A stretch of 30,112 bases of DNA, from IMG/VR virus record IMGVR_UViG_3300044640_001030, positions 1-30,112 of that record; one strand, written 5' to 3'. Made by a program: the position numbers and the translations under genes. Under the pieces are notes generated by a model, which saw nothing but the letters and a program-made list of their open reading frames with translations, was not told where the DNA came from and made no database searches. The stretch comes from a virus. Positions 1 to 30,112 of this stretch are shown here, piece after piece. How positions within the stretch are numbered: position 1 is the stretch's first letter; every line of letters begins with the position of its first letter.

Positions 1-260
1 ATCTTACGCATGCGATCTAGTTCACCCGTTTCTTTCGTGTCTTGATCATCATATGCACTTGGCACACCCGCCACTTTCTTTAGCAGCTCGTGTTTCTGTT
101 GCAGTGCAGGAACCATCACTGGCTCGTCATCTAGGTCTGGCTCATCTACCTCAACAGGAGTCATACGCTGTTGGGTCGAGTTTTGACTTAGGTCAGCACC
201 TTGTCCTTGCTTTTGATCTAATAAGTCTGCGATGTCTCGCATGATGTCTGCTAATCTCAT
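1..260 (-). CDS. Acidic phage protein, C-terminus cut by window edge
   Basis: The reading frame starts at an ATG at 260 on the minus strand and runs off the left edge, so only about 86 residues are visible. The N-terminus (MRLADIMRDIADLLDQ) looks helical. A strongly acidic stretch (EVDEPDLDDEP) follows, then PALQQKHELLKKVAGV. An AAGAGAG ribosome-binding site lies just upstream. It is the last visible gene of a minus-strand group with the mini-protein and the LamG protein, so a virion or morphogenesis role is likely from context only. I half recognise the PALQQKxELLKK segment from other environmental phages but cannot name a function. Confidence 0.75.
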   Translation of the reverse strand, partial: MRLADIMRDIADLLDQKQGQGADLSQNSTQQRMTPVEVDEPDLDDEPVMVPALQQKHELLKKVAGVPSAYDDQDTKETGELDRMRK

Positions 261-278
261 ATGTGTTCTCTCTTTTAA

Positions 279-344
279 TTAACTCCAAGGCCGACCGTTG
301 ACCAAACCGCCCACATTGCCGATATTAATTGTTTGTATAGTCAT
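279..344 (-). CDS. 21-residue mini-protein with NVGGLVxGRPW motif
   Basis: A very short frame encodes MTIQTINIGNVGGLVNGRPW plus a final Ser. Two things argue that it is real. It is preceded by an AAAGAGAG ribosome-binding site and a late box (GGTAAATA, 363-370). Its motif also recurs inside the LamG protein next door (NVGGLVVGRPW, residues about 128-138). The motif may be a structural peptide for virion assembly, or the remnant of a larger structural protein. No function can be assigned. It lies 18 bp before the downstream acidic gene and is probably co-transcribed with it. Confidence 0.6.
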   Translation of the reverse strand: MTIQTINIGNVGGLVNGRPWS

Positions 345-362
345 ATCACGCTCTCTTTAGTA

Positions 363-370
363 TATTTACC
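363..370 (-). promoter_or_regulatory. T4-like late promoter box GGTAAATA
   Basis: Read on the minus strand, GGTAAATA is followed by 5 nt and a predicted start at about 357. That gives a 13-nt leader beginning AAGAGAG before the mini-protein ATG at 344. It matches the late consensus TATAAATA at six of eight positions. Confidence 0.5.
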
Positions 371-375
371 GTTTA

Positions 376-1443
376 TTAGATTCCAAATCTTGCTCGGTCT
401 GCGTTGAAGAGCTGTGAAATTTGACCAGCCGATAAATCCGTGTCATAAAGTCGAGCTATTGCTATGTTGCCAGTAAAATATCTTGCTGCGGCATCATCAA
501 AAGCAATCTTTATATCGTCTAGAACACTACTGGTATGACTGACGGTATTAGTGGCAGTAGTAATTCCACTTGCTTGACACAGATATGCTGTTGCTGATGT
601 GCTGGTAACAGAAACAGCAACCATACACCAGGTCAAATCTGGTACGGTTAATCCACTTTGCCAATTATAAGTGGAAACAGTATTGTTCCAAGTATATCCA
701 AGTTGATTGGACAGGTGAAAATCCATTCCAGTAGTACTTGTTCCTCTGGAAAACAAAATACCATCATATTGGCCTTGATCTCCGTTTCTTCTTATCCATG
801 CTACAAATGTTGCTGCCGTTACTGTAAGAGAACCTGTGCATTGAACATAATCATTAGTACCATCAAACACAATAGATCCGCCATTTGTGGCACTATAAGT
901 TGGTCCGTTGGTCAATGTGCCATCACGGCCATTCCCACTCAAATCAGTCCATGTGGTTCCTGAACCCGGATAACTAGAAGCGTTACCTGCATCTAGGTAT
1001 AATACCGGATTGGCGGCGGGTACAGCCGTCCAAGGACGACCAACAACTAGGCCTCCTACATTGGCGTTGTCTACTACTGTGTTGCCGCTGTACAAGGTTG
1101 GTAGTTGTGTGGTATCTAGTGTTGCTCTAGTGTATCCGTCAACAGTTCTAGTTTTAGCAGCTATGGCTAATTTCTGTAACTGTCGTTCTTGCTTGCTGCC
1201 TGTTTGATTTGTGGTGCATAGGACTGTGCCGCCATCTACTAGACCCAGCTGTGTTAGTGTGGTAGAGCTGTCGCCAAATGTTAGACTGCTTTTGCTGAAG
1301 TCATTCATAGTGCTGACAGTATAATATTCTGTGGACAATACTTCGTCAGCGGCAATGGCAGTGATCAACTGATCTATGGTAACAGTTAGGTTAACAGTCA
1401 CTGATCCCTTCTTTGATAATCCCCAATAGTTAATTGTTGCCAT
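376..1443 (-). CDS. LamG-domain virion structural or appendage protein
   Basis: The protein has 355 residues. Residues 1-125 form a beta-rich N-terminal domain (MATINYWGLSKKGSVTVNLT). Residues about 126-140 carry NVGGLVVGRPWTAVP. From about 143 to the end is a LamG / concanavalin-A-like jelly roll with the hallmarks VLYLDAGNASSYPGSG, WTDLSGNGRDGTLTNG, VFDGTNDYV, FVAWIRR and a closing IAIARLYDTDLS. LamG domains in phages usually sit in tail-fibre, capsid-decoration or other surface proteins that bind glycans. The start is supported by a GGGAG site and a late box at 1461-1468. A role in host recognition is inference. Confidence 0.8.
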   Translation of the reverse strand: MATINYWGLSKKGSVTVNLTVTIDQLITAIAADEVLSTEYYTVSTMNDFSKSSLTFGDSSTTLTQLGLVDGGTVLCTTNQTGSKQERQLQKLAIAAKTRTVDGYTRATLDTTQLPTLYSGNTVVDNANVGGLVVGRPWTAVPAANPVLYLDAGNASSYPGSGTTWTDLSGNGRDGTLTNGPTYSATNGGSIVFDGTNDYVQCTGSLTVTAATFVAWIRRNGDQGQYDGILFSRGTSTTGMDFHLSNQLGYTWNNTVSTYNWQSGLTVPDLTWCMVAVSVTSTSATAYLCQASGITTATNTVSHTSSVLDDIKIAFDDAAARYFTGNIAIARLYDTDLSAGQISQLFNADRARFGI

Positions 1444-1460
1444 TATTACTCCCAGTCTAA

Positions 1461-1474
1461 TATTTATGTAAATA
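1461..1474. promoter_or_regulatory. Back-to-back late promoter boxes
   Basis: The minus strand reads CATAAATA (1468 to 1461) toward the LamG gene, leaving a 12-nt leader with GGGAG. The plus strand reads TGTAAATA (1467-1474) toward the aminolevulinate synthase gene, leaving only about 2 nt before ATG 1482. The boxes overlap by 2 bp. The same overlapping divergent arrangement recurs near 11880 and 29712. Confidence 0.5.
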
Positions 1475-1481
1475 GTTGACT

Positions 1482-2684
1482 ATGATCAATAAAGCTCCCT
1501 TTAATAATCTACTCAAAACACTCAAAGACACGGGCAAATACCGTGTGTTCAACGATATTATCCGTGAAAAGGGCAAGTTTCCTTCAGCCATGTGGTACGG
1601 GCCCTATAACATCAAGAGCATCACAAACTGGTGCTCCAACGATTACTTGGGCATGGGGCAGCACAAAGTTGTGTTAGATGCCATGCACACCGCTCTAGAC
1701 CACACAGGTGCGGGGTCAGGCGGTACTAGAAACATAGCAGGTACCAGCCACTATCATGTGGCTCTAGAATACGAATTAGCCACCCTGCACAACAAGGCCC
1801 GAGCTCTGCTGTTCTCATCGGCCTATGTGGCCAACGAATGGACACTGATCGCTCTAAGTAAAATCATACCCAACATACATTTTGTTTCGGATAGTGAGAA
1901 CCACAACAGCCTAGTCATTGGCATGGTTCACAGCCGAGCACCTAAAACAGTGTTCCGTCACAACGATCTCAATCACCTAGAAGATATATTAACCAGCATA
2001 CAACTCACAGGCAATGTGCCCTGTATTGTATTTGAATCAGTTTATAGTATGGATGGCGACGTAGGACATATCCGAGAAATCTGCGACCTAGCAGACAAGT
2101 ATGGTGCTATGACCTACATCGATGAAGTACATGCGGTAGGACTCTATGGACCCCACGGTGGTGGGAAAGTTGAAGAGCTAGGGCTACAATCCCGTGTTGA
2201 CATAGTCAACGGTACATTAGGGAAAGCCTATGGGGTCCAAGGTGGCTATATTGCTGCCGATGCTGAGGTAATCGACGCCATCCGTTCTGTAGCTGCTGGA
2301 TTTATATTCACCACATCAATGAGCCCTGTGAGTTGTGCAGGAGCCCTAGCTGCGGTCAAGTACCTCAAAGACCACAACGAGATACGAGACAAACATCAAG
2401 AACGTGCTAGAAAGTTAAAGCATAGATTGGCTATAGCTGGTATACCGGCCATGGAATGCACTACTACACACATTGTACCTATTCTAGTAGGTGAAGCTGT
2501 GCGTTGTAAAGCCATCAGTGACGAACTGTTAAACGAACACAACATCTATATCCAGCCAATCAACAGTCCCACAGTGGCCGTAGGCACGGAGCGGTTGCGT
2601 ATTGCTCCCACTCCGTTCCACGATGACGGTATGATTGAAGATCTAATTACAGCTCTTCAAGCATCATTTAATAAGACTTATTAA
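1482..2684 (+). CDS. hemA: 5-aminolevulinate synthase (ALAS)
   Basis: This PLP enzyme of the alpha-oxoamine synthase family condenses glycine with succinyl-CoA to 5-aminolevulinate, the first step of haem synthesis by the Shemin route. The 400 residues are full length. Family signatures are [11 protein letters not shown] (50-60), [14 protein letters not shown] (77-89), [10 protein letters not shown] (184-193), YIDEVHAVG (212-220; Asp214, His217) and NGTLGKAYG with PLP-binding Lys248. The late segments IYIQPIN and [11 protein letters not shown] are also ALAS-like, which separates it from KBL, BioF and serine palmitoyltransferase. A TTG at 1476 is an alternative start; ATG 1482 fits a late box. 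The gene is tail-to-tail with the HAD gene (4-bp overlap). No disabling change is visible, so it is probably active. A haem or tetrapyrrole benefit during infection is inference. Confidence 0.93.
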
Positions 2685-3343
2685 AGTATTGATTCTGCAA
2701 ACGCTGCAAGGTCGTCAAACACTTTGGTCTTGCTCTTGATGTCTCGATAGGTCCACTTGTTTAAGTCTTTCTCTGTTTCCAGCCCGTAGCCAGTTCGTAC
2801 TAGAATAGGTATTGCGCCAATTTTATGTGCTGCTTTGAGATCAGACATTTTATCACCTACAAAGTATCCTTTGTTAAATTTAATATGTTTGATTTCATCT
2901 TCACATCGTTTGAACATTCCGACATTTGGTTTAGCAAATACGTCACTTTTTAAATTAGTGTTGCTGTAAAATAATCCGTCTATACTAAGGCATCCTGCTT
3001 GACCTAATAATCGAAACATATGTTCATGTGTACGTTCAACATCGGCTGACGTATACAATCCTTTGCTAATTCCAGACTGGTTAGTGATAACAACAATCTT
3101 GTGACCCGCTCTACGCAGTTTAGCCATGGCTTCTAGACTACCAGGTATTGGTTCGAAATCTTCTGGACGAAAGGTGTATGTTCCGCGATCAACATTAATA
3201 ACCCCATCTCGGTCTAGGCCTATAACACACTTAGGGGCAATGTTTATACTATCGTAGAACGGTATTCCTTCAACACTAGAACCCAGGTCCTGTACCGGCG
3301 GGACATCAGTGGTCCATTTAATCTTAGACGACTGGTTTTGCAT
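2681..3343 (-). CDS. HAD-IIIA phosphatase, GmhB/HisB-N-like
   Basis: About 220 residues with HAD motifs: LDRDGVIN (nucleophile Asp and acid Asp), VITNQSG, AKPNVGM (motif III Lys) and [11 protein letters not shown] (motif IV). The order and spacing resemble D-glycero-beta-D-manno-heptose 1,7-bisphosphate 7-phosphatase and the phosphatase half of HisB. The zinc-binding Cys/His loop usual in GmhB before KPxxGM is absent (the segment reads [15 protein letters not shown]), so the substrate is uncertain. The start at ATG 3343 overlaps the cupin gene by 20 bp; the frame is open further upstream but lies inside the cupin gene. It is the last gene of the clpP-cupin-HAD operon. A role in sugar-phosphate or LPS-precursor metabolism is inference. 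Confidence 0.8.
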
Positions 3344-3707
3344 TTTGAGTATCACCGGGGGCCAGTCTGAAACGATCTTCGATGTAGTCAGCAGTACCAA
3401 CTTCAAATATCACACTATTGGCCACCAAGGCTTCGATCTGATGCGGCCCAAGAGCTCCGAAGTCTGCGGTTTTGCCTTCTTCTAGAATAGCTTCCTTGGT
3501 TTCACCTGTGGCTACATCAATGTAAGTGACTCGAAACTTGCCAGCGTTGATGAACCAACTCTTGTATTTTTCTTTGTGAAATACCAAACTGGTCTTGGCT
3601 CCTGCACGATCGAACACCAAAAGTTTTCCACAGTATTTGTCGTTGTTGGCAAACACCAATTCGAATCCCCACCCTTTGTCTATCTTGCCTAATGTCTGTA
3701 AGTTCAT
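3324..3707 (-). CDS. Cupin-fold protein, sugar-isomerase-like
   Basis: A 127-residue single-domain beta-barrel. [22 protein letters not shown] (about 11-32) opens it, then [21 protein letters not shown], with a GxxHQIEAL segment (about 86-95) and [20 protein letters not shown] at the end. This is the pattern of small mannose-6-phosphate-isomerase-like and nucleotide-sugar-related cupins. One metal ligand region (FHKEKYKSW) and the HQ of the second cupin motif are present. The start ATG overlaps the clpP stop (ATGA), so the two are translationally coupled. Pairing with a GmhB-like phosphatase suggests phosphosugar handling, but the substrate cannot be read from sequence. Confidence 0.72.
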
Positions 3708-4291
3708 GGTCGTCTCTCAATTATTTTATCTACTAGGCCGTAGGCCAATGCTTCTTCTGCACTCATGAATGTGTCACGATCCATGTCACGCTCGAAGTCT
3801 TGATAGGTCTTGCCTGCGGTATTGTGTTTGACATAGAGTTTGGTTAAGATGTCTTTCATCTTGGTGATCTCTTTGTACTGTATTTCAATGTCGCTTTGCA
3901 TGCCACGAGCTCCACCTGAAGGCTGATGGATCATATGACGAGCATAGGGCAACATATGACGTTTGCCTGCTGCTCCTGCTTGTGCTAGAAAGCTGCCCAT
4001 ACTACAGGCCTGTCCCATAACATAGGTAGCAACAGGACAACGAATGAACTGCATGGTATCATAGATGCTCATACCAGCTGTGATAACACCACCCGGGCTA
4101 TTGATAAACATGCTGATCTCCTTGTCTGGATTCTCACTTTCTAAAAACAGCAATTGGGCTACAATTAGATTGGCCATATGATCTTCCACAGGACCATTCA
4201 GCATGATAATGCGCTCTTTGAGCAAACGGCTAAAAATATCATAGGCCCGCTCGCCTTTGCTTGTGGATTCAACTACCATTGGTACTAACAT
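3704..4291 (-). CDS. clpP: ClpP-family serine protease
   Basis: The protein has 195 residues, the usual length of a mature Clp[11 protein letters not shown] is followed by GQACSMGSF with nucleophile Ser97, then HMIHQPSGG with His122, and [22 protein letters not shown] carries the acidic residue region. All three catalytic elements are intact. ClpP forms a double heptamer that degrades substrates fed by AAA+ unfoldases (ClpX or ClpA); a phage copy could use host unfoldases or mature phage proteins. ATG 4291 is chosen because AAAGGAAA lies just upstream; a TTG at 4309 is less likely. It is driven by a consensus sigma70 promoter at 4316-4344 and begins an operon with the cupin and HAD genes. Confidence 0.93.
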
Positions 4292-4315
4292 AGATTTCCT
4301 TTTGTACAAAATTAA

Positions 4316-4344
4316 AGTATAGCGTGTTTAATAATTATTGTCAA
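4316..4344 (-). promoter_or_regulatory. Sigma70 promoter for clpP operon
   Basis: The minus strand reads TTGACA, 17 bp, TATACT, upstream of the AAAGGAAA ribosome-binding site of clpP. It lies back-to-back with the HNH promoter; the two -35 boxes are only 5 bp apart. Confidence 0.8.
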
Positions 4345-4349
4345 GGCTC

Positions 4350-4378
4350 TTGTTTTCTTTGTAATCTGAGCATATAAT
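4350..4378 (+). promoter_or_regulatory. Sigma70 promoter for HNH gene
   Basis: TTGTTT, 17 bp, TATAAT. The leader (about 26 nt) has no clear Shine-Dalgarno. A GTTAAATA late-like box (4399-4406) ends 4 nt before the ATG, so late transcription is possible. Confidence 0.6.
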
Positions 4379-4410
4379 AGTCGTGTAATCAATACGCAGT
4401 TAAATACACG

Positions 4411-4923
4411 ATGAGCACCCTTTTATTAAACGCAGACATGCAACCTGTAAGCCTATTACCTTTGAGTGTGGTAGATTGGCAGGAAGCCATACGGTACATG
4501 GTTCTGGACAAGGTCAAAGTTTTGGAATGGCACGAAGATTGGATAGTCCACAGTGCCAGATGGCAGACTCGCGTGCCTGCTGTGATCATGTTGAACACCT
4601 ATCAAAAACCCAAGCACACTATGAGGTTAAGCAAACGCAATATATTTCTGCGTGATGCCTACACCTGCCAATACTGTGGCACAAATGTCACAGAAACCAA
4701 TGCCACTTTGGATCATGTGCATCCTGTGAGCTTGGGCGGCAAGACCACTTGGGAAAACTCCACCACGGCCTGCAAGCACTGTAACTATCGCAAGGCAGCT
4801 CATGTGGGCAAGATGAAACCAAAGATCGCTCCTTACAAGCCTACCTTTTGGGATCTAGTTGCCAAACGCAGGGTCAGAGGGTATCACATAGGCCATCCCA
4901 GCTGGGCAGACTATTTAGGATAA
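4411..4923 (+). CDS. HNH endonuclease
   Basis: 170 residues. The first 75 (MSTLLLNADMQPVSLLPLS...) form the N-terminal region typical of stand-alone HNH proteins. The C-terminal half holds a zinc-bound HNH fold: CQYCG, then TLDHVHPVSLGGKTTWENSTTACKHCN, with the two CxxC pairs and the catalytic DH and N residues in place. These enzymes are common in T4-like phages as homing or DNA-processing nucleases; the target is unknown. It stands alone between its promoter and the ligase promoter, divergent from clpP. Confidence 0.88.
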   Translation: MSTLLLNADMQPVSLLPLSVVDWQEAIRYMVLDKVKVLEWHEDWIVHSARWQTRVPAVIMLNTYQKPKHTMRLSKRNIFLRDAYTCQYCGTNVTETNATLDHVHPVSLGGKTTWENSTTACKHCNYRKAAHVGKMKPKIAPYKPTFWDLVAKRRVRGYHIGHPSWADYLG

Positions 4924-4940
4924 TCAATCCAAAATATCAG

Positions 4941-4969
4941 TTGACAACTCCACAGTTCGATGCTATAAT
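4941..4969 (+). promoter_or_regulatory. Sigma70 promoter for DNA ligase operon
   Basis: Perfect TTGACA and TATAAT with a 17-bp spacer, followed by AGGAGCAGACA before GTG 5000. It is the only evident promoter for the co-directional chain up to 9270. Confidence 0.85.
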
Positions 4970-4999
4970 ATTAGCATTACAACAGACTAGGAGCAGACA

Positions 5000-6313
5000 G
5001 TGAGAACACAGCCCGAAACAATCATTGCCAAACTTGAAGCAGACAACAGCCGTTTGGCCAAAGAAGCTGTTCTTGCAGAAGCAATGACAGAAGGCCTAGA
5101 CGAATTCTTTGAAGGAGTTCGCTGGTGCTTGGACAAACTGCATACCTTTGGTGTCAAGCAGGTTCCAGAGAGCGACACAGACGGGCAAGGCCTGAGCTGG
5201 ACCAACTTCTCAGAATTGGCAGATGCTCTGTATCGCAGAACACTCACAGGACACGCCGCACGTGATGCTATTAAATTGGCCATGGATGTGGCTACCAAAG
5301 CACAATGGAATGGGTTCTATCGTAGGATCCTTATCAAAGATCTTCGCTGTGGTGTTTCAGAAAAGACTGTGAACACCGTGGCTAAAAAGAGCAAGAAGCC
5401 TGAATATGCTGTGCCTGTATTTGAATGCATGCTGGCACATGATGGCGCCAACCACGAAGGCAAGATCACAGGCAAGAAACTGGTTGAGCCCAAGCTGGAT
5501 GGTGTGCGTGTGTTGACTGTGGTAGACTACGAAAGCCGTATGGTTACCATGTACACTCGCAATGGCAAAGAACTGGTCAACTTTCCGCACATTGTCAAGG
5601 CCTTTGAAGACAACATGGACAATTGGGGCCGTAGTTATGTGTTTGATGGTGAAGTAGTTAGCTCTAGCTTCCAGGCCCTGATGAAAGAAGTGCATCGCAA
5701 GGAAAACGTACAGGCACAGGATGCTCGACTCATGCTGTTTGATATCGTGCCTTTGACTGAGTTCAAAGCAGGAGCCAGTGTAATGGGCCAGAAGCGCCGC
5801 AGTGCATTCCTACGTGAGAACTTTTCCAAACTGTTTGCAGACTCAGGTTGCATTGATATTATTGTACAACGAGAGTTTGATCTAGATGTGTTCACAGATG
5901 AAATCGAGTTCAAAGACTACAACAAGCAGGCTGTGGCTGAGGGATTTGAGGGCATTATGATCAAAGATCCCAACGGCAAGTGGGAAGGCAAGCGAAGCGT
6001 GGCTTGGCTCAAACAAAAGCCTTTTATTGAAGTCAGCCTTGCTGTGATTGAAACAGAAGAAGGCACAGGCCGTAATGTAGGCAAGATGGGTGCTTTGGTC
6101 TGTGAGGGCACAGAAGACGGCAAGCTGATCAAAGTAAACGTGGGCTCTGGCTTTACGGACAAGGACCGTGACGAGTTTTGGCAGTGTAAGGTAGACGGAC
6201 AGGTGATTGAAGTCAGAGCAGATGCTATCACACAGAATCAAGACGGCACCTACAGTCTACGCTTTCCACGCTTTATGCGATTCCGTGGCTTCAAAGCAGG
6301 AGAAAAGATTTGA
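5000..6313 (+). CDS. ATP-dependent DNA ligase
   Basis: 437 residues; seals nicks by adenylating a lysine, transferring AMP to the 5' phosphate and joining. The N-terminal helical part (1-140) contains LRCGVSEKTVN. The nucleotidyltransferase motifs are VEPKLDGVRV with Lys165 as the AMP-accepting residue (motif I), YVFDGEVV (III), AEGFEGIMIKDP (IV) and SVAWLKQKP (V). An OB-fold follows, with GRNVGKMGALVCEG and IKVNVGSGF, ending LRFPRFMRFRG. The length and motif order fit phage replication and repair ligases. The GTG start is supported by AGGAG. It is followed by a chain of small overlapping genes; the first begins at TTG 6310 overlapping the ligase stop. Confidence 0.95.
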   Translation: MRTQPETIIAKLEADNSRLAKEAVLAEAMTEGLDEFFEGVRWCLDKLHTFGVKQVPESDTDGQGLSWTNFSELADALYRRTLTGHAARDAIKLAMDVATKAQWNGFYRRILIKDLRCGVSEKTVNTVAKKSKKPEYAVPVFECMLAHDGANHEGKITGKKLVEPKLDGVRVLTVVDYESRMVTMYTRNGKELVNFPHIVKAFEDNMDNWGRSYVFDGEVVSSSFQALMKEVHRKENVQAQDARLMLFDIVPLTEFKAGASVMGQKRRSAFLRENFSKLFADSGCIDIIVQREFDLDVFTDEIEFKDYNKQAVAEGFEGIMIKDPNGKWEGKRSVAWLKQKPFIEVSLAVIETEEGTGRNVGKMGALVCEGTEDGKLIKVNVGSGFTDKDRDEFWQCKVDGQVIEVRADAITQNQDGTYSLRFPRFMRFRGFKAGEKI

Positions 6314-6495
6314 ACTTGCTAGAACTTAAACAACAGGCTGGCATACAAGATAATCCGGATCAAGAAGGCCTAGACTTGTTCGCCGATTTGATTGTGCAGG
6401 AATGCGGTGTAGCATTGAGTCCTATGTTGCGTGATATGATCAGCCGTGGGCGGGCTGTGGAGTTGATTAAGAAACATTTTGGAGTTGAACTATGA
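6310..6495 (+). CDS. Small phage family protein (copy 1 of 3)
   Basis: 61 residues beginning at TTG 6310, which overlaps the ligase stop. The pattern LKQQAG, LDLFADLIVQEC, then a C-terminal LIKKHFGVE is shared with the proteins at 6709 and 6945: a short helix ending in QAG, a central FA[DE]LI[IV][QK]EC helix and an IKxxFGVE tail. I know this layout as very common in environmental tailed phages but with no assigned function. Its end reads GTT GAA CTA TGA and overlaps the next start. Copy 1 is shorter in the middle than copies 2 and 3. Confidence 0.7.
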   Translation: MNLLELKQQAGIQDNPDQEGLDLFADLIVQECGVALSPMLRDMISRGRAVELIKKHFGVEL

Positions 6496-6611
6496 CACAG
6501 AACGATTTGGTATTACTAATGTGTCTAGCAATTGGATGGCTACAGGGTCTGTATATTGGATGGTTACTGTGGCGTAGACCACAATTGAAATATCACGGAG
6601 TTGAAGAATGA
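6492..6611 (+). CDS. Small membrane protein, 39 residues
   Basis: The ATG overlaps the previous stop (ATGA). One hydrophobic segment (LVLLMCLAIGWLQGLYIGWLLW, about 6-27) is followed by basic residues (RRPQLKYH) and the tail GVEE. The tail is encoded GGA GTT GAA GAA TGA, the same junction sequence found after the family proteins, and supplies a GGAG ribosome-binding site for the next gene. Predicted inner-membrane protein of unknown role. Confidence 0.6.
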   Translation: MTQNDLVLLMCLAIGWLQGLYIGWLLWRRPQLKYHGVEE

Positions 6612-6712
6612 AATGGCCCACTGCAAGACTCTATTGCCCAAACTGCTTTGATCGCTTTAGTCGCATACGAATACTAGGCCTATGGTATTCAAAACATAAG
6701 TGCTCTCTATGA
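6608..6712 (+). CDS. Small CxxC protein, 34 residues
   Basis: Starts in an ATGA overlap with GGAG 10 nt upstream. The sequence MKWPTARLYCPNCFDRFSRI carries a CPNC knuckle, with a further Cys near the end (KHKCSL), suggesting a minimal zinc ribbon or a degraded one. The stop overlaps the start of the next family gene at 6709. Function unknown. Confidence 0.55.
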   Translation: MKWPTARLYCPNCFDRFSRIRILGLWYSKHKCSL

Positions 6713-6948
6713 ACGAACGAATTCGACAACTTTGGTCACAGGCTGGTGGTCATTATGATAGTGGCAATCAGCACACTTGGCCACAATATACGATTGACGA
6801 TCCTAAAAAGTTCGCCGAGTTGATAATTCAGGAATGTTTTCAGGCGTGTATGAACGAAGGGGCATCATACGAAGAAAAAGCAGCGGGAGCGTATCAAAGC
6901 AATTTATATGTTACTGCGATTAAAAAACATTTCGGAGTTGAAGAATGA
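6709..6948 (+). CDS. Small phage family protein (copy 2 of 3)
   Basis: 79 residues from an ATG overlapping the previous stop. It shows MNERIRQLWSQAGG at the start, KKFAELIIQECFQAC in the middle and AIKKHFGVEE at the end. It is the paralogue of the proteins at 6310 and 6945, and the variable segments between the conserved blocks differ greatly. The final codons GGA GTT GAA GAA TGA double as the ribosome-binding site and start overlap for the next copy. Confidence 0.72.
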   Translation: MNERIRQLWSQAGGHYDSGNQHTWPQYTIDDPKKFAELIIQECFQACMNEGASYEEKAAGAYQSNLYVTAIKKHFGVEE

Positions 6949-7199
6949 ACGAAGAGCGATTTAGAGAACTTGCTAGACAGGCTGGTGTATTAATCGATTG
7001 GGGCGAGGATATAAAGGTAGGTAGATGGGGCATTGGTGGGAACTACAAGAATATGCAAAAGTTCGCCGAGTTGATTGTAAAAGAATGTATGGCGTGTTCT
7101 ACTTGGGTTGGCAAGAACAATACTAATACTGTTGAACCAATACACACTGCTCACGCTATCAATCAGCGTATCAAACAACAGTTTGGAGTTGAAGAATGA
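6945..7199 (+). CDS. Small phage family protein (copy 3 of 3)
   Basis: 84 residues, MNEERFRELARQAGVLIDW, MQKFAELIVKECMACS and RIKQQFGVEE. It has the same architecture as copies 1 and 2 and the same terminal GGAGTTGAAGAATGA junction into the oxygenase-like gene. The tandem array indicates local duplication. No enzymatic motif is visible. Confidence 0.72.
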   Translation: MNEERFRELARQAGVLIDWGEDIKVGRWGIGGNYKNMQKFAELIVKECMACSTWVGKNNTNTVEPIHTAHAINQRIKQQFGVEE

Positions 7200-7744
7200 A
7201 AGATAAGCTGGTGTTTGACACTACACGTCTAATTAACACATACATATTAGAAAACGCTGATGCAGTCAACGCTGCTCTAATTGATCTAATACGAACCCAG
7301 GGCGATAGACAGGGCAGGAAAACTAATATTAAAGCAGACATGACCGAATGGCTCTTGCCCATTGATCATCAACAGCCCCCATACAATCAATTCTTTGATT
7401 TGCTGCGTGTTGGTGTAGTGGACAGTATTACTAAGTTACTTAACCCTATTGATTACAGTCGCCAGCCGCCCTATTCGTATTCAATTAATTCGTTATGGGG
7501 TGCTATCTATCACACTGGCGATCATGCTAATCTGCATAATCACTTTGCATCGGCATTTAGTTTTTGTTATTATTTAAAGATGAATGATCCGCCCACGCCC
7601 TTGCAGTTTAAATCCATTGATCACAGCATTACTCCTACAGAAGGCATGCTAATCATATTTCCAGGGTGGTTGGATCACGGGGTGCCCGAGTGCGTGTCCC
7701 AAGACGAGCGAATTGTCTTGGCCGGTAATATAGAAATACACTAG
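7196..7744 (+). CDS. 2OG-Fe(II) oxygenase-like protein
   Basis: 182 residues. The C-terminal half fits a double-stranded beta-helix: SLWGAIYHTGDHANLHNHFASAFSFCYYL supplies histidines for the first metal site, and LIIFPGWLDHGVPECVSQDERIVLAGNIEIH supplies the distal His and an Arg after it. This matches the phage family related to TIGR02466 / 2OG-FeII_Oxy_5, where FPxxLxHxV...R.x.xxNI is diagnostic. The expected substrate would be a protein, nucleotide or small molecule; it cannot be inferred. The start is coupled to the upstream family gene by ATGA with GGAG. Confidence 0.72.
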   Translation: MKDKLVFDTTRLINTYILENADAVNAALIDLIRTQGDRQGRKTNIKADMTEWLLPIDHQQPPYNQFFDLLRVGVVDSITKLLNPIDYSRQPPYSYSINSLWGAIYHTGDHANLHNHFASAFSFCYYLKMNDPPTPLQFKSIDHSITPTEGMLIIFPGWLDHGVPECVSQDERIVLAGNIEIH

Positions 7745-7754
7745 GACTACGAAA

Positions 7755-7952
7755 ATGACTCTCGAAGACTTACAACATATCTTTGAATATCAAATTGAAG
7801 AAGGCACAGAGAATCTGTACTTCATGTTGACTGATGGTGATCGTCAGCCATTGATACAACGACATCCTAGTGATAAGTTAGCTGACTTGCTGCCCATGCT
7901 GGATAGTTTTCAATACACAGGACATAATGTCATGCCGAGGTTTGCAAAATGA
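7755..7952 (+). CDS. Hypothetical phage protein, 65 residues
   Basis: MTLEDLQHIFEYQIEEGTE opens the protein; the second half contains SDKLADLLPMLDSFQYTG. It looks like a small soluble alpha/beta protein with no cysteine. There is only a weak ribosome-binding site (GGACTACG), and it overlaps the next gene by 4 bp. Not recognised. Confidence 0.62.
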   Translation: MTLEDLQHIFEYQIEEGTENLYFMLTDGDRQPLIQRHPSDKLADLLPMLDSFQYTGHNVMPRFAK

Positions 7953-8125
7953 AAGTAGGCAAAATTGATCCAGCCATAGCTCATAATATTGAGTTGGCCA
8001 AGCTGACCCAACAACAAACAATCAAACAGCAACAGCTCAAAGTGATTGAGGATAGACAGGAAGAAATAAAACAGATGCGCCCAAAAGATCCTAACAAGGG
8101 TGCCAACATAGATGAAATGGTGTAA
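7949..8125 (+). CDS. Gln-rich coiled-coil protein, 58 residues
   Basis: The ATG overlaps the preceding stop (ATGA). Residues about 12-48 (IELAKLTQQQTIKQQQLKVI, then EDRQEEIKQM) are rich in Gln, Glu and Lys with spaced hydrophobics, suggesting a coiled coil, followed by a short Pro/Lys tail. It could be a small oligomeric accessory factor. Function unknown. Confidence 0.62.
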   Translation: MKVGKIDPAIAHNIELAKLTQQQTIKQQQLKVIEDRQEEIKQMRPKDPNKGANIDEMV

Positions 8126-8127
8126 CA

Positions 8128-8364
8128 ATGACTATCTTTATACCCGTGCTGTTTATATGCCTTAATGGCAACTGTGAGTTCATGCAGGGCAAAACATACT
8201 ACAAAAATGAAGCCCAATGTGTGGCCAGTTTGGACATGCAAAAACAGCACATGCGAAATTTGGTTAGACAAGCAGAGCAACAGGGTACCAAAGGTGAGAT
8301 TACTATTTTGGAAGGCACCTGCATTGATGCAGACATTAAAACAACTTCAGGAAGAACAACATGA
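8128..8364 (+). CDS. Small four-cysteine, possibly exported protein
   Basis: 78 residues. A hydrophobic start (MTIFIPVLFICLNGNCEFMQG) is followed by YYKNEAQCVASLDMQKQHM and ILEGTCIDADI. Cys at about 11, 16, 31 and 67 could form disulphides if the protein is exported. I recall similar short proteins in other phages, always unassigned. It begins 2 nt after the previous stop and overlaps the next gene by 4 bp. Confidence 0.62.
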   Translation: MTIFIPVLFICLNGNCEFMQGKTYYKNEAQCVASLDMQKQHMRNLVRQAEQQGTKGEITILEGTCIDADIKTTSGRTT

Positions 8365-8732
8365 GTGAATATACCCCAGATCGTTGGTGCGTGATACGCA
8401 TCGCTGACCCTAAAGAAACCATTTACAAGGTATTTGCTTCCTGGTCGGGAAGTTACACTGGAGGAGACTCTTGGAAGCTGAATTCAGGCATCACCCAGGC
8501 TGTATTAGTCGACGGTGCTTGGGAGTTTGAAGGCAGCTCAGGCAGTGTGTATCGATGCCGTGAGGGCAGCTATGGTGCCAACGCCTATGGTGCGGGTGTG
8601 CTGGATGACATGATCCGCAGAACCCAAGAAGGCACAGGCATGGTCATAGACATCTTGGATGAGAACACTGACTGGGCTCACCTGGACTATGACCCTTTAC
8701 AACAATGGATACGCAAAGGCATTGAATCGTGA
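8361..8732 (+). CDS. Conserved phage hypothetical protein, 123 residues
   Basis: RWCVIRIADPKETIYKVFASWSGSYTGGDSWKLNSGI, followed by aromatic and Gly-rich segments (WEFEGSSGSVYRCREGSYGANAYGAG), resembles a small beta-rich protein seen in many T4-like phages. No catalytic motif is visible. It is coupled at both ends (ATGA and GTGA overlaps). Confidence 0.7.
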   Translation: MSEYTPDRWCVIRIADPKETIYKVFASWSGSYTGGDSWKLNSGITQAVLVDGAWEFEGSSGSVYRCREGSYGANAYGAGVLDDMIRRTQEGTGMVIDILDENTDWAHLDYDPLQQWIRKGIES

Positions 8733-8992
8733 AAGAAATTTGGCGTTTTTTAAGCTACTGTTGGAGCAGTCTTGACACCTGGGCTCGGCTGTTGGTGTTC
8801 AGTGTGTTGTTGAACATCGCAGCTCTATTTGTGCCTGAGCCCATGAGACTGTACCTACAGATCGCAGCATGGACCATCATATTCAGCTTGTTCTTTAAAA
8901 TCGCAGTGTGGGATTGGTTTTTGGACAAATGGACTAAGTACAAGAATCATCGCAACCAACTATTAACCACAATCAAGGACAGCAGCAAATGA
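8729..8992 (+). CDS. Two-segment membrane protein, 87 residues
   Basis: Starts at GTG 8729 overlapping the previous stop. Two hydrophobic stretches (about 19-36, ARLLVFSVLLNIAALFV, and about 42-61, LYLQIAAWTIIFSLFFKIAV) are flanked by charged ends, with a basic tail (KWTKYKNHRN). Predicted inner-membrane protein; role unknown. A holin-like role is possible but unsupported by a lysis cassette nearby. Confidence 0.6.
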   Translation: MKEIWRFLSYCWSSLDTWARLLVFSVLLNIAALFVPEPMRLYLQIAAWTIIFSLFFKIAVWDWFLDKWTKYKNHRNQLLTTIKDSSK

Positions 8993-9270
8993 ACAATGAA
9001 CTAGATCAATTAGATGTCAGCAACAGCGAAGAGGGAGAACAGGCCCAGGCCATTGCCCTCATACGTGAAGCACAGGCCCTGGACTCAGTGCGTCAAAAGC
9101 TGGCCCTGCAACGCAGCCAACCCAGTCTGGAATTCTGTGATGCATGTGGGGAAGATATTCCTCTGGCACGTAGAGAAGCTGTGCCGGGTGTGACCATGTG
9201 TATCTATTGCCAAAGCAAATCAGAACGATTCACAGCCAGCTATCGACAGCCTGGTGCGAGCTCAGAGTAA
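8989..9270 (+). CDS. DksA/TraR-type zinc-finger protein
   Basis: 93 residues. The C-terminal part CDACGEDIPLARREAVPGVT followed by MCIYCQ is a C4 zinc finger of the DksA/TraR family, including the GxxIPxxRxxAxPxxxxCxxC signature. The N-terminal helix (AQAIALIREAQALDSVRQKLA) would form the short coiled coil. TraR-like proteins bind the RNA polymerase secondary channel and change promoter choice without ppGpp, so this may retune host transcription during infection (inference). Its end overlaps the convergent AlgH-like gene by 41 bp. Confidence 0.85.
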   Translation: MNNELDQLDVSNSEEGEQAQAIALIREAQALDSVRQKLALQRSQPSLEFCDACGEDIPLARREAVPGVTMCIYCQSKSERFTASYRQPGASSE

Positions 9271-9781
9271 CCACGTTAGACCATAGTTCGTCCACGGGCT
9301 GTTCAAACAGCCATTCAGGGCCTAGGTTTTGGGCAGTCAACCATGAATGTTCCTGACGCCATACCCCCTGACCCTCAATCTCCTGATCCAACTGACCCGG
9401 TGCCCATGCTGCATAGCCCATGAGCAGTCTAAAATGGCGTGGCGTATCGTGGTCCATCATGCAATGAAACATTTCCAGTGAGCTGGTCATGGCCCAGGCC
9501 GATGTGATCATCACAGTGTCACTGCAGACCCAGTCTGAGCTGTGCAGCATCCATATGCTGTGATGGCCCATGGGTCCACCCCAGTACACAGGCACAGGGG
9601 GTAGCCCACTGTGATCTATGTTGGTCTGGGCTAGTATTTCTTCCAGGGTGTAGTCCAAGGGTCTATTCACACACAGTCCGTGAGCTCCTCGTTCGTCGCT
9701 GTGGGTCAGCATGAGCACTGAGTTTTTAAATCGCGTGTCGGGAATGGTTGGGGGTGCTATGAGCAGATCTGTGGGATTCAC
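9230..9781 (-). CDS. AlgH/YqgE-family protein (DUF179)
   Basis: About 183 residues from GTG 9781. The start MNPTDLLIAPPTIPDTRFKN parallels the opening of E. coli YqgE, followed by GAHGLCVNRPL, VPVYWGGPMG, WMLHSSDW, MITSAWAMTSSLEMF, LLMGYAAWAPGQLDQEI and LFEQPVDELW. The length matches the family. The cellular role is undefined; YqgE sits beside the Holliday-junction resolvase gene yqgF in bacteria, and AlgH was linked to alginate regulation. Another GTG (9787) is 5 nt after GGAG and is an alternative start. Phage carriage is unusual. Confidence 0.83.
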   Translation of the reverse strand: MNPTDLLIAPPTIPDTRFKNSVLMLTHSDERGAHGLCVNRPLDYTLEEILAQTNIDHSGLPPVPVYWGGPMGHHSIWMLHSSDWVCSDTVMITSAWAMTSSLEMFHCMMDHDTPRHFRLLMGYAAWAPGQLDQEIEGQGVWRQEHSWLTAQNLGPEWLFEQPVDELWSNVVTLSSHQAVDSWL

Positions 9782-9788
9782 GGCCACT

Positions 9789-10913
9789 TCAACTCCAATC
9801 AGGTAAAGGTCCGCCGTATTTTTTACCTTTGATCTTCTTGCCGCGGACGCCGATTCTATCTGCACCCACCTTGTGAGTCTTACCGCCATCACGGCTGCGA
9901 TAGCCCTGCGACTTGCAAGATGCCAACTGCGATGCACCTAGAGCTGAGTCCGGCTTGCCTGATGTACAAAGAGCTCTTGAAGCGGGCTCTTCATCTACCA
10001 TTGATTGAGCCTTGCTCCAATTCAATGTTTTACCATTTGCTAATATTGCACGAATAGGACCATCTATCATTTTGGCCTGTTGAATCTTGGCATCAGGAAA
10101 CTTGGCTTTAACTAGACGTAACCACTCTCGTTGTGTGCGTCCTTTTGAATCTGTTGCACCGCCCATGCTTTCTGTTGCTGGCGCATACTTACCACCTGCT
10201 TTGGCATTCCTAGCGTCATCAGCAGCCAGTATCTCAGCAGCACTTGACCCAGCTGGTAGGCCCACTGTGGTGGCAATAACGTCTAGCAGGGCCTGATTCT
10301 TGCCTATGGTGGGCTGTGCCAACATGATAGCGATCGGGCTCTTGTTGGCCTTGGCAGCAGCCTGTCCACCCGCAGCATCTGGGTTTGGAGCAGCAGCAGG
10401 TGCAGCCTTGGGAGCTAGTTTCACCGGAGCATTGTCAGCCTGTGCGCCCCCAGCATCTATGTTGGCCATATTCTGTTTGTACTGTGCAGCAGCATCAGGA
10501 TCGTTCTTGTCCAAGTGAGCCTGTTGTGCTGCCTGTACTTGTTCTTGACTAGACCCTGGGGGTAATCCAAAGCGTTTGCCCATGCGGTCCAGCATGCGTT
10601 GTTCTGCACCTTCGGGTCCTTGCACAGCTTCTGTGAATCCTGTGTCCTGGGTGCTGATGCCTAGGATGTCATCGTTGAGGGGAAAGTTCAGCCCTTGAAA
10701 GCGTTCTGGCAGTTGTTGTGTGTCTATGATAAACTCCAGCTCTTCTGATGAAGGATGTTCTTTCATCAAGACCTGTGCAGCAGCATCGTGTGCTTCTGCG
10801 TTTGACCATATGTCCACATCATAGTGTTCTTGATATAGACTAGCAACTGCGTCCATGACCAATCTATAGTCACAGGTGAATATGTTTTCTGTGACGATTT
10901 CACTTATTTTCAT
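9789..10913 (-). CDS. Ala-rich probable virion-associated protein
   Basis: 374 residues. The N-terminal part (MKISEIVTENIFTCDYRLVM) is followed by acidic helices, then an Ala/Pro-rich linker (about 160-195, APKAAPAAAPNPDAAGGQAA). A motif occurs twice: GLPPGSSQEQVQAAQQAHLD (about 115-134) and GLPAGSSAAEILAADDARNA (about 218-237). The C-terminal 60 residues are basic (CTSGKPDSALGASQLASCKS, then RGKKIKGKKYGGPLPDWS), of a type I associate with DUF5872-like domains. A low-complexity linker plus basic tail suggests a DNA-contacting or scaffold-like role, but this is inference. Overlaps the upstream gene by ATGA. Confidence 0.65.
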   Translation of the reverse strand: MKISEIVTENIFTCDYRLVMDAVASLYQEHYDVDIWSNAEAHDAAAQVLMKEHPSSEELEFIIDTQQLPERFQGLNFPLNDDILGISTQDTGFTEAVQGPEGAEQRMLDRMGKRFGLPPGSSQEQVQAAQQAHLDKNDPDAAAQYKQNMANIDAGGAQADNAPVKLAPKAAPAAAPNPDAAGGQAAAKANKSPIAIMLAQPTIGKNQALLDVIATTVGLPAGSSAAEILAADDARNAKAGGKYAPATESMGGATDSKGRTQREWLRLVKAKFPDAKIQQAKMIDGPIRAILANGKTLNWSKAQSMVDEEPASRALCTSGKPDSALGASQLASCKSQGYRSRDGGKTHKVGADRIGVRGKKIKGKKYGGPLPDWS

Positions 10914-11143
10914 GCTAGTTTAGCTCCAATCATTATGCAGGCCACAAGTAGGTTCTTGACTTCTACGTCATCTGCTTCTGCGTTCAGGGCATCACTGCGA
11001 GCCAAATCCTGCATGAGTTCTTGATACTCGCTTTCTGTGATGTCTTGACGAGCTAGTGCGTCCATGAACTGCAGAGCCTGGGCAGCACGTTGTTGTGCCC
11101 ACGGGGGTCCTGAACGAGCCAATTCACGTAGTTGATCTTGCAT
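10910..11143 (-). CDS. Small helical phage protein, 77 residues
   Basis: MQDQLRELARSGPPWAQQRA then ALQFMDALARQDITESEYQE is strongly helical and acidic. GGGAG lies 6 nt before ATG 11143, which I prefer to ATG 11149. It overlaps the lipoprotein stop (TAATG) and the next start (ATGA). Part of the late minus-strand operon; a virion or assembly role is likely by context. Confidence 0.68.
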   Translation of the reverse strand: MQDQLRELARSGPPWAQQRAAQALQFMDALARQDITESEYQELMQDLARSDALNAEADDVEVKNLLVACIMIGAKLA

Positions 11144-11529
11144 TACCATCTCCCTAGCACAGCTGAAGCAATGCGTTCAGCCTGCTGTGTCATTATTTGT
11201 TTTTTGAGTTCACAGTAGGTCTTGCTGGCTGTGCCCCCAGTGTTGCGTGTATACATGTCTTGAACAGTGGCCTGCATGGGTGCGATCAATCTCAACACAT
11301 CCTTTTGCAACTGTCCCTTGCTGGTGCTATAGAGTTCAAACCAACGTAGGTCATCACGGATCACTGCAATCTGTGTGAGCTGAGGCTGACTGCAATCCAA
11401 GCGATCCACAGCCAGTCTAACATCCACGATACGAGCACTTTGATTATCATCCCAGAATGAAGGCACCCAAGATTGCACTGAGGCACATCCGCTGAGAACA
11501 AGTACTAGAGCAACAGTTATTATACGCAT
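11143..11529 (-). CDS. Phage lipoprotein, 128 residues
   Basis: Signal peptide MRIITVALVLVLSGCASVQSW with the lipobox LSGC and Cys15 as the predicted lipidated residue. The mature part (SFWDDNQSARIVDVRLAVDR; Cys at about 46 and 106) is predicted helical. The next residues after Cys are Ala-Ser, not Asp, predicting sorting to the outer membrane. A spanin-like or superinfection role is possible, but no partner spanin is visible beside it. The start at 11529 is exactly 5 nt downstream of a perfect late box, so the mRNA would begin at the ATG. Upstream extension to 11577 is open but lies ahead of the promoter. Confidence 0.8.
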   Translation of the reverse strand: MRIITVALVLVLSGCASVQSWVPSFWDDNQSARIVDVRLAVDRLDCSQPQLTQIAVIRDDLRWFELYSTSKGQLQKDVLRLIAPMQATVQDMYTRNTGGTASKTYCELKKQIMTQQAERIASAVLGRW

Positions 11530-11534
11530 GTTTG

Positions 11535-11542
11535 TATTTATA
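11535..11542 (-). promoter_or_regulatory. Late promoter TATAAATA for lipoprotein operon
   Basis: A perfect T4-type late box on the minus strand, followed by CAAAC and then ATG at 11529. Late transcription starts about 6 nt after the box, so the transcript is predicted to be leaderless. Confidence 0.7.
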
Positions 11543-11631
11543 ACACTGTCACAGACTCTGTGTTTGAGTGATCCCACACCACATGATTAACTGGCTGCGA
11601 AGCAGCAGCGCAGATATTTTGTAGAGATTTT

Positions 11632-11874
11632 TTAGACATAGTCCTCTTCAGGTACACGATGTATGATACTTGTATAACGTAGCACAAACTCTGACTCTAA
11701 CTGGGATCCCACAGGTAACCAATATCTGCAACGATTCAAATGAGCTTCTGTGACCAGCTGGTGAGTCTGTGCCCAAGACCAGGCATGATGTCCGCCATGA
11801 TCTAGATCCGTGTTAAGTATACCGTAACAATGCATGGGCTGTGAGTTGGAAGCAAACGCTGCAAGTTTTGGCAT
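11632..11874 (-). CDS. Hypothetical late protein, 80 residues
   Basis: The start at ATG 11874 (MPKLAAFASNSQPMHCYGIL...) is chosen because a late-type box TTTAAATA ends 5 nt upstream. The sequence is rich in His and aromatic residues (DLDHGGHHAWSWAQTHQ, CRYWLPVGSQLESEF). No family is recognised. About 100 bp separates its end from the lipoprotein start; that stretch has a GCTGC-GAA-GCAGC hairpin at about 11594-11606 and the late box. Confidence 0.55.
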   Translation of the reverse strand: MPKLAAFASNSQPMHCYGILNTDLDHGGHHAWSWAQTHQLVTEAHLNRCRYWLPVGSQLESEFVLRYTSIIHRVPEEDYV

Positions 11875-11878
11875 GAAT

Positions 11879-11890
11879 GTATTTAAATAC
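11879..11890. promoter_or_regulatory. Palindromic bidirectional late box GTATTTAAATAC
   Basis: A perfect 12-bp palindrome that reads TTTAAATA on both strands. On minus it is 5 nt from ATG 11874. On plus it is 1 and 4 nt from ATG 11891 and 11894. It probably drives both divergent genes late. Confidence 0.5.
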
Positions 11891-11893
11891 ATG

Positions 11894-12070
11894 ATGCATA
11901 TACTACGTACAAGACTGATCCTGGAATGGAAGGACCTTACAGTAACATATCCCCTATGGCTCACACACGTAGTAATGGATGAGTTATACTATGTAACAAC
12001 ACTAGTTGTAATGAGTCTAGCGTGTTTTGCAGTGGGCATGATCACGGGTACTGTATGGACTATGGTCTAA
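11894..12070 (+). CDS. Small membrane protein, 58 residues
   Basis: MHILRTRLILEWKDLTVTYP is followed by one hydrophobic segment (YYVTTLVVMSLACFAVGMIT, about 32-51) and a short tail. Predicted single-span inner-membrane protein with the N-terminal basic part in the cytoplasm. ATG 11894 suits the late-box spacing best; ATG 11891 adds one Met. Unknown function. Confidence 0.55.
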   Translation: MHILRTRLILEWKDLTVTYPLWLTHVVMDELYYVTTLVVMSLACFAVGMITGTVWTMV

Positions 12071-12107
12071 TGGCATGCGGGCCGCTAGAGATATGAATGT
12101 GGACACC

Positions 12108-12115
12108 TATAAATA
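12108..12115 (+). promoter_or_regulatory. Late promoter TATAAATA
   Basis: A perfect late box. The predicted start is at about 12121, so the mRNA would begin with AGGAG and reach the ATG at 12132 after 11 nt. Confidence 0.65.
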
Positions 12116-12131
12116 TCACAAGGAGATGACT

Positions 12132-12227
12132 ATGACTAGATCACAGATTGGAGAATTCATTGAGATCACAGTGTTGATAGCCCTGATGATCACATGGGTT
12201 TGGTATTGGCATGGAGTCATGCACTAG
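12132..12227 (+). CDS. 31-residue single-span membrane peptide
   Basis: MTRSQIGEFIEITVLIALMI continues through TWVWYWHGVMH. Residues about 10-26 are strongly hydrophobic. AAGGAG and a perfect TATAAATA box precede it, which is why I accept so short a frame. Possibly a tiny membrane effector or lysis accessory; nothing further can be said. Confidence 0.6.
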   Translation: MTRSQIGEFIEITVLIALMITWVWYWHGVMH

Positions 12228-12270
12228 AGATTAATTACTGAGCTAGCACTGCCATAAACAGGGGGGTCAC

Positions 12271-12278
12271 AGTAAATA
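12271..12278 (+). promoter_or_regulatory. Late-type box AGTAAATA
   Basis: Six of eight positions match TATAAATA. It is followed by TCAAT and then ATG 12284, the same 5-nt spacing seen at other predicted leaderless late genes. Confidence 0.45.
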
Positions 12279-12283
12279 TCAAT

Positions 12284-12454
12284 ATGAACACAGTGTACAC
12301 TATACGCAGTGATTGGGACACACAGGGTGAACGATTCACTGTGTTGATGAACAATCGTGTAGTGATCATCACACGCAGCGTTCGCATAGTGCGGGCGTGG
12401 TTTCCCTTAATGTGGATGGACACTAGCACAATACCTGATGTGGTTCTGGTGTAG
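12284..12454 (+). CDS. Hypothetical late protein, 56 residues
   Basis: MNTVYTIRSDWDTQGERFTV then LMNNRVVIITRSVRIVRAWF and a short C-terminus ending IPDVVLV. The alternating hydrophobics suggest a small beta-rich protein. Its only start signal is the late-type box 5 nt upstream. A minus-strand frame over the same bases is longer but lacks any start signal and is judged a shadow. Confidence 0.45.
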   Translation: MNTVYTIRSDWDTQGERFTVLMNNRVVIITRSVRIVRAWFPLMWMDTSTIPDVVLV

Positions 12455-12470
12455 ACCCTTATAGTATACA

Positions 12471-13018
12471 GGCCCCGCTGCAATGGATCACACAGTATAC
12501 ACGTATATGCGTTTACACACATAAATGCACAGTAAATGCAGAAAAGTGTGATTTACTGACCCCCGTCGTGCGTATAGAGGCCGCTAAAGCAGCCGTGGGA
12601 CTTGAAATGGTGCAGAATAGTGTGACAAAGTGCAATAAAGTGTGGAAAAGTGTGACCATTTGAGCATAGCCTCTCCAACCACCGGTCTTGACTCTGCAAA
12701 CACTCGAGATTCTACTATGGGATCAGTCTAATTTGAACCATTTTCACCATTGGATCAGCGTTCTAGACTGGATACCAATGCGTATACAGTGGCCCCGCTG
12801 CAGGGGTTCGTGTGCTATGTATGTGTATACTAGCTTATACCAGCTTGTAGTATGTGTGTAAGATGTCGTATACAGTGTGACGATCAGCTCTGAGTCTACG
12901 TGCAACCATATCTACACAGTGGCAATGCTGCCACGATTCTAACACACTGAGTCTGAATTGTCTGTTCATACTATAATAACGCCTTAGCACACTGGGATGT
13001 TGACATAGGCCCCGCTGC
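12471..13018 (+). repeat. GGCCCCGCTGC dispersed 11-mer (three copies here)
   Basis: Exact copies lie at 12471-12481, 12791-12801 and 13008-13018, with a fourth at 21979-21989. Two are preceded by GTATACAG. The 12791 copy can form CCCC-GCTGCA-GGGG. The 13008 copy sits in the spacer of the promoter at 13000-13028. The 21979 copy closes a terminator-like hairpin. Possibly a protein-binding site. Confidence 0.55.
12621..12660. repeat. 10-bp iteron-like repeats with DnaA-box-like 9-mer
   Basis: Four consecutive 10-mers, TGTGACAAAG, TGCAATAAAG, TGTGGAAAAG and TGTGACCATT, are in exact 10-bp register. TGTGGAAAA (12641-12649) is the complement of TTTTCCACA, which fits the DnaA box TTWTNCACA. A further AAAAGTGTG lies at about 12542. 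One repeat per helical turn suggests cooperative binding of an initiator or regulator. Confidence 0.5.
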
Positions 13019-13028
13019 TGTATATACT
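13000..13028 (+). promoter_or_regulatory. Upstream sigma70 promoter of tandem pair
   Basis: TTGACA, 17 bp, TATACT. The spacer contains the repeat GGCCCCGCTGC, so a protein binding that repeat would block this promoter. A second promoter follows at 13046. Confidence 0.65.
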
Positions 13029-13045
13029 AAAACAGCCAAAAATCA

Positions 13046-13074
13046 TTGACAAGATATCAAATCTATCGTATAAT
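13046..13074 (+). promoter_or_regulatory. Sigma70 promoter before BPSL0761-like gene and tRNAs
   Basis: Perfect TTGACA and TATAAT with a 17-bp spacer. An ATG (13081) follows exactly 6 nt after the -10 box. The transcript probably also carries the two tRNAs, which have no promoter of their own. Confidence 0.85.
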
Positions 13075-13146
13075 ATACACATGCAGAAGAAAAGAATCTT
13101 ATCTGCCAGCCGTGAACCCAATATGCAGCTACCTCTGAGGAGACCT

Positions 13147-13440
13147 ATGACATTACCTGATGAAAGATATCGTGCTGTTGTGCAGACCCGGAGGTTCTTG
13201 ATGGATCTCTGTAACTCACAGCACACTCCCCGAGTACCAAAATTGATTCGAGACACAGCCCGTAGTATGCTGCGTCACTATCCCTCAGACTGGGACATGA
13301 ACCGTGCAGCTGAAGGTGCACCAGAGGTGTTCCAGGAACGCATGGAGGATCTTCACCGTTTCGTAGCTACAGGAGTTCGTGCCACAGCTGACAACGAAGC
13401 TGCAGAGCTGAATTCACTCCAGGGATACAAGGACATGTAA
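13147..13440 (+). CDS. BPSL0761-family-like protein
   Basis: 97 residues from ATG 13147, which has GAGGAG 5-6 nt upstream. MTLPDERYRAVVQTRRFLMD, then VPKLIRDTARSMLRHYPSDW, resembles the BPSL0761 family I know from Burkholderia-type bacteria: a TxPDERxRAVxQTRxFLxxL start and an R..AxxLLRHYP core. The function of that family is unknown. The frame is open back to ATG 13081, exactly 6 nt after the -10 box, so a leaderless 119-residue form is possible. The family start supports 13147. Confidence 0.75.
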   Translation: MTLPDERYRAVVQTRRFLMDLCNSQHTPRVPKLIRDTARSMLRHYPSDWDMNRAAEGAPEVFQERMEDLHRFVATGVRATADNEAAELNSLQGYKDM

Positions 13441-13448
13441 CAAGTTTC

Positions 13449-13526
13449 GGGCCCCTAGCTCATGTTGGTTAGAGCAGTGGACTCATAATCCATTGGTGCC
13501 GTGTTCGACTCACGGGGGGCCCACCA
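13449..13526 (+). tRNA. tRNA with CAT anticodon (Met or lysidine-type Ile2)
   Basis: Acceptor GGGCCCC pairs perfectly with GGGGCCC, then A and an encoded CCA. D arm GCTC/GAGC; anticodon arm GTGGA-CTCATAA-TCCAT (anticodon CAT); T arm CCGTG-TTCGACT-CACGG. Bases such as the GC-rich acceptor resemble E. coli Ile2 more than elongator Met. Phages often carry Ile2 to read AUA, but identity depends on lysidine modification and is not settled here. Confidence 0.92.
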
Positions 13527-13543
13527 CCACAGTGTAACAGCAG

Positions 13544-13620
13544 CAGCCCTTAGCTCAGTTGGATAGAGCAACAGCCTTCTAAGCTGTAGGCCACTGGTTC
13601 GAATCCAGTAGGGCTGGCCA
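13544..13620 (+). tRNA. tRNA-Arg (TCT)
   Basis: Acceptor CAGCCCT pairs with AGGGCTG, discriminator G and encoded CCA. The anticodon arm is ACAGC-CTTCTAA-GCTGT (anticodon TCT, reading AGA), and the T arm ACTGG-TTCGAAT-CCAGT. It closely follows the layout of E. coli argU. Encoded CCA and placement 17 bp after the first tRNA suggest processing from one transcript. Confidence 0.95.
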
Positions 13621-13781
13621 TCACCGCAGCATGCAGCAGCACAGGGACTTCACAGTGTACAAGCAGCCCAATCCCATGGACCCGTGGGATCCATTCAGAC
13701 GTTGGTGCGCTGTGGCCCCTGCAGCGTGTGGCTGTGCTGCTGTGCTGTGATCGTGTGCGCAGCTGTCAAGTGGATCACCAT

Positions 13782-13800
13782 CTAGCATGCAGCATGCTAG
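13782..13800. repeat. Perfect palindrome CTAGCATGC-A-GCATGCTAG
   Basis: Two 9-bp arms around a single A. It could be a protein-binding site or an RNA hairpin terminating the tRNA transcript; no U-run follows. Confidence 0.6.
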
Positions 13801-13831
13801 AGAGGGGCTGAGAGCGCGAGAATCCTGAGAA

Positions 13832-13855
13832 ACCCAGGGCCCTCTAGGGTCTTTT
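13832..13855 (+). terminator. Terminator-like hairpin
   Basis: ACCC and AGGGT flank GGGCCCTCT, followed by CTTTT. It belongs to a recurring short type here (ACCCT...AGGGTYTTT) also seen at 14371, 23235 and 27986. Confidence 0.45.
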
Positions 13856-13864
13856 CCCATTTGG

Positions 13865-13893
13865 TTGACACTTTGGGTCTAAGCTGCTATAAT
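13865..13893 (+). promoter_or_regulatory. Sigma70 promoter
   Basis: Perfect TTGACA and TATAAT with a 17-bp spacer, upstream of the gene at 13915. Confidence 0.85.
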
Positions 13894-13914
13894 ACGTTTT
13901 TAACAAGGAAACAC

Positions 13915-14094
13915 ATGTCAAGACATCATTTAGTAGTATTTGCAAACTATTGCAGAGACACAGGCTTTACGCTTGTAGAGGCCCTCAAGTACGTGGGAGA
14001 CAATTTAGAGACAGACGCAGTTAGCGATGACGTTGCGTATGCGTATGAGAGCACCTACGAGGAGCTTATGCAGTTTGTAGAGACCCAGCGCTGA
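13915..14094 (+). CDS. Small acidic phage protein, 59 residues
   Basis: MSRHHLVVFANYCRDTGFTL then VEALKYVGDNLETDAVSDDV; helical and acidic overall. The start is placed by AAGGAAA 5-6 nt upstream and by the promoter at 13865; the frame upstream of it overlaps the promoter. Single-gene unit. Not recognised. Confidence 0.72.
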   Translation: MSRHHLVVFANYCRDTGFTLVEALKYVGDNLETDAVSDDVAYAYESTYEELMQFVETQR

Positions 14095-14116
14095 TCAGGG
14101 TCATTGTGCAGCACAC

Positions 14117-14145
14117 TTGACATTTTGGCGAGTGTGTGCTATAAT
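14117..14145 (+). promoter_or_regulatory. Sigma70 promoter
   Basis: Perfect TTGACA and TATAAT, 17-bp spacer. The leader carries GGAGCGAA (14166-14173). Confidence 0.85.
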
Positions 14146-14177
14146 ACATTTTTAAACACGCAATAGGAGCGAAAACT

Positions 14178-14363
14178 ATGCAAACAATGTACGTGCTGCA
14201 AGCGCAGGGGCTGGGGGACAACGAATACGAGTTTTACAACGTAGGGGTATACGATAGCACTGCCAATTTGGAACGTGCTAAACAAAAGTTTACACAGGAG
14301 TGGGCTGAGGGCGGGCTTGAGGACGTAGTACTTAACGTTGAGGAATACCTAGTTAACGCATAA
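14178..14363 (+). CDS. Small acidic phage protein, 61 residues
   Basis: MQTMYVLQAQGLGDNEYEFY then NVGVYDSTANLERAKQKFTQ and EWAEGG. The pattern (YVLQ... YEFYNVGVYDS... AKQKF..EW) suggests a small alpha/beta protein of a type I have seen in T4-like phages without function. Its own promoter, a GGAGCGAA site and a terminator hairpin just after it make it a complete single-gene unit. Confidence 0.75.
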   Translation: MQTMYVLQAQGLGDNEYEFYNVGVYDSTANLERAKQKFTQEWAEGGLEDVVLNVEEYLVNA

Positions 14364-14370
14364 CCCTGCA

Positions 14371-14386
14371 GCCCCTAGGGGCTTTT
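14371..14386 (+). terminator. Intrinsic terminator
   Basis: GCCC-CTAG-GGGC (or GCCCC/GGGGC) followed by TTTT, directly after the gene ending at 14363. Confidence 0.6.
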
Positions 14387-14395
14387 GCGCAGCAG

Positions 14396-14424
14396 TTGAC
14401 ACTTTGGTGAACCTGTGCTATAAT
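14396..14424 (+). promoter_or_regulatory. Sigma70 promoter
   Basis: Perfect TTGACA and TATAAT, 17-bp spacer; the leader contains AAAGGAGCG. Confidence 0.85.
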
Positions 14425-14451
14425 ACACACTTAGCAACAAAGGAGCGCGAG

Positions 14452-14574
14452 ATGGCATTTAACTACAGCAAGTACTACGCAACACTGTTCCGCAAGAGGG
14501 GCTACACACTAATTAACGGTGTGTGGTACTACGACGCGGCGGGCCAGTACCCAGTTTACAACACAGCAAGTTAA
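14452..14574 (+). CDS. Tyr-rich 40-residue protein
   Basis: MAFNYSKYYATLFRKRGYTL then INGVWYYDAAGQYPVYNTAS. Eight of 40 residues are Tyr. Strong promoter and AAGGAGCG support the very short frame. The second gene of this unit starts 9 bp downstream. Function unknown. Confidence 0.68.
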   Translation: MAFNYSKYYATLFRKRGYTLINGVWYYDAAGQYPVYNTAS

Positions 14575-14583
14575 GGACGCATC

Positions 14584-14922
14584 ATGTACAAAGTTAACGC
14601 AACACTAAACACAAACGGCAAGGGCTACTGGAGCAGCACTGCTAAGGCAGTAGAGGTCACAGGTCTGCAACTTGCATACACAAACGATGAGCTGAGCTTT
14701 GGCGAGCTGCGTGTGCGCTTTACAGCAGCAACGTGGGACACAGCTAAACACGGTCTTATATACACAGACAAGCTGTTTATGACAGAGCTTAAAGCACTGC
14801 TTACAACTATGGGCTTTGATAGCAGCGATGTCAGCTACAGCGAGCAGGGCATGCAGGGAGACACCTACGTGAGCTGCGATGTGGGGGAACTGTTTATTAA
14901 TACGTACATGCAGAACGCATGA
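14584..14922 (+). CDS. Conserved phage hypothetical protein, 112 residues
   Basis: MYKVNATLNTNGKGYWSSTA, then ELSFGELRVRFTAATWDTAKHGLIYTDKLF and SCDVGELFINTYM. A mixed alpha/beta protein without recognisable catalytic residues. Follows the 40-residue gene with AAGGA upstream, so the two form a two-gene unit ended by a hairpin at 14924. Confidence 0.72.
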   Translation: MYKVNATLNTNGKGYWSSTAKAVEVTGLQLAYTNDELSFGELRVRFTAATWDTAKHGLIYTDKLFMTELKALLTTMGFDSSDVSYSEQGMQGDTYVSCDVGELFINTYMQNA

Positions 14923-14923
14923 C

Positions 14924-14947
14924 CCTAAGGCCCGTAAGGGCTTTAGG
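14924..14947 (+). terminator. Hairpin with GTAA tetraloop
   Basis: CCTAAGGCCC-GTAA-GGGCTTTAGG: ten pairs including one G-U, closed by a GNRA loop. No U-run follows, so termination may be weak; it may instead protect the mRNA end. The -35 box of the next promoter lies 7 bp downstream. Confidence 0.55.
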
Positions 14948-14953
14948 ATTCGG

Positions 14954-14982
14954 TTGACAGATTGGAATTTTGGTGCTATAAT
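14954..14982 (+). promoter_or_regulatory. Sigma70 promoter, leaderless configuration
   Basis: Perfect TTGACA and TATAAT, 17-bp spacer. ATACAC separates the -10 from ATG 14989, placing the ATG at the expected transcription start. Confidence 0.85.
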
Positions 14983-14988
14983 ATACAC

Positions 14989-15327
14989 ATGAACTTAGAA
15001 AAGCCCACCCGTAAAAAGCGAGTCGACCGTACGCACATCATCTATGAGTTGCGTGTCAACGGTGCTAGCTACATAGGAGTCACTGCCAAAACAGAGACAA
15101 CTATTAACAAGTCAGTGCTGGCTCGTGCGGCCAAGCACTTCTATCGTGCCAAGAAAGAGAACAAGGACTGGCTGCTTTGCCGGGCCCTGCGCTCTTTGAA
15201 CGACAAGAGCGAGATAGAAGTACTAGTTCATGAGACCCTGCGTGGCAAAGCGGCTGCACACAAGCGGGAAGTAGAACTACGGCGTACACTGCGCCCAGAG
15301 CTGAACACAGACTGCAGGGGCGATTAA
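14989..15327 (+). CDS. GIY-YIG-type nuclease
   Basis: 112 residues. IIYELRVNGASYIGVTA (about 15-31) is the variant GIY...YIG pair. RAAKHFYRA follows with the Arg/His positions, then ALRSLNDKSEIEVLVHETL, and HKREVELRRTLRPELNTD supplies the metal-binding Glu and the Asn that end the fold. Such enzymes act as homing or DNA-processing nucleases in T4-like phages. A basic N-terminal tail (KPTRKKR) may bind DNA. The start at ATG 14989 has no Shine-Dalgarno and lies at the predicted transcription start. The target is unknown. Confidence 0.8.
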   Translation: MNLEKPTRKKRVDRTHIIYELRVNGASYIGVTAKTETTINKSVLARAAKHFYRAKKENKDWLLCRALRSLNDKSEIEVLVHETLRGKAAAHKREVELRRTLRPELNTDCRGD

Positions 15328-15334
15328 ACAGGGG

Positions 15335-15363
15335 TTGACAGCCCTGCGGTTTGGTGCTATAAT
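15335..15363 (+). promoter_or_regulatory. Sigma70 promoter with dyad around -35
   Basis: Perfect TTGACA and TATAAT, 17-bp spacer. CAGGG (15329-15333) and CCCTG (15342-15346) flank the -35 box symmetrically. The leader has GGAGCGAA at 15384. Confidence 0.85.
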
Positions 15364-15393
15364 ATACACTTACACACACAGAAGGAGCGAAAA

Positions 15394-15747
15394 ATGGAAC
15401 AAGCACAGCGTGAGTATTTTGTTAACCGTTTAAACGAGATTGCCCGAGAGAAAGTACAAGCCAAAGCAGAGGCACTGTTTGGCCCTACTGGCCGTCCTGA
15501 ACAGCCTACATGGGGCATGGTGTTTGAAGGCATTGCCAGCGGCGAGATTACACTGAAAGAAGAAAAGCGGGACTACACTGGCCCCTACTTGAACCCTTCT
15601 GATGTTGTGTGGCCTGCTATGGAAGCAAAGGTCGCAGAGCTGGAAGCCTACCGTGCCACAGTTGCACGTGAGAAGCAGACGGCAATGGATCGTTGTATGC
15701 TGGACACAGACGCACAACAAGCCCTTACAGAGTTCCAGGGTATTTAA
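15394..15747 (+). CDS. Hypothetical phage protein, 117 residues
   Basis: MEQAQREYFVNRLNEIAREK then VQAKAEALFGPTG, followed by GMVFEGIASGEITLKEEKRD and a long helix (MEAKVAELEAYRATVAREKQ). Mostly helical, probably oligomeric; the centre holds a Pro/Tyr segment. AGGAGCGAA precedes the ATG. I recall similar phage proteins with the LFG...PTWG region but no function. Confidence 0.75.
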   Translation: MEQAQREYFVNRLNEIAREKVQAKAEALFGPTGRPEQPTWGMVFEGIASGEITLKEEKRDYTGPYLNPSDVVWPAMEAKVAELEAYRATVAREKQTAMDRCMLDTDAQQALTEFQGI

Positions 15748-15755
15748 AGTATTGG

Positions 15756-15784
15756 TTGACACGGGCTCCGGCCCGTGTTATAAT
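15756..15784 (+). promoter_or_regulatory. Sigma70 promoter with 8-bp dyad in spacer
   Basis: Perfect hexamers, 17-bp spacer. ACACGGGC-TCCG-GCCCGTGT (15759-15778) runs from the end of the -35 box to the -10 edge. A repressor or activator site is likely, or a hairpin ending the upstream transcript. Confidence 0.85.
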
Positions 15785-15818
15785 ACACACTTACACAAAC
15801 AAATAAGGAGCGAAACTT

Positions 15819-16247
15819 ATGGGTACACGATCAAGAGTAGCAGTCATGCATGGCGATGTCTGCAAGAGCGTCTATTGCCACTATGATGGCTATTTGGACT
15901 ACACAGGTCGCATCCTGTTGGCCCACTACGATTCCACAGCAGCTAATCAGCTGATCGCACGTGGGGACAACAGTGGCGTCAAAGAGACACTGGAAGAAAT
16001 GAACTTCTACGAAGATCGTGAAGCCCAGGGTGAGGATGTTAATGAGTTCCTGCAGAGCACTCCGTGGTCAGTTGCACACTCATTCGAAGAGTTCCTCGAG
16101 CAGGTCCAGGGCTGCTGTGGCGAGTACTACTACGTGATGCGAGACGGTGTATGGTATGCGGGTGCAGTCTACGACACAGACGGTCTGGTAAAGAACGGAC
16201 TTGTGGCCCTTAAAGATGCACTAGAAGCCCTTCCAGTTGAAGGGTAA
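15819..16247 (+). CDS. Conserved phage protein, MGTRS family
   Basis: 142 residues starting MGTRSRVAVMHGDVCKSVYC, then HYDGYLDYTGRILLAHYD. I recognise this as a widespread phage and bacterial family whose members begin MGTRSxIA and continue with VYCHWDGYxxxxGxxLxxHY. Its function is undefined. Later segments (EEFLEQVQGCCGEYYYVMRD, then GVWYAGAVY) fit the same family. GGAGCGAA lies 5 nt before the ATG. Confidence 0.82.
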   Translation: MGTRSRVAVMHGDVCKSVYCHYDGYLDYTGRILLAHYDSTAANQLIARGDNSGVKETLEEMNFYEDREAQGEDVNEFLQSTPWSVAHSFEEFLEQVQGCCGEYYYVMRDGVWYAGAVYDTDGLVKNGLVALKDALEALPVEG

Positions 16248-16258
16248 TTAATTAGGGG

Positions 16259-16287
16259 TTGACAAACTCCCTAATTGAGCATATAAT
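16259..16287 (+). promoter_or_regulatory. Sigma70 promoter with 8-bp dyad around -35
   Basis: Perfect hexamers, 17-bp spacer. AATTAGGG (16250-16257) and CCCTAATT (16269-16276) enclose the -35 box. The leader has GGAGCGAA at 16313. Confidence 0.85.
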
Positions 16288-16324
16288 AGACACTATGTTA
16301 ACAACACACACAGGAGCGAAAACT

Positions 16325-17428
16325 ATGCGTATTACACTAGCACAAGGTCAGTACGGTGCCAAAAGCAATCAGATCTACCCAGGCATTGAACTGGATATGG
16401 TAGGGGACTTTGTCACCGAAGCCAGCAATGGTTGGGAAGGCTACATCAAGGCCCGTTCAGGCTACAACATCAAGGGTGGCGGCGAGACCTGTAAGGTACG
16501 ATGCAACCAAAGTGATGTTCAAGCAATTGCAGGAGCTCCAGCAGGGGTTACAATGTTGCAGGCCCTTGCCAAGCCCACCAAGGCTGGCAAGAACGATGCT
16601 ACTGTTACAGACTTCACACAGGTCAAAGTGCCAGACTCTGCTGTCGCAGACGAAACTGATGAGCAGATCATCGAGCGTACACGACTGCGCTTTGAGATCC
16701 TCAAGGATATGACCAAAGCAGTGAAAACTGGTGACGTTCGTGCTATGATTGTCACAGGCCCTCCAGGTGTAGGCAAGAGCTTTGGTGTTGAAGAAGTACT
16801 TGCCAAAGATGACCTGTTTGATATGATGGGCCAGCGCAAGCCCAAGTATGAGATTGTCAAAGGTGCTATGTCAGCAATTGGACTCTACTCCAAACTGTAC
16901 AAGTTCAGCGATCCCAAGAACATTGTTGTGTTCGATGACTGTGACTCAATCCTTTTGGACGACGTTGCACTCAACATTCTCAAGGCCGCTTTGGACACTT
17001 CAAAGAAGCGTACTATTTCGTGGAACACTGACAGCCGTGTGCTACGCTCAGAAGGAGTGCCTGACAAGTTTGATTTCAAGGGTGGTGCTATCTTTATCAC
17101 CAACTTGAAGTTTGAGAATGTGCGTAGCAAGAAGCTTCAAGAGCACTTGGCGGCACTAGAGTCACGCTGTCACTTCATTGACCTGCGTATGGACACAGAC
17201 CGTGAGAAGGTTCTGCGTATCAAGCAGATCGTCAAAGATGGTATGTTGGATTCATACGAGCTTGAGGAAACGGCTAAAGATGAGATCGTTAATTTCATCC
17301 TTGAGAACCGTAGCCATATGCGAGAGCTGAGCCTGCGTACTGTTTTGAAGTGTGCAGACTTGAAGAAGAGCTTCCCTGCTAACTGGCAGAATATGGCTCG
17401 TGTAACTGTTATGAAGGGTATGGCATGA
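16325..17428 (+). CDS. AAA-family ATPase
   Basis: 367 residues. An N-terminal accessory region (1-80) contains MRITLAQGQYGAKSNQIYPG, like a small beta domain. The P-loop is GPPGVGKS at 145-152, and Walker B is VVFDDCDSILLDD near 200-211. Sensor-1-like IFITNL and an Arg-rich region (LESRCHFIDLRM) follow, with a helical lid. Strong promoter plus GGAGCGAA leader suggest high early expression. The substrate is unknown; remodelling of a DNA or protein complex is inferred from the fold. The start at 16325 is chosen because the longer frame would run through the promoter. The stop overlaps the next gene. Confidence 0.88.
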   Translation: MRITLAQGQYGAKSNQIYPGIELDMVGDFVTEASNGWEGYIKARSGYNIKGGGETCKVRCNQSDVQAIAGAPAGVTMLQALAKPTKAGKNDATVTDFTQVKVPDSAVADETDEQIIERTRLRFEILKDMTKAVKTGDVRAMIVTGPPGVGKSFGVEEVLAKDDLFDMMGQRKPKYEIVKGAMSAIGLYSKLYKFSDPKNIVVFDDCDSILLDDVALNILKAALDTSKKRTISWNTDSRVLRSEGVPDKFDFKGGAIFITNLKFENVRSKKLQEHLAALESRCHFIDLRMDTDREKVLRIKQIVKDGMLDSYELEETAKDEIVNFILENRSHMRELSLRTVLKCADLKKSFPANWQNMARVTVMKGMA

Positions 17429-17670
17429 TAGATACAGGATTGGGCTCAGCCAAAGAGTGCCAGTACATCGGGTCAGAGCAGATCAAGTGGCCTTTCAAGA
17501 TGTGCGGGCAGAAGAGCATAGCAGGCAAGAGCTACTGTGCAGAGCACTACCATCAGATGTACAAGAAGGGATCCAGCAACACGGGTGCCAAGAAGATGGA
17601 GAAGTTGATTGATAGAGAACTAGCTGATTTGAAACGGCTACAAGAAATCGAGGAGATTGATAATGTTTGA
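17425..17670 (+). CDS. Small zinc-binding protein with GcrA-like motif
   Basis: 81 residues. CQYIGSEQIKWPFKMCGQKS then IAGKSYCAEHYHQMYKKGSS resembles the C-terminal motif of the alphaproteobacterial cell-cycle regulator GcrA (C..(P/K)..FHFCGxPxxxGKxYCxxHxxxxY). The N-terminal HTH of GcrA is missing, and a coiled-coil tail (MEKLIDRELADLKRLQEIEE) replaces it. It could be a zinc-bound RNA-polymerase or DNA contact module. Overlaps the ATPase stop by ATGA, so it is translated with it. Confidence 0.65.
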   Translation: MIDTGLGSAKECQYIGSEQIKWPFKMCGQKSIAGKSYCAEHYHQMYKKGSSNTGAKKMEKLIDRELADLKRLQEIEEIDNV

Positions 17671-17863
17671 TACTATGTTAAAATTGGTCCTGGCCATAGC
17701 CGTGGTTGTGGTGTTGATCGCCATTGGCCCCTGGCTGGTGATCTGGAGTCTGAACACACTGTTCCCTGTACTGGCCATTGAGTTCACGTTTTGGACTTGG
17801 GGTGCTGTGGTGATCATGGGCACGTTCTTTCGAGCAAATGTTTCCGTTAAACGGAAGGATTGA
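17663..17863 (+). CDS. Membrane protein, 66 residues
   Basis: MFDTMLKLVLAIAVVVVLIA, then IGPWLVIWSLNTLFPVLAIE and FTFWTWGAVVIMGTFF. Two or three hydrophobic segments fill nearly the entire protein, with a basic C-terminal tail (RANVSVKRKD). ATG 17663 has GAGGAG upstream and overlaps the previous gene by 8 bp. Near the end the DNA contains TTCCGTT-A-AACGGAA, a 7-bp inverted repeat. A holin-like role is possible but unsupported. Confidence 0.68.
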   Translation: MFDTMLKLVLAIAVVVVLIAIGPWLVIWSLNTLFPVLAIEFTFWTWGAVVIMGTFFRANVSVKRKD

Positions 17864-17865
17864 GG

Positions 17866-17894
17866 TTGCATTGCTGAGCAGCAGGTGTTATTAT
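17866..17894 (+). promoter_or_regulatory. Sigma70 promoter (weaker boxes)
   Basis: TTGCAT, 17 bp, TATTAT; an overlapping TATAAT 3 bp downstream would need a 20-bp spacer. Drives the gene at 17941. Confidence 0.55.
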
Positions 17895-17940
17895 AATAAG
17901 ACGCTGTTAAAGAACAGCCTACAACAAAGGAAACTTAAAA

Positions 17941-18213
17941 ATGAAGAGATTCAATCCAGAAACCAAGACTTTCAAAGTCTTCACAGCACTCTACAACGGT
18001 GCAGCCTTGACAGCATCCAAAGCCAAGCATGACTTGGGCGTTGGCAACTTGAGCGCAGAAGTTAGCCGCATCAAGCAGAACGGTTATGCTGTTTACAGCA
18101 ACACCCGCAAGGCAGGCAACGGTGTCACAGTCACAGAATACGTGATGGGTCAACCAAGCCGCGAAATCGTTGCTCTAGGCTACAAAGCCAAAGCAATGGG
18201 CATCACTCTGTAA
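17941..18213 (+). CDS. Putative winged-helix DNA-binding protein
   Basis: 90 residues, MKRFNPETKTFKVFTALYNG then AALTASKAKHDLGVGNLSAE and VSRIKQNGYAVYSN. The LTASKAKHDLGVGNLSAEVSRIKQNGYAV stretch reads as helix-turn-helix plus wing. The tail EYVMGQPSREIVALGYKAK is of a kind I recall in T4-like phages. A small basic protein with a complete transcription unit and a strong terminator suggests high expression. The leader has AAGGAAA, not the GGAGCGAA type. The 3' UTR carries the conserved motif at 18235-18249. Confidence 0.72.
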   Translation: MKRFNPETKTFKVFTALYNGAALTASKAKHDLGVGNLSAEVSRIKQNGYAVYSNTRKAGNGVTVTEYVMGQPSREIVALGYKAKAMGITL

Positions 18214-18234
18214 TAGAGTTTCCACAAAGACAAG

Positions 18235-18249
18235 CCGATTCGCTCCCGG
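18235..18249 (+). repeat. CCGATTCGCTCCCGG motif, copy A
   Basis: An exact 15-base match to 25472-25486. Both lie between a stop codon and an intrinsic terminator. Confidence 0.8.
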
Positions 18250-18261
18250 GGCGTCTTTTGG

Positions 18262-18290
18262 GGCTGTTGTAGAAATACAACAGCCTTTTT
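18262..18290 (+). terminator. Strong intrinsic terminator
   Basis: GGCTGTTGTA-GAAA-TACAACAGCC: ten perfect pairs with a GAAA loop, then TTTTT. Confidence 0.92.
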
Positions 18291-18297
18291 CTTTTGG

Positions 18298-18326
18298 TTG
18301 ACACTTCGGTATAACGACAGTATACT
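18298..18326 (+). promoter_or_regulatory. Sigma70 promoter
   Basis: TTGACA, 17 bp, TATACT, before the HNH gene at 18350. Confidence 0.8.
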
Positions 18327-18349
18327 AGCTCTAACTTAACAGGGAGAGC

Positions 18350-18745
18350 ATGATGACAACTTTAGAATTTAGACCCAAGTGTATCAATCATGGTTGCACC
18401 AAGCCTGTAACCTATAGTCACAAAGATGAGCAAGGCAACAAACGCTGGAGAATTCATTGCGGGCATTGCCAAGGAGCCAGCTATGGACGGCATGCTCATG
18501 CTCCTGGGGTAACGCCATTCAAGACTGGCCGCTGCTCTAACAGTGATAGTCATTTAGGGTTTGCCTGTGCTATTAACTACAAGAAAGCTCCTTGGGCAAT
18601 AGGCATGACAGAGATAGATCACAAGAATGGTAACTGCAATGACAACCGTGTTAAGAACTTAGATGAGCTGTGCCCAATGTGCCATAAACGCAAAGGTCGC
18701 CTAGCAGGAGATCACAATGGGTGGAAGAACTATCGTGTGGCGTAA
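18350..18745 (+). CDS. HNH endonuclease (second, small type)
   Basis: 131 residues. A CINHGC...CGHC zinc-ribbon-like N-terminal part (about 10-40) is followed by GMTEIDHKNGNCNDNRVKNL and DELCPMCHKRKGRLAGDHNG. The DH, N and H positions of the HNH motif are present, with the CPMC pair coordinating zinc. It resembles free-standing homing endonucleases. It is unrelated in detail to the HNH protein at 4411. GGGAG precedes two ATGs (18350, 18353); the second has the better spacing. The stop codon lies in the loop of a hairpin. Confidence 0.83.
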   Translation: MMTTLEFRPKCINHGCTKPVTYSHKDEQGNKRWRIHCGHCQGASYGRHAHAPGVTPFKTGRCSNSDSHLGFACAINYKKAPWAIGMTEIDHKNGNCNDNRVKNLDELCPMCHKRKGRLAGDHNGWKNYRVA

Positions 18746-18754
18746 TTGCCACAC
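18735..18754 (+). terminator. Hairpin over the HNH stop codon
   Basis: GTGTGGC-GTAATT-GCCACAC, seven perfect pairs with the TAA stop in the loop. No U-run. Possibly an mRNA-end structure. Confidence 0.5.
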
Positions 18755-18768
18755 CGGCCGGCACTCCA

Positions 18769-18803
18769 AACCGGTTGACAGATTGGATACATAGTGTTAT
18801 AAT
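18769..18803 (+). promoter_or_regulatory. Sigma70 promoter with AACCGGTT over -35
   Basis: The palindrome AACCGGTT (18769-18776) shares its last two bases with TTGACA (18775-18780). 17-bp spacer, TATAAT 18798-18803. The leader contains an in-frame ATG at 18810, 6 nt after the -10, then GGAGCGA. Confidence 0.85.
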
Positions 18804-18830
18804 ACACACATGAACAAGCAAGGAGCGACA

Positions 18831-19463
18831 ATGATATTCACTGCTGATCAGGTCTGGGGTTGTGCTGCTGCTGCGCAGCGTATCAACGAGGGGTACTTCA
18901 AAGAAGATCAATGGGACACAGCTGAGGCTGGTGTCAAGATCAAGACTGCCAACAAGAGCTTGGTCAAGAACTGGCTTGCTCGGGGTGACTACTCTCTGGT
19001 CACTGCTGCAGACATTGCTGCGGGGCAGACTGCTCGTAATCATTTCAAATCATACACATTCCTGGCCATCGCAGGTCGACTCAATGAGTTCCAAGAGACT
19101 GCAATGAAGCTGGCCGCCAAAGAAGAGTTCACAGGGCGTGATATCTACGACTTTGCTGTGATCTCATGCTTGCCTTCAGTGGCTGTGCGTGATGCTGCTA
19201 ACAGTGAGCTCAAACGTGAAATCTACACCTCGGAACAGCTGCAGGGTGCTGTCGGGGATAACATCGTGGGTGACATCACTGTGATCAGCGCCCGCTTCAA
19301 CCCTGACTACAACAAGCACAAGATCACGGCCCGTATGGGTGAGAGCTTCGTGGATTTCTGGTTCGGCAAGGAGCTAGAAGGGGAGCTGAGGATCAAGGGC
19401 AAGATCAAAACACAGCGTGGCAATAAAACAACACAGCTGAACTATGTGAAGATAAGTGGTTGA
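18831..19463 (+). CDS. Conserved phage protein with OB-like C-terminus
   Basis: 210 residues from ATG 18831, preceded by AAGGAGCGACA; an upstream in-frame ATG at 18810 would add seven residues in a leaderless form. The N-terminal half is helical (FTADQVWGCAAAAQRINEGY, then AGRLNEFQETAMKLAA). The C-terminal part (GDITVISARFNPDYNKHKIT, LRIKGKIKTQRGNKTTQLNY) resembles the OB-type tail seen on several phage proteins with a KGxxKxxRGxxxTxLNxV pattern, which may bind nucleic acid. The stop TGA lies inside the -35 box of the next promoter. Confidence 0.68.
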   Translation: MIFTADQVWGCAAAAQRINEGYFKEDQWDTAEAGVKIKTANKSLVKNWLARGDYSLVTAADIAAGQTARNHFKSYTFLAIAGRLNEFQETAMKLAAKEEFTGRDIYDFAVISCLPSVAVRDAANSELKREIYTSEQLQGAVGDNIVGDITVISARFNPDYNKHKITARMGESFVDFWFGKELEGELRIKGKIKTQRGNKTTQLNYVKISG

Positions 19464-19488
19464 CAGCAAAGCGATTTGGTGTTATACT
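19460..19488 (+). promoter_or_regulatory. Sigma70 promoter for MoxR gene
   Basis: TTGACA, 17 bp, TATACT. The -35 contains the stop codon of the upstream gene. The 50-nt leader holds TTAACCGGTAA, close to the AACCGGTT boxes, and AAAGAGG instead of GGAGCGAA. Confidence 0.82.
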
Positions 19489-19539
19489 TATGATACTGAG
19501 AAAGTAATTGTTTAACCGGTAACTTAAAGAGGTCTTAAA

Positions 19540-20625
19540 ATGGCAAAAAGCACAGATATTTCCGTCCGTCAAGTAGGTCCTAAGGGTGCTATGAAGGCGA
19601 TCCGTAAGGCGATCCAAACTCGTCGTCCTACATTCCTTTGGGGCCCTCCAGGCATTGGCAAATCCGATGTTGTCAAGCAGATTGGCGAGACAGCAGGCCG
19701 TGAAGTCGTTGACGTTCGACTAGCCCTGTGGGAACCCACAGACATCAAGGGCATCCCCTATTACAACGCAGACCAGGGCAAGATGGTTTGGGCACCTCCT
19801 GCAGAACTGCCTACAGACCCAGCGTCTACTGCGATCATCTTCTTGGATGAGTTGAACTCTGCACCCCCTGCTGTACAGGCCGCGGCATATCAGTTGATCC
19901 TGAACCGTCGTGTTGGTACATACGAATTGCCCAAGGGTGTTGACGTGGTTGCCGCAGGTAACCGTGAAGGCGATCGTGGCGTGACATATCGTATGCCTGC
20001 TCCGTTGGCTAACCGCTTCGTCCACTTGGAGATGAAGGTAGACTTTGATGACTTCCAAGACTGGGCTACCTTGAACAAGGTGCATCCAGAGGTCGTAGGT
20101 TATGTAGGCTTTGCCAAGCAAGACCTCTATGACTTTGATCCTAAGAGCCCTTCAAAGGCATTTGCTACTCCACGCTCTTGGGTGTTCGTCAGCGATCTCC
20201 TGCAAGACGACGACTGCGACAACGACACACTGGCAACATTGATTGCGGGTGCCGTAGGTGATGGCTTGGCTACTAAGTTTATGGCTCACCGCAAGATCGC
20301 AGGACGCTTGCCCAAGGCAGAGGACATCCTCAGCGGTAAGGTCAAGGACTTGCAGATCAAAGAAGTGTCAGCGATGTATTCTTTGACTGTTAGCCTGTGC
20401 TATGAGTTGAAGGATCAGGCAGAGAAGAAGGCCAAGGGTTGGGATGCTATGGCAGACTGCTTCTTCCGTTATATGATGGACAATTTCCCAACTGAGCTGG
20501 TTGTGATGGGTGCTAAGACTGCACTTACCAACTATGACTTGCCCTTGGACGCTACGAAGATGAAGAGCTTCGATGAGTTCCACAAGCGTTTTGGCAAGTA
20601 TGTTTTGAGTGCCATGGAGAATTAA
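19540..20625 (+). CDS. MoxR-type AAA+ ATPase
   Basis: 361 residues. Walker A GPPGIGKS (35-42), Walker B IIFLDELNSA (98-107), sensor 1 VVAAGNREGD (135-144) and an Arg-finger region PLANRFVHLEM. LWEPTDIKGIPY before Walker B is the usual MoxR insert. MoxR ATPases act with VWA-domain partners in assembling or activating other proteins. Here the next gene encodes exactly such a partner. What they act on in this phage is unknown. Long, separately promoted unit with its own intrinsic terminator. Confidence 0.9.
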   Translation: MAKSTDISVRQVGPKGAMKAIRKAIQTRRPTFLWGPPGIGKSDVVKQIGETAGREVVDVRLALWEPTDIKGIPYYNADQGKMVWAPPAELPTDPASTAIIFLDELNSAPPAVQAAAYQLILNRRVGTYELPKGVDVVAAGNREGDRGVTYRMPAPLANRFVHLEMKVDFDDFQDWATLNKVHPEVVGYVGFAKQDLYDFDPKSPSKAFATPRSWVFVSDLLQDDDCDNDTLATLIAGAVGDGLATKFMAHRKIAGRLPKAEDILSGKVKDLQIKEVSAMYSLTVSLCYELKDQAEKKAKGWDAMADCFFRYMMDNFPTELVVMGAKTALTNYDLPLDATKMKSFDEFHKRFGKYVLSAMEN

Positions 20626-20640
20626 GACCTCGCCATAGCA

Positions 20641-20681
20641 GGGGCGGAGAGCTTCTCAGAGCTTGTCCGCCCACCTTTTTT
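20641..20681 (+). terminator. Intrinsic terminator of MoxR gene
   Basis: GGGCGGA pairs with TCCGCCC across an inner GAGCTT/AGAGCTT region, then ACC and TTTTTT. Confidence 0.82.
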
Positions 20682-20683
20682 GG

Positions 20684-20712
20684 TTGACAGATGTGTAAAA
20701 CGATGCTATAAT
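20684..20712 (+). promoter_or_regulatory. Sigma70 promoter for VWA gene
   Basis: Perfect hexamers, 17-bp spacer; begins 2 bp after the terminator U-run. Confidence 0.87.
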
Positions 20713-20737
20713 ATACACATACTAAGGAGAGCGACAT

Positions 20738-21949
20738 ATGGACCCAATCGTAGAGAAACTTACAACTGCCCGAGTAGGCCTGCTACTCAAAGCGCCTTTC
20801 TTTGGCAATATGGCCACTCGTATGCGCCTTATTGAAAGCGATGACTGGTGCCCCACAGCCGCAACTAACGGTCGTGACTTTATGTATAACACAGAGTTCG
20901 TTAAGAAGCTCTCCGTTAAGAAACTAGAGTTCCTGTTCGCACACGAAATCTGTCATGCCATATTCGATCACTTTGGTCGTTGCGGTAGCAGAGATCGTAC
21001 ATTGGCGAACATCGCACAAGACTACGCTGTCAACCAGATCCTTGTAGACGAACGCATTGGTGAGAAGATCACTGAAGTGAAGATCTGCTACGATCCAAAG
21101 TATCGCGGCATGGCCTGGGAAGAGATCTATGATGAGCTTTGGGAGAAGGCAGAGAAGATCCCTATGGATCAATTGCTCAAGCAATTGGGTGAACTCCTAG
21201 ACGAGCATATCAAAGAAGAAGAAGGTGCTGGTGCTGGTAATGATAAGACCAAAGACGGTAAGTCTAAGCCTAGCCTCAGCAAAGAAGAAGCCGAAACCCT
21301 GCGTCAAGAGATCAAAGAAGCAATGATCCAAAGTGCCGCGGCCGCTGGTGCAGGCAAGACTCCTGCAGGCATTATGCGTATGATCAAGTCTATGACTGAG
21401 CCTAAGATCGATTGGCGCCAGTTGGTGCAACAAGAGATCCAAAGCATTGTTCGCAACGACTACTCCTTTCAGCGTGTGAATCGCAAGAGTATGCATTCAG
21501 GTGCTATCCTGCCAGGTATGAAAGAAGCAACTACCATTGACGTGGCTATCTCTATTGATATGTCAGGCTCCATTGGTGAAGAAGATGCAACTGCATTCCT
21601 CAGCGAGATCAAAGGCATTATGGACCAGTACGAAGACTACCGCATCAACCTGTGGTGCTTTGACACAGACATCTACAACTGGAAGACCATCACACACGAT
21701 GAGAGTCACGAGTTGGAAGAGTATGAGCCTCAGGGTGGTGGTGGCACAGACTTTGAAGTCAACTGGACCTTTATGGAAGAGAATGGTATCCAACCCAAGA
21801 AGTTCATTATGTTCACAGACGGCTACCCCTGCGGTGGTTGGGGCAACGAGGACTACTGCGATACCATATTCATTGTCAAAGGCAACACACAGGCCAACGC
21901 ACCGTTTGGACAGACAGTGATCTATGAGACGGAGGCCGAGACGGCTTGA
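20738..21949 (+). CDS. Metallopeptidase-like and VWA-domain protein
   Basis: 403 residues, the two-domain layout of DUF2201 proteins. The N-terminal half has HEICHAIFDH with zinc-ligand His69 and His73 and catalytic Glu70, preceded by FLFA. Then come a charged linker (about 155-195) and a helical segment with DWRQLVQQEI. From about 266 runs a VWA-like domain, AISIDMSGS with MIDAS Asp274, Ser276 and Ser278, GGGGTDF with Thr337, and MFTDGYP with Asp361. It is the partner of the MoxR ATPase upstream. Whether the peptidase centre cleaves anything is unknown. AAGGAGAGCGA precedes the ATG. Confidence 0.88.
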   Translation: MDPIVEKLTTARVGLLLKAPFFGNMATRMRLIESDDWCPTAATNGRDFMYNTEFVKKLSVKKLEFLFAHEICHAIFDHFGRCGSRDRTLANIAQDYAVNQILVDERIGEKITEVKICYDPKYRGMAWEEIYDELWEKAEKIPMDQLLKQLGELLDEHIKEEEGAGAGNDKTKDGKSKPSLSKEEAETLRQEIKEAMIQSAAAAGAGKTPAGIMRMIKSMTEPKIDWRQLVQQEIQSIVRNDYSFQRVNRKSMHSGAILPGMKEATTIDVAISIDMSGSIGEEDATAFLSEIKGIMDQYEDYRINLWCFDTDIYNWKTITHDESHELEEYEPQGGGGTDFEVNWTFMEENGIQPKKFIMFTDGYPCGGWGNEDYCDTIFIVKGNTQANAPFGQTVIYETEAETA

Positions 21950-21955
21950 GTGCCA

Positions 21956-21984
21956 GGGGTTGTGGCTTTTTAGCCACAGGCCCC
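21956..21984 (+). terminator. Hairpin ending in repeat GGCCCCGCTGC
   Basis: TGTGGCT-TTTT-AGCCACA (seven perfect pairs), extended outward by GGGG/CCCC. The right arm merges with the fourth copy of GGCCCCGCTGC (21979-21989). No U-run after it. Confidence 0.6.
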
Positions 21985-22013
21985 GCTGCTTACGTGTGCG
22001 TGTAATCTAGGTA

Positions 22014-22042
22014 TTGACATCTGGGCAGATTGGTGTTATAAT
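22014..22042 (+). promoter_or_regulatory. Sigma70 promoter
   Basis: Perfect hexamers, 17-bp spacer; leader AAGGAGCGGCA before ATG 22072. Drives four coupled small genes to 22830. Confidence 0.87.
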
Positions 22043-22071
22043 ATACACATATTAACAAAGAAGGAGCGGCA

Positions 22072-22212
22072 ATGATGGAACTGATTCTAGCTTTCGTAGC
22101 AGGTATGATTGTAATGGATTTTATGTATGCTTGGCGTATGGGCATCCCTCAGATGCTTTGGTATCACTTCCGTAATCGCAACAACCCCCAACCCAACTTC
22201 GAACAGGAGTAA
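22072..22212 (+). CDS. Small membrane protein, 46 residues
   Basis: MMELILAFVAGMIVMDFMYA is hydrophobic, followed by WRMGIPQMLWYHFRNRN and a polar tail. Probably one membrane span with the C-terminus in the cytoplasm. AAGGAGCGG supports the start. First gene of the unit; unknown function. Confidence 0.68.
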   Translation: MMELILAFVAGMIVMDFMYAWRMGIPQMLWYHFRNRNNPQPNFEQE

Positions 22213-22214
22213 TC

Positions 22215-22343
22215 ATGATGAGTCATCTTGTAGCATTCTTCCTTGGAATCTTCGTGGCAACTGTGGGAATCACAGGTGTGGCCAGCGTGGCAGACAAGGG
22301 CGTTAGTCAAGTTCAACAGGTAATGAAAGAGGCAGCTAAATGA
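22215..22343 (+). CDS. Small membrane protein, 42 residues
   Basis: MMSHLVAFFLGIFVATVGIT is followed by GVASVADKGVSQVQQVMKEA. One hydrophobic span with a Gly/Ala-rich helix, then an amphipathic tail. It starts 2 nt after the previous stop, with AGGAG inside that gene's end. Overlaps the next gene (ATGA). Confidence 0.65.
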   Translation: MMSHLVAFFLGIFVATVGITGVASVADKGVSQVQQVMKEAAK

Positions 22344-22504
22344 GTGATCTCGCATATGATATCGAACAACTCTACATCGAAGGTCACTCACCTAGGATGA
22401 TTGCTATCATGTTGGAGTGCCCCATCGAGCAGGTCTTGGGATGGTTGCAGGAAGTTGGTGTAGAGGCTGAAGACGCTAGCCCGTATGCAACTATAAACAG
22501 CTGA
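22340..22504 (+). CDS. Small HTH-like protein, 54 residues
   Basis: MSDLAYDIEQLYIEGHSPRM then IAIMLECPIEQVLGWLQEVG. The pattern of a helix, IAxxLxxPxExVxxWLxxxGV, is that of a homeodomain-like helix-turn-helix used by small phage regulators. A DNA- or RNA-polymerase-associated role is plausible. Coupled to both neighbours. Confidence 0.68.
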   Translation: MSDLAYDIEQLYIEGHSPRMIAIMLECPIEQVLGWLQEVGVEAEDASPYATINS

Positions 22505-22830
22505 TGAGCAAGCTGGCCTTCTTTGCTAGGCCTTTGGTGGCCTTTGATCCCTACAACAAGGATCATAGGCGCTACTACGCAGAGTTCCTAGAGTACGGCG
22601 GTTGGGGCACCTGTCCTGTGCAATTCGTATGCCCCGAGGACTACGGCATGGACCTTCCCAGCATGATCAAGGCTAGGTTGATCGCCTACTACGTGGATCG
22701 TGAGTTCGGCGGCAGCAAGCTGGCCCAGGCCCGATCGACCATGATGAAAGAAGCTGCTGATCGCAAGTACAAGGAAGCTGGGCAACTGCGCAAAGAAGCG
22801 CAAGCTCTGCTGAAACCCAGACGCAAGTAG
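22504..22830 (+). CDS. Conserved phage hypothetical protein, 108 residues
   Basis: MSKLAFFARPLVAFDPYNKD then HRRYYAEFLEYGGWGTCPVQ, FVCPEDYG and SMIKARLIAYYVDREFG, ending in a basic helix (KEAGQLRKEAQALLKPRRK). The N-terminal segments look conserved and familiar from other T4-like phages, without function. The ATG overlaps the preceding TGA. Confidence 0.72.
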   Translation: MSKLAFFARPLVAFDPYNKDHRRYYAEFLEYGGWGTCPVQFVCPEDYGMDLPSMIKARLIAYYVDREFGGSKLAQARSTMMKEAADRKYKEAGQLRKEAQALLKPRRK

Positions 22831-22840
22831 GGTCTTTCCA

Positions 22841-22875
22841 AACCGGTTGACAGATTGGTGAAAGTGCGCTATAAT
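22841..22875 (+). promoter_or_regulatory. Sigma70 promoter with AACCGGTT over -35
   Basis: AACCGGTT 22841-22848, TTGACA 22847-22852, 17-bp spacer, TATAAT 22870-22875. Nearly identical to the promoter at 27241 over about 35 bp. Confidence 0.85.
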
Positions 22876-22902
22876 TAACACTTAGCAACAAACAGGCACC
22901 CC

Positions 22903-23052
22903 ATGTACGCAATCGTTAACACAGCTACGCAAGCTATCCAATTTTACTACACTTTCGCAGCAGCCTCTGTTGCCTGCGCTGCCTATAATGTGCAGCCAAA
23001 TACCCGTGTGTATATTATAGATTTTGCTGCCGCTCAAATCGAACAACTGTAA
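22903..23052 (+). CDS. 49-residue Ala-rich protein
   Basis: MYAIVNTATQAIQFYYTFAA, then ASVACAAYNVQPNTRVYIID and FAAAQIEQL. Moderately hydrophobic beta/alpha pattern. There is no good Shine-Dalgarno (the leader reads AACAGGCACCCC). Accepted because of the consensus promoter and the frame fitting the unit. Unknown function. Confidence 0.55.
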   Translation: MYAIVNTATQAIQFYYTFAAASVACAAYNVQPNTRVYIIDFAAAQIEQL

Positions 23053-23059
23053 TACTATT

Positions 23060-23233
23060 ATGTCGCAATTAGCACAAATATCCGATATTAAACAAGCCAT
23101 TAATCTGCTACATACTGCCAGTCAGTTATTGTATAAAACCGATTGTCGCTTGTCCGATTATAACGCAATTCAAACAGTTCTCGCCAGTCTGGAATCCGAC
23201 CTAACAGAATTGCTCACACACGGTCAACTATAA
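23060..23233 (+). CDS. Small helical protein, 57 residues
   Basis: MSQLAQISDIKQAINLLHTA then SQLLYKTDCRLSDYNAIQTV and LASLESDLTELLTHG. Two or three amphipathic helices. It lies 7 nt after the preceding stop and ends just before a terminator hairpin. Codons are more AT-rich than those of its neighbours. Not recognised. Confidence 0.6.
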   Translation: MSQLAQISDIKQAINLLHTASQLLYKTDCRLSDYNAIQTVLASLESDLTELLTHGQL

Positions 23234-23234
23234 T

Positions 23235-23258
23235 AACCCTACAGCCCCTAAGGGTTTT
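23235..23258 (+). terminator. Intrinsic terminator
   Basis: AACCCT pairs with AGGGTT around ACAGCCCCTA, followed by TT; same type as 14371 and 13832. Confidence 0.55.
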
Positions 23259-23269
23259 AGTCATTTTGG

Positions 23270-23298
23270 TTGACAGATTGATTGATTGATGTTATACT
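23270..23298 (+). promoter_or_regulatory. Sigma70 promoter with GATT-repeat spacer
   Basis: TTGACA, 17 bp, TATACT. The spacer is almost entirely GATTGATTGATTGAT. Confidence 0.82.
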
Positions 23299-23325
23299 TA
23301 CAGTATAGACAATAAGGAGCGATGA

Positions 23326-23592
23326 ATGTATTTGCACATACTGACTGATGAAGAACAACTGGCTGTGGTCCGCGCACTGCGTGGTTGGCAGTTTATGCGT
23401 GGCAAACACGGTTGCCTCTACGATCGTGGCAGTGCTGATTCCTACTACGGTCGCAGACGGGATCCACACTACGGTGGTATGGGAGGCGACTCAGGTCCGC
23501 GTGTTGATCAACTCACTGCTGAAGAAGAAGCAGAGTATCAAGCGGGCTACACCTACAACGAACTCTACGGTGACAAGAAGGACTGGCGTTAA
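23326..23592 (+). CDS. Small phage protein, 88 residues
   Basis: MYLHILTDEEQLAVVRALRG then WQFMRGKHGCLYDRGSADSY, with a Tyr/Arg/Gly-rich centre (YGRRRDPHYGGMGGDSGPRV) and an acidic helix. The centre is likely disordered or RNA-binding. GGAGCGA lies upstream. It overlaps the next gene by 1 bp (TAATG). Confidence 0.7.
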   Translation: MYLHILTDEEQLAVVRALRGWQFMRGKHGCLYDRGSADSYYGRRRDPHYGGMGGDSGPRVDQLTAEEEAEYQAGYTYNELYGDKKDWR

Positions 23593-23813
23593 TGAAGAAG
23601 TTCACCTTTTGGCGCAATGCCATCGTGGGCGAATACTACGAAGTCACTGCAGAGACTGAGGAAGAAGCCGTTGAGCAACTCATGGACGGGTGCCACGAAC
23701 CAGTTCACACTGAGTGGGTAGATTGGGCCACAGGTGGCTACGAATTAGAAGATGTAGAAGAACTAGACCCTTTGTATAGAATGGTAAAAGACTATGACCC
23801 CACAGGAGTTTGA
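23592..23813 (+). CDS. Small acidic phage protein, 73 residues
   Basis: MKKFTFWRNAIVGEYYEVTA, then ETEEEAVEQLMDGCHEPVHT and ELEDVEELDPLYRM. The pattern (F.F....G.Y.V.A.TEEEA) is a beta-beta-alpha half like small phage proteins with that start. A role is unknown. Translated by TAATG reinitiation. Confidence 0.7.
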   Translation: MKKFTFWRNAIVGEYYEVTAETEEEAVEQLMDGCHEPVHTEWVDWATGGYELEDVEELDPLYRMVKDYDPTGV

Positions 23814-23997
23814 ATACATTCAACGGGCTGTGAAGGCCTTGGAAGATCCCATGAGCCTCCCCGCGAGGATCAAGATCGAACGAACCGTGGCACAGATATG
23901 TGGCAAAAGTGCCACAGAACTTGAGAAACTTTTGGTTGACAATATCGAAGATCGGTTGTATAATAGTAATACTAAACAAAGGAGCGAATATGCCTAA
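23794..23997 (+). CDS. Small helical protein overlapping the next promoter
   Basis: 67 residues, MTPQEFEYIQRAVKALEDPM then SLPARIKIERTVAQICGKSA. Begins inside the previous gene (20-bp overlap) and ends 8 bp inside the next. The codons for LVDN through LYN form the next promoter (TTGACA and TATAAT). The tail is therefore constrained by both roles; the true functional end may be earlier. Not recognised. Confidence 0.58.
   Translation: MTPQEFEYIQRAVKALEDPMSLPARIKIERTVAQICGKSATELEKLLVDNIEDRLYNSNTKQRSEYA
23936..23964 (+). promoter_or_regulatory. Sigma70 promoter inside a coding region
   Basis: Perfect TTGACA and TATAAT, 17-bp spacer, wholly inside the upstream gene. The leader carries AAAGGAGCGAAT directly before ATG 23990. 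Confidence 0.83.
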
Positions 23998-24607
23998 TTG
24001 GTGCAACAACAACCTAACACTCACACACGAAGATCCCACAATGATCACTCGAGCCCGCGACGCACTGTTGCGTGGAGAGTTCCTACAAGAGTTCTGTCCA
24101 GTGCCACAAGAACTCAAAGACACTGTATCAGGTTGTGTAGGTGGCGATGAGAAAGCCGCACACGAAGCACAGATGGCTCGAAACATTGAACTCTACGGCT
24201 ACAAAGATTGGTATGACTACTGCGTGGCCGAATGGGGCACCAAGTGGGATGTAGGCTGTGAGGGAAGCACTGATGTGCATCCAGATGGCAAGATGCTACA
24301 CACCTACTTTGATTCAGCCTGGTCACCTCCGATTGGTGCCTATGAGAAACTAGAGGCCCTGGGCTTTGGTGTCAACGCTATGTATTACGAAGGCGGTATG
24401 TGCTACGCGGGGGTCTACGGCGACGGTGGCGATGAAGAGCTGAACCTCGAAGGCATGGGTGCCGATGAGATCGAACAGAACTATCCTGAGCTGGACGAAG
24501 CATTTGGTATCAGTGAATCCATCCGTGAATACCTATCACAAGAGCAAGAAGAGCTCACTGAATGGATCAAGGATGGCGTCGAGAAGAAGGCTTTGATCGC
24601 AGAATGA
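23990..24607 (+). CDS. Api92-like protein (DUF1281 family)
   Basis: 205 residues. The start MPNWCNNNLTLTHEDPTMIT is the hallmark of Api92/DUF1281-type phage proteins, which have a ferredoxin-like fold. FCPVPQEL and WGTKWDV (as in family members), FDSAWSPPIGAYEKL and YYEGGMCYAGVYGDG follow. The function is unresolved, though the family is widespread in phages and plasmids. The C-terminal 50 residues are acidic and helical. GGAGCGAAT immediately before the ATG is the best match to the complementary 3' UTR motif at 18235 and 25472. Confidence 0.85.
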   Translation: MPNWCNNNLTLTHEDPTMITRARDALLRGEFLQEFCPVPQELKDTVSGCVGGDEKAAHEAQMARNIELYGYKDWYDYCVAEWGTKWDVGCEGSTDVHPDGKMLHTYFDSAWSPPIGAYEKLEALGFGVNAMYYEGGMCYAGVYGDGGDEELNLEGMGADEIEQNYPELDEAFGISESIREYLSQEQEELTEWIKDGVEKKALIAE

Positions 24608-24897
24608 AAGTAATCAAACTGGATCGACGCTACAGTGGACACGGCACTTGGACCCATAGAACCAATGGGGGAGCATGGTATGGTGACGATGCTCGTGACC
24701 GTGGCCTTGTGGCCTTCTACGACATGCGGTGCTACATGACCCAGATGAATGGGCCGGGATGCTTCATTCACGAAGCATGGGCCCTGAAGAAGGCGGGTCG
24801 GGCAGTGCCGGAATGGGCCTGGGACACAGACGGCAATGTATTCTTCCGTGACTCAGCCCTGGTTAACTTTAGTTTAGCAAAGGATAGATGGCAATGA
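24604..24897 (+). CDS. Small phage protein, 97 residues
   Basis: MKVIKLDRRYSGHGTWTHRT then NGGAWYGDDARDRGLVAFYD and MRCYMTQMNGPGCFIHEAWA. Rich in Gly and aromatics in the first half; DTDGNVFFRDSALVNFSLAK ends it. Starts with ATGA overlap of the Api92-like gene, so translationally coupled. Not recognised beyond similar phage proteins with a GTW...R.NGGAWYGD opening. Confidence 0.68.
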   Translation: MKVIKLDRRYSGHGTWTHRTNGGAWYGDDARDRGLVAFYDMRCYMTQMNGPGCFIHEAWALKKAGRAVPEWAWDTDGNVFFRDSALVNFSLAKDRWQ

Positions 24898-25070
24898 GAG
24901 AATATCAATTTGTTTTCAACGTGGTTTGTGCTGGGGAAGGCAAACCCGATATGGCTAGGGTCGAAGAGATGATCGATCTTACCATGCAGGATCTGGTCTT
25001 TGACGACGAATTCATCGCCGCCCTTGACGAGAAACAGAGTGTCACCATCCAGGTTAATTTGGTAAAATGA
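24894..25070 (+). CDS. Small acidic protein, 58 residues
   Basis: MREYQFVFNVVCAGEGKPDM then ARVEEMIDLTMQDLVFDDEF and IAALDEKQSVTIQVNLVK: a beta-alpha-beta pattern with a single Cys. ATG 24894 (ATGA overlap, AAGGA 9 nt upstream) is preferred over ATG 24888, which is too close to that site. Last gene of the Api92 unit. Confidence 0.66.
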   Translation: MREYQFVFNVVCAGEGKPDMARVEEMIDLTMQDLVFDDEFIAALDEKQSVTIQVNLVK

Positions 25071-25074
25071 ATGG

Positions 25075-25103
25075 TTGACAGTTTGGTTCAGACATGCTAT
25101 ACT
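25075..25103 (+). promoter_or_regulatory. Sigma70 promoter, long leader
   Basis: TTGACA, 17 bp, TATACT. The 50-nt leader begins with a possible 6-codon peptide at 25110 and uses GAGAGG, not GGAGCGAA, as ribosome-binding site. Confidence 0.82.
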
Positions 25104-25109
25104 AATAAC

Positions 25110-25130
25110 ATGCTGAATTGGTTGGCATAA
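25110..25130 (+). other. Possible leader peptide MLNWLA
   Basis: ATG exactly 6 nt after the -10 box, followed by five codons and TAA, ahead of the gene at 25159. It could regulate that gene by translation of its 5' end, or be chance. Confidence 0.25.
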
Positions 25131-25158
25131 CTTTAACACACACAGAGAGGTATTTGAT

Positions 25159-25470
25159 ATGAGTACAGATAAAAAGTTCGCTGTAGCAGGCGTTTCAACA
25201 CACGAAGGCAAGACCAAGGTCCGCTTCGCCAATGACACCATGCGTGTCAAGATCCTGGCCAAGAATGGTCACCAGGATGTACAGCTTGTGGATCTTCCAC
25301 ATGAGATGACCAAGGCAGAGATCGGTGCGCATATGGTTGCCACTGGTTTTGGCAAGGGCAACGCAGCTATCGAAGCTGCTGTTGCATACGTAGTCAAGAA
25401 GAACCCTTCGGCCACAGCTGCCAAGGTAACTACAACTACTGTCGCGAAGGCAGAAGCTGTTGCTGAATAA
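25159..25470 (+). CDS. Small Ala/Thr-rich phage protein, 103 residues
   Basis: MSTDKKFAVAGVSTHEGKTK then VRFANDTMRVKILAKNGHQD, with VQLVDLPHEMTKAEIGAHMV in the centre. The last 25 residues (TAAKVTTTTVAKAEAVAE) are low-complexity Ala/Thr/Val. I recall relatives in T4-like phages, unassigned. Strong promoter, separate leader type and a strong terminator suggest an abundant protein, perhaps a nucleic-acid-binding one (inference). The 3' UTR carries the conserved 15-mer. Confidence 0.74.
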   Translation: MSTDKKFAVAGVSTHEGKTKVRFANDTMRVKILAKNGHQDVQLVDLPHEMTKAEIGAHMVATGFGKGNAAIEAAVAYVVKKNPSATAAKVTTTTVAKAEAVAE

Positions 25471-25471
25471 T

Positions 25472-25486
25472 CCGATTCGCTCCCGG
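25472..25486 (+). repeat. CCGATTCGCTCCCGG motif, copy B
   Basis: Exact repeat of 18235-18249, again just after a stop codon. Confidence 0.8.
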
Positions 25487-25503
25487 TAATCAGCAACCTT
25501 TAT

Positions 25504-25536
25504 AGAGGCCCTATGTAATGTAGGGTCTCTTTTTTA
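25504..25536 (+). terminator. Strong intrinsic terminator
   Basis: AGAGGCCCTA pairs with TAGGGTCTCT (one G-U) around TGTAATG; the U-run continues TTTTT. Confidence 0.88.
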
Positions 25537-25572
25537 TTGACTTTTGTGCCAAAACCCAGTATAATATAAATA
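25537..25572 (+). promoter_or_regulatory. Overlapping early (sigma70) and late promoters
   Basis: TTGACT (25537-25542), 17 bp, TATAAT (25560-25565), then 6 nt to ATG 25572. A perfect late box TATAAATA occupies 25565-25572 and is exactly 5 nt from the in-frame ATG 25578. Each promoter would give a leaderless mRNA starting at its own ATG. Confidence 0.6.
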
Positions 25573-25970
25573 TGGACATGATAGAACTAATCATCGTAGG
25601 TATTCTAGGGATCATCGTAGGATGGCATTCTGCCAAGACCGTGCATCTCGATGGATTCCGTCAGCTGTTGCGGGCCTTGAAGGTCACGGAAGAAGACCTA
25701 CTCCGGGCCATGATCAAGATCCAATCCAAGGAATGGCAGCTGGATGATGTCGAGGGAACCAAGGATCACACCGTGGTTGATGTCAAACTTGAGCAACAGG
25801 GCACACAGATCTTCGCTTATCGCAAGAGTGACGATCAGTTCCTAGCACAGGGCACAGATGCAGACTCCCTGATTGAGCGATTGAACCAGAACCTCACCCC
25901 ATGCCGGGTGGTTGTGGCCCAAGAAGACGGCGCCGATCTGTTGCAGAAAAACAACACCCAAACCGGTTGA
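25572..25970 (+). CDS. Membrane-anchored hypothetical protein, 132 residues
   Basis: The first 18 residues (MDMIELIIVGILGIIVGW) form a membrane anchor. A soluble domain follows (EEDLLRAMIKIQSKEW and VVDVKLEQQGTQIFAYRKSD) with a beta-rich pattern and a helix (DADSLIERLNQNL). There is no Shine-Dalgarno; the start follows the promoter directly. The tail NTQTG and the stop come from the next promoter, whose TTGA supplies TGA. The same tail occurs on the protein ending at 27250. Confidence 0.7.
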   Translation: MDMIELIIVGILGIIVGWHSAKTVHLDGFRQLLRALKVTEEDLLRAMIKIQSKEWQLDDVEGTKDHTVVDVKLEQQGTQIFAYRKSDDQFLAQGTDADSLIERLNQNLTPCRVVVAQEDGADLLQKNNTQTG

Positions 25971-25995
25971 CACTTTGGCAGTTCAGTGTTATAAT
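25961..25995 (+). promoter_or_regulatory. Sigma70 promoter, AACCGGTT, leaderless
   Basis: AACCGGTT 25961-25968, TTGACA 25967-25972, 17-bp spacer, TATAAT 25990-25995, ACACAC, ATG 26002. Confidence 0.85.
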
Positions 25996-26001
25996 ACACA
26001 C

Positions 26002-26232
26002 ATGAACAAAACAAATGACATTCTACAGTGGACCGGAGCAGTGGCCATCATCCTTATGCATGTGCTGAACGCGATGGGGCCCGAAGCATATCCCTACAAC
26101 ATTATCGCAGCATTCGTCGGAACAGTGGCATTCCTAGCATGGACTGTCCGTGTTCGCAACTTGCCGCAGTTTACGGTAAACGTGATTGCATTAGCCATAG
26201 GCTTTGTAGGGTTATACAAAGCGTTTGGTTGA
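26002..26232 (+). CDS. Three-segment membrane protein, 76 residues
   Basis: MNKTNDILQWTGAVAIILMH then VLNAMGPEAYPYNIIAAFVG, TVAFLAWTVRVRN and FTVNVIALAIGFVGLYKAFG. Three predicted membrane segments separated by short loops. I recall T4-like phages carrying such small polytopic proteins (ILQWTGxxxIIxxxVLNA...PYN) with no function. No Shine-Dalgarno; ATG at the predicted transcription start. The stop lies in the next -35 box. Confidence 0.72.
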   Translation: MNKTNDILQWTGAVAIILMHVLNAMGPEAYPYNIIAAFVGTVAFLAWTVRVRNLPQFTVNVIALAIGFVGLYKAFG

Positions 26233-26257
26233 CAGTTTGAGCAACTGGTGTTACAAT
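26229..26257 (+). promoter_or_regulatory. Sigma70 promoter for structured RNA
   Basis: TTGACA, 17 bp, TACAAT. No gene follows with a start signal; the next 390 nt are highly structured. Confidence 0.7.
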
Positions 26258-26263
26258 AGAGAC

Positions 26264-26656
26264 AGTTAGAGATTAGGGGTTACCAACTCCGGTAGGTACC
26301 CAAGTAGAGAACTATTCCTAGTGACGGCTAGGCTCTACTTGGAATACACGAAAGCAGATCACCCAGAGCCTCTGGGAGGACGAGCACGCCGGATCAAGTT
26401 GGCCTGTAATGTGGTTGATAGACAAGTCCGTGGACGGCACGGTAGGGCAGGTTCAAAACTGTTTATTCTATCAAACATCCCCACCTATTTCCTGATGCTG
26501 GGCAGGTCAAGGCCCAGCAGTCCTATCCCAAGGATCACTGACACTAGAATGTCAGGCCGATGCGCATCGCAGGCCCTACCACGGGTGCCGATGGACGATA
26601 AATTGGGAAGCAGTCGCGAGCAGTGGAAGGCGCAAGCCTAGCTGGGTGAGACCAGT
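26264..26656 (+). ncRNA. Candidate large structured noncoding RNA
   Basis: No supported gene, own promoter upstream and the next promoter (26659) directly downstream. Perfect helices include 26301-26309 with 26333-26341 (9 bp) enclosing 26317-26321 with 26328-26332 (5 bp), and 26362-26367 with 26371-26376 (6 bp). Others are 26415-26422 with 26467-26474 (8 bp), 26497-26503 with 26512-26518 (7 bp) and 26538-26543 with 26550-26555 (6 bp). AGGC-GCAA-GCCT (26628-26639) has a GNRA loop, and CTGG/CCAG closes near 26642-26655. Inside the 8-bp helix is CCGTG-GACGG-CACGG. It does not show the core sequences of RNase P RNA, tmRNA or 6S RNA as I know them. Ends are estimates. Confidence 0.6.
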
Positions 26657-26658
26657 GA

Positions 26659-26687
26659 TTGACAAGTGAATGAAAAGGTGTTATACT
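26659..26687 (+). promoter_or_regulatory. Sigma70 promoter
   Basis: TTGACA, 17 bp, TATACT; leader with AAAGGAAT before ATG 26714. Confidence 0.8.
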
Positions 26688-26713
26688 ACAGGTATTGACA
26701 TAAAGGAATCAAA

Positions 26714-27004
26714 ATGAAACACGTGAAAATCGCCATTGTTGCTGTAGCCGCTGTGATAGCAGTTCCATCCCATGCAGACATCACACAGCGCGATGTCCTG
26801 GGCGTGGCCATAGGAGCCTTGATTGGCTACCAGCTCTCCAAGCCTCATTCACAGCCACAGCATGGCCACCCACAGCCTGTGCATCAAGGTCATCGACATG
26901 ATCACATGCCACCCACCTGTGTGCTGCGTCAGGTCTACAGCGCACCAGGCCAAGGTCCTATCTATGTGCAAGAGTGTCACGGCGGTGGCCGTCGACACTA
27001 CTAA
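26714..27004 (+). CDS. Exported His-rich protein with glycine zipper
   Basis: 96 residues. Signal peptide MKHVKIAIVAVAAVIAVPSH followed by ADI, with probable cleavage near residues 19-21. LGVAIGALIGYQLSKP is glycine-zipper-like and may insert in a membrane. Residues about 46-70 are His/Pro/Gln-rich (PHSQPQHGHPQPVHQGHRHD), possibly metal-binding. Two Cys near the C-terminus could form a disulphide. Envelope location is likely, perhaps for superinfection exclusion (inference). Confidence 0.78.
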   Translation: MKHVKIAIVAVAAVIAVPSHADITQRDVLGVAIGALIGYQLSKPHSQPQHGHPQPVHQGHRHDHMPPTCVLRQVYSAPGQGPIYVQECHGGGRRHY

Positions 27005-27013
27005 GGAGCAGCC

Positions 27014-27250
27014 GTGGGTTTCGTAGTCTATGATCAGCAGTCGGGACACATGCAGAAGTACTACAAATTGGCTAGTACGGCCAAGCGGATCTGCACTCAG
27101 CACAACACCCAACGGGACTACGACTTCTATGTCTATCGTCCAGAGCGCAAGTGGGCTTTCTGCTCATACAGGGACTATGAAGGCATATTGATGGGACTGC
27201 GCGGTGATGCCCTCAAAGTGTGGCAGTTTTGCAACACTCAAACCGGTTGA
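27014..27250 (+). CDS. Small basic phage protein, 78 residues
   Basis: Starts at GTG 27014 with AAGGAG 5-6 nt upstream. MGFVVYDQQSGHMQKYYKLA then STAKRICTQHNTQRDYDFYV and YRPERKWAFCSYRDYEGI resembles phage proteins that begin [FY]VVYD..T. It is basic and aromatic. Ends NTQTG with the stop inside the next -35 box, as at 25970. Co-transcribed with the exported protein upstream. Confidence 0.72.
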   Translation: MGFVVYDQQSGHMQKYYKLASTAKRICTQHNTQRDYDFYVYRPERKWAFCSYRDYEGILMGLRGDALKVWQFCNTQTG

Positions 27251-27275
27251 CAGATTGGCGAAAGTGCGTTATAAT
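27241..27275 (+). promoter_or_regulatory. Sigma70 promoter with AACCGGTT over -35
   Basis: AACCGGTT 27241-27248, TTGACA 27247-27252, 17-bp spacer, TATAAT 27270-27275. GGAGCGAA follows in the leader (27292-27299). Confidence 0.86.
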
Positions 27276-27300
27276 TAACACATAGCAACAAGGAGCGAAC

Positions 27301-27594
27301 ATGACATTTGACACACTGAAATCGGGCACAACACAGCCCACCGAGGACCTCGATCACTTGATCACCCTACTGGCCTTCCAGGCTCGCAGCACACGATCAG
27401 AGCATGGATTGACCCAGGAGCAGTGTCAAGAGCTATATAATCGATTCTCAAGAATCATGATCGCCTATCCCGGGATCACAGCACGAGTCATGGCGGCTGT
27501 CAAGCAGGATGATCGCTTCTGGGACCAACCCGCAGACACACAGATCAAACACCTACACAGTGTAGGGTTATTGGTTGACACTTTGGGTGTTTGA
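27301..27594 (+). CDS. Hypothetical phage protein, 97 residues
   Basis: MTFDTLKSGTTQPTEDLDHL then ITLLAFQARSTRSEHGLTQE and QCQELYNRFSRIMIAYPGIT. Mostly helical. The end (LVDTLGV) is encoded by the -35 box and spacer of the next promoter. AGGAGCGAAC precedes the ATG. Not recognised. Confidence 0.7.
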   Translation: MTFDTLKSGTTQPTEDLDHLITLLAFQARSTRSEHGLTQEQCQELYNRFSRIMIAYPGITARVMAAVKQDDRFWDQPADTQIKHLHSVGLLVDTLGV

Positions 27595-27603
27595 TCGTAT
27601 AAT
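27575..27603 (+). promoter_or_regulatory. Sigma70 promoter overlapping an upstream gene end
   Basis: Perfect hexamers, 17-bp spacer. The upstream stop TGA (27592-27594) lies in the spacer. Confidence 0.85.
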
Positions 27604-27632
27604 ACACACATACACACAAAGGAGCAGACGAA

Positions 27633-27986
27633 ATGACTACAGCAACTATCGAAGCAACGCAAGTACAAGCCGCCCACGACAAGGCCATGGCAGCAGCCCG
27701 CGCAGCAGCACAGGCATTCTCAGACAAACACTTTGGTGGTAGAGACGGGGGCGCATGTGGATTTGCTTGGGTCAACGTCTACAAGGTACGCAGCAACTCC
27801 AAGTTGGGCAAGGCGCTGACCACAGTGGGATTCCGCAAGAGCTACACCGGCGGACTGCAACTTTGGAACAGCTGGTGGCACGGTCAGAGTGTTGACGCAG
27901 CAGAGCACGGTGCAACTGCCTATGCAATCACGCTGAAACAAGAGCTGGGAATCGAAGACATCTACAGCGGCAGCAGACTGGATTAA
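27633..27986 (+). CDS. Conserved phage protein, ACGFAWV family
   Basis: 117 residues. An Ala-rich N-terminal helix (AAHDKAMAAARAAAQAFSDK) is followed by GGRDGGACGFAWVNVYKV, FRKSYTGGLQLWNSW, GATAYAITLKQELGIED and a final SGSRLD. I know this as a recurring phage family (CGFAWV...GF.K.Y.GG...W.......E.GA.A....L...G......SRLD) of unknown function. AAGGAGCAGA lies upstream. Confidence 0.8.
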   Translation: MTTATIEATQVQAAHDKAMAAARAAAQAFSDKHFGGRDGGACGFAWVNVYKVRSNSKLGKALTTVGFRKSYTGGLQLWNSWWHGQSVDAAEHGATAYAITLKQELGIEDIYSGSRLD

Positions 27987-28007
27987 CCCGAGGCCCTGGA
28001 GGGTCTT
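27986..28007 (+). terminator. Terminator-like hairpin
   Basis: ACCC with GGGT, or CCCT with AGGG, then CTTT; same class as 13832. The -35 of the next promoter begins 4 bp later. Confidence 0.45.
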
Positions 28008-28010
28008 TGG

Positions 28011-28039
28011 TTGACAGTTTGGCTAAATGGCCGTATAAT
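28011..28039 (+). promoter_or_regulatory. Sigma70 promoter
   Basis: Perfect hexamers, 17-bp spacer; leader ends AAGGAGCACAT before ATG 28066. The last early promoter in the window. Confidence 0.86.
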
Positions 28040-28065
28040 TAACACATACACACTAAGGAGCACAT

Positions 28066-28251
28066 ATGAAATCCTCAACAGCCACAGCACTAACAATTTT
28101 TGGACTAATCCTCACTATGTTTGGTGTAGGCGGTGTTGAGCACAGCATCACTGACACAGAGCTCCTGAGTAGCCTGGCAGTGAGTGTGTTGGGTCTAGGC
28201 ATTATGTATTGCGGCACATTGGGCCTGCGTAACAGCGCCTACTACGAATAA
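28066..28251 (+). CDS. Two-segment membrane protein, 61 residues
   Basis: MKSSTATALTIFGLILTMFG then VGGVEHSITDTELLSSLAVS and VLGLGIMYCGTLGLR. Two Gly-rich membrane segments with a short acidic loop. Fits phage inner-membrane accessory proteins. Its stop overlaps the next ATG by one base (TAATG). Confidence 0.7.
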   Translation: MKSSTATALTIFGLILTMFGVGGVEHSITDTELLSSLAVSVLGLGIMYCGTLGLRNSAYYE

Positions 28252-28565
28252 TGGAAGCAGTCATAGAGACCACAGGGGGCCAATTCCCCGCACACACATA
28301 CCTGCTAGACGGTAACAATCTAGTAGCTTATGTAAAAGTCAACGAGCTTACACCGTTCTACTTCAAGAAGCCCATCAAGGGATTCGACCGGAGAGGACGC
28401 AAGTTCGTCCCAGGCAACTCAAACTTATTCAACACAAAGAAAGCATCAAATGAACACACAGTCGTTGGTAGTAGTGGGCAAGTATACACAGTCACAGAAG
28501 ACTCGTGTAGCTGTCCCGGCTTCACGTATAGAGGTACCTGCAAACACATGGTCAAACATGTGTGA
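28251..28565 (+). CDS. SWIM-type zinc-finger protein
   Basis: 104 residues. The C-terminal part VYTVTEDSCSCPGFTYRGTC then KHMVKHV fits SWIM zinc fingers (CxCxnCxH: Cys, Cys, Cys, His), which bind DNA or proteins. The N-terminal part (AHTYLLDGNNLVAYVKVNEL, then FYFKKPIKGFDRRGRKF) resembles phage proteins with a short beta domain before SWIM. A DNA-related role is likely but not defined. TAATG coupling to the membrane gene. Confidence 0.77.
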   Translation: MEAVIETTGGQFPAHTYLLDGNNLVAYVKVNELTPFYFKKPIKGFDRRGRKFVPGNSNLFNTKKASNEHTVVGSSGQVYTVTEDSCSCPGFTYRGTCKHMVKHV

Positions 28566-28583
28566 CTATCTCAAGAGCATGGC

Positions 28584-28808
28584 ATGATCAATATACAAGG
28601 ACTCAGTGCTCAGGACGTGCAGATATGCACACTGTTATGGAACTGTGACAGCATAGAAGCAGTGGATGCTATGGTTAACGCTATGCCTCCAGCCTATAAG
28701 AACCGTGCTGTGGTCATGCGTGAGCTTATGACAGCAGCACAACTAGATCAAGTAGAGGACATCAATGAACACATTCCAGCGTTGTTGCAGCGTATTAGTG
28801 CTGGCTAG
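28584..28808 (+). CDS. Small helical phage protein, 74 residues
   Basis: MINIQGLSAQDVQICTLLWN then CDSIEAVDAMVNAMPPAYKN and RAVVMRELMTAAQLDQ. I recognise the pattern (LW.C.S.EAV...V.ALP..Y...A..V.EL..AA.LD) from many T4-like phages, no function known. The last 44 bp also encode the start of the lipoprotein in another frame. Confidence 0.74.
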   Translation: MINIQGLSAQDVQICTLLWNCDSIEAVDAMVNAMPPAYKNRAVVMRELMTAAQLDQVEDINEHIPALLQRISAG

Positions 28809-28956
28809 CACAGTGCTAGCGGGCACGGGCTGCGCCACACACGATCGTCGAGACACTGCCTACGATCCAAAGATCAATCAAGGTCAAACCTTGTTCGATC
28901 AGATGCCCAATTGGGAATACCGTTGCCAGAGTCGGCAAGGTCAGAATCGTTGTTGA
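28765..28956 (+). CDS. Small lipoprotein, 63 residues
   Basis: Signal MNTFQRCCSVLVLASTVLAG then TGCATHDRRDTAYDP, with lipobox LAGTGC-like (AGTGC) and predicted lipidated Cys23. The mature part is short and basic, with two further Cys (YRCQSRQGQNRC). It begins within the preceding gene in a different frame. Overlap recalls Rz1-type nested lipoproteins, but the host gene is not an Rz-like protein, so I do not call it a spanin. Confidence 0.72.
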   Translation: MNTFQRCCSVLVLASTVLAGTGCATHDRRDTAYDPKINQGQTLFDQMPNWEYRCQSRQGQNRC

Positions 28957-29133
28957 TGACCTTCGGTGGTTGACCAGGTCGGTGGTCATGGTGGGGTGGT
29001 CGGCATGCATATGCTAAGTTAGTATGCGCTAACTAGCAGCTATGGGGTCAAGAATCACCACCCTGAAATGATAAGTACTCCACCCAAATTTTTTACGCCG
29101 CAATTTTTTAGAGCTGTAGACCCATTTGGGCAA
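28957..29133. other. Spacer between convergent units, structured
   Basis: No gene. GGGTGGT (28994-29000) pairs with ACCACCC (29057-29063). Between them GCTAaGTTAG-TATGCG-CTAACTAGC (29013-29037) forms a 9-bp helix with one bulge. Two AATTTTTTA tracts follow (about 29088-29112). Probably transcription-ending structure for plus-strand reading, or a small RNA element. Confidence 0.45.
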
Positions 29134-29700
29134 CTATGTTCTAGCGTATCCTATAGCTGACCACAGATACTTGGTAGTCAATCCAAAGTTTGAGCCACCG
29201 TGTACAAGATCCAGGTTGTGCCAACTATACACAGCTCCCATTGGCTGCATGTAAAAACACTGATCTTCCACACAAAAAACCTGCCCAAACTCCCCCTGCG
29301 ATATGTGGCAGTGCCAGCGAGTCAGTCTGGCTTTGTTTTCAGTGATCTCTTGATCGTAGCGATCATAGTCGAAATCACTGTGCTGTGGCACACAAGCACC
29401 GGGCTGTATCGCAGAAATCCAAGCAAACACCATGTCAGCATTGACCCATTTGCCAAACTGTTCAAGCACTGTGCGATCAAACCCACCTCTTTCCCAGTAG
29501 TAAAAAGTCACTCCGTGGCTCACTGCAAGAGTATATCCTGCTGTATGCAATTTCAAGGTCTGTGCTTCGTGCAGTCGTTGATTGAGTTCTGATACAGTGT
29601 TGGCTTCCATTGAGCCGTTGCCCTGTGAGTCTAGACTGTTGATCACTGCTGTCCAGTCTATCACTGATCCGCAATTTCCTTGGTATTTTATTAGCATCAT
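29134..29700 (-). CDS. 2OG-Fe(II) oxygenase-like protein (second)
   Basis: 188 residues (186-187 if a following Met is used). QPGACVPQHSDFDYDRYDQE provides the HxD iron ligands, LTRWHCHISQGEF the usual Arg/His region, and YSWHNLDLVHGGSNFGLTTK the distal His (VHGG). This resembles aspartyl/asparaginyl beta-hydroxylase-type phage proteins. It is unrelated in detail to the protein at 7196. Substrate unknown. A late-type box AGTAAATA ends 4 nt before the start. The upstream segment (first 60 residues) is Asn/Ser/Leu-rich without known motifs. Confidence 0.75.
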   Translation of the reverse strand: MMLIKYQGNCGSVIDWTAVINSLDSQGNGSMEANTVSELNQRLHEAQTLKLHTAGYTLAVSHGVTFYYWERGGFDRTVLEQFGKWVNADMVFAWISAIQPGACVPQHSDFDYDRYDQEITENKARLTRWHCHISQGEFGQVFCVEDQCFYMQPMGAVYSWHNLDLVHGGSNFGLTTKYLWSAIGYART

Positions 29701-29704
29701 GAAA

Positions 29705-29719
29705 TATTTACTATAAATA
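29705..29719. promoter_or_regulatory. Overlapping divergent late promoter boxes
   Basis: Minus strand AGTAAATA (29712 to 29705) faces the oxygenase gene. Plus strand TATAAATA (29712-29719) faces the gene at 29725, exactly 5 nt from its ATG. The boxes share base 29712. Confidence 0.6.
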
Positions 29720-29724
29720 TCTTC

Positions 29725-29919
29725 ATGCGTACAATATACTTCATACTAACACTTGCTCCAGCTCCCTTGTTTTTCTTGGGTTTTTTGCACAGTCTATACT
29801 GGCCCAGTCACTTGTGCGGCACAGACCATGCTATGACTTCAATGTGGTTCATAATGATGCTAGCGCACACTCTACCGTGGGTTCAACGAATCCAACAACT
29901 CTACCTTACCCGGAATTGA
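29725..29919 (+). CDS. Small membrane protein, 64 residues
   Basis: MRTIYFILTLAPAPLFFLGF then LHSLYWPSHLCGTDHAMTSM and WFIMMLAHTLPWVQRI. Two hydrophobic segments around a polar centre with His and Cys. The perfect late box 5 nt before ATG predicts a leaderless late mRNA. Possibly a late envelope or lysis accessory protein; not recognised. Confidence 0.62.
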   Translation: MRTIYFILTLAPAPLFFLGFLHSLYWPSHLCGTDHAMTSMWFIMMLAHTLPWVQRIQQLYLTRN

Positions 29920-30096
29920 AAAACAGCAGTGATACCCACCTTGTAGCACTGTGTAACTTTCCCAGTAGTATATTTCCCACAGGTCTTGTCTATCTGCGGG
30001 ACACCATACCAAATCGTGAATACGTATTTGCCCCACTGGACCTTGGATAGTCACTGTGCAATGGTATTCACCCGTGCTGTCAATTAGAGTTAACAT
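29872..30096 (-). CDS. Hypothetical protein, 74 residues
   Basis: MLTLIDSTGEYHCTVTIQGP then VGQIRIHDLVWCPADRQDLW and EIYYWESYTVLQGGYHCCFS. Aromatic, beta-rich pattern; Cys at 13, 32, 58 and 59. It overlaps the end of the plus-strand gene by 48 bp. The start lies 16 bp from the window edge; no clear Shine-Dalgarno is visible in those bases. Probably real because no competing frame covers 29920-30096, but only moderately supported. Confidence 0.48.
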   Translation of the reverse strand: MLTLIDSTGEYHCTVTIQGPVGQIRIHDLVWCPADRQDLWEIYYWESYTVLQGGYHCCFSIPGKVELLDSLNPR

Positions 30097-30112
30097 ACAT
30101 CTATATAGCTTC

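Follow-up and report, generated by a model that had tools for sequence, protein, structure and literature searches.

Neighbouring small genes of one virus record end in the same four residues, Gly-Val-Glu-Glu (GVEE), and in the same nucleotides, which raises the question of whether such a tail is conserved for the protein or for the DNA beneath it. The window analyzed here is the 30,112-nucleotide stretch covering positions 1 to 30,112 of IMG/VR record IMGVR_UViG_3300044640_001030. An initial annotation, made from the letters alone, proposed that the GVEE codons act as the next gene's ribosome-binding site, that a junction cassette spreads between small genes, and that the residues may reflect translation coupling rather than protein function. 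We consider it likely that the element is a portable junction that doubles as ribosome-binding site, tail codons, and gene-exchange seam.

Junctions and overlaps in the window and in the family

The features concerned, in order along the window, are as follows.

6299..6312, plus strand: 3' end of the ligase gene, GGAGAAAAGAT-TTG; its tail reads GEKI-stop, and GGAG precedes the TTG start codon (6310) by 7 nt
6310..6495, plus strand: family gene 1, MNLLELKQQAG..FADLIVQEC..IKKHFGVEL-stop, a profile HMM match
6376..6392, plus strand: diverged copy of the core seam, with 3 mismatches, within family gene 1
6481..6495, plus strand: junction copy GGAGTTGAACTATGA, 2 mismatches to the 15-mer GGAGTTGAAGAATGA; start at 6492
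6492..6611, plus strand: small membrane protein MTQND..KYHGVEE-stop, unrelated to the family
6597..6611, plus strand: exact junction GGAGTTGAAGAATGA; start at 6608
6608..6712, plus strand: 34-residue ORF MKWPTARLYCPNCF.. (MKWPTARLY..KCSL-stop), with an ATGA overlap at its end that lacks GGAG
6709..6948, plus strand: family gene 2, MNERIRQLWSQAGG..KFAELIIQEC..IKKHFGVEE-stop, structure modelled
6808..6825, plus strand: copy of the core seam, AAGTTCGCCGAGTTGATa, within family gene 2, all 17 searched bases matching
6934..6948, plus strand: exact junction; start at 6945
6945..7199, plus strand: family gene 3, MNEERFRELARQAG..KFAELIVKEC..IKQQFGVEE-stop
7059..7076, plus strand: copy of the core seam, AAGTTCGCCGAGTTGATt, within family gene 3, all 17 searched bases matching
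7185..7199, plus strand: exact junction; start at 7196
7196..7744, plus strand: downstream gene, a putative 2OG-Fe(II) oxygenase (PHROG 81, Pfam PF13759)
9787..9796, minus strand: GGAGTTGAAG, read ..DWS-stop by the upstream gene (9789-10913, minus strand); the AlgH-like gene may begin at a GTG that follows GGAG by 5 nt

The three exact copies are located where they had been reported, closing the genes that end at 6611, 6948, and 7199; the gene that ends at 6495 closes with a fourth copy. Allowing up to 3 mismatches to the 15-mer, six matches were found in the window vs a shuffle mean of 0.80, and none of 100 shuffles reached six. The tail codons are indeed placed so that they could set up the next start, with GGAG exactly 7 nt before 6492, 6608, 6945, and 7196; counting 6310, this holds for five of the six starts in 6310-7196, start 6709 having no GGAG upstream. 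All overlaps across 6492-7199 are 4-nt ATGA overlaps. Start 6310 is a TTG whose GGAG comes from the ligase tail GEKI and not from GVEE, and the geometry is thus common even where the residues differ. The membrane protein had been said to carry the family's tail: it shares GVEE and is otherwise unrelated, but its ending is KYHGVEE, so that FGVEE is not common to both. Recurrence of the motif in another frame near 9787 was also found, the upstream gene on the minus strand reading TGG AGT TGA; this single exact 10-mer could have originated by convergence.

The same record encodes tRNA-Met (13449-13526) and tRNA-Arg (13544-13620), a ClpP-like protease (3704-4282, minus strand), and the AlgH-like (DUF179) protein (9230-9799, minus strand). 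There are also 19 TATAATACACAC-like repeats in the window (up to 2 mismatches; 2.6 expected), most of them within 13069-28045 and mainly on the plus strand, which look like a recurring phage promoter.

Family genes 1 to 3 represent a family of proteins of about 60-100 residues with the pattern MNERI..FAELIVREC..IKKHFGVEE. Five IMG/VR scans, one genome scan, and the window together gave 324 loci (4.77 Mb; contigs are fragments, with genes called by simple ORF rules) and 861 unique members; the member profiles leave the tail out, whereas the first loci came from patterns that included it. All 25 large records examined carried the family, at 1 to 17 copies per record. The exact 15-mer was present in 79 copies in 20 of these records, five family-carrying records being without one, and a reversed control pattern gave 0. 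Among 28 members tested, no Pfam family was matched and only two PHROG families were, by one member each. The best PDB match had an E value of 0.11, and three members tested against INPHARED (50,697 phage records) gave no match. Fold comparison gave nothing significant in the PDB, and the top viral matches were phage proteins without a name (E about 1e-3). None of the papers listed in literature searches describes the junction or the family, as judged by titles and the beginnings of abstracts. In locus L104, a gene ending near 10000, in an open frame that spans 330 residues between stops, also closes with KKHFGVEE and is unmatched by the family profile.

An overlap with the next gene is present in 684 of the 861 members, as ATGA in 588, TAATG in 64, GTGA in 26, and TAGTG in 6. 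The tail ends FGVEE before ATGA, FGVE before TAATG, and FGVES before GTGA; its length and last residue vary with the type of overlap such that GGAG is held 7 nt from the start, exactly so in 504 of the 684 coupled junctions (439/588 ATGA, 43/64 TAATG, 18/26 GTGA, and 4/6 TAGTG). The proposal that these codons act as a ribosome-binding site was therefore supported by their placement, at the expected Shine-Dalgarno (SD) position across all four overlap types. GGAG is the probable ribosome-binding site of the next gene, and with stop and start overlapping, a ribosome that has finished the first gene would already be in position to begin the next one, from which we infer coupled translation. The unpaired probability of the SD site was similar in cassette and other junctions, with no clear signal of SD masking.

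To compare, the 684 coupled members were set against 34 strict terminal copies, the other 143 of 861 (other start positions, edges, and doubtful cases) being excluded. GGAG in the last 21 nt fell from 568/684 coupled to 12/34 terminal copies (p=3e-9). Codon use was counted in rows with a clear short FG tail, 615 coupled and 23 terminal: the tail glycine codon was GGA in 584/615 coupled copies vs 773/3011 (25.7%) elsewhere in the same genes, and still in 17/23 terminal copies (p=2e-6 against that background), the other six using codons such as GGT or GGG. The codons thus outlast coupling, which indicates that coupling is not the sole force acting on them.

Breakpoints at the gene ends and inside family genes

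Pairs of cassette junctions with upstream DNA at least 80% identical had unrelated downstream DNA in 111 of 115 cases, vs 36/138 (no SD) and 50/83 (other SD) in comparison pairs that were not both family, pair counts here and below not being independent. Within-family pairs had unrelated downstream DNA at 107/111 cassette vs 9/18 other-SD junctions. For the converse, shared downstream and unrelated upstream DNA, the counts were 51/55 at cassette junctions vs 23/110 (no SD) and 15/39 (other SD). Identity was lost within two codons after the ATG in the former pairs, and was gained at or just before GGAG in the converse pairs. Since many swaps were seen in the mixed pairs too, shuffling extends beyond the exact cassette. 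As read from these comparisons, the junctions appear to be recombination seams, a point that is new relative to the initial annotation. A junction sequence common to many genes may provide such a seam for the exchange of small genes, possibly through homologous or microhomology recombination.

A second DNA-conserved seam, AAGTTCGCCGAGTTGATT, lies inside the family genes, away from any start, and has GAGTTGA in common with the junction. As at the tail, codon use is strongly skewed there, at KFAELI (AAG 88% vs 28.5%, GCC 81% vs 21.5%, GAG 86% vs 19%, and TTG 86% vs 24%), and also at MNERI (AAC 87% vs 38% and CGA 89% vs 24.5%). When front halves were at least 70% alike, the back halves were unrelated in 602 of 691 pairs, and back-half pairs had unrelated front halves in 296 of 375; 3451 control genes split at their midpoints gave 6/430 and 10/488 mismatched halves. 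At AAGTTCGCCGAGTTGATT the DNA identity drops abruptly, from about 0.9 to about 0.3. In 635 members, 445 front and 478 back modules formed 612 combinations; of the modules that recur, 84 of 94 at the back and 81 of 90 at the front have at least two partners. The window gene at 6709-6948 has a 60-nt front identical in two loci whose back halves are unrelated. Front and back halves are evidently free to reassort at AAGTTCGCCGAGTTGATT, the internal seam presumably being the site at which they are joined. With no start codon at the core seam, the conservation of the DNA cannot be put down to coupling alone, and in view of the similar codon bias there, translation may not account for all of the conservation seen at the junction.

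These results bear on a reading in which both seams, at the junction and in the core, are conserved chiefly as sites for recombination or for a DNA-binding protein, with ribosome binding being secondary. It is favored by the junction-like codon bias of a seam that is not at a start, by the breakpoints at both seams, by the GGA retained in terminal copies, and by a RecA-family gene in 17 of 25 large records (a RecT-type recombinase was found in 0/25). However, the junction adjusts to the type of overlap and keeps its SD at 7 nt, none of which a recombination site needs, and GGAG declines in the terminal copies as given above; we therefore think this reading rather unlikely as the main account.

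Tails of terminal copies and junctions on unrelated genes

Whether GVEE is instead kept for protein function, for instance as a C-terminal interaction motif, with the SD-like sequence a by-product, can be judged from the residues of the terminal copies. The tail patterns used in cataloguing members favor FG, and the statements on residues rest on separate tail counts. A GVEE end was found in 3/34 terminal vs 302/684 coupled copies (p=2e-5; median p 8e-5 with one copy per locus). An ending of FG plus a large hydrophobic residue (V, I, L, and in one case Y) was kept in 24/34 terminal vs 625/684 coupled copies, in some with other glycine codons, which indicates a constraint at the protein level. 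Valine followed FG in 16/26 terminal vs 570/638 coupled copies, I or L replacing V more often in the terminal ones. In the structure model of family gene 2 (mean pLDDT 85), the last helix, 60-75, stops exactly at F75, directly before G76, as a helix cap would. Protein function as the whole explanation is nevertheless improbable in view of the GVEE counts, and because the same DNA occurs in other frames (RS-stop, SELKN..), after stop codons, and on unrelated proteins.

The comparison of terminal with coupled tails that had been suggested as a check therefore gave a mixed answer, and the contrast drawn with protein function goes too far as worded. In favor of translation coupling rather than protein function, GVEE is largely lost in terminal copies, and the GGA codons and final glutamate follow the junction; against it, FG-hydrophobic endings and GGA codons remain. 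Readings based on protein function only or coupling only each fail part of this comparison. The terminal-copy counts, together with the helix end at F75, point to a tail that is double-coded, for protein and for junction: the GGA codons and final E appear to be mostly a junction-level feature, whereas the FG-hydrophobic element, which would end the helix, looks like a protein-level one. Three loci (L154, L159, and L160) have terminal FGVE-stop copies followed by the same ccctacaggttgacaggtct, possibly a promoter-bearing unit behind the array.

The proposed spread of the cassette between small genes was borne out beyond the window. Across the 324 loci, 362 unique places carry an exact copy of the 14-mer GGAGTTGAAGAATG. 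Family genes account for 294 in frame 0 (GVEE end) and 8 in frame 1, with 2 further weak family matches; non-family genes account for 34 in frame 0, 9 in frame 1, and 7 assigned to frame 2, frames of non-family sites being set by the longest ORF and at least 2 of the 7 frame-2 assignments being wrong (homologues place L047:9798 in frame 0, and L055:5280 reads QGRS-stop). At 8 places there was no upstream ORF of 35 residues. In total, 60 of the 362 places, in 52 loci, were without a detected upstream family gene; there, unrelated genes end in GVEE, in RS or WS, or in SELKN.., or the 14-mer follows a stop. Two proteins that are 59% identical have swapped tails, ELDLYKKAFGVEE vs ELQLYQKAFKL, and a protein in L055 with the same EEWVPTKEL motif ends ELDLYKETFRS, the same DNA in another frame. 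The same protein may end in LFEVEKHFGVEE or LFEVEQ, another in YCLFGHHFGVEE or YCLFGKQVGL, and the MPFHKCK protein has three different tails. The window's membrane protein had eight matches, with seven other close copies (L004 has the window's own version); all eight have the tail KYHGV plus two residues, and they precede at least six kinds of downstream gene. Coincidence as the origin of this tail was rejected because relatives bear the same junction ahead of different downstream genes. A pair of small membrane proteins homologous to each other, at L107:5607-5709 and L108:10627-10714, differs by an indel near the end (WQKELGLEE vs WQKN before the stop), and the downstream start region GGATTAGAAGAATGAACG is kept despite it.

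Convergent optimization, in which phages favor GGAG-N7-ATG and the same spacer arises independently, would accommodate some of these data: GGAG 6 to 7 nt before ATG is the top GGAG geometry in non-family genes (474 + 449 of 1420), and tails such as LGEIE and IGVKE, like the window ligase tail, retain GGAG with different spacers. The spacer itself is what makes this account quite improbable. TTGAAGA was found in 110 of the 449 GGAG-N7-ATG sites before non-family genes vs 0.34 expected, about 300 times above position-specific composition, many such sites following family genes, and the junction with TTGAAGA had a raw count of 571 vs a mean of 0.32 and a maximum of 6 for 100 anagram spacers. CATTTC, moreover, often travels upstream with the junction, including in other frames. 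Generic SD convergence is thus weak against the spacer excess and the anagram counts, and pure chance as the source of the copies is ruled out by the shuffles, the composition expectation, and the anagram spacers. Common descent only, with tandem duplicates whose ends change slowly and a mosaic that is similarity lost in the middle, fits the start MNERI, core KFAELIV, and end HFGVEE in all members, but it is very improbable given the junction on non-family genes and halves of about 90% identical DNA whose partner halves show background identity (about 0.28), the change falling abruptly at the seam. It is in fact contradicted by 18 N-half and 13 C-half pairs that are 100% identical over 60 nt with the other half unrelated.

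The portable junction remains our preferred reading. The GVEE codons would be one reading of a DNA junction, CATTTC-GGAGTTGAAGA-ATGA, which unrelated genes may pick up by exchange in whichever frame they meet it. A short junction appears to have been copied between unrelated genes, and the conserved-looking tail would then be partly a by-product of the junction and of gene swapping there.

Relation to known systems and meaning

SD motifs within the upstream gene at overlaps have been described as constraining the upstream C-terminus (Huber et al. 2019, PMC6728339), and SD-dependent termination-reinitiation at overlapping genes is also treated by Brown and Wade (2025, PMC12548453). The junction resembles the SD-dependent coupling of these accounts in its ATGA or TAATG overlap and in the SD motif inside the upstream 3' end; it shares the overlap and SD spacing features of that class, with coupling itself a probable consequence here. 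Unlike the single gene pairs and genome-wide fractions that those reports present in the parts cited, one fixed sequence is found here on unrelated genes, in several frames, and at swap breakpoints.

The Start-Associated Sequences of Cluster K mycobacteriophages have an AGGAG core just upstream of many starts in different gene families; their conservation is said to exceed the SD need, and the authors raise a use in homologous recombination (PMC3203893). As described there, they are a 13-bp consensus, GGGATAGGAGCCC, mostly in gaps of >50 bp, whereas the junction lies inside the upstream coding region with a 4-nt or 1-nt overlap. The window contains one 2-mismatch match to GGGATAGGAGCCC, which is at chance level (at least one in 38 of 100 shuffles). 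Mosaic phage genomes have been proposed to arise by homologous recombination at short conserved boundary sequences between genes (PMC3233612). The junction is like these boundaries in being a short conserved sequence at module borders where similarity breaks (from about 0.9 to background within a few codons), and unlike them, in that account, in being also a ribosome-binding site and C-terminal codons, with a second boundary within the gene. In T4-type phages, the PeSL cassettes (Arbiol 2010; Comeau 2014, as cited in PMC4503421) are mobile regulatory elements, said to mediate gene shuffling, that consist of an early promoter and a stem-loop terminator; the 6250-7300 region around the junctions had 0 terminator-like sites and no excess of promoters. 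SD-bearing overlaps and boundary recombination are thus already known, and one junction across unrelated genes together with a second, intragenic seam is what appears to be new.

Tentatively, we suggest a possible combinatorial small-protein system in large uncultivated phages, in which two-module gene arrays have their modules and gene order reshuffled at two seams and recombinants are translated at once; such shuffling may be of benefit, the seams would be selected as seams, and GVEE would be their protein shadow. The locus offers a clean case of conserved C-terminal residues that would be mistaken for a protein motif, and the frame-shifted copies serve as natural controls. The long-standing question of whether conserved boundary sequences create the mosaic borders of phages, or selection only sorts those borders, becomes testable as well: hundreds of junction copies, in a small-protein family without a Pfam or PHROG model of its own, combine breakpoints, the shared sequence, and a likely role in translation.
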